Shown here piece by piece: positions 1 through 64,000 of a stretch of 64,000 nucleotides of DNA. Source of the stretch: Verrucomicrobiaceae bacterium (GTDB lineage Bacteria; Verrucomicrobiota; Verrucomicrobiia; Verrucomicrobiales; DEV007); contig JAACDM010000442.1 in assembly GCA_009936795.1 (NCBI GenBank), positions 1-64,000 on the forward strand, given 5' to 3'. The notes below the pieces were generated by a model. That model made no database searches and was not told the DNA's origin. It worked only from the letters and a program-made list of their open reading frames with translations. Within the stretch, counting starts at the first letter, position 1, and every line of letters starts with the position of its first letter. A program made the translations under genes and the position numbers.

Positions 1-2
1 AT

Positions 3-1139
3 CGCTTTCGTTTCATGAGGTCTGTGGGGTGGATATTACCACACAGACTCCAGTTCAGGCCTGTCTACTTTTCGGGGAGCAGGTCAGTCTACTCCAAGAC
101 GAGCTTTCAGAATAGCCGCATTCTGCCTTCAAGACCAAGAGCACTCTACTTTTCGGAAGACTACTACATCGGTTGGGTGCAAGGCGGGGATATCGAGGTC
201 ATTTCCATAGATCCCAATCTGGGCCCCATCTTCTATGTCCTAGAGATACCAACACGTCCGGAACATAAGCCAATACTGATTCGTCCCATGGAGTGCATGA
301 ACTGCCACGGAGGTTCTCGCACAGAAGGAATTCCAGGCATGTTAGTCAGATCAGTCAAACCCACGAGCGAGGGTTTTCCCATTCTGGCGGCAGGCACATC
401 ACAGACTGATCACGCTAGCCCAATCGCGAAACGGTGGGGAGGGTGGTACGTTACTGGTGAGAATGCGGGAACGCGCCACATGGGAAACCTACTCTACGAC
501 AAACGTGAGCCCAATTCGGCCGCGATTGTTAAGGACCACGGTATCTTAAAAAGCCTGGATCAGGTCATCGACACTCAACCTTACCTTTCAGACAAAAGTG
601 ACATCGTCGCGCTGATGGTCATGGAGCACCAGATCACCGTACACAACATCATTACCCAGTCCTCTTACAATGTGCGGCGATGGCTTCACTATGATCGGAT
701 CATGACCCGTGAATCGCCATCGTCCTCTGGAACCATTCGTGAGCCGACGAAACGAATGATTAGAAACCAAGCAGATCGCCTACTAAAAGTGATGCTGTTC
801 CAAGATGAAATTGAACTCGACGGCTGGGGCGTCGAAGGTGACGAGGTATTCCAAGACACCTTTCAATTGAACTCTCAGGAGTGTATAGATCGCCGGTCAC
901 TCAAAGACTTCGAATTGCTCTCACGCTTGTTCAAACATCGTGTCAGCTACATGATCTACTCGAAGTCTTTCGAGGCTCTGCCCGAAATTTTCAAAGAAGT
1001 CTTCTACTCCAAACTCCATGCTATTCTCACTGGCCAATCGGACACTGAAACCTACAGTTATTTAAAAGAAAAGGAGCGGAATCGCATCCTTAAAATCCTT
1101 ACAGAAACGGATTTAGATTTCGCTGAACAAACGAAGTAG
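3..1139 (+). CDS. Haem-c-motif protein of the planctomycete/verrucomicrobial type (5' partial)
   Basis: The reading frame is open to the left edge, so the true start may lie outside the window; an ATG at 15 is the first in view. The protein has one CxxCH haem-c motif (CMNCH, Cys94-Cys97-His98 counted from the ATG), followed by a glycine-rich stretch and a WGGWYVTG motif near residue 142. I recall this arrangement from secreted hypothetical proteins of Planctomycetes and Verrucomicrobia with a single haem. The similarity becomes recognisable only from about residue 25 (YSKTSFQ); the residues before it do not look like the family, so an upstream frameshift is possible. A periplasmic electron-transfer role is inferred. 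It ends 16 bp from a convergent membrane-protein gene. Confidence 0.7.
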   Translation, partial: RFRFMRSVGWILPHRLQFRPVYFSGSRSVYSKTSFQNSRILPSRPRALYFSEDYYIGWVQGGDIEVISIDPNLGPIFYVLEIPTRPEHKPILIRPMECMNCHGGSRTEGIPGMLVRSVKPTSEGFPILAAGTSQTDHASPIAKRWGGWYVTGENAGTRHMGNLLYDKREPNSAAIVKDHGILKSLDQVIDTQPYLSDKSDIVALMVMEHQITVHNIITQSSYNVRRWLHYDRIMTRESPSSSGTIREPTKRMIRNQADRLLKVMLFQDEIELDGWGVEGDEVFQDTFQLNSQECIDRRSLKDFELLSRLFKHRVSYMIYSKSFEALPEIFKEVFYSKLHAILTGQSDTETYSYLKEKERNRILKILTETDLDFAEQTK

Positions 1140-1155
1140 AAATAAGAAGACTCCG

Positions 1156-1692
1156 CTAGCTGACCTTGTATTTCGACATATCCAAAGTCATGGCAGCAGC
1201 GGGAAGCGCACTCGGCTTCTTGTGCGGATTGGGCTTGTAGAACGTCACGAGACATCCGCCTATCAGGGCCAAGACCAGCCCTAGCACAAACTGCCAACTC
1301 AAATCCTTCCAGAGATTGGCCATGGAGATGGCAACGAGGCCATTCACGATAGGTGCTCCAGCAAAGACAATGGCCATGACGGCCGCGGGCGTTCCCTTGG
1401 CTCCAAAAGCAAGCAAAACGAATAGCGCGCCCAGCGCGCCAACAATACCGGCGACAAGACTCCATGCACTCCCCCTCATGGGGAAACTCCAATCAGCTCC
1501 TTTCGCGATTAGAATGATGATTGGACCGAGAATAGCGACTAGAAAGTAGGCCACACCAACTAACAAGAAAGCCTTGATCCTGCCTATGCTAGGGTCGCCA
1601 CCCGAAGCCATGCCCACTGCTCCAGAGTGGAGAAAAATACCGTAAACGCCCCATGATAGGACCGTCATAAGCGCAAAGGAGAGCCAATTCAT
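1156..1692 (-). CDS. EamA/DMT-like small membrane protein
   Basis: A 178-residue, very hydrophobic protein with about five predicted membrane segments, beginning right at the N-terminus (LSFALMTVLSWGVYGIFL). The segments are rich in Gly and Ala, as in half-size drug/metabolite transporter (EamA) proteins, and the C-terminal tail (after about residue 150) is polar. It lies 39 bp downstream of the thioesterase gene and is probably cotranscribed with it. The substrate cannot be read from the sequence. The start is the first ATG of the frame and leads directly into a membrane helix, which supports it. Confidence 0.7.
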   Translation of the reverse strand: MNWLSFALMTVLSWGVYGIFLHSGAVGMASGGDPSIGRIKAFLLVGVAYFLVAILGPIIILIAKGADWSFPMRGSAWSLVAGIVGALGALFVLLAFGAKGTPAAVMAIVFAGAPIVNGLVAISMANLWKDLSWQFVLGLVLALIGGCLVTFYKPNPHKKPSALPAAAMTLDMSKYKVS

Positions 1693-1731
1693 GGTCCCAC
1701 CCTATCGGCATCCGCGACCACGTCAATCAAC

Positions 1732-2178
1732 CTACGAAACGGAATCTAACTTTGAACGGATAGCCTCCGGCATGTCCACGGCCCTCATACGTTTGGCTTC
1801 TTCATCGAATCGCACGCAGATGACAGTCATCTTTCCGACAGCAACCGGCCCGTCATGCGGCTCCACGAGGAAATGAAACCCGTAGTCGATCGTCTTGGCC
1901 TGGCGATCAAGCACATGAACTTCCACGCAGACTTCCTGCTCAAAGCGAAGCGGCTTCTTGTACTCGCAAGTCGCAGAAACGCGCGGCCATCCGTAGCCCT
2001 CATACGCCGCCAATCCAGTCGCGCCAGACCCACTGGGATGAATCGAATAGCCTAGTGAACGAAAGAAGGCGTGCTCGGCATTCTCCATGTAGCGAAAGAA
2101 ATTGGCGAAGTGAACAATGCCAGCCAAGTCCGTGTCCGCAAAGGGAACACGCATCGAATGGGTGAAAGCCGGTGTCAT
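1732..2178 (-). CDS. 4HBT/YbgC-family acyl-CoA thioesterase
   Basis: A 148-residue hot-dog-fold thioesterase. The motif DTDLAGIVHFANF near residues 15-27 is the catalytic-loop signature of the 4-hydroxybenzoyl-CoA thioesterase/YbgC family, with Asp17 as the likely catalytic acid. The frame is open upstream to 2265, but that part overlaps the end of the glycosyltransferase gene. The ATG at 2178 gives the usual family length and lies 7 bp after the stop of that gene. It hydrolyses acyl-CoA or acyl-ACP thioesters in the cytoplasm; the substrate is unknown. Together with the glycosyltransferase and membrane protein it may belong to a lipid or secondary-metabolite pathway, but this is inference from position only. 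Confidence 0.85.
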   Translation of the reverse strand: MTPAFTHSMRVPFADTDLAGIVHFANFFRYMENAEHAFFRSLGYSIHPSGSGATGLAAYEGYGWPRVSATCEYKKPLRFEQEVCVEVHVLDRQAKTIDYGFHFLVEPHDGPVAVGKMTVICVRFDEEAKRMRAVDMPEAIRSKLDSVS

Positions 2179-2185
2179 GATCGCA

Positions 2186-3478
2186 TTAGGCTGTCTTCGC
2201 CACCGTCTCAAAGATTTCGGAAATCTCTGCCGCCATTCTGTCTGCCGTGAAGTACTTCCGAGCACCCTGACCGCCTTCGAAGCCCAGTTTCCGGCGTCTT
2301 TCCTCCAGAGAAAGCATGACTTCTAAAGAATCTGCTAAATTCGTGGGGTCTTCAGGATCATAGAGTAGCCCACCACCTGTCCGCTCGAGGATCTCCGGGA
2401 AAGCGGCATGATTTGGCTGCACCACAGGCACGTCACAGGCTAGCGCCTCGATCAAATAGAGGCCGAAAGACTCGCCATACAGCGCAGGCACCGAGAAGAC
2501 ACTGAGGCTCTGGAGAAACTCCACTCTCTTATTGGTTGATAAGTTCGGCGAGAACTCCACATCATCTAACAAACCCGCAGAATCAAGCTTCTGCTTCTGC
2601 TGCGCAATGAACTCATCGTCTGCGACCGTCTTGGCGCCAGCCAAGTGCAGCTTACAATGGACGGTATCACGCTGACGCAAATCAATAAACGCATCAACCA
2701 AGGTATGCAGTCCTTTGCCCATGCACATTCTAGCAAGATAACCAATAACCGGAGGATCTAGACGCTTGCTTTGATCTGCATGAAACGGTGTGAAATCTAT
2801 CCCGTTGTGCACAGACAACACTTTCTTATCTGTCAATTCTAGATGTTTCCGCATCACGTCTGCATAGTAATTACTCACCGCAATGTAGCGTGCGATGAAG
2901 GCGCTATTATCACGAAACAACTCCCAACTCTGCCTACGATAAGGCTCTGGTAAGGTATCAATAAAGGAATCTTCACCTTGAAGAGAACACACCACAGGAA
3001 CCTTGAGTTCTTCGTGCACGGAACGAGCGACCCCGGAAAGCAATCCATTAGAAAATGAGATGAGGTCCGGCTTGGGCTGCTTCTTCAGCCAAGTCATGAG
3101 CTTGTTGACCTCCTTGCGCTGCTCGCCATGCGAGCCCTTAAAACTGGAGACCGTCATTTCACCTAAATCTCGCGCCCGAGTCATGCCCGCTTTCTCAATG
3201 AGCCCCATCAAGAGAGACTCGCGATCGAAGAAGCGATCCAACCACTTTGGAGTCCACCGAAACAGGCGGAACTTCTGCTGAAGATACATGTTGATCCCTC
3301 CAAGGAAGAGAGGGACCTTAGTATCCTCCTTTTCGTCATCCGTCACCATCGGCAGGTAAAGCGGGACCAAAGTCATCTCGTGGCCAAGCTTCCCAAGCGC
3401 CCTAACTAGGGCATGGTCACGGAGACAGCTTCCGCAATGGAAATTTCCAGTACCAGGCGTGAGATGAATGATCCTCAT
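2186..3478 (-). CDS. GT4-family glycosyltransferase
   Basis: A 430-residue GT-B-fold retaining glycosyltransferase. The N-terminal acceptor domain starts MRIIHLTPGTGNFHCGSC; the C-terminal Rossmann domain starts near VIGYLARMCMGKGLHTL. The EX7E motif of family GT4 is visible in ESFGLYLIE, near residue 340. It would transfer a sugar from a nucleotide-sugar donor to an unknown acceptor in the cytoplasm. It is the first gene of a three-gene minus-strand set with the thioesterase (7-bp gap) and the membrane protein. The N-terminal NFHCGSCLRD stretch is recurrent in this subfamily in my recollection. Confidence 0.88.
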   Translation of the reverse strand: MRIIHLTPGTGNFHCGSCLRDHALVRALGKLGHEMTLVPLYLPMVTDDEKEDTKVPLFLGGINMYLQQKFRLFRWTPKWLDRFFDRESLLMGLIEKAGMTRARDLGEMTVSSFKGSHGEQRKEVNKLMTWLKKQPKPDLISFSNGLLSGVARSVHEELKVPVVCSLQGEDSFIDTLPEPYRRQSWELFRDNSAFIARYIAVSNYYADVMRKHLELTDKKVLSVHNGIDFTPFHADQSKRLDPPVIGYLARMCMGKGLHTLVDAFIDLRQRDTVHCKLHLAGAKTVADDEFIAQQKQKLDSAGLLDDVEFSPNLSTNKRVEFLQSLSVFSVPALYGESFGLYLIEALACDVPVVQPNHAAFPEILERTGGGLLYDPEDPTNLADSLEVMLSLEERRRKLGFEGGQGARKYFTADRMAAEISEIFETVAKTA

Positions 3479-3682
3479 GACAAATGCTTGAGGAATAGAG
3501 GGGAAGGCTCAAGGCGCACGAGGAACATAAACATCGGGATTCTCAAATGTGTCTATTTCAATAGCGACAGAGTCTCACTGCGCAAGCCAAACGGTGCCTT
3601 TCCGTAACGAGAAACACCCATGTAATGAGGCCACAAATCGGTTTGAAGATGACGAATCATCAATTGAAATTACACTCCCACT

Positions 3683-4120
3683 ATGAATTTGAGAAACATT
3701 CTTCATGCCCATCGCGATGCAGTCTCAGTTCAAGAGCAGGCCGCCCAGCAAATGGAGGAAGCTTGCCATGTTATTGACCGCGTCATCAATAACATGGTGA
3801 GGCCAAGTTTCGAGGAGGCCGAGAGACAGATTGGGGAAGTAGGCTTTGATGTTTCTATGGAAGTGGAGTCAAGGATGCTGGAATCGCACCGTCATCACTT
3901 TCGATTTACAGCGGCCTGCACGCTCACCGCTGGCAAAAGTATCCCAGCTTCAACCTTATCGTTCGACGGCAATCCTCGAAACAAGAGTGTAGTCTATACT
4001 AAGGTCGTGGGAGGCCTAAAACACAAGGACTCCTTTTCGGCAGTAGTCATCACTGAAGAGATGGTTACCAAAGAGCTTGAGATCTTCGTGCAAGAGGCCT
4101 TTCCCTCAAGCAGTCGGTAA
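3683..4120 (+). CDS. Hypothetical protein
   Basis: A 145-residue soluble protein that I do not recognise. It has no signal peptide or membrane segment. The N-terminal half (residues 1-65) is predicted mostly helical and acidic-rich; the second half looks like beta strands (HHFRFTAACTLTAG, NKSVVYTKVVGG). Codon use is like the neighbours and the frame is clean, so it is probably real. It is a lone plus-strand gene between two minus-strand sets. Its last 15 bp overlap the end of the convergent FAD-enzyme gene. The 204 bp before it hold no gene. Confidence 0.6.
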   Translation: MNLRNILHAHRDAVSVQEQAAQQMEEACHVIDRVINNMVRPSFEEAERQIGEVGFDVSMEVESRMLESHRHHFRFTAACTLTAGKSIPASTLSFDGNPRNKSVVYTKVVGGLKHKDSFSAVVITEEMVTKELEIFVQEAFPSSSR

Positions 4121-5392
4121 GGTCACTGCAGGTGGCCGAAGACCCTGCCGACCGTGATCGAGCTCCGCTGGTAAACTAGCAAATTCGCCCATTGCCCTTA
4201 CCAGCTTTTTGAAATCACTCTTCTCAAGATTGCCGATCAGGCAATCTGTGAGGTCAGGACGTAGCTCGGGGTAGTTCCGAATCAAATCGCCGAAGCTGAA
4301 TGTTTCATCATAGAAAGCATACACAATCTTGCGCATCAGTTCGACACCTTCGCACATCTTCCTCCCATAACGTTCGAAGGATTTAGCAGAATGCTCGCCA
4401 CTTTCCAGAGCAGCGTGGATGGTATCAGCGGCCATAGCCCCACTCTTGAGCGCAAAGAAAACACCAGATGAGAAAACAGGATCAAGGAAAGCAAAAGCGT
4501 CCCCTACCAAAACAAGTCCGTCAGTACCACAGTAACGAGAACGATACGAATACTCACCCGTGACCCAATACTCCCCAAATTGCTCACCGACACTGAGGTG
4601 ATCTTTGATCCAAATATTCTCCTCAATCTCACGATCGATTATAGTTTTAGGATCACTACTCTCTCTGAAGAGATAATCGCGTTCACCAACAACCCCTAGA
4701 CTGACAATATCATCCTTCAACGGAATGTACCAGAACCATCCGCGCTCCGGGATATAAGCGACAGTCGTGGAACCGGCCTGCAAACCAGGATCGCGTTTAG
4801 CTCCACGATAATACGTCCAGAGGGCGACTTTGTTAAGCTTGGGGTCGCGCTCGCGCCAACGCTCTTTCGTAACGGTGAGGCTGTCCCGCCCAGTGGCATC
4901 GACAGTGATGGGCGCATAATATTCGACTGATTGTCCACCCTGATGCTCCGCGAGAACGCCCGAGACGATACCATCACCATCCTTTAACAAGGATCTCACT
5001 TTGGTTTCCTGATGCACCTGAACCCCCTTAGTCTGAGCATTCTCCAGCATCATCATATCGAATTCATCGCGGTTCACCTGCCACGTCGTTGACGATGGAT
5101 GATCATGGTGTTCGAAGAAATAGAATGGCTGGGACTGCTTCCCGTCAGGCGTCACGAATTGCACACTAAGTTTCTCTGTGAAGCCCAACTTTCCCATCTG
5201 GTCAATCACTCCCAGCCTCTCCAGCGGAAAGTAGCAGTAAGGCATGAGCGATTCACCCACGTGGTAACGAGGGAACCGCTCCTTCTCTAAGAGGAGAACA
5301 CGATGACCCTGCTCAGCAAGAAGCGCAGACGTCGTGGATCCTGCGGGGCCTCCGCCGACGACAATTACATCATAATGGTTGGCTTGGATCAT
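4106..5392 (-). CDS. FAD-dependent oxidoreductase, halogenase/geranylgeranyl-reductase-like
   Basis: A 428-residue flavoprotein of the PHBH/tryptophan-halogenase superfamily. The N-terminal GxGxxG nucleotide-binding motif is VVGGGPAGS (residues 11-19), with a strand ending in LLLEKE. VGDAFAFLDP near residue 297 is the second FAD-contact motif. GWFWYIPL at 218-225 matches the WxWxIP signature described for flavin-dependent halogenases; many non-halogenating relatives have similar motifs, and I cannot place the catalytic lysine with confidence. It is the last gene of the operon with the radical SAM and chorismate-lyase-like genes (22-bp gap). Likely role: oxidation, reduction or halogenation of an aromatic or polyene substrate. 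Halogenation is possible, not shown. Confidence 0.82.
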   Translation of the reverse strand: MIQANHYDVIVVGGGPAGSTTSALLAEQGHRVLLLEKERFPRYHVGESLMPYCYFPLERLGVIDQMGKLGFTEKLSVQFVTPDGKQSQPFYFFEHHDHPSSTTWQVNRDEFDMMMLENAQTKGVQVHQETKVRSLLKDGDGIVSGVLAEHQGGQSVEYYAPITVDATGRDSLTVTKERWRERDPKLNKVALWTYYRGAKRDPGLQAGSTTVAYIPERGWFWYIPLKDDIVSLGVVGERDYLFRESSDPKTIIDREIEENIWIKDHLSVGEQFGEYWVTGEYSYRSRYCGTDGLVLVGDAFAFLDPVFSSGVFFALKSGAMAADTIHAALESGEHSAKSFERYGRKMCEGVELMRKIVYAFYDETFSFGDLIRNYPELRPDLTDCLIGNLEKSDFKKLVRAMGEFASLPAELDHGRQGLRPPAVTLPTA

Positions 5393-5414
5393 GGTCTTTA
5401 ATTCTTTACGTCGC

Positions 5415-5990
5415 TCAAGCGGACTTCAGATCCGAAATTGGCGGCAAGATCTCGACAATCTCCGCAAAGACCGCGCCGTCTTTCAACGCGAGCACATTGC
5501 ACCGACCATAAAGGGCCTGGCCAATCTCCACTCCGAGCAGTTTCGCCATCAATTCGTCGGCATCGACTCGAAAGTAACCTCGAGGCGCACTCAGATGATC
5601 AAACTTCGCGGACTCAAGAATTCCCCCCAGAGGCTGAATCGCCGCCCGAACGGGTTTCGCGATCTCGTCTGGAAGCTTGTCGAGATAGATCTTGATCGCT
5701 CCAAACTCCACTGGAGCCGAGTCCCCCGCCCCGCGAAGCAGCACTTCCCGCGTCAGTTCAGCATCTTCAATATCCAATGCGAGAACCTCCAAAGTGATCT
5801 CACACTCATGAAAAGCCTGGAGCTGGGGCGTCATGTCCAAATGATGCACCAAGAGATGACGGTAAGGCTGCGGCATCGCCTCGCCATGAATAAAGCTCAC
5901 TTCGGGAAACAACCGTCCCGCCCGGTTATAAAAGCTTGTAAGAGGCGCCAGAGACACCTCCCTCAGCCCCTTAGGTGTAACGGGCATCAC
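5415..5990 (-). CDS. Chorismate-lyase-like / 4-hydroxybenzoate-synthase-like protein
   Basis: A 191-residue protein with features I associate with the chorismate lyase (UbiC/UTRA-like) fold: RHLLVHHLDMTPQLQAF at 44-60, an Arg-containing strand near 81, PVEFGAI at 93-99, and PLGGIL at 120-125. Chorismate lyases split chorismate into 4-hydroxybenzoate and pyruvate; relatives of unknown substrate occur in aryl-polyene and pigment clusters. The gene overlaps the end of the radical SAM gene by 20 bp and is followed after 22 bp by the FAD enzyme, so the three are almost certainly cotranscribed. Two adjacent ATGs (5990, 5987) are equally possible. The fold assignment rests on recalled motifs and is moderate. 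Confidence 0.6.
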   Translation of the reverse strand: MMPVTPKGLREVSLAPLTSFYNRAGRLFPEVSFIHGEAMPQPYRHLLVHHLDMTPQLQAFHECEITLEVLALDIEDAELTREVLLRGAGDSAPVEFGAIKIYLDKLPDEIAKPVRAAIQPLGGILESAKFDHLSAPRGYFRVDADELMAKLLGVEIGQALYGRCNVLALKDGAVFAEIVEILPPISDLKSA

Positions 5991-7320
5991 GGTGTTGGGG
6001 TAAAAAGAAGTCGTGGAGAAGACGATCCACCTGAAGTAAACCGTCTCGGCTCAAAACGATGCCATCGTCTTCAAGCGTGATGAATCCTTCCGACTTTAGA
6101 TAGCCCAGCGGCTGGGCGAATCTCTCTAGCACATTGACACCATACTTCTTTTCATAGTAAGACGGCTTCACTCGACCTAACTTCAACCTGAGAATAAACT
6201 CGCGAACCAATCGCTCCTCACCGTTTGTATGGTAGGCACGAAAGATCGGACTCTCCCCATTGTCTAAGGCCGTCATGTATGGACCCACATCTGCCTGATT
6301 CTGATAGTGCACATCACCAAGGATACCGAAGGAAGCAACGCCCAAAGGCAGTAAGTCAGCACCTTCCCAAAGCGAATCGCGATAAACGAATTTCACTTTA
6401 TCAGGATTCTTCACCACGGTGTAGGCACTGCTCACACCGTAGCCAGCCTTCTCAAACTCATCAAAGGCATACTCAACCCAACGCCGCTTCGTTTGCCAAT
6501 CCGCGACCGGAGCTGTCAACTTGCCAGTCTCCTTCATCTGCTTGTAGATGGTCGTATTGAATGGCACTTCCATCTGATAAATGGTCACACACTCGGGGTC
6601 GAGACTGATGGCTTTTTCGACCACCCGCTTCCAGTTGTCCTCGGTCTCATCCATCATTCCCGCGATGAGATCGATATTGATTTGGGGGAAATCTAGCGCT
6701 TTCGCAGCATGGTACGCGCGCTCGATCTCTTTGCCTCGGTGCGCTCGCCCATTCAGCTCAAGAATGTGATCGTCAAAGTTCTCAACGCCCAAGCTCAATC
6801 GCGTTACCCCGATCTCGCGAATCTTCTCCAGCTTCTTTTCAGTTAACGTACCCGGCTCGCACTCGAAAGCGACTTCTACAGCCTCGTCCCACGGCTGAAT
6901 TGCCTTCATTCGATCAGTCAGATCCTGAAGCTGATCTACCGACAAGTAAGACGGTGTCCCGCCTCCAAAGTAGACGAAATGCGGTTTGCGCCCTTTCAAA
7001 TATGCCTTCTCCGCCATGATCTCATACTCACGGATACCGGCATCGATGTAGGCTCGAATCTCCGCCGCGTTCTTATCCGTGTAGACACGGAAGTAGCAGA
7101 AATGACACCGCTTGCGGCAGAAAGGAATATGAAAGTAGACGCCCAGCGGCACATCAGAAGGAGCAGGTTTATCGAGCACTTCCTCAACAGCTGATTTGTA
7201 TTCGGGCTTCCAAAAGGAGAAAGGAGGGTAGTTCGCCACAAAGTAGTTACCCACCTCCGTCTGCTCACGCTCCTCCGGCTTAGCCAAGGGGTGAGAAACT
7301 GCAGTATCGTCTGTTACCAT
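5971..7320 (-). CDS. HemW/HemN-like radical SAM protein
   Basis: A 449-residue radical SAM enzyme of the coproporphyrinogen-oxidase-like class. The YFHIPFC segment leads into a CX3CX2C cluster motif (Cys68, Cys72, Cys75), and GGGTPS at 119-124 is the SAM-binding motif. The residue after the third cysteine is Tyr then Phe, so the fourth cysteine typical of true HemN is absent; this makes it HemW-like or a class C-type enzyme rather than a proven haem oxidase. A HemN_C-like region follows (EERLVREFILRLKLG, near 372). It sits 26 bp after a PQQ-like lipoprotein gene and overlaps the chorismate-lyase-like gene, which suggests a biosynthetic role outside haem synthesis. Confidence 0.88.
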   Translation of the reverse strand: MVTDDTAVSHPLAKPEEREQTEVGNYFVANYPPFSFWKPEYKSAVEEVLDKPAPSDVPLGVYFHIPFCRKRCHFCYFRVYTDKNAAEIRAYIDAGIREYEIMAEKAYLKGRKPHFVYFGGGTPSYLSVDQLQDLTDRMKAIQPWDEAVEVAFECEPGTLTEKKLEKIREIGVTRLSLGVENFDDHILELNGRAHRGKEIERAYHAAKALDFPQINIDLIAGMMDETEDNWKRVVEKAISLDPECVTIYQMEVPFNTTIYKQMKETGKLTAPVADWQTKRRWVEYAFDEFEKAGYGVSSAYTVVKNPDKVKFVYRDSLWEGADLLPLGVASFGILGDVHYQNQADVGPYMTALDNGESPIFRAYHTNGEERLVREFILRLKLGRVKPSYYEKKYGVNVLERFAQPLGYLKSEGFITLEDDGIVLSRDGLLQVDRLLHDFFLPQHRDARYT

Positions 7321-7346
7321 AATCGTATTGGAAGCAAGAGTGTCCG

Positions 7347-8516
7347 TTAGGGTTTGGCCGCCTTGAATGCATAGACAAAGCCATCTAAAGCGCCGACCAC
7401 AAGATGCTCACTCGCAATCGCCGGGGCTGCCGTGATCGCTTCCCCAATCTCGTAGGACCAGACCTCCCCGCCGTCTTCTAGCGCAATGCCATAGAGACGC
7501 CCGTCATCGCTTCCGACGTAGAGCAATTCTCCAGAAATCACAGGGGAACTATCGATACTACGACGTGCCTTGAAAGCCCACTTCTCAGTGCCGTCTTTCC
7601 GATTCAGAGCATACAGGCGCTTACCACGATCGGCTACATAAACGGTGTCATCTGTCACCGCGGGCGACGCGAAATAAGGGAAATTCCGATCTTGGAATAC
7701 CCAGAGCTGTTTCTTATCGGCGAGCGAATAAGCCTCCGCTTGATTCCCGTAGTGGGCCAAGTAAGCAATGCCATCTTTCACCGCAATTGAGTTGGCGACG
7801 TAAGAGCCAATCTCGATTTCACCTCCGGGCTCACCGGTGACGGCATCGACCATGTATAGAATCGCATCACAGCCGCCAAACATCACCTTTCCCTCAGCTA
7901 CGGCCGGCGTGCCGTTAACGTAATTGCCAGTCTCAGCCTTCCACAGCCCCTTCCCGGTTTCCGCATCCACACAGTGGAGAAAGTTATCATAGCTCCCGAC
8001 ATAAAGGAGTGTCTTGTCTTCATGACGGAGGAAATTCACCCCACCGAGAATTTCGCCTTCGGTTTGATACTTCCAGATCTCCTCACCCGTTTCCGCATTT
8101 AAAGCATACAAGGCCCCGTCTCCGGAACCAACATAGACCACGCCATCAAGGATACAGGCTGAACTCTCCAGAGTGTCCCCAAGTTGCTTCATCCACTTCT
8201 CCTTGCCAGATTCAAGGTCGATCGCCCGAAAATCGCCATCCTGACTCCCCACAAACACGGATTCGTTCGCGATAGCCGCCGTCGCCACGATTGGGCCGAT
8301 CATCTCAAGCTTCCAGGCCAGCGTGAGGGGCGCGGGTAGCACCTCCGATGACTCTCCCGTCAGCGCGGAATCTCCCCGAAACAGGCTCCACTCTCCGGCA
8401 ATGGCGGTTTCTGCCGTTGCTATTGGCAATTCTTCAGCAACCAAGCTGGTTTCAGCCGCATCACGACAGCCCCCCACCGAGAGGAGACCGAGAAAAATGA
8501 GAGATGGTTTGAGCAT
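7347..8516 (-). CDS. PQQ-like beta-propeller lipoprotein
   Basis: A 389-residue protein when started at the ATG at 8516. That start gives a lipoprotein signal peptide ending in LLSVGGC, so the Cys would be lipidated. The frame stays open upstream to 8795 but that part looks non-coding. The body is a chain of about seven PQQ-like repeats, seen in recurrent pieces such as GEEIWKYQTEG, GKGLWKAETGN and GGEVWSYEIGE. BamB and many planctomycete/verrucomicrobial secreted proteins share this fold; no cofactor site can be assigned. It is the first gene of the minus-strand operon with the radical SAM enzyme. Confidence 0.85.
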   Translation of the reverse strand: MLKPSLIFLGLLSVGGCRDAAETSLVAEELPIATAETAIAGEWSLFRGDSALTGESSEVLPAPLTLAWKLEMIGPIVATAAIANESVFVGSQDGDFRAIDLESGKEKWMKQLGDTLESSACILDGVVYVGSGDGALYALNAETGEEIWKYQTEGEILGGVNFLRHEDKTLLYVGSYDNFLHCVDAETGKGLWKAETGNYVNGTPAVAEGKVMFGGCDAILYMVDAVTGEPGGEIEIGSYVANSIAVKDGIAYLAHYGNQAEAYSLADKKQLWVFQDRNFPYFASPAVTDDTVYVADRGKRLYALNRKDGTEKWAFKARRSIDSSPVISGELLYVGSDDGRLYGIALEDGGEVWSYEIGEAITAAPAIASEHLVVGALDGFVYAFKAAKP

Positions 8517-9332
8517 TCGGGGAAAGTTACCCCGGTTCAACCCCGGCTCAACGGAAAGGCTCACCGAGCGGGCTACAGCACGTCTCTTTGTATCGTCCCG
8601 GGTCCCGAATACGACTAAGCAACGCCCATGACTCTCGATTCCGTCATCGTCGCGCAGACGTAGATCTCGCCTCCCCCCTTGCGTCTGTTCTAACGCGACA
8701 CTCCTTCCAGCGATGGAAATTGAATTTGGTCGACCATCTTGATCCTCGCGGCTGGCCTGGGATGGCAACGCGAGCGGCCCAAAGCCAATGACCACTCTTC
8801 AATCGAGAACTCTGCGAAGCACGATTCACTGGTCAGGAACCATACGCCTACCGCATACGCCTACCGCATACGCTGCTGTCACTATCCTTGGGGCCTCGCT
8901 TTCTATCATTAACACACGCCTGAAAGCAGCCATCAACAGAAGCAAACCGCTATATTCCTTCGAGATCCAGCTGCTGATCGCCCGATGCTTTCTGCATGAC
9001 CGAGTCGCCCTAACAGAATAGGCTTTGAAGCATGCCAAATACAATGTTCAGAGCGTCGTCATCCGTCACTGGATCCAAGAAGATCCCAAGACCGTCTGAA
9101 TCATCGAACGGCATTCGTCCCTAGATAGATCAAACCAGTCAGATCACCATTACGAGCCCGCCCTACAACCAACAGATTCGTCCAAGGATGTCATCTCACG
9201 GCCACCTCACCAAAATCGCCTCTTCCTTTTTTTAGTAAAGTGGAAATTCTTCCTGCTAGTGAGGGAACACAGGAACTACTTTCGTTCATCATCGAATGGA
9301 CGAAGCCCAACAAAGAAGATTAGACTCTAATC
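8517..9332. other. 816-bp region without a convincing gene
   Basis: Several short open frames exist but none has a credible product. The stretch holds a 13-bp tandem repeat at 8841-8873 and, at 9152-9169 on the plus strand, six codons reading TSPPYN, the motif IV form of many DNA methyltransferases, in a frame closed just upstream by TAG. The last 100 bp before 9333 are AT-rich and probably carry the promoter of the PLP-enzyme gene. Confidence 0.5.
8841..8873. repeat. 13-bp tandem repeat, about 2.5 copies
   Basis: The unit CATACGCCTACCG occurs twice perfectly and is followed by a partial copy CATACGC. It lies between divergent genes. No role is apparent. Confidence 0.85.
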
Positions 9333-10283
9333 ATGACTCTCGAAGCCGTCATTCAAGCACAAGCTCGGATCTCACCTCACATTCATCGCACGCCCGTTCT
9401 CACAAGCCGCCGATTAAATGACGAAGCTCAGGCAAGCTTGTTCTTCAAAGCAGAGAACCTTCAGAAAGTGGGGGCCTTCAAAGCACGCGGAGCCCTGAAT
9501 GCTGTGCTATCACTCGACAGCGACACGCTGGCGAGAGGTGTCGCCACGCATTCCTCTGGCAATCACGGCGCGGCACTCGCTTACGCCGCAAGCATCGTCG
9601 GAGTCACTGCTCATGTGGTCATGCCAGAAGACTCGTTGCCCAACAAGATCGCCGCTGTCCGTGGCTATGGTGGCAAGCTCACCGTTTGCAAACCAACACT
9701 GGCAGCGCGCGAAGCTGCTTGCGAAACCATCGTCCGTGAAACTGGCGCTACCGAAATTCACCCCTACGACGACGACCGCATTATTACAGGCCAAGGCACC
9801 GCAGCTCTAGAGCTTCTCTCACAAACAGAGAAGCTCGACCTGATCATCACACCCGTAGGTGGAGGCGGTCTCCTAGCAGGCACTGCTGTCGTGGCCAAGG
9901 ACGCGAGAGTCAGTGTCATCGCAGCCGAACCCGCCGAGGCCGATGACGCCTACATGAGCTGGCTGGCGGGGAAACGCATTCTGCCTGAAAGTACCTATAC
10001 GATTGCCGATGGCCTCCGCACTGGACTCGGCGAACGGAACTTTGCCATCATTCAGAGTCACATTGACGACGTCCTGCTAGTGACAGAAGAAGCGATTATC
10101 CACGCCACCCACCACCTCATGCACACGCTTAAGACCGTGGTGGAACCCTCAGCCGCCGTGCCGATGGCCGCCATCCTCCAAAACCCGGACACCTTCGCTG
10201 GTAAACGAGTCGGTGTCATCCTGTCAGGAGGGAACCTCAATCTTAACGCGCCACCATGGCTTCCAAGCCTGGGAGCCGAGTGA
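9333..10283 (+). CDS. PLP-dependent threonine/serine dehydratase family protein
   Basis: A 316-residue fold-type II PLP enzyme. The Schiff-base lysine is Lys50 in AFKARGA, the substrate-carboxylate loop is SSGNHGA (74-80), and the phosphate-binding glycine loop is GGGGL (176-180). The length matches catabolic threonine dehydratase or serine racemase without the C-terminal regulatory ACT domain of IlvA. It would deaminate threonine or serine to the 2-oxoacid plus ammonia, or racemise serine; sequence alone does not separate these. It stands alone on the plus strand, with a 217-bp gap before opcA. Confidence 0.92.
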   Translation: MTLEAVIQAQARISPHIHRTPVLTSRRLNDEAQASLFFKAENLQKVGAFKARGALNAVLSLDSDTLARGVATHSSGNHGAALAYAASIVGVTAHVVMPEDSLPNKIAAVRGYGGKLTVCKPTLAAREAACETIVRETGATEIHPYDDDRIITGQGTAALELLSQTEKLDLIITPVGGGGLLAGTAVVAKDARVSVIAAEPAEADDAYMSWLAGKRILPESTYTIADGLRTGLGERNFAIIQSHIDDVLLVTEEAIIHATHHLMHTLKTVVEPSAAVPMAAILQNPDTFAGKRVGVILSGGNLNLNAPPWLPSLGAE

Positions 10284-10352
10284 TACCACTTTGTTAGTTT
10301 AGAGTATAAACGTGACAGCTGGAAGCGATGCGGGTTAGCCAAGCAGCAATAA

Positions 10353-10484
10353 GATGATCTGATATCCAATCATCTCTGCAAGTATCCTCTCGGCAAATTC
10401 GACTTCCAAAAGGTTGCCCACGCCGTCAAAGGCCTCATCGGCCCAATTCAACACTTGGCCAACGGCGCAATCGAGGCGAAGTAA
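10353..10484 (+). other. Open 43-codon stretch without a standard start, possible gene remnant
   Basis: Between in-frame TAA codons at 10350 and 10482 the plus strand reads an amphipathic, protein-like sequence (for example KFDFQKVAHAVKGLIGPIQH) but has no ATG and no usable start with a ribosome site. It could be the end of a decayed gene upstream of opcA or chance. I do not recognise the family. Confidence 0.2.
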
Positions 10485-10500
10485 CCTTAGGTCCTCATCC

Positions 10501-11508
10501 ATGACAACCGATCTCGCCCCTCTCCTCGACCATGATAGCGCTCTCGGCCAATCGACTGAGCCAAGCGAAATCAACGCGGCATTGAAGGCTCTTTGGAAAG
10601 AGAACGAGACGGCGACCCGAGCATCGCTAATGAATCTCGTGATCTACAGCGAGGAAGCGGATGCTCTCAAAGCGAACACCCAACTCGTTTACGGCCTAAC
10701 CCTTGAACACGCGTGCCGAGTCCTACTTATCGAGGCACAGTTCGACAGTTCTGACAAACACACCGAATCCTGGGTCACTGCCCACTGTTCACTCGGGCCT
10801 GATGGCAGAAAGGCCGTGTGCTGCGAACAACTGGCCTTTCGCATGCACGGGTTCTCTCCAGCGCGCCTCTCCAATCTTCTGTTTGCCAACCTCGATTCAG
10901 ATCTTCCCCTCGTATTGTGGTGGCAAGCTCCTCTTTCTGGCTCATTCGATCAGGGGTTGTATAGCAGGATTGATAGGCTTGTCATCGATAGCCAAAACTG
11001 GAGAAATGCCAGAGCAGACTTTGAGCGTCTCCTCGAGATTCGCAATGATCCTACCCAACGTTTTGTCGTTCACGATCTCAATTGGACGCGCACCTTCCAC
11101 CTTCGGCTCGCCATAGCTGCGGGGTTCGAGGATCCCCAAGCTCTACGAAACTTAGAATCACTCAGCAAGATCGCGGTCACTCATGCGCACGGCCATGAAA
11201 CCACCGCTCAGCTTCTTGGCGCTTGGCTCTTGGAACGCCTGCATCCGGTGGAGCCAGAAATCTCATTCCAGGCGAGCCAGAACAATCAGCCAATCAGCCA
11301 GGTTCTCTTCCATCATACGGGCGAGCCGATGCGCTTCGAATTCACAGCGCCCTTCTATAGCTGGACGTCATGCTCCGAATCGGCGCCCCGGTTGTTCCCA
11401 GCTGACAGCAATGACCTTTCGTCATTGCTCATCGATCAACTCGGGCGGGGCGGCAACAATGCGGCCTACTGCCGCCACATTCGTCGGCTGCTCAGCCTTT
11501 CTACCTAG
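10501..11508 (+). CDS. opcA: Glucose-6-phosphate dehydrogenase assembly protein OpcA
   Basis: A 335-residue protein from the ATG at 10501; upstream codons in the same frame (from 10414) look unrelated. Features I associate with OpcA are the N-terminal helical part (RASLMNLVIYSEE), a central LPLVLWWQAPLSG segment around residue 140 and the C-terminal sugar-phosphate-like domain. OpcA proteins activate or assemble Zwf in cyanobacteria and actinobacteria, which places it in the oxidative pentose phosphate pathway. Zwf is usually adjacent; none is in the window, though the neighbouring genes could be separated from it. It ends 38 bp before the CehA-type gene. Confidence 0.75.
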   Translation: MTTDLAPLLDHDSALGQSTEPSEINAALKALWKENETATRASLMNLVIYSEEADALKANTQLVYGLTLEHACRVLLIEAQFDSSDKHTESWVTAHCSLGPDGRKAVCCEQLAFRMHGFSPARLSNLLFANLDSDLPLVLWWQAPLSGSFDQGLYSRIDRLVIDSQNWRNARADFERLLEIRNDPTQRFVVHDLNWTRTFHLRLAIAAGFEDPQALRNLESLSKIAVTHAHGHETTAQLLGAWLLERLHPVEPEISFQASQNNQPISQVLFHHTGEPMRFEFTAPFYSWTSCSESAPRLFPADSNDLSSLLIDQLGRGGNNAAYCRHIRRLLSLST

Positions 11509-11546
11509 CCTTGACCAGCATGGGGGTAATTGGGCACTGTAGATAG

Positions 11547-13796
11547 ATGAAAACGCGTCTCTCTACACTTCTGATTAGTTTACTAGTCTCTCAGATCCAT
11601 GCTCGGTCGATACCAGTGATCGAGGGCATGGACGCTCAGCCGCTTCTCTTACAAACTCAGCGACTGGCCGAGGCTCTGGATTATCTTGGCCAACCGTTGA
11701 GCACTGAAGCTAAGCAGTCCCTAACAGAAGCCAATAACAATCAAAATAACGCCGATGCCATCGCAAAAGTGCAGGCAACGTTAGACCCGCTCTGCATCTC
11801 ACACGTGCAGATCAATCCGGAATCTCGAGTCAAGGTGGCTGGAGGACCCGCGCCTCTTGAACTCGTTCAGCATGGTTGGCGCGCATTTCTCGTCAAGGTC
11901 CACAATGAAGCTGGGGTCACTCATCCTCTGGTCGCCACGAGCAAGCAGGCCCGACCGCTGCACGGCGCACCCTCCAAAGAAATTCGAGATCGTTGGATGG
12001 ATCTAGAAGTCTTCAGTGGCCGTCCCATGGCCCCAGCACTTTCAGGGGCGCTGCTAGAATACCAAATCCTCCAGATCTACAGTCGAGACGCCGGTCAACG
12101 TAGCGCCGTCGTCGAATTTTCTGTCGGCCAAGGCACTCAAGACCTCGGCTTTCGCAGTGATCTCATGACTTCATTCAAGTGCGCCAAGAGCACACCCGTT
12201 GCCTTCGAGATCCTCGACGAACACGGAAAGCCCACAACCGCCTCCTTGGAAATTAGAGACATGCTAGGGCGCGTCTACCCAGCACAAACAAAGCGCCTCG
12301 CTCCCGACTTCTCCTTTCACCCGCAAGTGTATCGGGAATCTGGAGAGTCCGTCACACTACCCGCTGGCAAGTTTAAGATCCAATGTGCGCGCGGCCCTGA
12401 ATACCATGCACAAACTCAAGAAGTCACTGTCACAGGACAACCTCAGACGGTTCGCTTCGAACTCAAACGCTGGATTGATCCCGCCAGCTTTGGTTGGTGG
12501 TCAGGCGATCACCACATTCATGCCGCTGGTTGCGCTCATTATAATAATCCAACCGAAGGCGTTCACGCCCCCGACATGATGCGACATTGTCTCGGTGAAG
12601 ACCTCAAGGTAGGCGCCAACCTCACCTGGGGACCGTGTTTCGACTACCAGAAGCAGTTCTTTACCGGAAAGGATGACTCTGTCTCCCAGTATCCGTATCT
12701 TCTGCGCTATGACATTGAAGTATCAGGCTTTGGATCGCATCAGTCGGGGCACCTTTGCCTCCTTCGCTTGAAACAGCAGATGTATCCGGGAGGCAACTCG
12801 AAGGACCACTGGCCAACCCTGTGTCTAAACACGCTTCGCTGGGCACAACAACAAGGTGCGGTATGTGGGCCAGCACACTCAGGATGGGGACTCTCCATAT
12901 CGAACGATGATCTTCCGTCCTATGAGATTCCGCCCTTCGACGGCATCGGCGCTTGCGAATACATTGTCGATGTGACACACAATGTCCCTGGCCCAGACGG
13001 AGACCTTGTGCCCGCAGTCGACTTCATTTCCACCGTCGACACGCCTTACCCTTGGGAACTCAACATCTGGTATCATACGCTCAATGCAGGATTTCGAACA
13101 CGGGTAAGCGGCGAAACAGATTTCCCATGTATCTACGGCCAGCGCGTAGGATTGGGACGCTCGTATGTAAAGATGCCAGACAAACTAGATTACGATGGCT
13201 GGTGCCAGGGCATTGAAGAAGGCCGCAACTATGTCTCGGATGGCTACAGTCACCTAATCGATTTTAAGGTAAACAACATCGACCTCGGCAGCGGAGCGCC
13301 AGACTTACATCTGGATGCTCCGGGACAGATCTCTACAGAAGTGAAGGTAGCCGCTTTGCTAGGAAAAACTCCTGACAAATCTATCAGCAGCCGAAGCACT
13401 AGCCAACAGCCTTACTGGCACTTGGAGCGCGCCCGAATTGGAGATTCGCGCAACGTCGACGTCGAGCTTCTGGTCAACGGTATTCCGCAAGCGAAACAGA
13501 CAATTTCTGCCGATGGCTCACTCACTACGTTGACGCTAGAAACGGAAATCAAGGCGAGCGCTTGGGTCGCGATGCGTATCTTGCCAAGCTCGCACACGAA
13601 CCCTATCTTTGTGCACGTCGACAACAAGCCGGTTCGCCAGAAGAAAAGCCTAGAGTGGTGCTCAAAGTCAGTTGACCAACTGTGGAAGCAGAAAGAGCGC
13701 TTCATCGCAGAGGAAGAGATGAATGACGCGATTAACGCTTACGCTCACGCACGCGAAGTGTATCGCAAACGCCTGGCTGAAGCCGGTGTTGATTAG
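11547..13796 (+). CDS. Secreted CehA/McbA-family metallohydrolase (PHP domain)
   Basis: A 749-residue protein with a cleavable signal peptide (residues 1-20, LLISLLVSQIHA). Residues about 210-310 look like a beta-sandwich with carboxypeptidase-regulatory-like strands. The catalytic PHP-type part begins near residue 315 with WWSGDHHIHAAGC, whose histidines should bind metal. CehA/McbA proteins hydrolyse ester or carbamate bonds in some cases, but most members have no known substrate. The gene is followed after 8 bp by the PSD1 gene and then the DUF1501 gene, so it is part of a secreted degradation or surface-protein set typical of this phylum. Confidence 0.85.
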   Translation: MKTRLSTLLISLLVSQIHARSIPVIEGMDAQPLLLQTQRLAEALDYLGQPLSTEAKQSLTEANNNQNNADAIAKVQATLDPLCISHVQINPESRVKVAGGPAPLELVQHGWRAFLVKVHNEAGVTHPLVATSKQARPLHGAPSKEIRDRWMDLEVFSGRPMAPALSGALLEYQILQIYSRDAGQRSAVVEFSVGQGTQDLGFRSDLMTSFKCAKSTPVAFEILDEHGKPTTASLEIRDMLGRVYPAQTKRLAPDFSFHPQVYRESGESVTLPAGKFKIQCARGPEYHAQTQEVTVTGQPQTVRFELKRWIDPASFGWWSGDHHIHAAGCAHYNNPTEGVHAPDMMRHCLGEDLKVGANLTWGPCFDYQKQFFTGKDDSVSQYPYLLRYDIEVSGFGSHQSGHLCLLRLKQQMYPGGNSKDHWPTLCLNTLRWAQQQGAVCGPAHSGWGLSISNDDLPSYEIPPFDGIGACEYIVDVTHNVPGPDGDLVPAVDFISTVDTPYPWELNIWYHTLNAGFRTRVSGETDFPCIYGQRVGLGRSYVKMPDKLDYDGWCQGIEEGRNYVSDGYSHLIDFKVNNIDLGSGAPDLHLDAPGQISTEVKVAALLGKTPDKSISSRSTSQQPYWHLERARIGDSRNVDVELLVNGIPQAKQTISADGSLTTLTLETEIKASAWVAMRILPSSHTNPIFVHVDNKPVRQKKSLEWCSKSVDQLWKQKERFIAEEEMNDAINAYAHAREVYRKRLAEAGVD

Positions 13797-13804
13797 CATA
13801 GCCA

Positions 13805-16618
13805 ATGTTTCGTTTTCTCGTCCTAAGTTATTTCTTTCTGGCCACGATCGTGGTAGCAGCCCCAGTAGACTTTGCTGAGGACGTCAAGCCTCTACTGAAT
13901 AAGCACTGCGTGAGTTGTCACGGTGGTGTGAAGAAGGCATCGGGTCTGTCCCTTCTTAGTTTCGAACAGGCTACAGGTAAGGCGAAATCTGGCCTCGCCG
14001 CTATTGTGCCCAACCAGCCAGATGAATCTGAGATGATTCTTCGGATTCGGTCGCAGGACGAAGATGAACGCATGCCGCCGCCTGAGCATGGCTCCGCGCT
14101 CACTCTAACAGAGCAACGCATTCTAGCTCAGTGGATCAACGAAGGCGCCACATGGAAGAAGCATTGGTCCTTTGATGCGCCACAGCGTAATGAAGCTCGT
14201 GACTCTACAAGCAGCATCGACTCCCTGATTCGGGCCTCGCTTGCCAATAGCGGCATGTCTCCAGCAGATCAGGCACCACCCGCTGAGTTACTTCGCCGAG
14301 TCACCCTTGATCTCACCGGCTTGCCTCCTACGCCAGAAGAACTCGCAGCCTTCGCCAATGCACCAACGACAGATGCCTACCAAGCAGTTGTTGAACGCCT
14401 GTTAGACTCCAAGCACTTTGGAGAACGTTGGGCCAGCCTGTGGATGGATGTGGCTCGCTACGCGGATTCTGAAGGTCTCGGCGTGGATCGCAGCCGCAAG
14501 GTTTGGAAATACCGCGACTGGCTTATAGAAGCCTTTAATGAGGACAAGCCCTACGACAAGTTTATCATAGAGCAGCTCGCGGGTGACCTCTTGCCCAATC
14601 CGACGATGAGTCAAACCCTTGCTACCGCATTCCACAGACTGACGCAGAGCAACAACGAAGGCGGCACCGATGACGAGGAGTTTCGTGTACTCGCGGTGAT
14701 GGATCGCGTAAGTACAACTTGGGAAGCACTGCAAGGCGTAACCTTTGGTTGCGTGCAATGTCATTCCCACCCTTACGATGACTTTCAACATGAGGACTAT
14801 TATTCCTTCATGGCCTTCTTCAATAACACGGCCGATGCCGATCTCGGCGAGGGATATCCCAAGTTGCGCGTTCCGTTAGACAAGACACATGAGGCTCATG
14901 CAGCTAAGATCATTTCTAGACGTAAACTCCTCAACGAATCAATCTACGAAGCATCTTCAAATCTCACTGCAAAAACAGCTTGGCAGAACGCTAGAATCAC
15001 TTCCGCCGAGTCGTCTTCAGGCACTGGCGTCGAGATTGTGGGGGATGAGTTTCGAGCCACTGGAAACATGGCTAAAGGAACGACGTTCACGCTGAACTTC
15101 GACGTCCCACAAGGGATGACTGAACTGACGGCCTTCCGCATCGACCTGCTACCCCATGATCCTGAAAATGCAAAGCATACTCCAGAGTGGGGTTCCGTGC
15201 TTTCAAGAATCACTTTCGAACAACGACCACCCGGATCTGACTCACATAGCGAGATCCCGCTGCGGGAGGTGATCTCCGATGAGCCCGAGCCCTTTTACGA
15301 TCCGAATGAAAGCCTCAAGAAAGGAAGCCGGGGAGCGGGACCATACAGCAAACAGTTTCACGAACGCCACTGCGTTGTGGTTTTGAAACAGCCTCTCAAG
15401 CTTGTCACGAACATGAACCTTCGCATCCATCTCAAACATGAGGTCTTTGCTTTAGGAGCGTTTCCGCTAGTAACCAAGCGCGGAAGAATCTCTTTAACCA
15501 ACCGCACTGAGTGGATAGATTTCTCAAATAATCCTTCCATTGCTCTTAGACGAGAGACGCTCGATTCTCTCAGCGAAGCAGAGAAAGAGTTTCGGGCGAT
15601 TACCATTCCAATCCTTCACGAGCGCCCGTCGCATCTCCGTCGTGACACGAGAGTGTTCGAACGAGGAAACTGGCTTGCCAAAGGCAAGCTCGTTGGGCCA
15701 AACGTCCCTGTGTCATTTCCCCCACTGTCTGCCGATGCTCCGCGTGATCGGCTCGCGCTTGCCAAATGGTTTGTAAGTTCCGAGAATCCCCTCACGGCTC
15801 GGGTCATGGCGAATCGTTTGTGGGAACAGCTTTTTGGTCGCGGCCTCGTGCTCACGTTAGAGGACTTTGGTTCTGCTGGCGACCAACCGACGCATCCGAG
15901 ATTGCTCGACCACCTGGCGATTCGCTTTCAGCAAGATCATGGCTGGAGCGTGAAGTCGCTCCTTAAAGATATAGTGCTTTCCGGCACGTATCAACAAACC
16001 GCTAGCGTCAGTCCAGCAGCCTATTCAGATGATCCTAGCAATGCGAAGCTCGGCCGAGGCCCTCGGCAACGCATGACCGCAGAGATGGTCCGAGATCATG
16101 CCTTGGCGGTTTCCGGGCTCTTCTCCCCTAAGCTCTATGGTCCTCCCGTCTATCCTCCCCTCCCCAAAGGCGTTTGGACCCCGTTCTCAGGAGAGAAATG
16201 GGTGACCGCCCAACCAAACGACAGTGACCGCTATCGCCGTTCGCTCTACGTGTTTATGAAGCGAAGCATCCCCTTTCCCATGTTCGCAACCTTTGACGCG
16301 CCATCCCGCGAAATTTGCCAGCAACGTCGGCTTCCTAGCAATACACCACTTCAATCGCTCACATTGCTCAACGACGAAGCTTTTGAAGAATGTGCGCGAG
16401 CACTCGCGGACCGGATTGATGGCACTGAAGGGAATCTAGCTACCAACCTAGCCTACGGCTTTCTACTAACCACTTCCCATCCCCCTAGGTCTGGCGCATT
16501 GAACGAACTCGAACGCCTTTACAAGCGCTTGCGCGATACTGAGAAAGCGTCTCACAGCGAAGCGCTCACCGTTGTCGCCTCCGTTCTAATCAATCTAGAC
16601 GCCGCCCTCACAAAGTAG
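13805..16618 (+). CDS. PSD1 and planctomycete cytochrome C domain protein
   Basis: A 937-residue secreted protein. After a signal peptide (residues 1-19) comes a planctomycete-type cytochrome c domain with CVSCH (Cys35-Cys38-His39). A DUF1549 domain follows at about 140-340, containing a second CxxCH (CVQCH near residue 316), and a DUF1553 domain lies at about 640-900. A less conserved region between them is about 300 residues. This architecture is frequent and paralogous in Planctomycetes and Verrucomicrobia and pairs with a DUF1501 protein, as here (2-bp gap). Electron transfer linked to extracellular substrate oxidation is the usual guess; the real role is unknown. Confidence 0.93.
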   Translation: MFRFLVLSYFFLATIVVAAPVDFAEDVKPLLNKHCVSCHGGVKKASGLSLLSFEQATGKAKSGLAAIVPNQPDESEMILRIRSQDEDERMPPPEHGSALTLTEQRILAQWINEGATWKKHWSFDAPQRNEARDSTSSIDSLIRASLANSGMSPADQAPPAELLRRVTLDLTGLPPTPEELAAFANAPTTDAYQAVVERLLDSKHFGERWASLWMDVARYADSEGLGVDRSRKVWKYRDWLIEAFNEDKPYDKFIIEQLAGDLLPNPTMSQTLATAFHRLTQSNNEGGTDDEEFRVLAVMDRVSTTWEALQGVTFGCVQCHSHPYDDFQHEDYYSFMAFFNNTADADLGEGYPKLRVPLDKTHEAHAAKIISRRKLLNESIYEASSNLTAKTAWQNARITSAESSSGTGVEIVGDEFRATGNMAKGTTFTLNFDVPQGMTELTAFRIDLLPHDPENAKHTPEWGSVLSRITFEQRPPGSDSHSEIPLREVISDEPEPFYDPNESLKKGSRGAGPYSKQFHERHCVVVLKQPLKLVTNMNLRIHLKHEVFALGAFPLVTKRGRISLTNRTEWIDFSNNPSIALRRETLDSLSEAEKEFRAITIPILHERPSHLRRDTRVFERGNWLAKGKLVGPNVPVSFPPLSADAPRDRLALAKWFVSSENPLTARVMANRLWEQLFGRGLVLTLEDFGSAGDQPTHPRLLDHLAIRFQQDHGWSVKSLLKDIVLSGTYQQTASVSPAAYSDDPSNAKLGRGPRQRMTAEMVRDHALAVSGLFSPKLYGPPVYPPLPKGVWTPFSGEKWVTAQPNDSDRYRRSLYVFMKRSIPFPMFATFDAPSREICQQRRLPSNTPLQSLTLLNDEAFEECARALADRIDGTEGNLATNLAYGFLLTTSHPPRSGALNELERLYKRLRDTEKASHSEALTVVASVLINLDAALTK

Positions 16619-16620
16619 CT

Positions 16621-18105
16621 ATGACCGACTTTTCCAAAGTTCTCGCCCATCACCAGCACGACCTGCTTGAGTCTCGGACGAGGCGCCACTTCCTTCGCGA
16701 CTGCTCTTCTGGCATGGGTGCGCTGTGGCTGGCATCTCAAGCTCATGGAAATGAGGCCCCTGCCATCCAGCATGACGCCTCTGAACCTTTGAGCACCCTG
16801 GCAGCTCCCCTAAAGGGCAAGGCCAAACGAGTGATCTACCTCCACATGATTGGTGCGCCCAGCCAGTTGGAGCTCTTCGACTACAAGCCCGAATTAGATC
16901 GCTTTGATGGCAAGGCTTGTCCTCAGGAGTATCTAGAAGGTAAGCGTTTCGCGTTCATCCGTGGAGTACCCCAGATGTTAGGACACCAGTATCCCTTTGC
17001 CCAGTACGGTCAGAGCGGTCAATGGATTTCTGACAGGATGCCGAATCTCCAAAAGCACGCCGATGACATGTGCTTCATCAAAACCATGACAACGGAGCAA
17101 TTTAATCATGGACCTGCTCAGCTCATGGTACACACGGGCAACGCTGGACTCGGCAAGCCGTCCATTGGCTCGTGGGTCAACTGGGGACTCGGCACAGAGA
17201 ACCAAAACTTGCCTGGCTTCGTTGTCCTCATTTCGGGTGGACGCCTTCCTCGTGTCGGCAAGAGCCTCTGGGGCTCGGGATTTCTTCCGTCCGTCTACCA
17301 GGGCGTCCAGTGCCGGTCCGTTGGCGATCCCGTTCTGAACATTCGCAATCCCAAAGGCGTGTCACGATCAATGCGCCGAGCTGCTTTGAATGCCTTGGGG
17401 AATCTCAATGAGATGACACACGCTTCGGTCGGGGATCCTGAGACCGTCACACGCATTGCCCAGTACGAGATGGCCTTCCGAATGCAAATGTCTGCCCCAG
17501 AAGCAATGGACATCTCAAGCGAACCAACGTCGGTTCAAGAAGCCTATGGTACCACTCCAGGCAAAGAGAGCTTCGCAAATAACTGTTTGTTAGCGAGACG
17601 GCTTGCCGAATCTGGAGTACGCTACATTCAGCTCTTCGATTGGGGCTGGGACACCCACGGCTCAAACAAGAGCGAGTCATTGAATTTCGGATTCAAAGAC
17701 AAGTGCCGCCAGACAGATCGACCGATTTCAGCCCTCCTAACCGACCTCAAGCAGCGTGGCCTACTTGAGGACACACTTGTCGTGTGGGGTGCTGAGTTCG
17801 GGCGTACCCCCATGCAAGAGAACCGCGGTGGAGGCTCCATGAGCTTCATCGGCAGGGATCACAATCCAAATGCCTTCACACTGTGGATGGCTGGTGCAGG
17901 GATCAAACCCGGATTCAGCTACGGCGAAACGGATGCTCTCGGCTATGAAGCGGCGGTCAATCCCGTGCCCCTGCGGAACTTCCACGCCACACTCGTACAC
18001 CTGTTAGGGTTTGATCACGAGAAGCTAAACTTCCCCTTCCAAGGCCTGGCTCAGAAACTCACTGGCGTGAAGCATGCTGAGGTGGTCCAGGACATCCTGG
18101 CCTAA
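16621..18105 (+). CDS. DUF1501 domain-containing protein (Tat-type signal)
   Basis: A 494-residue protein with an N-terminal RRHFLRD motif before a hydrophobic stretch (GMGALWLASQA), as in twin-arginine signals of this family. The body has the sulfatase/alkaline-phosphatase-like fold signs of DUF1501: YLHMIGAPSQLELFDYKP, then GFVVLISGG, DWGWDTHG, and TLVVWGAEFGRTP near 390. It starts 2 bp after the PSD1 stop, so the pair is translationally close. DUF1501 and PSD1 proteins are nearly always neighbours and probably act together outside the cytoplasm. It overlaps the convergent FAD gene by 4 bp. Confidence 0.93.
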   Translation: MTDFSKVLAHHQHDLLESRTRRHFLRDCSSGMGALWLASQAHGNEAPAIQHDASEPLSTLAAPLKGKAKRVIYLHMIGAPSQLELFDYKPELDRFDGKACPQEYLEGKRFAFIRGVPQMLGHQYPFAQYGQSGQWISDRMPNLQKHADDMCFIKTMTTEQFNHGPAQLMVHTGNAGLGKPSIGSWVNWGLGTENQNLPGFVVLISGGRLPRVGKSLWGSGFLPSVYQGVQCRSVGDPVLNIRNPKGVSRSMRRAALNALGNLNEMTHASVGDPETVTRIAQYEMAFRMQMSAPEAMDISSEPTSVQEAYGTTPGKESFANNCLLARRLAESGVRYIQLFDWGWDTHGSNKSESLNFGFKDKCRQTDRPISALLTDLKQRGLLEDTLVVWGAEFGRTPMQENRGGGSMSFIGRDHNPNAFTLWMAGAGIKPGFSYGETDALGYEAAVNPVPLRNFHATLVHLLGFDHEKLNFPFQGLAQKLTGVKHAEVVQDILA

Positions 18106-19712
18106 TCCTGACCAACTCGCAAAGCCACAGCCTCAGCGACACGAAGACCATCGACCGCTGCCGAAATGATGCCGCCGGCATAGCCTGCGCCTTCACCGGC
18201 AGGAAAGAGCCCGCGAATCCCCATACTCTGTAGGTCTTTCCCGCGCGTCACACGAATCGGCGACGAACTCCGCGACTCGACAGCCGTTAGAACCGCGTCA
18301 GGACGATCAAAACCTGGAAGGCGCTTGGCAATCCTTGGGACCGCCTGTTTAATCGCCTCAACTATGAAATCAGGGAGACACTCACGCAAATCTGTCAGCG
18401 TGACTCCAGGTCGAAAGGACGGTTTCACAGAGCCAATTTCCGTAGACGCCTCATCCTTCATGAAATCACCAAGCAGCTGGGCTGGTGCATGGAAGTTGCG
18501 CCCACCTAACTCGAACGCTTTCTCCTCCAACTCTCGCTGAAATCTCACCCCAGTGAGAATGTCATCGTCCGGCAAATCTGCTGGATGCACTTCGACCATA
18601 AATCCCGCATTTGCGTTGGCTTCGTCCCTGGCGTAGCTACTCATTCCATTCGTGACAAGACGCCCCGGCTCAGAGGCAGCGCCCACCACTTGCCCACCCG
18701 GACACATACAGAAGCTGTAGACGGACCGACGCTGCTTGCCGTGATGAACAAAGCGATAGGATGCTGACCCAAGGCGATCGTGCCCCGCATAATTGCCATG
18801 CTGCGTTCGATTGATCAGCGACTGAGGATGCTCAATCCGCACGCCAACTGAAAACGATTTGCGCTCAAGCGGAATGTCTTTTCTCGCGAGTAACTCAAAC
18901 ACGTCGCGCGCGCTATGTCCCACGGCAAGGATCACCGAATCGCCCGCAACATGCTCCCCTCCGTCCAGCACAACGCCCTTAATCTTCCCATCCGAGATAT
19001 CGAGATCGACCACCTTGGATTCATAGTGAATCACGCCGCCAAGAGAGTGAATCGTTTCACGCAAATTTCGCAGCACCTTGATCAACCTGTCCGTGCCTAT
19101 GTGAGGACGTGCGTTCACTAAAATATCCTCCGGCGCACCATGGGCCGCTAGTTCTTCTAGCACTTTGCGACACCTATGCTCCCGATCCTTAATCTGGGTG
19201 TAGAGTTTCCCGTCGGAGAAAGTGCCCGCCCCGCCCTCGCCAAACTGCACATTCGACTCGGGATCAAACTCTCCCGTCCTCCAGAATTTGGTCACGTCAC
19301 GCGCACGAGGACCAGCCATCTTGCCGCGCTCAAAAAGGATCGGCTTCAACCCCATCTGCGCGAGCAACAGTCCTGCAAAGAGCCCGGCAGGTCCCGTGCC
19401 GACAATGAGAGGACGTTCTTCGCCTGGCGAAACAGCGTGATCCTTTAAAAAGCGATAGTCATTCTGAGGAGTCGATTGGAGGAAGCCCTTGCGATCCCGT
19501 CGGAGCAACCTGGTCTCCTCTTCAGCGGAGACGTCCACATCCACCGTATAGGAGAATCTCAAAGGTTTGCCTGTTCGAGCGTCGATCGCACGTTGAAAGA
19601 CAGTGACTGCGTCTTTGGAAAGATCATCAAGCCCAAGGCGACGCTCCACCGCACGGTGGAGCTCGCCTTCACCGTGGTCGATCCTAAGGTTGAGTTGCCG
19701 CAGACGAATCAC
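18102..19712 (-). CDS. FAD-dependent dehydrogenase (NAD(P)/FAD oxidoreductase family)
   Basis: A cytoplasmic flavoprotein of about 536 residues. The N-terminal domain (RLRQLNLRIDHGEGEL) precedes a Rossmann motif GTGPAGLFAGLLLAQMG. FGEGGAGTFSDGKLYT follows, and the C-terminal PAGEGAGYAGGIISAAVDG is the second FAD site. This is a widespread family of uncharacterised dehydrogenases. The frame extends to a TTG at 19745, but the GTG at 19712 makes the N-terminus agree with the usual VIRLRQLNL-type start; neither has a strong ribosome site. It is convergent with the DUF1501 gene. Confidence 0.87.
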   Translation of the reverse strand: MIRLRQLNLRIDHGEGELHRAVERRLGLDDLSKDAVTVFQRAIDARTGKPLRFSYTVDVDVSAEEETRLLRRDRKGFLQSTPQNDYRFLKDHAVSPGEERPLIVGTGPAGLFAGLLLAQMGLKPILFERGKMAGPRARDVTKFWRTGEFDPESNVQFGEGGAGTFSDGKLYTQIKDREHRCRKVLEELAAHGAPEDILVNARPHIGTDRLIKVLRNLRETIHSLGGVIHYESKVVDLDISDGKIKGVVLDGGEHVAGDSVILAVGHSARDVFELLARKDIPLERKSFSVGVRIEHPQSLINRTQHGNYAGHDRLGSASYRFVHHGKQRRSVYSFCMCPGGQVVGAASEPGRLVTNGMSSYARDEANANAGFMVEVHPADLPDDDILTGVRFQRELEEKAFELGGRNFHAPAQLLGDFMKDEASTEIGSVKPSFRPGVTLTDLRECLPDFIVEAIKQAVPRIAKRLPGFDRPDAVLTAVESRSSSPIRVTRGKDLQSMGIRGLFPAGEGAGYAGGIISAAVDGLRVAEAVALRVGQD

Positions 19713-19755
19713 AGTTCCGCATAGTCGAAGATCACCGATTGGCAAGAGTTGTACG

Positions 19756-19792
19756 TAAAAACGCCCTGGCTGAATCTCTCCAACCAGGGCGT
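19756..19792 (-). terminator. Intrinsic terminator downstream of the pilin-repeat gene
   Basis: On the minus strand a perfect 9-bp stem (ACGCCCTGG paired with CCAGGGCGT) with a 14-nt loop is followed at once by TTTTA. It lies about 55 bp beyond the stop at 19846 and fits a rho-independent terminator ending that two-gene transcript before the FAD gene. Confidence 0.85.
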
Positions 19793-19845
19793 GTCATATG
19801 GGACAGAGTTGCTAGCTGCCTCATACTCGGGGGGAAGCCGCGATC

Positions 19846-22767
19846 TTAGAAGTCGTCCGTAGTAAAGTAGCCCCACAAATCAGCTGTGGTCGTCGCTCCT
19901 TCATGGACGTGGAACTGATCGATTGTCGTGAAGCCCTGATCTCCAGTGTATCCGAAGGCAAGATTCAGCTCGTACTGGATACCATCAATCGTCGTGCTGA
20001 AGTCGGTATCGAGCGTTGAAATGCGGATATAGTCAGCATTCTGATCTTCCGTATTGTTATCCGAGTTCGTCGTGTTCTCCAACTCGATATTGATATCGAA
20101 CGACTCATTGGTATCTGGCAAAGTAAGAGCGATCGTGAGGTCCAAGGTGATATCAGTCGCCTGGGTGCCAGAATAGATGGAGCCATTGAAGTAATCCAAC
20201 GTGCCCAACCGGAAAAGCTCACCGGCTTGAACATTCTCCCACGCCGCGCCAATGTATTCGAGGTAGCTACCGTTTTCGAAACCAAGGTAGCCCGAAGACT
20301 CGCCCCACTCAAAGTAGTTGTCGTCGAGCACGTAGACCATACCAGAATCACCAACAGGGTCCTTAAACTGACCATAAGCTTCACCTGTGAACTCGTGAAT
20401 GAGGAATGGCAGGCCAGACGCTTCCGCACCGAAAGCCAAGTCCGGCGTGAGGTAGATACGCTCGTAAACAGCCGTCACCGTGCCACTATCCTGATAGTCG
20501 AGATATTCTAACGCACCCACGTAAGCCTCAATCGTCGACGGCCACGAAGTCAACACGATCGCATCGGAATAGTCGGTCCAGTCCCCACCATTAATGCGAT
20601 ATTTGAGTGCACCGTCGGAAGTAGCGTTCGAACTCGTCAACGTGATCCCTTGGTCAAACTGGCTCTTCACATAGCCACCAGCAGCGCGTCCGAAGACCGG
20701 GCTGTCGAGCTTGGGAGGAACAGTGAGCTCTAGCGAGCCGGTTACACTGATGTTGATCAGCTCAGGAATGACTACTGGCTCTGCTCTCGCAACGATGGTG
20801 ACACCCTCAGGGTAGTCAGCGACTGCCAATACAAACGGCTCCGTGTAATCCACCCACGTAGCTTCAGCATCCACGCTATAGACTAGATTAGAGAAACCGG
20901 GACTGTTTGTGTCCGTAAGCGTAATGGTCGCCGTAGGATACCCTTGCGGATTTAACACAGGGGAAGAGCTGGCAATCTCCGGAACAACCAGCGTTGCCTC
21001 CAGGACACCTACAGCCACGTCTTCGACCACACTCGTGAAAATATTGGCAGTGTGAATCGTGGGCACGGCACGTGCATTCACGATGACACCTACGAGATGG
21101 TCGAGCACCTCCAGGGCAACAGGCTCCTCATAGCTTAGCCACTCGCCACTATTATTGAGTTCATATTCGACAGCAGATACTTCAGCAGAATTGGGATTCG
21201 ATAGCGTCACCGTCACTGTCTGATGATCCAGAGGATGAAAGTCTGATTCGGACAATGCAATTCCTGGAGAGTCGAGCGTGACATCGATGGCGTCGACGAT
21301 CTGATTCACTTCATCGCTTTCGAGAATCGCTCCCGCGAGGAGGACAGGAATCGCCTTAGCGACCACATCAACTCCATCGGAGTAATCATCGATACCGAGA
21401 GTCACAGGCCCCTCGTAGTCTACCCAGTCAGCGCCGTTAAGCGAGTACTGCAGCGATGAAATTGGGCCGTCGTCTGTGTTTGGATCACCCAGAGTCACCT
21501 CGACCGTATCAGAATCAACGGGGTGGAGAGAGAGAGGTGCCACTGTTACTGTAGGGTCTTCCAACGTATGGGTGGTAGTAGGTAGCGGCTTCTCGACCGT
21601 ATCGCTAGCCAGGTAATACTCCGACCACTGAGTGGCCACTGACCTGGCGTAGATCGTTGTCCCTGCAATATGATCCTCGATCGCGAGGTCAAATGGCCTC
21701 TTATAGTCGACCCATTGACCAGAGCCAATGCTATACTGGACCTTGCCATGGTCGGTATTGTTTCCATGAGTAATTGTCACCGTAACAATCGCTTCATCCA
21801 GTGGGTGAAACGAAGGCGCGGACAGGGGAACGATAGGTATAGAAAGAGTTGTCGTCGTTCCCTCGTAACGGCCTGAGCGCACATAGCTGCTGTAGTATTC
21901 TTCGCTAGCCTCGGTCTTGACTTTAACAAACACAGACAAACTTCCACCAGGAGGAACCGTAACAGTCCCTCCATCTTCAACAAAGGTCCAATACGCGCCA
22001 TTGACAGAAGCATAAATGTCTGAGTATTCTCCTGGATTAGGGTTGAAGACGACGACTTCTAGACCAGACACACCAAATTCATTTAGAGGGAAGGTGCCTG
22101 GAGGAGGATCCAACGAAGGCTGCAGCAATTGCTGCTTAGTGTAGTTGCCAACGCTTGGATCAATGTCCAAGTTTGGATCTCCGCCAGCCGTCGTCACGAT
22201 GGCACTTGCAGACGCGCTCGTTTCCGTATCGAAATCCCAGACCCAGGCGCCTTGTGATTCATTAGTCGCCGAGAGTTCGAACATGGTTTCACGCTCTTCC
22301 GTAATAATGGTCGCAGGTGTGGCTGTAGAATCGATCTCAAACTCTTTAATTCCCTTTTGGCCACTATCCGCAATCCGAAAAGACTGGTTTGCTACATCCC
22401 AGATCACACGAAGTTCACCAGTCACCGCAGCCTCCTCGTCGCTCTGCTCGACCACTCGCAATCGTGGATCAACAAACGTCCCACCGAATCCGGCAATCTT
22501 TTCGCTGTTCGCTGCCATCGTCTTCATCTTGTCGACTACAGACTGTGCACTTGTTAGATTCTCCAGAGAGCCTCCTGAACTGACGTATATCTTCACTGCG
22601 GAGTTGAGCGAGGCGACCTGATTACCCAAGCGCTGCTCTTCAGCAACGTCGTTGACGTTGATCATCTTCATCATGGCGACACCCGAAATGACGCCTACCA
22701 CCGCGACGGTGGCAATCATCTGGATATAGCTCATACCGGCATTCCGCCTAACCTTTAAAGATTTCAT
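19846..22767 (-). CDS. Pilin-like N-terminus fused to Ig/chitobiase-like repeats and choice-of-anchor K domain
   Basis: A 973-residue surface or exported protein. The N-terminus (RRNAGMSYIQMIATVAVVG) has the basic leader, Gly before the cut site, and hydrophobic helix of type IV pilins and pseudopilins, but the residue at mature position 5 is Gln, not Glu. A pilin-like globular part runs to about residue 150. From about 225 to 750 there are around six similar beta-rich units, each with a WVDY-type core (GQWVDYKRPF, ADWVDYEGPV, EWLSYEEPV, ATWVDYTEPF, DWTDYSDAI). The last 200 residues resemble the choice-of-anchor K domain (FEWGESSGYLGF, RLGTLDYFNGSIYSGT). It follows the next gene by 39 bp and is ended by a terminator. 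Confidence 0.75.
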   Translation of the reverse strand: MKSLKVRRNAGMSYIQMIATVAVVGVISGVAMMKMINVNDVAEEQRLGNQVASLNSAVKIYVSSGGSLENLTSAQSVVDKMKTMAANSEKIAGFGGTFVDPRLRVVEQSDEEAAVTGELRVIWDVANQSFRIADSGQKGIKEFEIDSTATPATIITEERETMFELSATNESQGAWVWDFDTETSASASAIVTTAGGDPNLDIDPSVGNYTKQQLLQPSLDPPPGTFPLNEFGVSGLEVVVFNPNPGEYSDIYASVNGAYWTFVEDGGTVTVPPGGSLSVFVKVKTEASEEYYSSYVRSGRYEGTTTTLSIPIVPLSAPSFHPLDEAIVTVTITHGNNTDHGKVQYSIGSGQWVDYKRPFDLAIEDHIAGTTIYARSVATQWSEYYLASDTVEKPLPTTTHTLEDPTVTVAPLSLHPVDSDTVEVTLGDPNTDDGPISSLQYSLNGADWVDYEGPVTLGIDDYSDGVDVVAKAIPVLLAGAILESDEVNQIVDAIDVTLDSPGIALSESDFHPLDHQTVTVTLSNPNSAEVSAVEYELNNSGEWLSYEEPVALEVLDHLVGVIVNARAVPTIHTANIFTSVVEDVAVGVLEATLVVPEIASSSPVLNPQGYPTATITLTDTNSPGFSNLVYSVDAEATWVDYTEPFVLAVADYPEGVTIVARAEPVVIPELINISVTGSLELTVPPKLDSPVFGRAAGGYVKSQFDQGITLTSSNATSDGALKYRINGGDWTDYSDAIVLTSWPSTIEAYVGALEYLDYQDSGTVTAVYERIYLTPDLAFGAEASGLPFLIHEFTGEAYGQFKDPVGDSGMVYVLDDNYFEWGESSGYLGFENGSYLEYIGAAWENVQAGELFRLGTLDYFNGSIYSGTQATDITLDLTIALTLPDTNESFDINIELENTTNSDNNTEDQNADYIRISTLDTDFSTTIDGIQYELNLAFGYTGDQGFTTIDQFHVHEGATTTADLWGYFTTDDF

Positions 22768-22806
22768 ATTGGAACCTGTTGAATATTTTTTAAATATCGG
22801 CTACTG

Positions 22807-24582
22807 TTAGTTCCCAATCACGGTGAAAGAGGCTGTCGCACTAAACGTCTCCGAAAGGAAATCCTCATCAGCCACAGTCACTTGCGCTGTGTTCGAGTAG
22901 TCACCAATTGCAGTCGTAGCTGCTGTCCGAATCGAGAGCTGAGTGGTGCCAGGCGGCAACTCCAGTCCATTGATGGTAGCCGTCGTATCACCGTTGGAGA
23001 AGGTAAGTGTAGGAACTTCTAGCCCGTCCGTGATCGGAAGGTAATTGGGATCCCATGTAAGACCTTCCGGAAGCGTATCCACAAAATTCACGGTCATCGC
23101 CACACTATTCGAATTCGTAAACGTGAAATTGTAATAAAGGGGATTGTTAGCAAACGCCGCATCGTGAATAGTCACTAACATGTTATCCTCAAACGATTCA
23201 GAAAAGAGCACATCATCGAGGGCGATGGCCCCATAATTGACCGAGACAACCTCAAAAGTTGCCGCCGTGTTCGTAGCTGTCGTGTAGCTGCCGCCAAACT
23301 CTTGCCATGAACCACCAGAGTCGATCAGCCCTGTAGAAAAGATCTCCGCACCATTTACCCGGAACGAGAGTTCAGCCATCTCCGAGGGGTGAACGTTCGC
23401 TACGAAGCCCGAAATGTGGTAGGTCGTGTTGATCGATAGGCCGCTAATGTTATCTTTTAAGAGCGCTCTGTTGTCGCCAGAGGCATTTCCAAGCAGGAAG
23501 TAGCCATAGCCACCCTCGTTTCGATCTTCTAAAGCAGACCAACTGGAGCTACCGGTCTGAGCATCATTTGTAAGGATAAAACTATTGTCCGAAACACTTC
23601 CGCTACTGTCATATGAAAAGTCCGTGTTAACGCTAGAGAGGGACGCACGGTCGCTCGAGCCTCCACCAAAGGTGCCGCTCGAACCTGCCGTCAAGACATT
23701 GGCTATATCTTGATTAATCGTTAGGAGAAATTGACCGGTGTATATCTGGGAAGGAACAATTGCCAAATTGCCAATATCGACTGAAGGAACAATCCAACTG
23801 CCATCGCCAACCTCTACTCCCTCAGACAAGACGACGCCCTCAGGTAAACCTGAGATATAATAGTCACTGGTGTTCTCATTCGCGCTTCTATCGATGTTCA
23901 ACGGAATCTCCTCCCCGCGGTTTGCCACAACGTCCTCCAAACTAAATTCAGTAGTAAAGGTACCAACTCCAGCATTGAGCACTGCCGTTGACCGAGTAGC
24001 GCTATCCTGGGTGAATGTTTCGGTAATCGACGTACCGTCGTCAAACGTAGCGGTCACCGAGACATCGGAAGCTCCAAAGGCACCTCCACTATTGTCAGAC
24101 GCTCCGAAGGTACCACCGCCATCTAGATAATCGGTATCATAGCCGAAGTTGAGCGAGTTGCCCGAATCGAAGTAACCACTCTCGAAATAGATACCTGCTT
24201 CGCCAGAGGATTGGTAAACATAGTCCGCCCAAATTCCTCCACCAAATGTCCTAGAACCAAGACCAATCGAACCTCCATTACCATTATTCGCGTCGAAGAC
24301 TCCACCACCACCGCCAGCATCAAGATCGAAGACTAATCCCGTGAGCGATGGGCCACTGCCATCACCGTCGTAAGAGACAGAGTAGAAGTAGTTGGCCCTA
24401 TAGGATGATGATCCTTCGGTAACAATCGTCAGAGTGGCGTAGGTGGGAGAAGCGATGAGGACTAGGAGGCCCATCAGAATCTTCCCGACAAGCGACCCAC
24501 AATCTGAGGTAGGTGCTGGTAGCATGTTCGCAGAGAGTTGATGTTGTTTGCGGATATTCATGACCGTGCTGTCGGCTATCAT
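22807..24582 (-). CDS. Secreted surface protein with DUF11-like C-terminus
   Basis: A 591-residue protein with an N-terminal hydrophobic helix (GKILMGLLVLIASPTYAT, residues 33-50), probably a signal peptide with a long n-region. It is rich in Gly, Ser, Thr and Asn; the middle (about residues 340-460) looks like a carbohydrate-binding beta-sandwich (SGFVANVHPSEMAELSFRV), and the C-terminal 120 residues resemble DUF11 or conserved repeat domains (FVDTLPEGLTWDP, YSNTAQVTVADED). The ATG at 24561 is a possible later start. It is the first gene of the pair with the pilin-repeat protein, so both may form or decorate one surface structure. Confidence 0.65.
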   Translation of the reverse strand: MIADSTVMNIRKQHQLSANMLPAPTSDCGSLVGKILMGLLVLIASPTYATLTIVTEGSSSYRANYFYSVSYDGDGSGPSLTGLVFDLDAGGGGGVFDANNGNGGSIGLGSRTFGGGIWADYVYQSSGEAGIYFESGYFDSGNSLNFGYDTDYLDGGGTFGASDNSGGAFGASDVSVTATFDDGTSITETFTQDSATRSTAVLNAGVGTFTTEFSLEDVVANRGEEIPLNIDRSANENTSDYYISGLPEGVVLSEGVEVGDGSWIVPSVDIGNLAIVPSQIYTGQFLLTINQDIANVLTAGSSGTFGGGSSDRASLSSVNTDFSYDSSGSVSDNSFILTNDAQTGSSSWSALEDRNEGGYGYFLLGNASGDNRALLKDNISGLSINTTYHISGFVANVHPSEMAELSFRVNGAEIFSTGLIDSGGSWQEFGGSYTTATNTAATFEVVSVNYGAIALDDVLFSESFEDNMLVTIHDAAFANNPLYYNFTFTNSNSVAMTVNFVDTLPEGLTWDPNYLPITDGLEVPTLTFSNGDTTATINGLELPPGTTQLSIRTAATTAIGDYSNTAQVTVADEDFLSETFSATASFTVIGN

Positions 24583-24620
24583 AATATCGGAAAACCCATT
24601 TCTATATATTTTCTATAAAA

Positions 24621-24650
24621 ATCATACTGCTTTTAGCTAATTTCTCGCAA
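24621..24650 (-). promoter_or_regulatory. Candidate sigma70-type promoter for the surface-protein pair
   Basis: Read on the minus strand: TTGCGA (24650-24645), an 18-bp spacer, TATGAT (24626-24621). The predicted start of transcription would lie about 30 bp before the ATG at 24582, in an AT-rich stretch. Based on consensus only. Confidence 0.45.
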
Positions 24651-24800
24651 ATATTGGGTGTCAGCGCTTCCGAGATAGGCAATTCTGGGATTCGACAATT
24701 TAACCCACAGCAAATTATCAGCATGTTTTGTAATTTACCGCCACTGACCACAGTTGCCAGCAGAGAATTTCCAGCGTAGTGACTCGGTCTACGGATAATT

Positions 24801-25256
24801 ATGCTAACTGACGATCAAAAGGAAACCGTGCGCCATTGGGCCGCAGCAGGAGACAGCCTCAGCGACATTCATGGGAAGATCGGTCAAGAGTTCGGGATCA
24901 CGATCACCTACTTCGATGCTCGTATGCTCGTCTCTGAACTCGAGCTGTCCTTAAATAAACCTGAAGCAAAGCAGGATGAGGAACCAGAACAGGATGACGA
25001 CGTATCTTCTGCAAACTCGCTAGATGAAAAGCCCATTCCAGGTGGCGTCGACATTACTCTTGATTCCATGACGCAACCCAAGGCGATGGTAAGCGGCAAA
25101 GTCACCTTCTCTGACGGTGGCCGCGCAAGCTGGTATGTCGACCAAACGGGCCGCTTGGGCCTAGATCCTGAAAGTGAATCCTACCAGCCCTCTGAGGACG
25201 ATGTGATGGCGTTTCAAACGCAACTTCAGCAAATTCTAAAATCCCAAGGCTTCTAG
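24801..25256 (+). CDS. Conserved verrucomicrobial-type hypothetical protein with HTH-like N-terminus
   Basis: A 151-residue soluble protein. Residues 1-50 look helical, with a helix-turn-helix-like arrangement (DQKETVRHWAAAGDSLSDI, then EFGITITYFDARMLVSELE), followed by an acidic, low-complexity linker at about 55-75. The last 60 residues are a small beta-rich domain (AMVSGKVTFSDGGRASWYVD). I recall proteins of this layout from other Verrucomicrobia, but no function. No signal peptide is present. The stop codon overlaps the stop of the convergent gene. Confidence 0.75.
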   Translation: MLTDDQKETVRHWAAAGDSLSDIHGKIGQEFGITITYFDARMLVSELELSLNKPEAKQDEEPEQDDDVSSANSLDEKPIPGGVDITLDSMTQPKAMVSGKVTFSDGGRASWYVDQTGRLGLDPESESYQPSEDDVMAFQTQLQQILKSQGF

Positions 25257-26389
25257 AGTCCTTGGTGAAGCCGTTCCAAAGCGAGAACGGCATAGGAAGT
25301 CGCAAGCACCGCATCGCCTTCCCACCAGCGTTGCGTGGCGTTTTCCCATGAGCCGTCCTTCTTCTGCAGATTAAAGAGTTTCTTGCTAAGATCGGCCCTC
25401 CATCGAACTGCGGTCCCATCCTTAAGCTTAAAGGTGTCTACCTTGGCCAATGCAAGGGCCTTGGCCATGGTGTGGTAATAATAGTAAAGTCCCTCAGCAC
25501 CCATTCCCGGGTTTTCATCAATCGCATAGTTTGCCTCTAGCCAGTCGAGAACTGCCTTCATGCGAGGATCTTTGGAATCTAGATCCGCATAAATGAAGGC
25601 CAAGAGCCCGGCATAGCCCATGCTCCCGTATGATCGCAAAGCCACTTTGCCATTCGGGAGTTGCTGCTCACCCGCTTTGCTATCTCCAGGAAAGTAGATG
25701 AAGCGACCACGATTCGACTCATCCCCGCTGACCCACGATTCGGAATTTGTCTCTGGTAGATTCTGGCACTTGGAAACGAACGCAATCGCCGCCTCCCAAT
25801 CCAGAGCGTAAGCCTCCTCTTCTGGCTTTTCTTGAATCAGCCCCTTTGAGTAATAGAGCGCTTCCAAGGCAAGGTGGGTATTTGAAAGATCCGAATGCGC
25901 ATAGCTGGAACCATAGCCGATCCCACCATCGAGAACGTGATCCTGCTCTCCTCGAATTCCATAGTCCTGCTGCTGATTGGAGAGGAACCTGCGTGCCTGA
26001 AGCAAGGTAGCCTCATCTCCCGGGCGCTCGGCCAACATCAACGCCATCATGCTCACAGACGTGTTGTAATTCCCTAACCCCTTACCGTAGATCCCACCAT
26101 CTTGTTTAACCAAGCTGACCAACCAATCTAGTGAATCGTCGATAGCCTTCGGCAATGGAGCGGAACGGTCTCGAGAAGGATCCAAAAGTATCGCCGCCAA
26201 CGGCAAGGCAGTGAGCGCCGGATAATTCGACTCACTCCAGAACCCATCTTTCTGGCGCTGAGTTTTGAGCCAGGCCAGGCCGCGATCAATGGAGTGTTGG
26301 ACCTCCAATTTGAGTGACACATCTTCCGCCCGCAGGAACGGCGATGCGAATCCTATGACAAAAATGGAGAGAATGAAAGGAATCCTCAT
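25253..26389 (-). CDS. Secreted prenyltransferase/squalene-cyclase-fold repeat protein
   Basis: A 378-residue protein started at the ATG at 26389, giving a signal peptide (residues 1-20, FILSIFVIGFASPFLRA). Repeated alpha-hairpin units with QDGFW-like or QDGGI-like turns (RQKDGFWSES, KQDGGIYGKG, QKKDGSWENA) mark the alpha/alpha-toroid fold of the squalene cyclase and prenyltransferase superfamily. The typical cyclase DXDD motif is not seen, so enzymatic terpene cyclisation is unlikely. Many planctomycete/verrucomicrobial secreted proteins have this fold with unknown roles. Upstream codons of the open frame to 26596 overlap the divergent Gfo/Idh gene and are not counted. Confidence 0.75.
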   Translation of the reverse strand: MRIPFILSIFVIGFASPFLRAEDVSLKLEVQHSIDRGLAWLKTQRQKDGFWSESNYPALTALPLAAILLDPSRDRSAPLPKAIDDSLDWLVSLVKQDGGIYGKGLGNYNTSVSMMALMLAERPGDEATLLQARRFLSNQQQDYGIRGEQDHVLDGGIGYGSSYAHSDLSNTHLALEALYYSKGLIQEKPEEEAYALDWEAAIAFVSKCQNLPETNSESWVSGDESNRGRFIYFPGDSKAGEQQLPNGKVALRSYGSMGYAGLLAFIYADLDSKDPRMKAVLDWLEANYAIDENPGMGAEGLYYYYHTMAKALALAKVDTFKLKDGTAVRWRADLSKKLFNLQKKDGSWENATQRWWEGDAVLATSYAVLALERLHQGL

Positions 26390-26477
26390 AATAAAGACAC
26401 TCAGCATGATCTGTGGCTTGCGCAAGAGTGCGGTTTTCCTATTTCCACCAATCGGAAGGCCGCCTAGCATCGTGGGG

Positions 26478-27548
26478 ATGAGCCAAACTAGTCGAAGACA
26501 ATTTCTACGGACTTCAGGAGGATTGGCATTTGCAGCCACTACCTCGCTTGCACAGTCCCCTCCTCCAACTAGGATAAGGGTTGCCCAAATTGGCACAAAG
26601 CACTCTCATGCTTCCGGGAAGCTCAGCACTTTGCTACACCTTCGTGAACTCTATGCAGTCGTTGGCGTCTGCGAAGAAGACCAAGAGCAACGTGAGCGTG
26701 TATCCAGTAGGCACCCCTACAAAGACTGCCAATGGATGACCCGCGATGCGATTTTGAATCATCCCGATATCCAACTAATCGCGGTCGAAACAGAAATTGA
26801 TCAACTGGTACCCACAGCAATCCAGTGTCTCCAAGCCGGCAAACATATTCATCTCGACAAGCCTGCTGGCCAAACCGTCGCCCCATGTCGAGCGATGCAT
26901 GCCGAAGCAACGAAGCGCAAACTGACCATTCAAATGGGCTATATGCTCCGCTACAATCCAGCATTCGAATTTCTCTTTCGTGCTGTTGAGGCAGGTTGGT
27001 TGGGCCAGATAACAGAAGTGCATGGACACATGGGGAAGCAAGCTTCTCCAAGCCTCAGAAAGGAACTCTCACAGTATCCCGGAGGAGGCCTCTTCGAACT
27101 CGCGTGTCACTTGGTCGATGCCCTCATCACCGTACTCGGGAAACCAGATGCGGTAGTGCCCATATCATTGAAAACTCGCAATGATAAATTTCTCGACAAT
27201 CAACTCGCAACCTTCCGCTATCCTAACGCACTCGCAACAATAGGAAGTAACCACAACGACCCGTTTGGGGGACCGCGTCGTCAATTCACCGTTATTGGGA
27301 CCGAAGGCAGTATTGAGATTCGCCCATTGGAGCCCCCTAGTTTGACACTTAGCTTGAAAAAAGCCCGCGATAGCTACAAGCGAGGACGACAACAGATTGT
27401 GCTACCTAAAAGCGAAGGCCGCTACCACGGAGAGTTTCGCGACTTTGCCAGGATCATTCGAGGTGAGAAAGCGCTAGCATGGGATGCCAAGCACGACATT
27501 GCCGTCCAAGAAACGCTGTTGAAAGCCTGTGGGCTCCCTCCCGAATAA
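26478..27548 (+). CDS. Gfo/Idh/MocA-family oxidoreductase (Tat-type signal)
   Basis: A 356-residue protein from the ATG at 26478, where SRRQFLRTSGGLAFA gives a twin-arginine signal. An NAD(P)-binding domain follows; AGKHIHLDKPAG is the family's conserved (E/D)KP site. The C-terminal alpha/beta domain contains PGGGLFELACHLVDAL, with a histidine in the usual catalytic position. These enzymes oxidise or isomerise sugars and similar polyols; the substrate is unknown. Export through Tat is common for this family in Planctomycetes and Verrucomicrobia. It is divergent from the squalene-fold gene with 88 bp between them. Confidence 0.88.
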   Translation: MSQTSRRQFLRTSGGLAFAATTSLAQSPPPTRIRVAQIGTKHSHASGKLSTLLHLRELYAVVGVCEEDQEQRERVSSRHPYKDCQWMTRDAILNHPDIQLIAVETEIDQLVPTAIQCLQAGKHIHLDKPAGQTVAPCRAMHAEATKRKLTIQMGYMLRYNPAFEFLFRAVEAGWLGQITEVHGHMGKQASPSLRKELSQYPGGGLFELACHLVDALITVLGKPDAVVPISLKTRNDKFLDNQLATFRYPNALATIGSNHNDPFGGPRRQFTVIGTEGSIEIRPLEPPSLTLSLKKARDSYKRGRQQIVLPKSEGRYHGEFRDFARIIRGEKALAWDAKHDIAVQETLLKACGLPPE

Positions 27549-28266
27549 GTAGAAGGCGACTCACTCAAATAATAATCCCGGACTTCTCAGACACTGGGTA
27601 GGTGGTGAGGCAACCCCCTGGCTAAAACGAGTAACCCCCATTGCTCGTCAAAAATAACCAAGTGGCTGCCCCTTCAACCCCTAGTCCGGCTTTCACCGAA
27701 CAATCGTAAGTTAAGGTTTTCCAACCGCCAGTGCAAGGCCATTCTCGAAACCCACCTGAAGCCGGATAACACGCCCTCCAAATTCACTACACAGCACTGG
27801 CCATGTCACCAGATCGCAAACCCGAACGGCTTGCCAAATAACCCCACGCCCGGCGCTGAGGGCTGGAAGACGACAAGACTCGACTTTTACGCGCTTCCAA
27901 CCAGCAACGATTCCATGACCATCAAAATGTCATAAGCCAACTTTTAAAATTTCTCCTTTCAACCAATCTAGCAATTCATTTTTCACGCCGCAACGATGAC
28001 CCTCTACTGGGGTTGTTGAAATCTGATCAACGGTGAATGGTCCTAAAAGCCTAACTAGCTCATAGCCGCGTGTGTAGCAGGAACACTCATAGCTTTGTCA
28101 AAAGCCTGCCAGGATTCCCAGAAATCTAGTCGGGTCGAAGCGCGAATCTGAGAATCCCGCTATGGAAAGAGACGGAGTTCACCCCATCCGGCAAATTCGC
28201 TTGGCTCAGCAGGCAGCACCATCTCGATGGAGTATCTTAATGGGAATCCTCATCCCGATTAAACCA
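27549..28266. other. 718-bp region without a confident gene
   Basis: On the plus strand a frame of 108 codons stays open from 27609 to the TAA at 27933-27935 but has no start codon that would give more than a short peptide; it may be chance or a remnant. No tRNA, riboswitch or strong hairpin is visible. The open codons just upstream of 28267 look like extension of the response regulator frame, not real N-terminus. Confidence 0.5.
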
Positions 28267-28794
28267 ATGAATACCTCATCATCAGATTCAAACCAATCCG
28301 TTCTCATCGTCGAAGACGATATGGATATCCGTCGTTTCCTTGCCTACGCACTAAAACATCTAGGCTTCCAAGTGTCTGAATGCAGTGACGTCAGTGCCGC
28401 CGAACGTTTCCTGCACTCGACTTCGCCTGACTTGGTTCTCGCAGACCGGAATCTTCCCGAACAGTCTGGTACGGACCTCGTTCGCCGAGGCCATCACATT
28501 CATAGCATGATTGGCATGAGCGGCGAAAGCAAGTGTTCCGGCGAAATGCTAGAAACAGGCGCCCTGGACTTTCTCACTAAACCAATCGGCCTTTCTAACC
28601 TCAAAAATGTCATCGAGAAACATCGAAAGCCCGTCAAAGAGCATAAAGCCAAGCAACTAGCTGCAGCCGCTTCTGCGGAATCAAAGACGCGCCCACTTCA
28701 ACAGAACGGCACCCGTTCACACCTCACGAATGCCCCTCGCGACTGGATGCGCGAATGGCATAGAGAACAAAGGCGGCTCCGATCAAGATCATAA
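28267..28794 (+). CDS. Single-domain response regulator receiver protein
   Basis: A 175-residue protein with one receiver (CheY-like) domain at residues 10-125. The acidic pocket is VEDD (16-18), the likely phosphate acceptor is Asp60 in LVLAD, and Lys105 in FLTKPI is the conserved lysine. The C-terminal 45 residues are basic, ending in an Arg-rich run, with no DNA-binding or catalytic domain. It may act by protein contact. The frame extends upstream (ATGs at 28162 and 28240), but 28267 starts just before the receiver fold. The last 71 bp overlap the end of convergent lgt. No histidine kinase is next to it. Confidence 0.8.
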   Translation: MNTSSSDSNQSVLIVEDDMDIRRFLAYALKHLGFQVSECSDVSAAERFLHSTSPDLVLADRNLPEQSGTDLVRRGHHIHSMIGMSGESKCSGEMLETGALDFLTKPIGLSNLKNVIEKHRKPVKEHKAKQLAAAASAESKTRPLQQNGTRSHLTNAPRDWMREWHREQRRLRSRS

Positions 28795-29692
28795 AAGAGG
28801 AGTAAAACTGGCCGCGCGTCAGACCTAACAAAAGAGTTGCATCAGGTTCGCGGAAAGTTTCGCCAACCATTCGCATGATTGCGTAGATGATAAAGAAGAC
28901 TCCGGTCAATAGTCCATAGGGCAGGTCTTTCCATTTGAGGCGCACGACCATAAGAACCCCGGCGATCAAGAAACCTTCGAGAAAGGCCTGGTATAGTTGT
29001 GAGGGATGCCGTGGTGTGAGGTAGCTCGCGAGTATCGGCAGCACCTCTGGAACGTGCCGCGCAGCCTCGATGACTTGATCTGCCGTCGTCACCTGCGCCT
29101 CCGGAAGGACCTGATCGACCTCGTCGATGATCTGGTAATAGGTCTCACGATCCAATCCGTGGTCTGGGCCCAGTTTCATCTCCTCAGAAAACTGCACCGC
29201 CCAAGAAACCGTGGTTGGGCGCCCGATAAGTTCACCATTTACGAAATTCGCCAAACGCCCAAAGCCGATCCCCACAGGGGCAATAGGTACCAAGCAGTCT
29301 CCAATATGTGGCCAAGAAATCTTGTTGCGCCAGGAGTAGTAGAAGGTAAAGGCGACCACCCCAAGAATACCACCGTGACTTGCCATACCGCCCTCTTGAA
29401 AGCGAAAGAACACCAACGGGTCAACGAGGAATTCCTCAAAGCGATAGAATAAAAAGAACCCTAAACGGCCTCCTATCATCACTCCAAAAATTGCCGTATA
29501 GACGATAAAGTCCGTAACTTTATCTTCCGGAATCTGGCAATAGCCTCGGCGTGACAGATAACGGAGAAAGAGAATCCCCACGATAAAGGCTAGCAAGTAG
29601 GCAAAACCATACCATCTAGGACCAAAGGTTTCCGTGATATGGAAGATGAAGGGATCCATCCGATGGATGTAGTAACCGAGAAGATAGTCCAT
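28724..29692 (-). CDS. lgt: Prolipoprotein diacylglyceryl transferase Lgt
   Basis: A 322-residue membrane enzyme that moves diacylglyceryl from phosphatidylglycerol to the lipobox cysteine of prolipoproteins. Seven hydrophobic segments fit the family. Visible motifs: GPRWYGFAYLLAF at the N-terminus, GGRLGFFLF, the Lgt signature GRLANFVNGELIGRPT near residue 145, and RHPSQLYQA toward the C-terminus. The extended start MDYLLGYYIHRMDPF is retained because lgt proteins of this phylum often begin that way; the ATG at 29659 is an alternative. It is the last gene of a minus-strand operon, 13 bp after the GT-C gene. The several lipoproteins in this window would be its substrates. Confidence 0.93.
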   Translation of the reverse strand: MDYLLGYYIHRMDPFIFHITETFGPRWYGFAYLLAFIVGILFLRYLSRRGYCQIPEDKVTDFIVYTAIFGVMIGGRLGFFLFYRFEEFLVDPLVFFRFQEGGMASHGGILGVVAFTFYYSWRNKISWPHIGDCLVPIAPVGIGFGRLANFVNGELIGRPTTVSWAVQFSEEMKLGPDHGLDRETYYQIIDEVDQVLPEAQVTTADQVIEAARHVPEVLPILASYLTPRHPSQLYQAFLEGFLIAGVLMVVRLKWKDLPYGLLTGVFFIIYAIMRMVGETFREPDATLLLGLTRGQFYSSFMILIGAAFVLYAIRASSREGHS

Positions 29693-29705
29693 ATTGAGGA
29701 ATGGC

Positions 29706-31142
29706 CTAGAGCTTGCCGGGCACGGCGTAAAGTTCAAGCCCTGGATGCAGAGGCTTCGGATCTCTTGGTGCCGCACACCACAGCGGCGTTTCCTTCTTTA
29801 AACGTCGGTAAAACTTCAAGGCAGCCGTCCATTCCTCCATCCTGGACGGATCGACCGTCGCTCCGTCCACGAGGAAACGGTGGTAGGTGTCATAGCAAAT
29901 GACAACGTGAGTAACACCACGGGCTCTGAGATCCTCCAAGGATCCAAGGCTCGGCGCATACTCGGCAGCCTCAATCTTGGATGCACGGTCGCCCCTCCAC
30001 CGCTGGGCCGCTTCGATCTCGGCAGCGGCATCAGCAACAATGACTGCTGCCGCTGGCATCTTCTCAGCAATGTACTGGCAGAGCCCTGATCGGCTATCAC
30101 CACCAAACGCATTCCGATGGGACACTAGCCAGGGATACCAAGGCACGACTATACTAGCAAACAACACAACCGCCACACCCAACTTTCCCCATCGAAAACG
30201 AGCAGGCACTCGTCGTACAAGCATCGCTACTTGCAGCCCAACGTAATAGAGTGCGATCATCATCACTGGCAGGAGGTAACGTTCGGAGTACTTTCTTGTA
30301 GATAGGAGCACCACGAAATAGACCCCTATGTAAGACAAAACTACGTAGTCAGAACGACTGAGCCTCTTCCAAGACAGCCCCCAAAGTCCTAACAACACCA
30401 ATCCATGAATTCCCAGTTCGTAGATGAGCCTCCAGAAATAGCCGATGTTGGGCAACGAGCTGCCGATCCCCTTGTGCCCATGTATCAACCACGACGCCTC
30501 CCGCATCAACGAGTCTGCAAGCACTCCAAACGGATTATCAATCATCAAGAGGCGCAAATGAACGAGTGTGATTACGGCCACAGTACTTGCGATCAATTTC
30601 CGCTTCTCCGTGGTCACTAACCAGCCCACAGCCAGTAAGCTAATCCCGGCGTACTTCGAGGCTGCGGCAATGCCTATCGCCAAGCCCATGTAAACAGCAG
30701 TGTGCTTCGTAGTTGTTAACGCCCAGAGCACCGAGGCAACTCCAAGTAAATAGGGCGTGTCTTCCTTAAAATAGTGCCCCACCTCATAGAATCGAAAGTA
30801 CAAGACGCACACGATTCCCACCGCGAAGCCAGCGAGTAAACCCAAGCGATTAGTTGCCGCAAGCGATAACATACCAATGGCTACGGCCATACAGAAGGCT
30901 GACACCGCTCGACCGCAAGCCACGATCCCAACGTCATCAACTCGTGAAACCCCAGAAACCCGACAAACGGCATCCGTGACTTCCAGGAGAAGAAGCGGAT
31001 GATTCAGATTCCGCTCGTCGCGCTGAAGCTGGGCAACCTTACTTGGCTCATCATGGTGATAAACCGCTGGCCAATCGTTGTGTTCGAGGTAAAGGCCCAA
31101 GGCAATTGCCATGAAGAGGACGGCCTGAAGGATCCCCCTCAT
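29706..31142 (-). CDS. GT-C-type multi-pass membrane protein (GT39/PMT-like)
   Basis: A 478-residue protein with about ten hydrophobic segments. The first loop has WPAVYHHDEPSKVAQL, an acidic stretch in the place where PMT/ArnT-type GT-C glycosyltransferases carry catalytic acids, and the C-terminal part is a soluble alpha/beta domain (VIVADAAAEIEAA, VTHVVICYDTYHRFL). Such enzymes transfer sugars from polyprenyl-phosphate donors outside the membrane. The family assignment is from topology and the DE motif and is moderate. It lies 13 bp after the M42 peptidase gene and 13 bp before lgt. Confidence 0.7.
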   Translation of the reverse strand: MRGILQAVLFMAIALGLYLEHNDWPAVYHHDEPSKVAQLQRDERNLNHPLLLLEVTDAVCRVSGVSRVDDVGIVACGRAVSAFCMAVAIGMLSLAATNRLGLLAGFAVGIVCVLYFRFYEVGHYFKEDTPYLLGVASVLWALTTTKHTAVYMGLAIGIAAASKYAGISLLAVGWLVTTEKRKLIASTVAVITLVHLRLLMIDNPFGVLADSLMREASWLIHGHKGIGSSLPNIGYFWRLIYELGIHGLVLLGLWGLSWKRLSRSDYVVLSYIGVYFVVLLSTRKYSERYLLPVMMIALYYVGLQVAMLVRRVPARFRWGKLGVAVVLFASIVVPWYPWLVSHRNAFGGDSRSGLCQYIAEKMPAAAVIVADAAAEIEAAQRWRGDRASKIEAAEYAPSLGSLEDLRARGVTHVVICYDTYHRFLVDGATVDPSRMEEWTAALKFYRRLKKETPLWCAAPRDPKPLHPGLELYAVPGKL

Positions 31143-31155
31143 GAATGCTTGAGCG

Positions 31156-32247
31156 TTAGGCTCGCAAGAAGTCTGTCAGATCGTTCACGGCCTCTGCGTC
31201 GAACGCACGCACCAGCACGTCGATCAACTTCATCGCCTCTAAGTAATCCGTAATCTGGAGAATCGAATGATGAGAGTGGATGTAACGCGTAGGCACACCA
31301 AGAACAATGCTCGGAACACCTTGATCATGGAGATGGATGGCGCTGGCGTCCGTCCCTCCACCTCGACGCACAGTCACCTGGTGATCTATCCCTGCGCCCT
31401 TTGCATGGGAGACAACGAAGTCCACGAGGCGCCGGCTAGACAAGGCCCGCGGATCCATCACACGCAGTTGCACGCCTTCACCAAGAGCCCCCTGAGCATC
31501 ATCGCGATTCATTCCTGGTGTGTCATCAGCGGGCGGCCCCTCGAGCACCAGCGCCACGTCCGGCTTGGCAAGTGCTGAAGCGGTTACAGCGCCACGACAT
31601 CCAACCTCTTCCTGCACGGTCGCTACACCAAGGAGCTGGTTGGGAAGCTTCTTCTTTTTTAGTGCGCACATTGACTGAGTGAGCAGCGCCATCCCTACCC
31701 TATTATCAAAAGCCTTACCAAGAAACCGATCAGGATGAGCCAGAGACTTAAATTTCGTGGCCGGAACAATGGAATCACCTAGCTGAACACCAAACTCCTC
31801 CATCACTTGTTCCCGACTATCACCCCCAATGTCGATCGACATTTTATCGAGGGCCATCACCTTAGAAGCAGCACCCTCACCTAACTGATGCGGAGGAATC
31901 GAGGCCACACAGCCAGGAATAGCCCTGCCACTCGCGGCCATCACGATGACTCCCTGAGCAAGGACGACGTGTGGCCACCATCCACCCAACGGAACAATTT
32001 CGATAAACCCAGTCTTGGTGATATTCTGCACCATAAACCCAACCTCATCCATGTGCGCAGTGAGCATAACCCGAGGCCCGTCCTTGGGATCACCATCGCG
32101 GGCGGCAAGGACACAACCAGTGCGATCCGCAGAGAAGGCATGACCATTGAGTTCCTGGCAGAACACTTTCCTCACGAGTTCCTCATTTCCTGAGGCACCC
32201 GGAGTTTCGGAGTAAAGCTTAAGTAAGCGCTCGGCTTCAGTACGCAT
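31156..32247 (-). CDS. M42-family metallopeptidase (aminopeptidase/endoglucanase-type)
   Basis: A 363-residue cytoplasmic peptidase. The binuclear zinc site can be followed in AHMDEVGF (His65, Asp67), GKAFDNRVG (Asp181), the catalytic EEVGCRGA (Glu213, Glu214), LVLEGPPADD (the aspartate before it, 231) and the late IHSHHS. Members are glutamyl or general aminopeptidases, often oligomeric. The length is normal. It is the second gene of the fumC operon (9-bp gap), and nothing suggests a specific link to the TCA cycle beyond shared transcription. Confidence 0.92.
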   Translation of the reverse strand: MRTEAERLLKLYSETPGASGNEELVRKVFCQELNGHAFSADRTGCVLAARDGDPKDGPRVMLTAHMDEVGFMVQNITKTGFIEIVPLGGWWPHVVLAQGVIVMAASGRAIPGCVASIPPHQLGEGAASKVMALDKMSIDIGGDSREQVMEEFGVQLGDSIVPATKFKSLAHPDRFLGKAFDNRVGMALLTQSMCALKKKKLPNQLLGVATVQEEVGCRGAVTASALAKPDVALVLEGPPADDTPGMNRDDAQGALGEGVQLRVMDPRALSSRRLVDFVVSHAKGAGIDHQVTVRRGGGTDASAIHLHDQGVPSIVLGVPTRYIHSHHSILQITDYLEAMKLIDVLVRAFDAEAVNDLTDFLRA

Positions 32248-32256
32248 CTTATCAAG

Positions 32257-33651
32257 TTAGGCAGAAGGTGCAGTCATCGTTGCCGGATCAAGTGCAGCTT
32301 TCAGTTCATCTGGAGGCATGACCTCCATCTCGACACAAAGCTCACGAACAGTCTTGCCAGTCTCAACTGATTGCTTTGCTATCTTGGCCGCCGTATCGTA
32401 GCCGATGATCGGAGCTAGGCTCGTCACCATGGACATACTGTATTCGATTAGCTCGTTACAACGAGCTTCGTTCGCTTCGATCCCGTTGACACAACGCTCT
32501 CGGAAGATCAGAGAGGCGTTGGCCAGAAGGTTGATGCTTTCTAGCAAACTATCGGCGAGCACTGGCATCATCACATTCACTTCGAAATTTCCATTCGCTG
32601 CTGCCCACGTCACAGAAGAATCATTACCCATGACACGCGCAGCCACTTGCATGAGAGACTCGCACATTACAGGATTCACCTTGCCTGGCATGATGGAGCT
32701 ACCCGGCTGGGTCGATGGCAAACTGATCTCGCCGATTCCACAACGCGGCCCACTACCGAGCCAACGCACATCGTTGGCAATCTTGAATAGCGAAGTCGCG
32801 ATCGTCTTGAGCTGACCACTGGCTTCAACCAAGGCATCTTTCGCCGCTTGGGCTTCGAAATGATCTTTGGCTTCCTTGAAATCGATTCCTGTCTGTTTTG
32901 CAATGAAGGCGATGGCCTTGGGTGGAAATTCAGGATGGCAATTGAGTCCCGTTCCCACAGCGGTGCCACCCAAAGGAAGCTCTAGCAAAGCCTCGATCGC
33001 CCTGTGAACACGATCACAAGAGAGTTCGAGCTGACGAGCGTACCCCGCAAACTCTTGCCCAAGACGAACAGGCGTCGCATCCATCAGATGGGTACGCCCG
33101 ATCTTGAGCACATCGTGAAAGGCGACTGCCTTCTCGTTGAGTGACACTTGAAGGGCTGTCAGCTGTGGGAGAAGCGTGTTCTTCAAGGATTCTGCCGTAG
33201 CGATGTGAATCGCCGTTGGGATCGTATCATTGCTGGACTGCCCTTGGTTCACATGGTCATTCGGATGAACCGGCTCCTTAGACCCAATAGGTTGACCAGC
33301 GATCTTTGAGCAAAGATTCGCAATCACCTCGTTCGCATTCATGTTAGTACTAGTTCCCGATCCCGTTTGATACACATCGACCACGAAATGCTGGTCATGC
33401 TCACCATTCACGACCTGCTCTGCTGCTTGTGCAATGAGATCGCACTTGTCTGCTGGCACCACACCAAGGTCCTTATTCGCAAGCGCAGCCGCCCATTTGA
33501 TCAGGCCCATGGCTCGGATCATGGAACGATCGAAACCGCGTCCCGCGACCGGGAAATTTAGCACAGCTCGTTGGGTAGACGCACCATACAGCGCGTCTGC
33601 GGGCACGGGCATTTCACCCATCGAATCTTTCTCAATACGTTGATCACTCAT
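32257..33651 (-). CDS. fumC: Class II fumarate hydratase FumC
   Basis: A 464-residue enzyme that interconverts fumarate and malate in the TCA cycle. The fumarase/aspartase signature GSSIMPGKVNP is present near residue 315, with the upstream substrate-site SSNDT (as QSSNDTIP) and GRTHLMDATPVRLG. The ATG at 33651 is chosen over the one at 33669 because the family start MSDQRIEKDSMGEM aligns there. It is the first gene of the operon fumC-M42-GT-C-lgt. Unlike class I enzymes it carries no iron-sulfur cluster. The sdh operon lies 1.3 kb away on the same strand. Confidence 0.96.
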   Translation of the reverse strand: MSDQRIEKDSMGEMPVPADALYGASTQRAVLNFPVAGRGFDRSMIRAMGLIKWAAALANKDLGVVPADKCDLIAQAAEQVVNGEHDQHFVVDVYQTGSGTSTNMNANEVIANLCSKIAGQPIGSKEPVHPNDHVNQGQSSNDTIPTAIHIATAESLKNTLLPQLTALQVSLNEKAVAFHDVLKIGRTHLMDATPVRLGQEFAGYARQLELSCDRVHRAIEALLELPLGGTAVGTGLNCHPEFPPKAIAFIAKQTGIDFKEAKDHFEAQAAKDALVEASGQLKTIATSLFKIANDVRWLGSGPRCGIGEISLPSTQPGSSIMPGKVNPVMCESLMQVAARVMGNDSSVTWAAANGNFEVNVMMPVLADSLLESINLLANASLIFRERCVNGIEANEARCNELIEYSMSMVTSLAPIIGYDTAAKIAKQSVETGKTVRELCVEMEVMPPDELKAALDPATMTAPSA

Positions 33652-34039
33652 AAGTCTCGCTGGGATCATTCAGCGAGTTCTCAGACTTCTCAAGCTCTTG
33701 TCCACCAATACGCACATACCTGTAAAGCGAACCGCTCGTAAGCCGCAGCAATACAGGTCAGACTGGTGGCAAACTCTGGCATGGTTGGCTAGGAAAAGGA
33801 AGCGACCTGATCACCCCCCATTTCACTCCGGCAGAGTATCCAGGAAGAAATGCCCCTCATTCTTCGTCTTAAACTAATTACAGCCACCCAGTCAACTCGT
33901 CATGATCCCCTCATCAGTGGGCATCAAAAGGGCAAGGGTGACCTCCAAGAGAATGACTTCCACCCGAAAACCGCCCCAAAGCAGACAAGAGCAACCCACT
34001 GAAGGTCTTCTGGTGACTCCTTCTCGACGGAATCGAGGG
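33652..34039. other. 388-bp region without a gene
   Basis: I see no open frame with a credible product, no hairpin terminator and no RNA gene. It probably contains the fumC promoter on the minus strand. Confidence 0.5.
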
Positions 34040-34735
34040 CTACACCGAGAAATAAAACACGTAGTAGGAAGTAGCCTCTAGTTCTTCGGCACGCATGCGC
34101 TTCCCTCGGGCGTGTTCTCCCCAACTTTCATCAAAGATGACTTCATTCGTTTGGCGATTGTAACCTGTGATCACACTAGCGTGAGCAGGAGACCCCACTC
34201 CTGGCCAGCGAGCTTTATCAGAATCGTCTGGCTCTGGTAACGCACCGGCACGGCCTGTTGCCCTCATGTGAAGCTGGTTTCGCCCTTTGTCGTAATGACG
34301 CCATACTAACACAGGCAATCCGGCATCTACCGACACCTGGACGCGCTCGATGTCGATTTTGGTTGCACGCTTCAATCGCATACCACCTTCCCTGGCTACC
34401 GCATTGTAGGCCTCGATCATCTTCTTGCCACCCTGACCATAGCGAAAACCTGCCACAGACGCTAAGGTTGCAGGATCAACTTGGATTCCCAAATACTGGG
34501 CTCCCATGAGAAACGTGGTGATACCACAATACGCCCTGCCACCTTGATAGATCATTGGCACGCCATCTACTTGCACATCGCCTGTCGCCACTTGCTTCAC
34601 ATTCCCTTTGAGCCGCTTCAAACGTTCCCGCTTCCTAACACTCTCGTGTTCAGGGCTTAATAAACTCTCGCGCACCGTCTCCCGCCTCCGTAGATCCACC
34701 CTCACATAAAAGTCTTTTGCCGTGCGCAATTGCAC
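34040..34735 (-). CDS. C39/papain-like cysteine peptidase-like protein
   Basis: A 231-residue protein. YQGGRAYCGITTFLMGA (from residue 63) gives a Gln before the nucleophile Cys70; HASVITGYN gives the histidine and DESWGE the third catalytic residue, as in C39-like and BtrH-type folds. Related verrucomicrobial proteins have an N-terminal region and signal peptide that are missing here: the frame is closed upstream by a stop and the only early start is GTG at 34735, without a clear ribosome site. The gene may therefore be 5'-degraded or have a start I cannot identify. It stands alone between the fumC and sdh operons. Confidence 0.65.
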   Translation of the reverse strand: MQLRTAKDFYVRVDLRRRETVRESLLSPEHESVRKRERLKRLKGNVKQVATGDVQVDGVPMIYQGGRAYCGITTFLMGAQYLGIQVDPATLASVAGFRYGQGGKKMIEAYNAVAREGGMRLKRATKIDIERVQVSVDAGLPVLVWRHYDKGRNQLHMRATGRAGALPEPDDSDKARWPGVGSPAHASVITGYNRQTNEVIFDESWGEHARGKRMRAEELEATSYYVFYFSV

Positions 34736-34909
34736 CGCTAGGCCATCGTTTTAGCCAAACCTGAATCCGCTATAATTTGTACTCAAGATCAGCGGAGACA
34801 CGCTTTGCAACGATGTGCCAGGGAAACTCCACCAGTGAGGACGCAAGCAGAAAACAGAGCTAACGACACCTACTTTGAATATCGCGAACAATGCTCGCAG
34901 TGTAGCGCT

Positions 34910-35263
34910 CTATTTCTTTGAAAAAACAAGCCATGCCCACCCAACAAGTAGGCTGACGCCCCCGAATGGCGTCAGTGCTCCAAGCATTCTCAGATTGCTC
35001 AGACACAAGGCATAGAGCGATCCAGAGAAGAGCAGGACCCCGGTCAGAAAGGCCCACCAAACCCCTTTAACGAAAGGTGCCCGCCCGGCAACTACACACA
35101 ACATTATCGCGTGGACAATATGGTAGAAACTAGCCGTTTGCCAAGTAGCTGTGAAGTCCCGTTCGATCAGCAAATCCCTCAAGGCATGTCCACCAATCGC
35201 TCCCAATGCAACAGCGAGAAAGCCAATGCCCGCGGAAACACGGAAAGCTACGGTTGCGGACAT
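34910..35263 (-). CDS. DUF423 family membrane protein
   Basis: A 117-residue protein with four membrane segments and the DUF423 pattern: GFLAVALGAIGGHALRD at the N-terminus, ASFYHIVHAIMLCVV in the middle, and LGALTPFGGVSLLVGW at the end. Its function is unknown. It begins 4 bp after the stop of sdhB, so it is likely cotranscribed with the succinate dehydrogenase operon. Confidence 0.92.
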   Translation of the reverse strand: MSATVAFRVSAGIGFLAVALGAIGGHALRDLLIERDFTATWQTASFYHIVHAIMLCVVAGRAPFVKGVWWAFLTGVLLFSGSLYALCLSNLRMLGALTPFGGVSLLVGWAWLVFSKK

Positions 35264-35267
35264 GGAT

Positions 35268-36044
35268 TTAAGCGTTGGAGCCCACCGCCTCCTTCACTGA
35301 GGCTGCCGCGAAGTCGCGGTTCATCTTGGTGATGTAAGTAGCGCTGATCTCTTTCGGGCATACAGCCTCACACTCATACTGATTCGTGCAATTGCCGAAG
35401 CCAGACTCGTCCATGGTACGCACCATGCCGAGCACGCGACGGTTTTTCTCCGCCTTGCCCTGGGGAAGCATGGCCAGGTGCTCAACCTTGGCTGCGACAA
35501 ACAGCATAGCCGAAGCATTTTTGCAGGCTGCCACGCAAGCGCCACAGCCGATACAAGCTGCGGCGTCGAACGCTGAGTCAGCGACGGGTTTGGGAATGGG
35601 CGTTGCGTTGGCGTCCACCGCCGAGCCTGTGCGGGCGCTGATGAACCCGCCCGCTTGAATGATGCGATCAAAGGCGCTCCGGTTGACCATAAGATCCTTG
35701 AGCACTGGAAAAGCATCAGCGCGGAAGGGCTCCACCCAAATAGTATCGCCATCCTTGAAACTCCGCATGTGCAACTGACAGGTAGTGACGCCGTTGCCAG
35801 GCCCATGGGGACGACCATTGATGGTCAATGAACAAGACCCACATATGCCCTCGCGGCAATCGTGATCGAAGACGACAGGCTCACCACCAGATTCAATGAT
35901 ATCTTCATTCACGATATCCAGCATTTCCAGGAAGGACGCCGTCGTCGGAATATCTTTCGCGTCGTATGTTTCGATACGACCTTGAGCTTCAGCGTTCGAC
36001 TGACGCCAGACTTTTAGAGTAAGATTCAGTTTCTCGGTAGCCAT
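35268..36044 (-). CDS. sdhB: Succinate dehydrogenase/fumarate reductase iron-sulfur subunit
   Basis: A 258-residue subunit of complex II. Cys63, Cys68 and Cys71 in CREGICGSC plus Cys89 hold the 2Fe-2S cluster. [11 protein letters not shown] (164-174) and ECEAVCP near residue 230 hold the 4Fe-4S and 3Fe-4S clusters. It passes electrons from the flavoprotein to quinone at the membrane anchor. Sequence and gene order resemble the Bacteroides/Wolinella-type enzyme. It follows sdhA by 25 bp and is followed by the DUF423 gene. Confidence 0.96.
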
Positions 36045-36069
36045 TAGTGTAAGGAATTTAGGGGACGCT

Positions 36070-38004
36070 CTACTTGTAACTGCGGACCGCCAGTTTCACG
36101 TTTTCGAATTCAAGGTTCTCTTTGTGCAGACGCGGCTCTTCGCCCACACCTTGATGTTCCCAAGCCGCCACGTAGGCATAGTCATTATCATTGCGCGTCG
36201 CTTCTCCATCTGCCGTTTGATACTCCGATCGAAAATGACCACCACAGGACTCCTCGCGATCTCTAGCATCGTGAAAGAGTAACTCGGCAAACTCTAGGAA
36301 GTCAGCCACGCGGCCAGCCTTTTCCAGCTCCTGATTCACGTTGTTCCCATCTCCAGGCACCCGCACAGTGGACCAGAACTCCTCGCGCAACTTGGGAATC
36401 CGTTCGAGAGCTTCTGTCAGACCCTCCTTTGTCCGTGCCATGCCGCATTTGTCCCAAACTAGGAGTCCGAGCTCGCGGTGAAAACTGTCCACACTGCGCC
36501 TGCCGTTGATACTAAGCAGCTTTGCGACACGTTCGTTGACATCAGCCTCGGCCTGTTTGAAAGCTTCGTGTCCTGTGGTGACAGCTCCCGGAGTCTCACC
36601 CGCCAGATAGTTAGCGATAGTGCACGGAATAACGAAGTAGCCATCGGCCAAGCCCTGCATCAGAGCACTCGCGCCCAAACGATTCGCTCCGTGATCAGAG
36701 AAATTCGCCTCTCCTAAAACATGCAGTCCTGGCACGTTGCTCATCAAATTGTAATCTACCCAGAGGCCACCCATCGTGTAGTGCACTGCAGGGAAGATGC
36801 GCATCGGAGTCTCGTAGGCATCCTCGCCCGTGATCTGTTCATACATTTGAAAAAGATTCCCGTAGCGCTCGCGCACCGCCTGTTCGCTATCACGCTGAAT
36901 CGCTGCGGAGAAATCGAGATAAACACCCAACCCGGAATCCCCCACACCTCGCCCTTCATCGCAAACCTCCTTTGCGGCCCGCGATGCAATATCACGAGGC
37001 GCTAGGTTTCCAAAGCTCGGATACTTCCTTTCAAGGTAGTAATCACGCTCATCCTCAGGAATGTCTCTCGGTCGCCGCTCGTCATCAGCCTTCTTCGGCA
37101 CCCAGACACGCCCATCATTTCTCAACGACTCTGACATCAACGTCAGCTTCGACTGATAACTCCCACTCACAGGGATACAGGTCGGATGAATCTGCGTGTA
37201 ACAAGGGTTGGCAAAGTAAGCGCCCTTCTTGTGCGCCCGAAAACCTGCCGTCACATTGCACCCCATCGCATTCGTCGACAGGTAGAATGCATTGCCATAC
37301 CCGCCGGTCGCTAAAATAACCGTGTCTCCCGAGAAGGAGTGAATCCTACCTGTGACCATGTCCCTCACCACGATGCCCTTGGCATGACCGTCTACCGTAA
37401 CGAGATCTAACATTTCTGTGCGAGGATACATTTCCACACCGCCTGCCGCAATCTGCTTACTCAAAGCCGAATACGCTCCGATCAGAAGTTGCTGCCCCGT
37501 CTGGCCGCGCGCATAGAAGGTCCTAGAAACCTGAGCTCCACCAAAGGAACGATTGGCGAGTAGCCCACCATACTCACGTGCAAAAGGAACACCTTGAGCC
37601 ACACATTGATCAATGATCTGAGTGCTAATCTCCGCAAGTCGATGAACATTGGCTTCCCGAGAGCGGAAGTCGCCCCCTTTCACTGTATCGTAAAACAACC
37701 GGTGCACACTATCTCCATCATTCTGATAGTTCTTCGCCGCATTAATCCCGCCTTGAGCGGCAATGCTGTGTGCCCGTCGCGGGCTGTCCTGATAACAAAA
37801 GCACTTCACTTTATAGCCCAGCTCAGAGAGTGTGGCCGCAGCCGACGCTCCTGCCAACCCACTCCCCACAACGAGCACAGTATACTTACGCTTGTTGTTC
37901 GGGTTGATCAGATGGGAGTCCATCTTGTGTCTCGTCCACTTCTCGGCAATAGGGCCAGGAGGAATTTTGGAGTCTGGTATGGCTTTGGAAATGTCGCTAA
38001 CCAT
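36070..38004 (-). CDS. sdhA: Succinate dehydrogenase/fumarate reductase flavoprotein subunit
   Basis: A 644-residue flavoprotein, the catalytic subunit of complex [12 protein letters not shown] (48-57) is the FAD-binding motif, and His79 in [11 protein letters not shown] should carry the covalent [13 protein letters not shown] and [19 protein letters not shown] are the conserved C-terminal FAD/dicarboxylate elements. The length and sequence style are those of the B-type enzyme with a single diheme anchor. It lies 20 bp after sdhC. Confidence 0.96.
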
Positions 38005-38024
38005 GGCTTAAGAATAGACGTGGG

Positions 38025-38714
38025 TTACTTTACGAACCCTAACAGGATCGCGATAGGAATTGAGATGTTGCCGAAGAAAATAAGAGCTGCATAGCCCCAA
38101 CCAGCCCACTGAATCAACTCGCCTGTTTTGTCCGTGCGAAGCCCGAGCGTTTGAAAAACACTAGCAACCCCGTGACTGAGGTGAAAGCAAAGAAACGCCA
38201 TACTCACGATGTAAAACAGGCTGATAAAAATATTCGAGAATCCCTGTACCACCATTGCGTAGACATCTGGTCGTAGATGGTCGCTAGTGGTGCTATCGAC
38301 AAGTTCGTTGGGCAGAATCGTAAAGTGTAACAGGTGGAAGATGACGAAGCTCAGGATAATCGTCCCCGAAATGATCATCGTCCGTGACGCCTTCGACGCT
38401 TTCGCAGTGGTCTCGAACTGGTAGCGCTTCTCACGGGCAGCTCGATTTTGCATTACCAAATGGATGGTCGCCACAATGTGAACGACAAAGGCACTAAGCA
38501 ACCCAACGCGAGCAATCCAGACCCCCATTCCATGAAGAGAGTGATGAAGGAACTCAGCGTAAGAGTTTAACACCTCCTGCCCCATGTAAATTAGGAGATT
38601 CCCCACCAAGTGACCAAGTAGAAAAAGGAGAAGGGCCGCTCCAGACAAGGCCACCAGTAGCTTCTTGCCCACAGACGAACTGTAGAACCGCTTGATCAAT
38701 ACGAGTAAATTCAT
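38025..38714 (-). CDS. sdhC: Succinate dehydrogenase cytochrome b subunit (B-type anchor)
   Basis: A 229-residue membrane anchor with five hydrophobic segments. LLFLLGHLVGNLLIYMG near the N-terminus and FVVHIVATIHLVMQNR contain histidines suitable for haem b; HLLHFTILPNEL and FHLSHGVASVFQ are further histidine-bearing segments. It binds quinone and anchors SdhA and SdhB. The ATG at 38714 has a strong ribosome site (GAAGGAAG). The open frame beyond it, to 38855, is only the 21-bp tandem repeat. It is the first gene of the sdhCAB operon. Confidence 0.92.
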   Translation of the reverse strand: MNLLVLIKRFYSSSVGKKLLVALSGAALLLFLLGHLVGNLLIYMGQEVLNSYAEFLHHSLHGMGVWIARVGLLSAFVVHIVATIHLVMQNRAAREKRYQFETTAKASKASRTMIISGTIILSFVIFHLLHFTILPNELVDSTTSDHLRPDVYAMVVQGFSNIFISLFYIVSMAFLCFHLSHGVASVFQTLGLRTDKTGELIQWAGWGYAALIFFGNISIPIAILLGFVK

Positions 38715-38716
38715 CG

Positions 38717-38724
38717 CTTCCTTC
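38717..38724 (-). promoter_or_regulatory. Strong ribosome binding site of sdhC
   Basis: GAAGGAAG lies 2 bp upstream of the ATG at 38714 on the minus strand. It decides the sdhC start against the longer open frame. Confidence 0.6.
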
Positions 38725-38768
38725 TTAAAGAGTCTACGTCTCCCGATTGCAAGTCGTGTTCCCTCTTC

Positions 38769-38831
38769 GAGGCAAAGAAACGCTTCCTTGAGGCAAAGGA
38801 ACGCTGCTTCGATGCAAAGAATCGCTTCGAG
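38769..38831. repeat. 21-bp imperfect tandem repeat, three copies
   Basis: Three consecutive 21-bp units share GAGGCAAAG(A/G)AACGCT-like cores: 38769-38789, 38790-38810, 38811-38831 (third copy begins GATGCAAAGAATCGC). They lie in the divergent gap between sdhC and nagA, so they could affect either promoter. Confidence 0.85.
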
Positions 38832-38881
38832 GGGCGAGCATGGCGTTGACGGCAATCGTACCCAGACGCGAGACTGAATTC

Positions 38882-40045
38882 ATGCACGGCCTCATCATTC
38901 ACGCTGACTTACACCAGCCAAACCAGCACTGTCCCGACGCAACCCTTGAGATCCAGGATGGTCGGGTTGCCGCGATCCACGAAGCCGGTGCCGCGACACC
39001 CTCGCTACCAGTATTTTTCGATGCTCAGCATCAGCTCACCTTTCCAGGATTCGTCGATATCCATACCCACGGAGCGAGCGGAAGAGACGTCTGTGATGGC
39101 TCGCCTGGTGCCCTCGAAGCCATCGGGCGCGCCAAGATTCGGGAAGGCGTCACCACATTCCTCCCCACCACCCTGACCATTCCCCGCGACGAATTGCAGA
39201 AGGTGGCGGGGCTTGCGGCGCCCTACATGGCTAATCCGACGTTCGCCAAAGCCCCAGCCCTCCACATCGAAGGACCATTCATCAATCGCAACTGCGCCGG
39301 AGCTCAGAACCCTGCGCATGTCCGCCCCCCAGATTCCGAAGAAGTACGTGAACTTCACAAGATTACGCCGGTAGGACTCGTCTCCATGGCACCAGAGACC
39401 AACGGAGGGATCGCGTTCATCGAGGAAATGACGGCTCTCGGCATTGTCACCTCGTTAGCACACAGCGCGGCCACGTATGCAGACTTCCAAGCCGCACGGC
39501 AAGCAGGTGCCAAGCATCTCACTCATTTCTGCAATCAAATGACCGGCTTACACCACCGCGAGATCGGTCTCGTCGGTGCCGCATTGCTCGATGATGGCGT
39601 TCTCATCGAAGCCATTTGCGACAAGATCCATCTCTGCCCAGAAATGATTTCACTGACATTCAAACACCTCTCAATCAACCAAATGATGCTGGTCACAGAC
39701 TCTATGGCCGCCTCTTGGATGAATGAAGGTAGCTACGACCTAGCTGGTCTCGAAGTTCACGTCAAAGACGGCGCCGCTCGCCTCACATCTGGCGCCCTGG
39801 CCGGGAGTACACTGCGTTACAACCACGCAGCGCGAAACGTGCACCGTATCACCAATATTCCATGGCTCGATCTCACCAAAGCCTGTGGCTACAACCAAGC
39901 CAGGTCACTGGGACTCGAGGGCGGATCGTTAACACAGGGATCACCGGCTGACATTGTAATTGTCAATGATGAATGCGAACCAGTCGCCGTCTTCGTCGAT
40001 GGCGTGGACAAATTGCCTGAGGCCTCGACGCCCCCTATGGAGTGA
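38882..40045 (+). CDS. nagA: N-acetylglucosamine-6-phosphate deacetylase
   Basis: A 387-residue amidohydrolase that removes the acetyl group from GlcNAc-6-P. Metal and catalytic residues can be followed: GFVDIHTHG (His61, His63), HIEGPFIN (Glu130), TSLAHSAA, HLTHFCNQM and LVTDSMAA (catalytic Asp). The start at 38882 gives the usual N-terminal beta-sandwich, and the longer frame to 38840 is not needed. It is divergent from sdhC and its last 11 bp overlap the end of the convergent surface-protein gene. No nagB is adjacent; a role in amino-sugar recycling is inferred from the family. Confidence 0.93.
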   Translation: MHGLIIHADLHQPNQHCPDATLEIQDGRVAAIHEAGAATPSLPVFFDAQHQLTFPGFVDIHTHGASGRDVCDGSPGALEAIGRAKIREGVTTFLPTTLTIPRDELQKVAGLAAPYMANPTFAKAPALHIEGPFINRNCAGAQNPAHVRPPDSEEVRELHKITPVGLVSMAPETNGGIAFIEEMTALGIVTSLAHSAATYADFQAARQAGAKHLTHFCNQMTGLHHREIGLVGAALLDDGVLIEAICDKIHLCPEMISLTFKHLSINQMMLVTDSMAASWMNEGSYDLAGLEVHVKDGAARLTSGALAGSTLRYNHAARNVHRITNIPWLDLTKACGYNQARSLGLEGGSLTQGSPADIVIVNDECEPVAVFVDGVDKLPEASTPPME

Positions 40046-43000
40046 CCACTCGGTAAGTCAGGCGAAAGAAAATCCGTTCGTCAGCTGCGCCAGGAATGCG
40101 GGCTTCGCAGCTACGCTCCCCATCGATGACTGGGCCATTCGTGACATTGATCGGGCGGACATCGCCTGAGGGGCCGTTATTATTCTCATACCAATCTGTG
40201 AGATTTGGTGACCAGTTGCCATCGGCATCTGTACCATTATTGTCGAGGGAACGACGCCAGCTGAAAACCCACTCGCTGGTGACCTCATCGAATTCGACAG
40301 TATCTAACGGAATATCATCGTTAGCGTTCGGATCACGCCCATGATAAGACTCGCCAAGTGTCGAGTTTCCATCCTCATCGCTGTCCGCCTGCTCGCCCCA
40401 ACGAATAACTTGCTCGCCAAAGTCTACTAGAATCTCGCGCTGAAACTTCGAATTGAGCCATTGCTGGTACGGTGTACCCTGAATGTCAATTACCTGAGAC
40501 GTCATCCCGGTAAGCCCGCCATTGTCTGTCGCCCTAAGGCGAACATCTATTGTAGCCACGAGGTTCGGCTTGCAACGCACGACAAGTTCTTTCGTTCCAT
40601 TGTCGACCGCGATCATCTCAAAAGCCTGAACATCTCCTAACACGGTGACAATCTCGTAGTCCAAGGTTGAAGAAGCTTGTTCGGCATCGGAGAAACCAGC
40701 CGTGATATCGATTTCACCTTCGGGTCCATTCACAGCTGGTGTTCTTATCGGCAGAGCCAGCCCTTGTGGCGGTGAATTCTGCTTCTCAACGATGAGCTCA
40801 ACCTTACAAGTTCCCCTATTCTGCGACGAGTCGTAAGCTTCGATCAGAATCTCATAAACTTCTGGGCCGGTGACTACCGAACCCGCTGGCGGCGACTGGG
40901 TGATTGTCAGATTAGTAGCCGCGTCAATGTTATCAAAGATACTCGACATCGCAATCACGTCCGGCACGTCCACCTCACAGGGTACGCCATCGCAAGTCAC
41001 GGTCACCTTCTCAGGACAGATGATGGTCGGCGGCTGCGTATCCTGGAAACAGAAACCGCCTGGGTAGCCATAGGAATCAAACTCATCGAACCCGTAAATC
41101 GTTAGAGCAAAGGGACTGCCCGTTGTGGCGAAGCTGTAAAGGAAGCTAGTAGAACTTGGCAGAGGAACGCGAACAAAGTCACCACCGCTATTCGGAATGG
41201 TTCCAGTGACGGCTCCGCTCACCGCAAGAATATTTGTGCCATTAAGCGTGATCACGCCGAGATCAGCAGTACTATCTGCGATAACCGTAGCATAGCTCTG
41301 CGGAAATTCTTTCGCCGGGGGAGTACAGACTAGATAGCCCTTTAGCCAAGACTTGCGCGGCTGGATGAGTGTCATGAAGGGATCCCCATCCACGACACCA
41401 TCATAGTCAGAACTCTGGGAGAATTGCGCCACGGAGATCTTCCCCTCGGCACCGATTGAAGCCGGTGTGGTCATGGTGAACTCATGGATCTCACCACGGT
41501 CTAGAATCACATTCGTCAGCGTTGGATTGTAAATACTAACAAACGTTCCATCTTTTAGAGCCGTGATTCTCACAAGATCGCCGCCGCGAGTCATGAGTGG
41601 CGCGATCCGATAATTCGTTCCCCAGGCAGGCTCAGGCAAGAGTTGCTCGACTAGCGTGTCACAGAACCATTGGGTAGGGGATTGGATATTTGCACAGCGG
41701 TGACTCCCAAACACGCCAACGGGCTTGTCAGAAACGATGCATGTCCCAGCAACATCTCCCGGCGCGTCCGCTTCGTTTCTAAGCTGATAGGTTTCGCCCC
41801 TCTGAAGTAGGACGTCGAAGGGAACGCCAGCAGTGTAGGTGCCAATAGTGGTCTGCGGCGTGATCGTCACGGTGGTATTGTTGTAGGGTGCCACGACAGC
41901 AAACTGAGAGCCCTGAAGAATGGGCAACGAACTTTGGACGTTCTTGTAGGTCATGACGACGTACTCGGTACCAAGGCAATCAAGCGGGAGTCCCAAATAG
42001 CCGTCTGTGCTATAGTCCTGATGATTCTGCGCATACACAGAAACAAAGTTCTGAGCCACAATGCGAATTCCCTTCCCTTCACGCTTATCGTTCCCCGCAA
42101 GTTCGACCAAGGAAGGAATCGCCACGACAGCCTTACCGAAGCCATCGAGTGTGTAGGCCTTAGGAAATCCAGGGACACTCATACCGGGAATCGTAACAAT
42201 ACCAGTCTCAAAGCGTTTGCCTACAATGCAGAGAGAAAGATTGATTGGAGCGCCAGGCTCCTCCTCGTAGTTTTCAGGAAATGCCAGCCAGAACTCTTTG
42301 CCCCGATGCGTCTTCGCACAATCCGCGTTGTCTGGGTCCGGCTCTTGCTGCCCGGCCTCTAGACACAGCTCAGGACATATCAAGAATCGGTCTTCGTTTA
42401 CGGTCGCATTCAAGGCGTGAATGGCGAGAATGTTATTCCCCTGCCTGAGAACGCTTGGATCAAGATCGAACGTTTCTGGACTTAATGCCAGACAATCTGC
42501 ACGGTTCTTCAGCGCGCGAGCATTCTCGTTAAGCGTACTTGGAGCATTTCTCTTCAGCACCAAAGAGCCATTAATATAGGCCGCGAAACCATCGTCATAA
42601 CGCATGCGCAGGGTGAGCTTGGAACCTGCACCCGGAAACTGACTGAGAGCAAAAGAAGCGCGCATATAAAGCCCAGGCCGCAGCCCCTTCATCTCGGCTT
42701 CCACATCCCGAGTAATATAAGGATCATACTTGCCTTGACCTCCAACACCAGAAGCCTCTTTGAACGAGACGCCTTGAGCACCAGCTTCATAAAGATCCCC
42801 TATTTCACTTAAGGTGAGCTTCTTCTTCCAAATAGCAACGTCGTCAAGCGTCCCGCAGAACTGCCTACCCGCGGGCGTGGGGTCACTCCCTATGATCAGT
42901 CTATCTCCATTCCCTGAAGTATTAAAATCTTCACCATTAGGAAGCGCGATCGGACCCTGCGGTGCCACACCATCAAAGTAAGCTTCAATCTCATCCGTAT

Positions 43001-44075
43001 CACCCTTAGCACAAACCGTAAAAGCAATATGGTGCCAGAGACCATCCTCAAGCGACGGCAACACCAGGTCGTATCGATTGCCTTGCGCGCTGATCAAACG
43101 CACTCCGGTGGACTTTGTCCCTTGATCGTCCTTCCGATAGATCATCCAACCAGGTCGTCCCGGCTCATAAGCACCGTTTGAGGCAAGGATCTGAATACCG
43201 TTGTCAGGAGGAAACCTTTTATCTCCGATTGCCCATACAGAAACAGCAAAGCCTGCATCTTTGCCAGGATCTAGATCCGGATGTATTGCATGTCCGATAA
43301 ACCCTCTACCATCCCCTACTGAGCAACTAATGCTCATGCCTTTATCGATTTGAGCAGCTGCCACCTGCCATCCAGTTCCTCTAGGCTCTCCGTTATGAAT
43401 ATTCGTTGATCCACAGACGTCCAGGGAGACGCCTTGATCCAACGTATCGCCATCAAGGGGTTCGTAGAGAACCAAACCCTCACAGAGACTGTTAGGAGCC
43501 GCATCGTAACCAATGCAAAGCGGACTGGATGACCAGTCTGCGGCAGGTGGGTAGCTGCCCATGGTCCAATCGCCTTGCACGTTGTCATTGGGAACAATGT
43601 AACGGACGGTCGTATTGGGCCCGACCAAGAGCGCACCATCACACTGGCAGTAGTCCGTCTGATCCGAGGCCGCGGCGACCTGCTCCCCATTGTTAAATAG
43701 CCCAACGTAGGGCACCGAACAGGGAAACTGAAAGTTTGTATGCAGCAATTGATCACTGCTTGCCGGAGGTCGACGATCCTTCGTCGAGGTAAAGATAATC
43801 ATTTCCTTACCAGCTTCCAAAAAATACCCATCCGGAATCGTCCATTTCGTTGGGTTGGCTACCGCATCGGTGAGGTGCCAACCAGAAAGATCGGTCGCCT
43901 CCACAGCTTGCAGCACGATAAACGAGGGCAAATCGCCATCCTCATCCTCAGTGTCGACATTCGCAGCACCCGCGAAGACGCTTTTAAAACTAACCTTTGG
44001 TTGTTGTCCAAATGCTTGCGGCAAAGTGACGGCAAAGCAAAACAAAGGTAAGAGAAAGAGGAAAGCTTTCATCAT
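40035..44075 (-). CDS. Surface protein with lamin-tail, LamG and IgGFc-binding domains
   Basis: A 1346-residue exported protein. The start at 44075 (ATGATG) gives a signal peptide (MMKAFLFLLPLFCFAVTLPQ). A lamin-tail domain follows (DLSGWHLTDAVANPTKW), then a concanavalin/LamG-like domain (AVSVWAIGD to LDDVAIWKKKLTLSEI, about 250-430). A PA14-like region leads to an IgGFc-binding-type domain at about 590-1005 (GKEFWLAFPENYE; GVFGSHRCANIQ), a HYR-like domain (PPTIICPEKVTVTC), and a C-terminal tail. The C-terminus has an acidic DSDEDGNSTLGE segment. It lies 17 bp after the giant LEPR-XLL gene and is probably cotranscribed. Adhesion to cells or glycans is inferred. Confidence 0.82.
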   Translation of the reverse strand: MMKAFLFLLPLFCFAVTLPQAFGQQPKVSFKSVFAGAANVDTEDEDGDLPSFIVLQAVEATDLSGWHLTDAVANPTKWTIPDGYFLEAGKEMIIFTSTKDRRPPASSDQLLHTNFQFPCSVPYVGLFNNGEQVAAASDQTDYCQCDGALLVGPNTTVRYIVPNDNVQGDWTMGSYPPAADWSSSPLCIGYDAAPNSLCEGLVLYEPLDGDTLDQGVSLDVCGSTNIHNGEPRGTGWQVAAAQIDKGMSISCSVGDGRGFIGHAIHPDLDPGKDAGFAVSVWAIGDKRFPPDNGIQILASNGAYEPGRPGWMIYRKDDQGTKSTGVRLISAQGNRYDLVLPSLEDGLWHHIAFTVCAKGDTDEIEAYFDGVAPQGPIALPNGEDFNTSGNGDRLIIGSDPTPAGRQFCGTLDDVAIWKKKLTLSEIGDLYEAGAQGVSFKEASGVGGQGKYDPYITRDVEAEMKGLRPGLYMRASFALSQFPGAGSKLTLRMRYDDGFAAYINGSLVLKRNAPSTLNENARALKNRADCLALSPETFDLDPSVLRQGNNILAIHALNATVNEDRFLICPELCLEAGQQEPDPDNADCAKTHRGKEFWLAFPENYEEEPGAPINLSLCIVGKRFETGIVTIPGMSVPGFPKAYTLDGFGKAVVAIPSLVELAGNDKREGKGIRIVAQNFVSVYAQNHQDYSTDGYLGLPLDCLGTEYVVMTYKNVQSSLPILQGSQFAVVAPYNNTTVTITPQTTIGTYTAGVPFDVLLQRGETYQLRNEADAPGDVAGTCIVSDKPVGVFGSHRCANIQSPTQWFCDTLVEQLLPEPAWGTNYRIAPLMTRGGDLVRITALKDGTFVSIYNPTLTNVILDRGEIHEFTMTTPASIGAEGKISVAQFSQSSDYDGVVDGDPFMTLIQPRKSWLKGYLVCTPPAKEFPQSYATVIADSTADLGVITLNGTNILAVSGAVTGTIPNSGGDFVRVPLPSSTSFLYSFATTGSPFALTIYGFDEFDSYGYPGGFCFQDTQPPTIICPEKVTVTCDGVPCEVDVPDVIAMSSIFDNIDAATNLTITQSPPAGSVVTGPEVYEILIEAYDSSQNRGTCKVELIVEKQNSPPQGLALPIRTPAVNGPEGEIDITAGFSDAEQASSTLDYEIVTVLGDVQAFEMIAVDNGTKELVVRCKPNLVATIDVRLRATDNGGLTGMTSQVIDIQGTPYQQWLNSKFQREILVDFGEQVIRWGEQADSDEDGNSTLGESYHGRDPNANDDIPLDTVEFDEVTSEWVFSWRRSLDNNGTDADGNWSPNLTDWYENNNGPSGDVRPINVTNGPVIDGERSCEARIPGAADERIFFRLTYRVVTP

Positions 44076-44092
44076 TCTAACAGTAGGGTTAA

Positions 44093-47000
44093 TCAAAGGG
44101 CGTTCTCCACATTGAGGTTGGGCAGTGTGAGTGTGAGATTCGCTGAAATCACTTGAGTCAGAGCATCAGTTAGATCGACAAAAAGTCCGTCGATCAGGAG
44201 ATCGTCGATTCCTCCACCTCCGTACTCGAAGACCTCATCCGACCCGAGAGACTGTAAAGTATCAAAGAGGTAGGCGTCAGATCCAGCGCCACCAAAGAGA
44301 TCGTCGTTCCCCGCCCCACCCTCAAGGATATCCGCGCCAGAGCCACCAAACAGCAGATCATTGCCAACTAAACCAAAAAGCTGAACGCTTCCCGAGGCTG
44401 CCGTCGCATCTATCGTATTGTTAGATACGCCCCCCGTGAGAATTGCCCGGTTCATTGAGTCAAGAAGATCGAGTTCCGTACCGATATTCAGTGACGTTGT
44501 TGTGAGAATGAAGTCGGCATCTCTCGTTTCAACAAGAATGTCACTAGCACCTCTACCATAGAGCTCGTCATTCCCTGGACCGCCTGTGATTCGGTTGACC
44601 AGGGCGTTCCCGCGGATGGTGTCGTCTTGATTCCCACCAATGACGTTCTCGATACTTGCCGCGGTATCGAGGTCGAGTCCAAGATTTGTGGGATGCACGA
44701 TTTGAAGCGCAAGCTCCTCTAAATCTACGCTAATGGACTCGCTAGATGTCGAAGAGAAATCAAGCGTGTCGCTTCCACCTATCTCGGAAATAGTGTCATC
44801 TCCAAGGACGAAATCGACATCAAACACGTAGAAATCATCCCCCGTATTCCCCTCAAGAGTATCGTTATCGGCTCCACCGATCAGGTAATCTGTACCGGTT
44901 CCGCCCCTGAGGGTGTCTCCCCCTCCTTCACCGCTCAGAACCGTGGTGCCTGTGAACCCACTCGCATCGATCACGTTCCCGCTCGCGCCGCCAGTCAACT
45001 GCAACTCTTCGATACCTAAAAGGCTATCGATCTCAGCATCAATGGTGAGTGCAGCATCCGTAGCCGTAAAGTCTGCATCTGTAATTTCCAACACGCGATC
45101 AACTCCGCCTCCTCCTGCGAAGACGTCCGCTCCGCCGAGCCCGGAGAACACATTATCAGCAGCGTTACCAGTGATCTGATCCGCTCCTCCTCCTCCGATG
45201 ACATTTTCAATCTGTATTCCAACAAGCCAGAGTGTCGCTCCGGGGGCCACAGGTTGAGGGCCAGCATTCCCGAGATCGACAGTGACACCTTGTGTTCCGG
45301 TCATCGAGAAGTCCAAAGTATCAGAGCCGCCCGCGTCAAAGATGATTTCCACACCAATGACCAAGTCTGCGTTGAAAGCGTAGTGGTCATCCCCTGCGTC
45401 GCCGTAATAGACATCATTTGAGGTCGTGCCAAAGAACCAATCATCTCCATCATCTCCATGGAAGATCACTCGCTGGGCGGTAAAGCCAGAAGCATCAAAC
45501 GAGTTGTCACTCGCACCACCCTCAAGATGAACTTCGTTCATATTTGCCAACGAAATGCCTGTCGTGACTCCTCCAACTGCAATTGCCGAATCAGTGAGGA
45601 CCATGTCAGCGTCCTGGCTAAAGTAGATTTCATTTGTGCCACCCGCGCCATCCAAGGAAACGTTTACTCCAGTCCACTCACTAACAGTAAAGGTATCATC
45701 ACCGGGACCGCCCAGGAGACTCGCGTCCTCAACCCCACTGAGTGAATCCGTTTCAGAGAACACGTCGGCACTCGAATTGAGGAAAGCATCGTCTAAAATG
45801 AACTCGATGCCGCCGAGAGACGCCGTTTGTTCGATCAGCATGTCCGTGCCTGTGCCGCCATCGACTTGATCGTCACCAGCCAACGGTGTGATCGTGTCAT
45901 CGTCAGCACCTCCATTCAACACGTCAGACCAAATGGTTCCTGTAATCATGTCGTCACCACCGGCACCATCGAAGGTGAAGTTCCCCCGAGCTACCATCAT
46001 TGGCGTAAGCGGACTGAGAGCCGAGCCGTCAATCGTATTTGCACTGACCCCTCCAGTGATCTCGAAGTTTTCCACATTGACCACGCTAATGGTGTCAGAA
46101 CTCGCCGCACCAACATGAGTCACGCTAACATCAACGCCAGGAACACTAAGATCTCCAGGATTGGCATCATCGAAGACGAAATCGGCATTGGCTGCTTGGA
46201 TAAAGAGGTCTGAGCCGTGTCCACCACCATCAATCAGGGCACTGCCGGTCCAACCGGTAAGATCGAAGGTGTTTGGAAGCGCCCCGCCCGTGAGACTAGC
46301 AAATTCCACGTCCTGTAACACGTCGTAGTCCGTGCCCTTGGTCACATTGGTATCCGTGAGCGTGAAGTCGACGTTCTCCGACTCGGAAAAGGAGTCGAAT
46401 CCAGGGCCACCGTCGAGTCTATCATTACCTTCTCCGCCATCAAGGAAGTCATCTCCTCCGAAGCCTTCTAACAAGTCATTCCCAGGACCACCACGCAGAG
46501 TATTATCGAGGCCGTTGCCAGTGATCTCGTCGTCCATGTCACCGCCGATAACTTCTTCAAACCCACCTGCCTCGATGACCAAGGTGAGATTGCCAATCAC
46601 TTGGTCAGCTGCAGGACTCGTTCCAAAGATGTTCAAGTCAACGATCACGGGGAAACCCGTCGTGGCGGAGAAGTCTAACACATCATGACCCACTAGGTCC
46701 GTTGGATCTTCAAAAATGGTCTCCTTGCCCCAGGCCTCATCGGCATCGAAGGCATAAATCTCATTTCCTGAACCACCCGCAAGGCTATCATCACCAGGAC
46801 CGCCACTCAGCGTGTTGTCACGAGCGTTACCAGTGATATCATCATCGCCATCGCCACCGATCACCGCGTCGATGTCTTCACGCTCGAAGATCAAGCTAAT
46901 GGGGGCGCCCGTATAGAGTGGGGTTGGCGTATTGAGCGAGCTAAGATCGGCAATCAGATTCTGAGTCATTGCCGAGAAGTCGAGCGTGTCGAATCCGGGA

Positions 47001-50000
47001 TCGTCCGCTGCGATCGTCGCCGCATCGTACCCCACCACCGTCACATTACCGGTGTCCGTCGGCAGGAAGATGAAAGTGTCATCTCCAGGTCCACCGAGGA
47101 GCTCGTCATCACCGCCGCGGCCTTCGATGGTCACATCGCCATCGTAATCGCTAACGTCGATCTTGTTCCCACTGGCACCACCAATGAGGTGCGCTTCCTC
47201 GACACTATCGATGCTGTAGATCGATCCATTGCCGAGCGTCAAGGCACTGCTCTGTTCGAAGGTGAAGCCACTTAAAAGACTCGGATTGTAGGTCGCGACC
47301 AAGTTGAACACGCTGACCGTGTCCGTTGTCAGGGTGAAGGACGACGCTAGACTGGTCACATCGCTGAGCCCCACTGTACCACTGCCTTTACCGAGGCTGA
47401 GGTCGAGCGTTTGAATCACGCCGCTGACAGCACTAGCAATAAGCCCTGGCGAAGAGGAAAGCCCGGACCCGACCAGCGTCATGTCCGTGTCATTCTCGAC
47501 AACGAGCTTGTCGATACTCGTGTCACCTTCGATTTCCGCATAGCCAGACCAATCAGTCAGCGTGAACGTGTTCGCTCCAGCCCCACCAACCAAACGGGTG
47601 TGCTCGAGATCGATCAGGGTGAAACGAGACTGGGAAAGAGGCTGATCACGGAAATCGAGGGTCAAACTATCATTTCCACTGAAGAACGGATCGATATCAT
47701 TCTGCACCAAGGTAAAATCGGCGTCCGCTTCTGCCAGCAGATAGTCGAATCCATGACCACCATCGAGCTCGTCGTTGCCGAGTTCAGCAATGAGGTAGTC
47801 ATCGCCCATGCCAGCGAACAGGAAGTCGATCCCGCTCTCGCCATTTAGGAAGTCATCACCCCCTTGGGCAAAGATGAAGTCGAAACTCGGACCGCCGGCG
47901 ATGACATCGGCTCCAGGTCCACCGCTAAACTCGAGTTCAGAAAAGGGATCAAGTCCTTCACCAGTCGACATGCCAGCAGGCGCTGTTGCAGGAAGGAAAC
48001 GTGCCGGTTGAAGATGCGTCGCGATGTTGCCGGAGTCTCCGAGGATGAGGTCCCAATCATCACCACCGTCGATGAGGTCATTGTCCGTGAGACCCGCACC
48101 AAGATGCTGGATGACCAAGACGGACTCGTCCAATGGCCGCCCCGTAGCAGCACGGATCGTCAAGTCAATACTGACACTATCGCACTCAGGAATAAAACCG
48201 CCACCAAGGATCGGCACCACGAAGGTTTCCGTCAATTCGCCCACTTCGAAGTGCACCACACCGGAGACCGATTCGTAGTGCGTCCCAGCGATGGCGGTAT
48301 CGGCAGCGAGCGTATAGACAACCGCAGACTGTCCTTCGGCATTTCCACGAGTAAGCGTGACGATCGCAAGACTATCATCCTCGCTCTGATTCACGGTGTA
48401 GACTGGCTTATTGAAGGTCACGCCCTCAGAAGCAGGCGCAGGCGCTCCAAGCATCAATTCCACATCGACCGTTTCCGTCCCACCAGACGCTGGCGAGTAG
48501 ATTGCGTAAGAGGTGCCAGTGTCCGGATCAAGCTCCACGGTGACCTCAGACCAACCTTCCGGAATCTCCACGTTCACGCGGTAGTTCCCAGGGAATGTTT
48601 GGAAGTCGTAGTTGCCTGAGTTATCTGTGAGAGTCACACCCACTTCGTTGCCCTTGTCATCGAAGAGATGGACCACGATATCCTCCGCACCGCCGCTGCC
48701 GGATTCGGTGATCGTTCCTTTGATCGTCGCATCGTTGCCCATGGCCGAGGTGTCGACTCCGAAGATGTAGCCATTGAGCGGCAAGACCCACGAATCGGCA
48801 GAAGCATCGGCATCGAAGATCGTTAGTTCGGCATCATAAAAGCCGTCCAAATTGATTGGCGAATAGTGGTTCGTCGCCGTCTGCCAGTGCCCACCCACGA
48901 TGTGATCGTCACCTGCACCACCTTCGATGTAATCATCACCCGGTCCGCCGAAGATCGTGTCATCCGTACCACCACGGCCCACGGTGCTGTTCTCCGCCGG
49001 AGCAATGGTTTCAAGTGGCGTTGGCTCGTACCCAATGTCTTCAACCAGGAAGAGTCCGGTGCCACCTTGGAAATCGATACTTTGACTATCATTATCCGTC
49101 GTCGTCTCAAAGCCCGAGAAGAAGTTGAATATTAGCCCGCCCTTCACCGGCGATCCCGTGAGGGAGTCTTCCAACACCTCGATGGTCACCTGGCCATAAT
49201 GAACGCTGGTAGTGAAGACCCCATCAGCATCAGTCGGCACGGTGACATCGGTACCCTGGGCGTCACGGACTCTCACATCCACGCCATCCATGCCGTATTC
49301 GCTGTAAGTGGCATTCGGATCACTGCTGAAGTCTTCGAAGAAGCCGTTGCCATTCTTGTCGTGGAAGACACGGCCAGAAATGCTGCTCGTTTCGTCGTCG
49401 AGGATTGTGCCAATCGCCGTCTCAGCACTCTCATCGATCACGGCATTGACAGGATTCTTGATCCAGACCCGAAGAGATTCAGGCGCCTCAAGCAGACCGT
49501 CATCGGTGATCGTCAAGCTTACGGCTTGCGTCCCTGGCGCGGCAAAGACAAGCGTTCCAGAAGTCGATCCGCTGTAGTCAGCAGCTTCCGTGGTGAGATC
49601 GTCAATCTGGAAATCGACCTCCACGTTATTCTGGAAGTCGCCTGTAACCGTCACATTGAAGATCAACCCAAAGGCAAGTCCCTCTGTGTTCGTCCCAAGC
49701 AACGGAGTCAAGGTGACGACTGGCAAAGGCTCGTCATCGACAATGGTTAGCGTGGCTTCGAACGGCGACGCACTCGCAGGTCGACCCGTCGGTGAGCGCA
49801 AGCTCATGTGGACCGTTTCATTGCCTTCCCAATCCGTGTCTTCGATGGTTGGGATATCAATCGTCTTGACGTATTCGCCAGAGGCAAAGCTCACGACCAG
49901 TTCTTGCTCGACGTAGTCCACGCCTCCCGTGGCCGTGATGCCCTGCGTCGTGAAGATCACGACGGCATCTCCGGAGGTTCCCGGACTGCGGACCAACGTG

Positions 50001-53000
50001 ATCTCCGCCGTCTCACCTTCTTCCACACTGTAGAATGGCTCGGCAAACCGGACGGAAGAGAGTGCATTGCCGACGATCAGCGCATCGTTGGCCGCAATGT
50101 TCACAATGCCGTGGTTGTGCTCAATGTCAGCGTTGTCCGCTCCGATGATGTTGACAAAGAACTGCTCAGCACCTTCTGGCGCGAGATCATCCACCGTCAC
50201 AATTTCGAATGTCTTGGTCAAGTCGCCTGGAGCAAACGTGAGGGTCGAACTGTCATCATCTATGCTAGCGGAAGCAGAGTGATAGTCTGGCGATGCCAAG
50301 AGAAGGAAGAACAAGGCCCCGGTATCGGCATAGTTTACCGCCGTGCCGTTCTGCGTGGCGTAGGTCACGGTGATTTCTTTCTCGCTCGCGAAGAGGAAAC
50401 TACCCGTCGGGTCAAGCAGCCTAACTTCGAACTGCGGCGAGTCGCCCTCAACGATGTCGGTGGCATGCGGATCCCTGCCTGACGGCACGACCGGCAAGAG
50501 CTCGACCCTGACAGGATCGTCGTCATCAGAAATGACACCGACTCCGTGGCCATCATCGATCACCGCTTTGTCGGCGTCGAAGAGCTGGACGAAGAAATGC
50601 TCATCGTGTTCATCGACCACGTCGTCGTTCGTCGAAATCATCACGGTCTTCTCCGTTTCACCTGGCAGGAACGTCACCAGCTCATCCAAGGCGAGGACTG
50701 CCTGGAAATCCGCTCCCAAGGTCGCATAGTTCGCCTCTTTCTCCGCATCGTAGACACTCGAATCGACCACCTGATGCCGAACCGTAATGGTGCTTTGGCT
50801 AGGATTGGACAAACTGATCGTGAAGGTCACATCAGTGGCCTCGCTGTTGCCCATGTTCGAGTCGTTGATGCTCAAGGCCGGGATTGGATCGTCTTCAATG
50901 ATCGTGCCGATGGCCAAGGTGTCGTCGAGCAGCGTTGGCAGGCCAGCGTTTGCGGGCTCCAACAAATTGGACAGTTGCAAGGTCAGCCCCTCATGCGCGC
51001 CTTCGTAGCTAAAGTCGCCTAACACAGGAACTTTGATCGTCCTGGACTGTTGACCGGGCTCGAACGTTAGCGTGCCACTCGTCTCGGTGAAGTCGACGTT
51101 GTTCGCCGCTGAACCTGGTGCGGTCGCATAATCGATCGTGAAATCGAAGGTCACGGCCCGCGAGAGTGTGACGACAAACTCCAATTCCGAGTCTGTATTG
51201 TTGCCCTCAATCACTTGAGCATCGGCGACAGAGATGGTGGAGTTGCCAATGAAACCAGCCGTGACATCGCCTCGAGATTCATTCGCATTCAGCGCAAACA
51301 CGTCGGTGATCCCGATGTTAGGATCGCCCGCCGCATTGAAGTCGACGTTCACATCCGTGTTCGCGTCACTATCGATGGATTCATTGTCACCTTCATTGAC
51401 CAGCGTGAGCACGAGGCCGGCTCCCGTGCCGCTGTCATAGGCTGATTCGAAGACCATGAAGAAACTATCAGGATCCAATCCAGTAGACTTAAAATTGCCG
51501 CGCGAGTCTGTGACCGTCGTGTCGACGATCGCATCGGTCAGAAGCAACGCGGCAGAAGGCTGAACCAACTGGATTTCCACACCAGCCAAACCGCCTTCAC
51601 CCTCGTCACGAATGCCATTCGCGTTGTCATCGAGCCAAACGGATGAACGGATCTCAATGCCGGTGTCGCGGTCACCCGTCTTGCCGTGCGCATCGTCACC
51701 GAAGAGTTCATCGTCGCCAGTGCCACCATCCATGAAATCGTTATCGTCTTCCTCGATGACCTCGGTCTCACCGCTGATCATGAAGTTTCCACCGAAGAGG
51801 AAGTCATCCCCTTTCCCGCCAAAGAGGATATCGTAATTACCCCCACCGATGAGCTCGTCGTCACCCGCGGTGTCCGCATCGTCGTTCAGGCCGATGTCAT
51901 TCACATCAATCGACGCCGGAGGCGCGCCGTTGGCGATATTGGTAATCTGAGTGAGCAGCGTCGCCTTGTTAAAGGCATCGAAGGTGTCACCGATCAAGAG
52001 ATCAACACCTCCATGTCCACGCAACGAGTCTTCTCCCGGACCACCGACGAGGATGTCGTTGCCCGCGCTGCCATTGAGGGTGTCGTCTTCTCCACCGCCA
52101 TCAAGGAAGTCATTGCCGAGGCCTCCATCGATGGTGTCCGCACCTTCACCACCTTCGACATCGTCATCTCCCGTGTCAGCGTCGATCTTGTCATTGCCAC
52201 TGCCCCCCTTAATAATGTCGTTGCCAGCGTAAGCCGTGATCGTATCGGATCCGGCATCACCGTTCAGCTCATCATCGTTGGCCGTGCCCGTGATGACATC
52301 GGAACCGTCGCCGCCGTTGATCGTGACGGACGCTTTGCCCGCTGTGATGGTGTCATTGCCAGCGTCTCCATTGAGCACCAGACTTGGGCCTTCGCCCGTT
52401 ACCGTGATGGTGTCGTTGCCGGACCCCCCATTCACCACACCCGAACCAATCACATCGGTGTCTTCACCACGATCCTTGAGTGTGATTGTATCATTGCCCA
52501 CGCCACCATCAATATCCACCTCGGCGAGCACACCTAACAAGTCGATGATGTCATTTCCATTGCCGGCGTCTTCGACCATAATTAACGTCACATTCTCAAA
52601 CTCGGCCGTGTAACCAGCAAAGGCCACTTCCACTTTCTCACCAGCACCATCGCCTTCAAGATGCGTCACCGTGAAGTGCTCAGCATCATCGGTCGTATCG
52701 ATCTCCAAGCGATCGGCAGCGCGAGATCCGATGTTCAAGGTCAACGTGCCACCTGACTGTTCTGCCAAGATCGGCTCAGGACAGGTGATCTCAAACTCGA
52801 ACAGCGTGAATCGACCAAACTCCCAGGTCTCCTCGATCTTGAAGAAGAACAGGTCAACCGTGAGGAACGCTTCGAGGAAGACGTAGATCTCGCCGTGAAT
52901 ATTGAAGATGCACCGTGGGTCAATTTGCGCCTGGGAAATGATCTCACTGATGCGCACACGCCCATCTTGATTCGGATCATTTAGGTCGAATCCAACTTCC

Positions 53001-56000
53001 AAGCCAAGCCCGCCACGCACGCCAACCTCAGCAACAAACAAATCGATTACGACGCCGGCAAAGACCTCACCGTAAAGTCGCAATTCGTCCCGATCATTGC
53101 CATTGGAATCGAAGTCCTTGATGTAGAACCCATCAAAGATATCGATGACCTTGTTAGACTCGATAAACTTTTGAATACCGAACGTGTCATAACCAAAGCC
53201 CCAATTGATCTCCACCCCGATGTTCCCGCCAAACTGCGCCGCCAGAGGTCCCAAGATTGGAATGTTGATCGCGAACTGAGCTTCCGCCCGGAAGGTCGGC
53301 ATATCCCATTCGATCAGGGCCACCGGCTTACCTGTGAAGAGGCCCATGAGCTCTAACGGATTATCCCAGATCGGTATGCTGAAGTTGTCGATGCTTCCGA
53401 CGTCACCTGCAAATCCCGCACTGGCCTGAGCACTGGCATCAAACTCGGGATCCGCCGCAGCGTTCTCCAAGAAGTCATCTGGCACCAGTTCCTTCACCGC
53501 CGCCGCCGTATCGAATTCCCCAGAGGCGCTTTGCTCAAGAATGAAATCACCCAACGGAATCACGACATTCGCACCCGTAGGAATGTTGTCGGCAAGCTCG
53601 ATCACAAAGAGCGCCACATCGATGAACTTGCGCACGCCCGGATCGAGGTAGCCAAAGGACTCCATCACATCGAGCAGATTGATATCGCGCCCAGCTAGAT
53701 CCGAAAGGATCGGAATCGGCGCGGTCACCGCTTCGATGATCGGCCGCACAGGGTCGACGGTTTCATCGATTTTGTTGAGAATCGGGCCTAGGAAGTCCGA
53801 GATCCAGGTACCAAGATCGATACCCAAGTTGTTGAACCCAAGTTCTGGTGTCGTCGCCCCGTCGCTTAGGCTCCATGACCAATCGAGGTTGAAGTCAACG
53901 ACCACACGAGGGAAGACTGCACTCGTTCCAAAGCCTCCCGAAAGCTTGAGGTTAATGTCAGCAACCGCTTCGATGTCCGCATCCACGATGTCGCCGAAGC
54001 TCACGCCCGATCCGGTCAGCTCAGCGAACGTCAGCTTGCCGTCATCATTGGGATCCATGATATCGACGTGCAAGCCTCCAGAAAACATCGATGGCGCGTC
54101 TGGATCATCCATGACCGTCAGTCCAAGGAAGAACAACTCACCCGTGACATCGAGCCCAGGGATCGCGGCTTGGAAGCCAACAACGATTTCTTCCGAACTG
54201 CTCGTGTCGAAATAGAAGCCGTCCTCCTTGTTTAGCCCAAAGCCCAGGTCGAAGTCGAACCCGAGCATCAGCTCCACCTTGCCATCTACTTCCAAGCCAA
54301 AGCCTGGCACACCAATATCGAGATCGAGGTCCGCATTGATGAGATCGAGCCCCCACGAAATGTGCAGGTCGACAATGAGACCTTCGTCACAATCGAGCGA
54401 AACATCCAATTGCTCGGACCCCTGATCAGGATCGAGCGCCGATCCGTCTTCATTCACCAGGACATTCAGGCCACCAGGTCCGAGCGAATTCCAGAAGACA
54501 TCTTTCAGCGCCGCCTCGATCGTTGCCGTGGCACTGCCCCCGTTGGCATCTAGGGCTTCCCGCACATCAGCAAGCATGCCATCGCGGAAGCGCTGGATGA
54601 AGTCGACCTGGTTGCCCAGCGTGTTGCCGATCAGCGGGAGGTCGATGTTGTTGGCCGCGCTCTCCAGGCCATCTTGAATCGTTCCTAACAAGCTATCGAG
54701 ACCATCGAGTAAGAGGCCAGCACTGCTATCGAGGATCGCACAAAGATCCAAGTTATCGAACATCGCGCCAAAGTCCGGCGTGATGATGGTGATCTTGGCC
54801 ACCTTGCCTGTACCATCATTCCCAGAGAGATTCGCCGCACTATATCCGCCGATTCCACCGATGGCCGAGATGACTGAAGAAGCCGTCGTTTGACCTGAAT
54901 TGATCGTTACGGTCAACGTATCTCCAGCAAGTGAAGCCGACGCACCGGTGCCGACAACCGGATCCTGCTTAAACTTCACTTCAAAGTCCGCATTCGGCCC
55001 CGTCACCTTGAAGTCGTTGTTATCGCCGCGGAACGCAAGATCTACAGTGAAGTCAGCCTCAGCCTTATCGCTGACAAACACGCGAATGATATCTGGGATA
55101 TCGACAACGAGGTGATTGTCAGGATAGCCGTCTCCGTTGTCGTCCGCATCCGAATCAAGTGGAGTGCCTTCGAGTGGCGCGTAGATCGGCAAGTCGGCGG
55201 TCAACCCAGCCTCGGCCGTGAAGCCAATGCTCTCGTGACTGAAGATCGTCTCGTGGAAGTAGTGGCGACCATCCCCGTTGTTGTCTTTCAGACCAAAGCC
55301 GACGTTGGCCTTGCCTTCGGTATCGGGGTCACCATCCGCATCGAAAGTGACCTCACCGTCGCGGACAAAGATTCCCACGACCGATCCGAGCGAAGCTTCA
55401 AACTCAAGATTCGAACCCAACACTTCCGCCTCAAGCACCACACCTGTGGTGTCATAGAGGAACGCCGTCACCGCACATGGATTCGTGATGTCCAAACCAA
55501 ACTCCAAGGTCGCCGTCGCCGTCGCCGCCACATCGAGCATGCCATCGCCACTCACCGTGACAAACTCCGTTGCACTCTGAAGGAATGTAAGGGCAGCGCT
55601 GTTATCACCCTGGATCTGATTGAGAAGATCGTTCACATCGAACTGCAGATCAATCTGATCGCCGTAACCGACCATGTAGTTGAGCGAGAATTTGATCGCT
55701 GTCTTGGTCACGAAACCTTCGCCGCCACCTTCAGTCAGCGTCGCGCTCCACGGCGTGGTGACGGCGCCAAAGGCTGTGATGATGGCGTTCGCCGTCGTCT
55801 TACCAGGATCAACATGAACGGTCAGCGTTTCTGTAACCGCGTTCCACTCCACCAGCGACTGATCGCCACTGACGTCGTGGCTACCGAGAATCCGAATCGT
55901 GGCATCGGTCAGCCCCGTATTCGCCGTGGTGAACTTCAGCCCGTTGTTCGTACCGTATGGATTAAACGTCGCTTCCAGGTTGGGCCCAACCATCGTGATC

Positions 56001-59000
56001 ATGGGATCAGCCGTGTCATCGACAGACGCATTGAAGACGCTCGGATCGAGATTGAAGAGCTCCTCCACCTTCTCCTCGAACATTTCGAGCATGGACTCAA
56101 TGTCATCCGTCTCGTTCTCCGCCACCGCTTCAACCAAGTCACCGACCTTGCTTGCCCAATCTAACAAGTCCGAGAAGCTCATGTTCACGAACGGGATCTT
56201 CTCATTGAGGAATGAGAAGCTCTCCATCTCCGTGAGCAGGTCTGTCACGACACGCAGGCCATTGATGACGTCAAAGAAGCCCATCTTGCCAAACTGCCCT
56301 GCCCCATCGAGGCCACTCAGCGTGACAAACGTCCCAGTGTTCGATCCATCATAAGGATCGGAGTTGTAATTAAGGTCATTGATGTCCGGGATGAGGACAT
56401 TGATAAATGGCTCGGTTCCCAGCGTGACCAAACTCGAAGCCGCTTTCAACTGCGCCTCGAACGCGCCTGTGAAGGTGATGTCGCCAATGATGCTATCCAC
56501 GTTGGAGATAGCATTCGTCAGCTCGGTGATGAAGAATCGCCCGTCGCCGCTATCCGTGGCCAACAACGGCACATTCACCGTGATGTCTGAGGTCGTGTTA
56601 AAGAAGCTATCCGCAGCGACCGTCGATAGTTCGAGGAAACCCAACCGCACCGAACCATCGATACCAGCATCAGGTCCTGTCGTCTGTGTGCCGAAGCTCA
56701 GGGTTCCAAATAAATTCACGTCCTCAAGGAAGAGGCCCTTGATCGGTGCTTGCGAGACGCTGGAGTAGAAGAGCGTTCCGCCGCTATCAAAGCCTTCCGC
56801 GTTGAAGCCTAACTCATTAGCGAAGACGTCATCCTGCTCAGTAATAACTTCCAGACGCGTGATGATGCCTAACTGAAGATCAAGATTGCCGTCCCCATTC
56901 CCCAGCGCATCCTCATTCACGTCCAGGTTGCCATCGCCATCGAGATCCTCATTCTCACCGAAGACACCATCGTAATCATCGTCCTCGCCGGGTGCTTCCA
57001 CAGCGAGGCGCCCATTGCCGTCCGTATCTTCACTGTCCACGACGAGATCTGGAATCATGTCATTGTTCGTATCAATGATGGGGATATCCAGCACACCATC
57101 ACCATCCATGTCTTCATGAAGCGCGGAGATGGCGATCGTCGACCCGGCCTTCTGCGCGATGATGCGATCCTGCAGACCGGCATTGGCAAAGAGCAGGTTC
57201 AGGTCATCGGCCAAATCTTCGACCGAGGTGTTGTCCGATGTGTGAGGCAAGGCGCCACTTGGGTTCTTCAGCAACGTGAAGATGTGCGTTTCAGTTTCAT
57301 TGATCTTCAGGGTGAAATGCGCGTCCTCCGTCAATTGCCCATCGGACGGTACCGGGATGGCTGGTGAACCCAACAAGCGCGGCACATCACCCGGCGTCAG
57401 ATCGTAGCCCAAAGTGAACGACAAAATGAGATCGGCCATCGCGTCAATCGTGGCCTTCAGCTCGGCCGCCGCGACTTCACCCAGTGCGCCGAAATCAAAG
57501 TCCCAACTATCCGACCACCCTACCAAATCAAGAGTCACATCCTCGTAGAGGTAGAGATTGGTTTCGGGATCGAAGGTCGGCGGCGTGAGATCCAGTGCCG
57601 TGGCGAGATTAGTGACAAAGTCCGCGAGGTTGTAGCGCGACGTCTCAATGCCCGTCATGCCAGTATTGAAGCCAAGATCTGTCAGCGCATGAGGAAGCTT
57701 GTCATCGAAATCGAGCTTCAGGGTCGTGCCCTTGGCGATCTCAGCGTCTTCGAGTGAGATGGAGAAATTGCCGTCCTTGTTCTTGCGTGCCGTGACTCCT
57801 GCGGGAAGAGCGGCATCGAAATGGGCGACCAAGGCATCGATATCAGCGAAGGTGCCACCTAACAATGACACGCCTATCGGCGAACCGGTTCCTAACGTTA
57901 AATCGAAGTTGATCGGTCCCGTCAGCGTGACCCCACCGCCTCCATCTATGTCCAGGCTCGTGCTCACCTCGACGCTGGCCATCTTGGCAAAGACGTTATC
58001 AATGAAGAGCTGCGCAAAGTCGAAGGCGTCACCAACCGTCACACCATTCGTAAATGGAATCTCTGTCTTAAAGACTGAGGTCTCCTTGAAAAGATCCAAG
58101 AAGAGGATCACCTGCTTGAGCATGGAGAAGAGCGCATGCTCCGAAGTTTGATCAAAGCTCGGCAGCGTCAGGTTGTGCGTGATGTTTCCGCTAGAGTCGA
58201 TCGAGACCATCACCGTGCTACCACCTTTGCCACTGAAGGTCACGGTGTTCGCCACAAAGTCGACTTCCACGACGAAGTCCGCAGGCAAGCTAAGCGGCCC
58301 GACCTGAATGTTTCCATTCACACAAACGTGCAGAGCTTCCGTCAGCGTGACGTTGATATTAAAGCCGCCCAGGCTCGTGCTGTAAGCCGCATTCGTCGTG
58401 TTCAGCTCCATCATCATGGAGCCCGTCATCCCGATAAGCCCCACATCGAACTCCATGTTGGCAAAGCCAGCCACCCCATCGGCGGTGAAGGCGAATTCAC
58501 CCGTCCCATTGTGAAACCCAACAATTGGTAAGGCGCCCGCTGTAAGCGTGAAGTTGAGATCCTCGAATTTCACCCCGGTGAACGCCACAGTGCCGCCACC
58601 CGTCTTGACCTGTGAGAAGGTAAAGTTGCCGCCCAGCTCGATCAGATTGGGCGACACCATCGTCCCGAAGTTCAGAGCCAGATTGAGACCGCCACTGACT
58701 TCTAGGTGCTCACCCGCTTTGACATCAATCGTCACTGGCGTGCCTTCCCAATCGAAGACTTCCATGACCGCGTCCGCAACATCGGTATTGAAGCCAAAGT
58801 CGAGCGTCATCGCCATGCCACTATTGATCTCGAACCAGGAGATGCCTGAATCAACGGTGAGATCGATTGCTCCGGCACCAGCCACTTCGCCATCATTGAT
58901 GACAAAGAGAGCGTGACCGTTGTTCAGGGTGAAGACATTCCCTAACGCACTACCTAAATTGAAAGCCACATCGTCAGCCACGATGGTGACCATCTTGGTC

Positions 59001-62000
59001 CCACCATCCGACACACGTTGCTCAAAGCCAAAGTCTCCAGTCAGCACATTGAACCCGCCGATCGTCAGGCTCATGTCCGTGGCGATGAATTTGACGAACT
59101 CATCAGCACCGAGATCAATGCTCTGTGTCACGCCCCCGACCACCACGCTAGCCATGACAGGGTCGGCGTAGGTCTTCACCTGTAAGCCCAACGTGCTCGT
59201 TCCCGTCGTTGCGAGACTAAAGCCGCCGATACTGAAGGCAAACGCACTGGCATTGATCTCACCGGCCAGACCATCCTTCGTTCCCACAAAGATGCCACTC
59301 AGACCGGTAAGCGTCAGCACCGTATTGTCCCCATCGTCAAGGAAAGGCAGCGTGACATTGTTGAAGCCAACCGTGACGACTTCATCACCTGAGACAGAGT
59401 CGGTCTGTTGCTCGAACGCGAAGTTCCCCGTGATGTCCATGGGGGCACCTGTCAATCCACCCGGATCGAGATTCAGCGTCCCTCCCGTTCCCTCGACGCG
59501 CACATAAGGTCCCTCAGGCACCTCGACCGTCACCGGAGTACCAAAGACCGTGTGGGTCTCATTGTAGGCCGTGGTGAAATCGTTGATCTCAACACTGAAC
59601 GTCCCATCGAGGTAGGTATCGCTGTTCGCGTCATTTCCACCTAGGCCCGGAATGCCAAGCGACACCTTCGCATCATTGATCTCGCCAACCACACCATCGG
59701 TCGAATCTTCGTGGGTAAAGACTAACACGCCAGAAGCCTCCGCTACCGTTACCAGTTGATTGCCCACGAGATCTTGGAAGGAGAAGGCCAGGTCATTCAC
59801 GCCGACGGTGATGACTTCGTCACCATTGTCCGGAATCGCATCGGGATCCTGGCGTTCGAAGAGGAAATCACCCGTCACCGTGATGTCAGGGATCGCCAGC
59901 TCCAGCGTGCCATTGCCCTCCACTCTATAATAGGGACCTGCCAAGAGTGTCTCGCTCATGCCTCCACCCGTATCCACGGTGATCTCGTCCGTCGCTGTAT
60001 TGAATCGCAACTCATAGGTCCCGGACAATTCATCGACGCTCGGCACGGGCGGCGCGTAGCCAGGAGGCAGAGTCAAGGTTGCGACCCCTGCCGTGTCCCC
60101 ATCCGCCTCTACATAGAAGTGACCAGTTCCAGTAGCTTCGAGCACATCGTAGATGGAGCCCCCGAAATTCACGCTCATCTTGAGTTCGGTGATCACGGCG
60201 GCGATTTCCATGTCGCCGCTTGCGCCATCGGCGCGGAGTTCAAAGACACCCTTCAACGTGTTCCCGAGAATAATCAGGCCGTCGCCAGGACCAGTGGCGT
60301 CCACCTTGATATACTCGTCTGGCCCGACCATGTCGAAGATGTCGTCATCCGAGACGATGTAGGTGTGGACACCCCCATACTCGAAATCCTGGCCCGCCCA
60401 AAGTCCGAGTGGGTCGTCGAGGGTTGCATCGAGAACGAATTCGGCCTCCACACTACCCGCCTTCGTGATGAGGAAATCCGTCGCGAAGTTCGGCAAGCTC
60501 TGGACCGCAGTCGAAAAGATACGCCCACCCGAAATCACCGATGGATCCGGCGTGGCCGTGACCGAAACATCGAGAGTCACCGTGGCTGAGCCTGCGAGAT
60601 CGACACCGCTACCACCGACCCAAGATGGGACGAAATTCAGAAGGTCGAACGCCGTCGCTGTGACCTCCGTTTTAGCCGTGAGCGACCGAATATCCAGGTA
60701 GGCTTCCGTGGCCTCCCGACCGAACCCGAAATCGAGTTCCAATGAATTCTTTAAGGTGACAGTTGAACCCGCTCCAAATGCCCAGCTCATGAAGTCACTT
60801 GCCGCGTCCGCGATCAGCGGTGTGACCTGATTTTCGACCAGGGAGATCTTCACGTCCCATCCATACTCGGTCCCAGGAGGGTCACCTGGAGAGGAATACC
60901 GGCCGAGGACCGAATCAACCTCCACCGTAAAATTACCAAATATGGTTCCATGCAAATTCTCTAAGTCTTCCGTAATTTCAGACTGATCTGGTGTGAGGGC
61001 GAGCGCTGCTGAGATCACATTCTGAATCCGGTCCTGAACCACATCCTTAGCCTCGATCAGGTCATCGAAGCTCGATCCGATGAGCGGGATGTCCAAGAGG
61101 GCATCCGGTATATTCATGAGATCGTCGCCCAGATCACTCACATCCCGAAGCGCCCGATCCACCTCGGGAACAACCGACTCTGTCTCCACCACGCGAAGTC
61201 GAATCTCCTGGCCAATCGCATCCACTTCAGGAACGAAGGCCAACTCGGTTCCTGGAACCACTGTTCCCAAGTAGTTGTCGAACTCACCCGTCATGGTGCC
61301 GGTCCAGGTCAGGATCGTATATAGATCATTCGCCGCCGGCTCAAATCCACTGAGCAGCGTCACATCCAAGGTACCTCCCAATTCCACATCTCCGGTCACC
61401 ACAATCTGGTCATGCCCCACACCCGCACCCGCATTGCTTTCAATCTCTATTTCCGTCGTGGCCCCAGCACCCAAAGTGAGGGATGGCACCGCCAGAATAC
61501 CGGGAGAGTTACCAGGAGCAACGGATCCGCCCGTCACAATCACTGATAAACTGAGCGAACCCGTCCCAGAGAGCCTATCTTGAGGCCCCAGAACGAGTTC
61601 ATTATCAGTAAGTTGGACGTTATCATCGCCCAAATGGATGTGCGTTCCAGCACTCGGCGGTCCATTTGCTGCGTTCAGGGTCATGACCAAAGCCTCGGCC
61701 ATGGGGTCGCCCTCGATTTGTGAATCGAAAGTCTTTAAAAGGTCCGGCGCTGCTGCCAAATCGATCGGTTCACCAACCGAAGTTGAGACCGTCTCGACAC
61801 CAGCCGCTGTAGTCTCAGAAACCGGATCCGCGTCATCGGCATCCTCAAGCACGGTCGCGGCGAGATCATCCGAGTCGGATGACTCTTCTGCATCGCCGAG
61901 GTCCGGCCATACCTCCACAACCTCAGCATCAGCAAAGAGATCGTCCCGACTTGTCGACTCGAGCTCTGCCTGCGCAGATTCTGTCTCTCCCCCAGCCCAT

Positions 62001-62155
62001 TCTTCTTGAATCACGTCCGCCGCTTCGAATCCAACCGGATCGGTTTCGTTCTGTAAAGAATCGGCACCGACTCCTAGACCATCCGCCGACAACAGGAGTC
62101 GAGGCTCAAGGGCCTCCACTTGATACTGCTGGCGTTGTCCAGAATTGCTCATCAA
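44093..62155 (-). CDS. Giant LEPR-XLL protein with Calx-beta, SdrD-type and RTX repeats
   Basis: A 6020-residue acidic surface protein. It begins with the LEPR-XLL domain (LEPRLLLSAD, residues 16-25), which replaces a normal signal peptide in giant PVC proteins. Residues about 330-3150 are beta-rich, with long similar modules (GNFAFEQ, GDFGFEQR) and short flagellin-hook-IN-like pieces (TLTVTINSGQTTASSVI). Around 1680-1760 a Ca-binding-type acidic stretch occurs (DMDGDGVLDIP, DLDGDGNLDVNED). Then RTX units (GGxGNDxI, about 3200-3460), an SdrD-B-like domain near 3500, five Calx-beta domains (about 3640-4250), a second SdrD-B-like unit, a sixth Calx-beta and long RTX-type runs to the C-terminus. 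It must need calcium and a secretion system not in the window. Structural or adhesive role is inferred. Confidence 0.92.
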   Translation of the reverse strand: MMSNSGQRQQYQVEALEPRLLLSADGLGVGADSLQNETDPVGFEAADVIQEEWAGGETESAQAELESTSRDDLFADAEVVEVWPDLGDAEESSDSDDLAATVLEDADDADPVSETTAAGVETVSTSVGEPIDLAAAPDLLKTFDSQIEGDPMAEALVMTLNAANGPPSAGTHIHLGDDNVQLTDNELVLGPQDRLSGTGSLSLSVIVTGGSVAPGNSPGILAVPSLTLGAGATTEIEIESNAGAGVGHDQIVVTGDVELGGTLDVTLLSGFEPAANDLYTILTWTGTMTGEFDNYLGTVVPGTELAFVPEVDAIGQEIRLRVVETESVVPEVDRALRDVSDLGDDLMNIPDALLDIPLIGSSFDDLIEAKDVVQDRIQNVISAALALTPDQSEITEDLENLHGTIFGNFTVEVDSVLGRYSSPGDPPGTEYGWDVKISLVENQVTPLIADAASDFMSWAFGAGSTVTLKNSLELDFGFGREATEAYLDIRSLTAKTEVTATAFDLLNFVPSWVGGSGVDLAGSATVTLDVSVTATPDPSVISGGRIFSTAVQSLPNFATDFLITKAGSVEAEFVLDATLDDPLGLWAGQDFEYGGVHTYIVSDDDIFDMVGPDEYIKVDATGPGDGLIILGNTLKGVFELRADGASGDMEIAAVITELKMSVNFGGSIYDVLEATGTGHFYVEADGDTAGVATLTLPPGYAPPVPSVDELSGTYELRFNTATDEITVDTGGGMSETLLAGPYYRVEGNGTLELAIPDITVTGDFLFERQDPDAIPDNGDEVITVGVNDLAFSFQDLVGNQLVTVAEASGVLVFTHEDSTDGVVGEINDAKVSLGIPGLGGNDANSDTYLDGTFSVEINDFTTAYNETHTVFGTPVTVEVPEGPYVRVEGTGGTLNLDPGGLTGAPMDITGNFAFEQQTDSVSGDEVVTVGFNNVTLPFLDDGDNTVLTLTGLSGIFVGTKDGLAGEINASAFAFSIGGFSLATTGTSTLGLQVKTYADPVMASVVVGGVTQSIDLGADEFVKFIATDMSLTIGGFNVLTGDFGFEQRVSDGGTKMVTIVADDVAFNLGSALGNVFTLNNGHALFVINDGEVAGAGAIDLTVDSGISWFEINSGMAMTLDFGFNTDVADAVMEVFDWEGTPVTIDVKAGEHLEVSGGLNLALNFGTMVSPNLIELGGNFTFSQVKTGGGTVAFTGVKFEDLNFTLTAGALPIVGFHNGTGEFAFTADGVAGFANMEFDVGLIGMTGSMMMELNTTNAAYSTSLGGFNINVTLTEALHVCVNGNIQVGPLSLPADFVVEVDFVANTVTFSGKGGSTVMVSIDSSGNITHNLTLPSFDQTSEHALFSMLKQVILFLDLFKETSVFKTEIPFTNGVTVGDAFDFAQLFIDNVFAKMASVEVSTSLDIDGGGGVTLTGPINFDLTLGTGSPIGVSLLGGTFADIDALVAHFDAALPAGVTARKNKDGNFSISLEDAEIAKGTTLKLDFDDKLPHALTDLGFNTGMTGIETSRYNLADFVTNLATALDLTPPTFDPETNLYLYEDVTLDLVGWSDSWDFDFGALGEVAAAELKATIDAMADLILSFTLGYDLTPGDVPRLLGSPAIPVPSDGQLTEDAHFTLKINETETHIFTLLKNPSGALPHTSDNTSVEDLADDLNLLFANAGLQDRIIAQKAGSTIAISALHEDMDGDGVLDIPIIDTNNDMIPDLVVDSEDTDGNGRLAVEAPGEDDDYDGVFGENEDLDGDGNLDVNEDALGNGDGNLDLQLGIITRLEVITEQDDVFANELGFNAEGFDSGGTLFYSSVSQAPIKGLFLEDVNLFGTLSFGTQTTGPDAGIDGSVRLGFLELSTVAADSFFNTTSDITVNVPLLATDSGDGRFFITELTNAISNVDSIIGDITFTGAFEAQLKAASSLVTLGTEPFINVLIPDINDLNYNSDPYDGSNTGTFVTLSGLDGAGQFGKMGFFDVINGLRVVTDLLTEMESFSFLNEKIPFVNMSFSDLLDWASKVGDLVEAVAENETDDIESMLEMFEEKVEELFNLDPSVFNASVDDTADPMITMVGPNLEATFNPYGTNNGLKFTTANTGLTDATIRILGSHDVSGDQSLVEWNAVTETLTVHVDPGKTTANAIITAFGAVTTPWSATLTEGGGEGFVTKTAIKFSLNYMVGYGDQIDLQFDVNDLLNQIQGDNSAALTFLQSATEFVTVSGDGMLDVAATATATLEFGLDITNPCAVTAFLYDTTGVVLEAEVLGSNLEFEASLGSVVGIFVRDGEVTFDADGDPDTEGKANVGFGLKDNNGDGRHYFHETIFSHESIGFTAEAGLTADLPIYAPLEGTPLDSDADDNGDGYPDNHLVVDIPDIIRVFVSDKAEADFTVDLAFRGDNNDFKVTGPNADFEVKFKQDPVVGTGASASLAGDTLTVTINSGQTTASSVISAIGGIGGYSAANLSGNDGTGKVAKITIITPDFGAMFDNLDLCAILDSSAGLLLDGLDSLLGTIQDGLESAANNIDLPLIGNTLGNQVDFIQRFRDGMLADVREALDANGGSATATIEAALKDVFWNSLGPGGLNVLVNEDGSALDPDQGSEQLDVSLDCDEGLIVDLHISWGLDLINADLDLDIGVPGFGLEVDGKVELMLGFDFDLGFGLNKEDGFYFDTSSSEEIVVGFQAAIPGLDVTGELFFLGLTVMDDPDAPSMFSGGLHVDIMDPNDDGKLTFAELTGSGVSFGDIVDADIEAVADINLKLSGGFGTSAVFPRVVVDFNLDWSWSLSDGATTPELGFNNLGIDLGTWISDFLGPILNKIDETVDPVRPIIEAVTAPIPILSDLAGRDINLLDVMESFGYLDPGVRKFIDVALFVIELADNIPTGANVVIPLGDFILEQSASGEFDTAAAVKELVPDDFLENAAADPEFDASAQASAGFAGDVGSIDNFSIPIWDNPLELMGLFTGKPVALIEWDMPTFRAEAQFAINIPILGPLAAQFGGNIGVEINWGFGYDTFGIQKFIESNKVIDIFDGFYIKDFDSNGNDRDELRLYGEVFAGVVIDLFVAEVGVRGGLGLEVGFDLNDPNQDGRVRISEIISQAQIDPRCIFNIHGEIYVFLEAFLTVDLFFFKIEETWEFGRFTLFEFEITCPEPILAEQSGGTLTLNIGSRAADRLEIDTTDDAEHFTVTHLEGDGAGEKVEVAFAGYTAEFENVTLIMVEDAGNGNDIIDLLGVLAEVDIDGGVGNDTITLKDRGEDTDVIGSGVVNGGSGNDTITVTGEGPSLVLNGDAGNDTITAGKASVTINGGDGSDVITGTANDDELNGDAGSDTITAYAGNDIIKGGSGNDKIDADTGDDDVEGGEGADTIDGGLGNDFLDGGGEDDTLNGSAGNDILVGGPGEDSLRGHGGVDLLIGDTFDAFNKATLLTQITNIANGAPPASIDVNDIGLNDDADTAGDDELIGGGNYDILFGGKGDDFLFGGNFMISGETEVIEEDDNDFMDGGTGDDELFGDDAHGKTGDRDTGIEIRSSVWLDDNANGIRDEGEGGLAGVEIQLVQPSAALLLTDAIVDTTVTDSRGNFKSTGLDPDSFFMVFESAYDSGTGAGLVLTLVNEGDNESIDSDANTDVNVDFNAAGDPNIGITDVFALNANESRGDVTAGFIGNSTISVADAQVIEGNNTDSELEFVVTLSRAVTFDFTIDYATAPGSAANNVDFTETSGTLTFEPGQQSRTIKVPVLGDFSYEGAHEGLTLQLSNLLEPANAGLPTLLDDTLAIGTIIEDDPIPALSINDSNMGNSEATDVTFTISLSNPSQSTITVRHQVVDSSVYDAEKEANYATLGADFQAVLALDELVTFLPGETEKTVMISTNDDVVDEHDEHFFVQLFDADKAVIDDGHGVGVISDDDDPVRVELLPVVPSGRDPHATDIVEGDSPQFEVRLLDPTGSFLFASEKEITVTYATQNGTAVNYADTGALFFLLLASPDYHSASASIDDDSSTLTFAPGDLTKTFEIVTVDDLAPEGAEQFFVNIIGADNADIEHNHGIVNIAANDALIVGNALSSVRFAEPFYSVEEGETAEITLVRSPGTSGDAVVIFTTQGITATGGVDYVEQELVVSFASGEYVKTIDIPTIEDTDWEGNETVHMSLRSPTGRPASASPFEATLTIVDDEPLPVVTLTPLLGTNTEGLAFGLIFNVTVTGDFQNNVEVDFQIDDLTTEAADYSGSTSGTLVFAAPGTQAVSLTITDDGLLEAPESLRVWIKNPVNAVIDESAETAIGTILDDETSSISGRVFHDKNGNGFFEDFSSDPNATYSEYGMDGVDVRVRDAQGTDVTVPTDADGVFTTSVHYGQVTIEVLEDSLTGSPVKGGLIFNFFSGFETTTDNDSQSIDFQGGTGLFLVEDIGYEPTPLETIAPAENSTVGRGGTDDTIFGGPGDDYIEGGAGDDHIVGGHWQTATNHYSPINLDGFYDAELTIFDADASADSWVLPLNGYIFGVDTSAMGNDATIKGTITESGSGGAEDIVVHLFDDKGNEVGVTLTDNSGNYDFQTFPGNYRVNVEIPEGWSEVTVELDPDTGTSYAIYSPASGGTETVDVELMLGAPAPASEGVTFNKPVYTVNQSEDDSLAIVTLTRGNAEGQSAVVYTLAADTAIAGTHYESVSGVVHFEVGELTETFVVPILGGGFIPECDSVSIDLTIRAATGRPLDESVLVIQHLGAGLTDNDLIDGGDDWDLILGDSGNIATHLQPARFLPATAPAGMSTGEGLDPFSELEFSGGPGADVIAGGPSFDFIFAQGGDDFLNGESGIDFLFAGMGDDYLIAELGNDELDGGHGFDYLLAEADADFTLVQNDIDPFFSGNDSLTLDFRDQPLSQSRFTLIDLEHTRLVGGAGANTFTLTDWSGYAEIEGDTSIDKLVVENDTDMTLVGSGLSSSPGLIASAVSGVIQTLDLSLGKGSGTVGLSDVTSLASSFTLTTDTVSVFNLVATYNPSLLSGFTFEQSSALTLGNGSIYSIDSVEEAHLIGGASGNKIDVSDYDGDVTIEGRGGDDELLGGPGDDTFIFLPTDTGNVTVVGYDAATIAADDPGFDTLDFSAMTQNLIADLSSLNTPTPLYTGAPISLIFEREDIDAVIGGDGDDDITGNARDNTLSGGPGDDSLAGGSGNEIYAFDADEAWGKETIFEDPTDLVGHDVLDFSATTGFPVIVDLNIFGTSPAADQVIGNLTLVIEAGGFEEVIGGDMDDEITGNGLDNTLRGGPGNDLLEGFGGDDFLDGGEGNDRLDGGPGFDSFSESENVDFTLTDTNVTKGTDYDVLQDVEFASLTGGALPNTFDLTGWTGSALIDGGGHGSDLFIQAANADFVFDDANPGDLSVPGVDVSVTHVGAASSDTISVVNVENFEITGGVSANTIDGSALSPLTPMMVARGNFTFDGAGGDDMITGTIWSDVLNGGADDDTITPLAGDDQVDGGTGTDMLIEQTASLGGIEFILDDAFLNSSADVFSETDSLSGVEDASLLGGPGDDTFTVSEWTGVNVSLDGAGGTNEIYFSQDADMVLTDSAIAVGGVTTGISLANMNEVHLEGGASDNSFDASGFTAQRVIFHGDDGDDWFFGTTSNDVYYGDAGDDHYAFNADLVIGVEIIFDAGGSDTLDFSMTGTQGVTVDLGNAGPQPVAPGATLWLVGIQIENVIGGGGADQITGNAADNVFSGLGGADVFAGGGGVDRVLEITDADFTATDAALTIDAEIDSLLGIEELQLTGGASGNVIDASGFTGTTVLSGEGGGDTLRGGTGTDYLIGGADNDTLEGNTGDDFYVFDVDFVLGDDTISEIGGSDTLDFSSTSSESISVDLEELALQIVHPTNLGLDLDTAASIENVIGGNQDDTIRGNALVNRITGGPGNDELYGRGASDILVETRDADFILTTTSLNIGTELDLLDSMNRAILTGGVSNNTIDATAASGSVQLFGLVGNDLLFGGSGADILEGGAGNDDLFGGAGSDAYLFDTLQSLGSDEVFEYGGGGIDDLLIDGLFVDLTDALTQVISANLTLTLPNLNVENAL
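44100..47160 (-). repeat. C-terminal RTX-type modules
   Basis: About ten long modules alternate a region with a VTGGASGNVIDASGF or GGVSNNTIDAT-type piece and one or two RTX units (GGPGDDTFIF, GGAGNDDLFGG). Nothing after them looks like a cell-wall anchor, so the C-terminus probably ends in RTX for secretion. Boundaries are approximate. Confidence 0.8.
49395..51240 (-). repeat. Five Calx-beta domains
   Basis: Each unit starts with a strand like VADAQVIEGN, INDSNMGNSEA, VEEGETAEITLVR and has the later EF(E/P)GQ or FAPGDLTKTF-type strand and an IIEDD-type end. A sixth copy lies at about 48190-48440. They are Ca-binding beta-sandwiches in extracellular proteins. Boundaries are approximate. Confidence 0.8.
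51780..52560 (-). repeat. RTX-type calcium-binding repeats (first block)
   Basis: Within the giant gene, consecutive nonapeptide-like units such as GGSGNDTIT, GDAGNDTIT, GGSGNDKID and GGLGNDFLD are encoded here. Such repeats form Ca-bound beta-rolls in secreted proteins. Boundaries are approximate. Confidence 0.85.
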
Positions 62156-62350
62156 TGCTTTCAGGGACCGAGGTCCGCATAAACCTATACACCAATCATC
62201 TCCAGTTCTTACAGCAAAATTTTATTGAAATCACACGATCCTATGAAGCTATCGGAAATAGACAATTCCTTCAATCAGCATTGTCCTGTTGGTGAGAAGT
62301 TTCTCAGGCCCGTCTTGTCGGATACGACCAACCTGAGCTAGCCTACAACC

Positions 62351-62776
62351 ATGCCAGCCAGAGCCATTCTCACACTCGCCGTGCTCGCTCTAATCGGCTG
62401 CGCAAACACCCCATCGCAGCCCTCGGGAGACGGCCCATTCGCGGCTGTTCACGGACATTGGGTTTATAGCCATTTGGGTCAGCCAACCATCGACATTCTC
62501 GACGGCCAAACCACAATCGAGAACACCCTCAAACGGTGCGAGATTAGCATCTCTGAATCTGGAAAAACGTCGCTCCGAACTCAGGATGGTGGACGCATGA
62601 AGTTCACCCTGCAAGTGGCCGAAGATACCGATAAAATTCTCCGCCTTGAGGCCACGGAAGGTGAGGAGTCAAACTGGATCTACGACAAGGAAACCGATCG
62701 ACTTATCATGCCAATGTACCTCATGATCGAAGACGCTGAAGGGACCATTCCCGCCTACTTCGCCCGATTGCCATGA
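62351..62776 (+). CDS. Small lipoprotein, paralogue A
   Basis: A 141-residue lipoprotein with a lipobox LALIGC (Cys17). The mature part begins with a Ser/Pro-rich linker and contains a WVYSHLGQP-type motif, a beta-rich core (MKFTLQVAED) and an NWIYDKETDRLIMPMYL end. I do not recognise a family, but it is clearly paralogous to the next lipoprotein (62968). Its stop codon overlaps an ATG (ATGA at 62773-62776) that opens a 43-codon remnant. Confidence 0.75.
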   Translation: MPARAILTLAVLALIGCANTPSQPSGDGPFAAVHGHWVYSHLGQPTIDILDGQTTIENTLKRCEISISESGKTSLRTQDGGRMKFTLQVAEDTDKILRLEATEGEESNWIYDKETDRLIMPMYLMIEDAEGTIPAYFARLP

Positions 62777-62901
62777 ATCGACCGATTCATGGGGGCACCT
62801 TCAAGCAGACCCACTTCGAGGCAATCGCCCCCCACAAGGCTCAGCACTGCTATGTCGAGAAATATTGGCAGCGCGACTTCGACATCCTCGTCTATAGGTA
62901 G
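62773..62901 (+). pseudogene. 43-codon remnant of a beta-sandwich secreted-protein gene
   Basis: A short open frame whose end (PHKAQHCYVEKYWQRDFDILVY) matches the region around 63830-63895 of the next beta-sandwich gene (SHKLQLLFV, stop, KCCQRGFDILVN). It has no signal peptide and is far too short to be the domain. Best read as a remnant left by deletion after duplication. Confidence 0.55.
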
Positions 62902-62967
62902 TCTTGTCCTCGCACACTTCAGCCGCTACTTGCCGAGAAGCGATTCCCCGGCTTAATTTCATCTCTT

Positions 62968-63393
62968 ATGCAAGCTAGGGCTGTCCTCCCTCTCTTGGCG
63001 CTAGGCATCATCGGCTGCGCCTCGATCGTATCTGAGCCTCTCCGGAAAAGTGGCCTCGCTGCTATTCAGGGACGCTGGATTTATAGCCACCTTGGCGGGC
63101 CCAGCGTGTGGAAGGATTCTGTCTCTGATGGAGAGGAGTTGATCGAAGGCAGGCTAATAGAATGCCGGATTGTGATTGGCGGCCAAACCGCGCTAGTCAC
63201 CCCAAATGGCGAAGGCATGAATTTCACCCTGCAGGTGGAAGAAGAGACCCCACTCATGATGCTACTCGAAGCCACCGATGGCAAAGAAACTGGTTGGACC
63301 TACGACAAGGAAACAGACCTACTCATGATGACCATGTCCCTCACCGTCGATGGTGAGAAAGGTAAGATCCCAGCTTATTTCAAACGAGGGTAA
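62968..63393 (+). CDS. Small lipoprotein, paralogue B
   Basis: A 141-residue lipoprotein with the lipobox LGIIGC (Cys17). It shares with paralogue A the RWIYSHLGGP element, MNFTLQVEEE, the TGWTYDKETDLLMM end and KIPAYF near the C-terminus, so the two arose by duplication. Function is unknown. It is followed by a gene that is interrupted by a stop. Confidence 0.75.
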   Translation: MQARAVLPLLALGIIGCASIVSEPLRKSGLAAIQGRWIYSHLGGPSVWKDSVSDGEELIEGRLIECRIVIGGQTALVTPNGEGMNFTLQVEEETPLMMLLEATDGKETGWTYDKETDLLMMTMSLTVDGEKGKIPAYFKRG

Positions 63394-63427
63394 GGACATG
63401 ACCAGGCTTACCATTCCTTAAAAGAAA

Positions 63428-64000
63428 ATGAATGCGCTACGTTTCAGAGTGCTTGTTGGCCTGCTCGTCAGCATCGCCGCGCTATCTCAAGCAGAAGATT
63501 TCCCACCCGCGGAAGTCCGCCTATTCACTGGAGACAGCCCCACTGAGGGACTCGATCTCGCCCACGAACCCGGAGGACTTTTCACGCACGCAATCAATTT
63601 CGGGGGCACTGATACTCTCACGATCGGAGGCCTAGCATTCCAACCCGACAGCGCCCTACCCGATCTCAACCTCCAGTCGAACCCAAGCATCCCCGCATGG
63701 GAAACGATCAACAACTTTGGCTCCACGACTGCAGATGCTAGTCTCGCCACGCTCCTTCACAGCATGCGCTGGGCGTCCCACCCTGAGGATCTCGCCTTCC
63801 AGCTTACCGGCCTCGAAACCGCCAGCTCACACAAGCTTCAGCTCCTCTTTGTCTAGAAATGCTGCCAACGCGGCTTCGACATTCTAGTCAATGACAACGA
63901 AATTCTCCGAGGCTTCAGTCCACAGCAACTCGGAGGCGACGCCAGCGATAGCGGCGTGGTTGTCAGCATCGTACTACCGCCAGGGCTGACCGAGATTCAG
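63428..64000 (+). pseudogene. Secreted beta-sandwich protein gene interrupted by an in-frame TAG (3' partial)
   Basis: A signal peptide (VGLLVSIAALSQAE) starts a beta-rich protein (HAINFGGTDTLTIGGL). A TAG at 63854-63856 cuts it after 142 residues, but the same frame continues without a stop to the window edge (KCCQRGFDILVNDNEILRG). The paralogous remnant upstream has GAG exactly at this position, so the TAG probably arose from GAG by one base change. A sequencing error or stop readthrough are alternatives. The domain resembles beta-sandwich carbohydrate-associated domains; no function is assigned. Confidence 0.6.

Follow-up and report, generated by a model that had tools for sequence, protein, structure and literature searches.

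On the minus strand of the window, by which we mean the whole 64,000-nucleotide stretch of a Verrucomicrobiaceae bacterium genome that was analysed, a long open reading frame joins a pilin-like N-terminus to a stem, a series of repeats and a choice-of-anchor domain, and directly follows a gene for a probably secreted protein. The features of the locus are these:

19846 to 22767, minus strand: gene for a predicted 973-residue modular type IV pilin of a family here called FAM (open reading frame with an ATG start; three further genomes of the genus have an orthologue).
22735 to 22767, minus strand: prepilin-type leader, residues 1 to 11, with Gly at position -1, read from the sequence.
22720 to 22722, minus strand: Gln codon of mature position 5 (codon 16, CAG).
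22576 to 22734, minus strand: pilin helix alpha-1, residues 12 to 64, placed by comparing the family profile with solved pilins and with the pil4 pilins of the operon described below.
22063 to 22575, minus strand: conserved stem module, residues 65 to 235, with motifs GG-L, V--K-K, D-R, W, F and W-W.
20452 to 22128, minus strand: repeats R1 to R6, residues 214 to 772, from an NCBIfam match and self-comparison; the last residues of the stem also fall within R1.
19873 to 20385, minus strand: choice-of-anchor K domain, residues 795 to 965 (NCBIfam choice_anch_K).
19761 to 19792, minus strand: terminator-like hairpin of 14 pairs followed by TTTT, directly 3' of the FAM gene, from a scan that overall did not exceed shuffles (2 hairpins found, shuffle mean 3.5).
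22807 to 24582, minus strand: partner gene, 591 residues as called, ending 39 bp before the FAM gene.

The leader, MKSLKVRRNAG, has 11 residues, several of them Lys or Arg and the last Gly, and is followed by MSYIQMIATVAVVGVISGVAMMKM, so that a charged leader precedes the stretch of about 21 hydrophobic residues typical of pilins. The mature N-terminus reads MSYIQ, with Gln in the fifth place where a pilin would carry Glu. The initial annotation had pointed to exactly this combination of pilin-like leader and helix with Gln at mature position 5, and it is borne out by the CAG codon. The same residue is present in the orthologues from three other genomes of the genus (stems 56-82% identical), and is therefore no sequencing slip; leader and helix are likewise conserved across all four orthologues.

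The remainder of the protein is modular. The K domain named in the initial annotation was recovered with an E-value of 2.2e-25 and a score of 89.5 bits (cut-off 30), and it stops 5-8 residues short of the C-terminus with no anchor behind it. The six repeats claimed there hold up in part: R2-R5 (residues 313-685) are mutually alike far above shuffles (z 16-26) and R6, scoring z 5.5-10.6 when compared with these four, is a diverged copy, but R1 (residues 214-312) is doubtful, with z from -0.3 to 5.1 and only one of five comparisons beating all 200 shuffles. NCBIfam assigns the repeats as OmpL47-type (E 3.7e-15), and the OmpL47 literature, among the matches listed, concerns Leptospira. Taken alone, the window protein matched nothing in Pfam-A at E 1e-3 and did not match the GFxxxE model, gspG reaching an E-value of 0.12 only, and its PDB search gave one chance-like match only. 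A scan of genome contigs added L037 (81%), a genuine relative, and a short match of doubtful standing; structure models built from two-row alignments of the window protein and L037 had mean pLDDT values of 35.9 and 29.3, too low to show whether a pilin globular fold follows the helix.

The wider family is more informative. When the first 180 residues were searched against 57 related genomes, 39 gave a match at E 1e-3; 37 of these fell below 1e-10 and are counted as FAM genomes, and G006 and G008, which have weak helix matches only, are left out. The counts for family members describe a sample, since its 60 regions were chosen mostly among the top entries of a longer list of matches. The fetched regions yielded at least 71 rows at blastp 1e-9 and at least 75 by profile, L037 being left out because L039 carries the same gene on a contig of equal length. 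Among the matches listed, 61 members are full length with a start and span 171 to 2833 aa, 13 of the full-length members exceed the window protein in length, and position -1 in 71 rows is Gly in 37, Ala in 31 and a gap in 3. Conserved stem positions extend to about residue 226, well past the pilin helix. Homology of helix alpha-1 to pilins, weak for the window protein alone, emerges from the family profile: it found 24 PDB sequences at E up to 1, of which 22 bear the names of pilins, geopilins, pseudopilins or pilus proteins, with PilE1 the best (9.4e-9), and it aligned with the pil4 pilins of the operon at probability 98.5 and E 3.3e-15 over 79 columns. Pfam N_methyl was found in 24 of 59 members among the matches listed, and for the stem beyond the helix the family profile matches no solved structure. 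As judged from sequence, then, FAM is a pilin family, and it is an undescribed one, whose stem of about 230 residues combines the pilin helix with a new module and carries exchangeable modules behind it. A search of the phylum, capped at 10 scored candidates per genome, gave a match at 1e-10 in 45 of the 288 genomes sampled; six of these matched over most of the stem, all from the window's order, and the other 39 by the pilin helix alone.

Domain scans of the family covered 59 of 71 rows (those of 370-1300 aa with no unknown residues). Among the matches listed, the K domain occurs in 37 of 75 members, and VWA (5/59), DUF5122 propeller (6/59) and CHB_HEX_C_1 (8/59) modules occur in others; some members carry cadherin-like or Ig-like domains. 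None of the 61 full-length members among the matches listed has a TM-like stretch in its last 60 residues, and the C-terminal transmembrane sorting signal associated with choice-of-anchor proteins is missing from all 61. The K label changes 16 times on the best tree, which was built quickly and has many weak branches, and 14 times after 8 cut or broken rows are dropped, with 3-4 changes forced by well-supported branches. The label for residence in the pilus operon changes five times, or twice if three contig-edge rows are counted as operon. On contig C289 of G010, at about 20-46 kb (L046 and L047), eight or more FAM genes stand in tandem, and three of these genes carry Gln5.

That operon gives the family its context. 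In 17 of 34 loci FAM immediately precedes a PilT-like ATPase gene, reading in the same direction, and is there the first gene of the operon; the other 17 ATPase loci have the secretin adjacent without FAM (9), a contig end (3) or neither (5). The 'PilT' label denotes a best match to pilT_fam at 270-277 bits, under its cut-off of 319, and the labels pilM to pilX were assigned by order, size and look, those of M, N and O by order and size only. The order in G014 is FAM, the ATPase, four unrecognised genes in would-be M, N, O, P order, then prepilin-type genes, a PilC-like and a PilB-like gene, with the secretin divergent. The better assemblies likewise have the M/N/O/P-slot genes, minor pilins and PilC-like and PilB-like genes after the ATPase, many with a divergent secretin. 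Across the 57 genomes, FAM and the ATPase are found together in 34, FAM alone in 3, the ATPase alone in none and neither in 20 (Fisher 1.5e-12 by genome and 1.0e-5 by genus, values that ignore kinship); the three FAM genomes lacking the ATPase are 62, 80 and 86% complete. In-slot members fall into two groups, 12 with the K domain and 5 without, four of the latter (L045, L055, L071, L095) having by eye delta-60/propeller-like tails, a repeat family matched by six of the 59 scanned members. With its relatives in this fixed slot, the window protein is probably an exchangeable pilus head and not an ordinary membrane-anchored protein.

The operon itself appears to be a little-described one for the Verrucomicrobiota. 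Its M, N and O slots (for example L088:10397-12480) are conserved and occupy alignment-complex positions by gene order; their proteins matched no Pfam or NCBIfam family, and the M and N slot proteins found nothing convincing in the PDB. Verru_Chthon cassette models gave sub-cut-off matches to two operon pilins and no match to FAM members. The operon also encodes another large subunit without Glu5, a pilX-like protein that is a rival for the tip.

Position 5 varies with gene location. Among the matches listed, 64 of 75 members have Glu there, eight have Gln and one has Asp; two members lack the position, which leaves Glu5 in 64 of 73 scorable rows. All 17 in-slot members keep Glu5, and on the tree, among the matches listed, it was lost about three times, in displaced members only, making FAM a natural test of the role of this residue. 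According to PMC5207764, pili are still assembled with the E5Q form of TcpB, a Gln5 TcpB starts the pilus yet performs poorly in retraction-linked functions, and tip subunits of the GspK type are described as having no Glu5.

The window gene is one of the displaced copies, sitting outside the pilus operon. The ATPase and secretin frames lie 157 bp apart in the window's own genome (G000), 54 bp in G003 and 128 bp in G001, the contig of G002 ending there; the FAM slot is therefore empty in three of the four genomes of the genus. The search for pilus assembly genes elsewhere, which the initial annotation had proposed, found the ATPase and secretin of G000 on C212, a PilB-like gene on C595 and a prepilin peptidase on C732. 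Two other FAM copies in G000 (C593 and C38) carry TAG stops, and the window gene is the only stop-free FAM there among the matches listed. Given those stops and a MAG that is 95% complete, it is the candidate FAM subunit, if the pilus of G000 uses one. The M-slot gene of G000 is split by an in-frame TAG (L121:2078-2080, G000:C212) and is unbroken in G001-G003; the break makes a working pilus less likely in that one genome: the pilus of G000 may be decaying, or the MAG may be wrong at this point.

The partner gene occurs in 4 of 57 genomes, all of the window's genus, and adjoins FAM in all four, the orthologues in the three other genomes each lying behind it. The alignment suggests that it starts at a Met at about 24525. 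Its product has a probable Sec signal (by eye) and weak CBM_4_9 and DUF11-like matches, and no anchor was seen in it.

The reading that we regard as reasonably likely is that the window protein is a modular minor pilin, probably the tip subunit of the pilus made by the PilT-type operon. The leader would be cut by prepilin peptidase, whose gene is present, and helix alpha-1 would pack into the type IV pilus of the operon located elsewhere in the genome, as suggested by linkage and co-occurrence in the relatives. The repeats may serve to project the K domain outwards from the filament, where it would be a putative binding head, and the displaced copy probably substitutes for the empty first slot of the operon in this genus. 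Gln5 would suggest use at the tip rather than in the shaft, because a first subunit needs no Glu5, to go by what PMC5207764 reports for TcpB. The co-directional upstream secreted protein is a plausible, if speculative, tip-riding partner.

The initial annotation had wavered between a pilus-tip protein and a display protein that uses the pilin leader for sorting. A pilus subunit, probably at the tip, is favoured because the N-terminus of the family matches solved pilins and the relatives hold a slot in a pilus operon; that pilin context, whose lack had been named as grounds for refutation, is present at 17 of the 34 ATPase loci. Sorting alone we consider unlikely. The protein, whether processed or not, would then be an inner-membrane one with repeats and K domain in the periplasm, and Gln5 would mark lost polymerisation, consistent with its conservation in a genus where the gene is outside the operon and with the repeated loss of Glu5 in displaced copies alone, among the matches listed. 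Yet all 17 in-slot relatives combine Glu5 with a pilus context, leader and helix are conserved in four orthologues, and tip pilins tolerate loss of Glu5, as PMC5207764 reports.

It is also conceivable, if quite improbable, that the protein belongs to a type II secretion pseudopilus or to another type IV system of the same genome. G000 offers several such hosts, with 7 secretin and 11 T2SSE matches, and the weak gspG match points the same way; against this, FAM co-occurs with the PilT-like ATPase, its relatives hold a fixed operon slot, and a PilT-like gene favours a retractable pilus. That it is an ordinary Sec-secreted repeat protein anchored through its choice-of-anchor region, as the repeats and the name of the K domain might suggest, is very improbable in view of the N-terminal family match to pilins (the normal-signal-peptide reading was weighed by family profiles), the absence of a C-terminal anchor or TM-like tail, and a K domain whose end lies no more than 10 residues from the C-terminus in 23 of the 37 members that have one, among the matches listed.

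Considered as a modular minor pilin, the window protein has known counterparts. Modular pilins number more than 1,200 proteins in 264 architectures, the most extreme one named in PMC8179133 being 860 aa, against FAM lengths of up to at least 2833 aa. PilB of Streptococcus sanguinis, as described in the same source, resembles FAM in grafting a functional module onto a small pilin stem, and shares the VWA module with 5 of 59 FAM relatives among the matches listed (PMC8179133). FAM differs from PilB in its much longer stem module, multi-repeat spacers, choice_anch_K head and dedicated operon slot, and the window copy in its Gln5.

TcpB and CofB, with TcpF and CofJ, offer a second likeness: a large minor pilin with a secreted-protein gene nearby, with position 5 dispensable for starting the pilus and, in the TcpB-TcpF pair, a secreted protein that rides on the minor pilin (PMC5207764 and PMC9565799). 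The likeness comes without demonstrated sequence kinship, docking of the partner is putative here, the window protein has no Glu5, and the FAM-linked operon has a PilT-like ATPase where the TCP system has none.

Like GspK-type tip pseudopilins, the window protein is larger than the major subunit and has no Glu5. Whereas those are encoded in the minor pilin cluster, the window gene is displaced and its in-slot relatives are first genes; the extra part of FAM is a set of C-terminal repeats, that of GspK an insert in the pilin fold, and the operon already encodes a large subunit that lacks Glu5, the pilX-like one. Choice_anch_K/PEP-CTERM proteins usually have a C-terminal sorting anchor; the K domain is common to them and to the window protein, which has a pilin N-terminus and no such anchor.

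Modular pilins are known; what is new is a lineage-wide family built on a long stem of its own, with a slot in an operon and with copies displaced from it, and this adds to them an operon-linked design of constant stem and swappable heads. Text searches of the literature, with most subscription journals outside their reach, returned no paper on the FAM family, nothing joining choice-of-anchor with Verrucomicrobia or with PEP-CTERM, and nothing pairing Verrucomicrobia with prepilin and pilin-like. Judged by titles or abstract openings, no Verrucomicrobia minor-pilin paper dealt with FAM, and among the matches listed for type IV filaments with a secretin and PilT, none mention Verrucomicrobia. 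A bolder reading, which we find rather doubtful, is that of an order-wide pilus with an exchangeable head whose slot copy was often moved and multiplied into sets of heads sharing one stem, the head in the window's genus being a Gln5 tip-only starter with a secreted passenger; if true, it would link pilus assembly to passenger delivery in this genus.

Two other large frames lie on the minus strand of the window. One, at 44093-62155, encodes 6020 aa from a TTG start; RTX nonapeptide repeats, Calx-beta and SdrD_B-like matches lie in its C-terminal 3000 residues, and no Pfam family matched the N-terminal 3020. The other adjoins it at 40035-44096 and encodes 1353 aa with IgGFc_binding, Laminin_G_3 and HYR matches.
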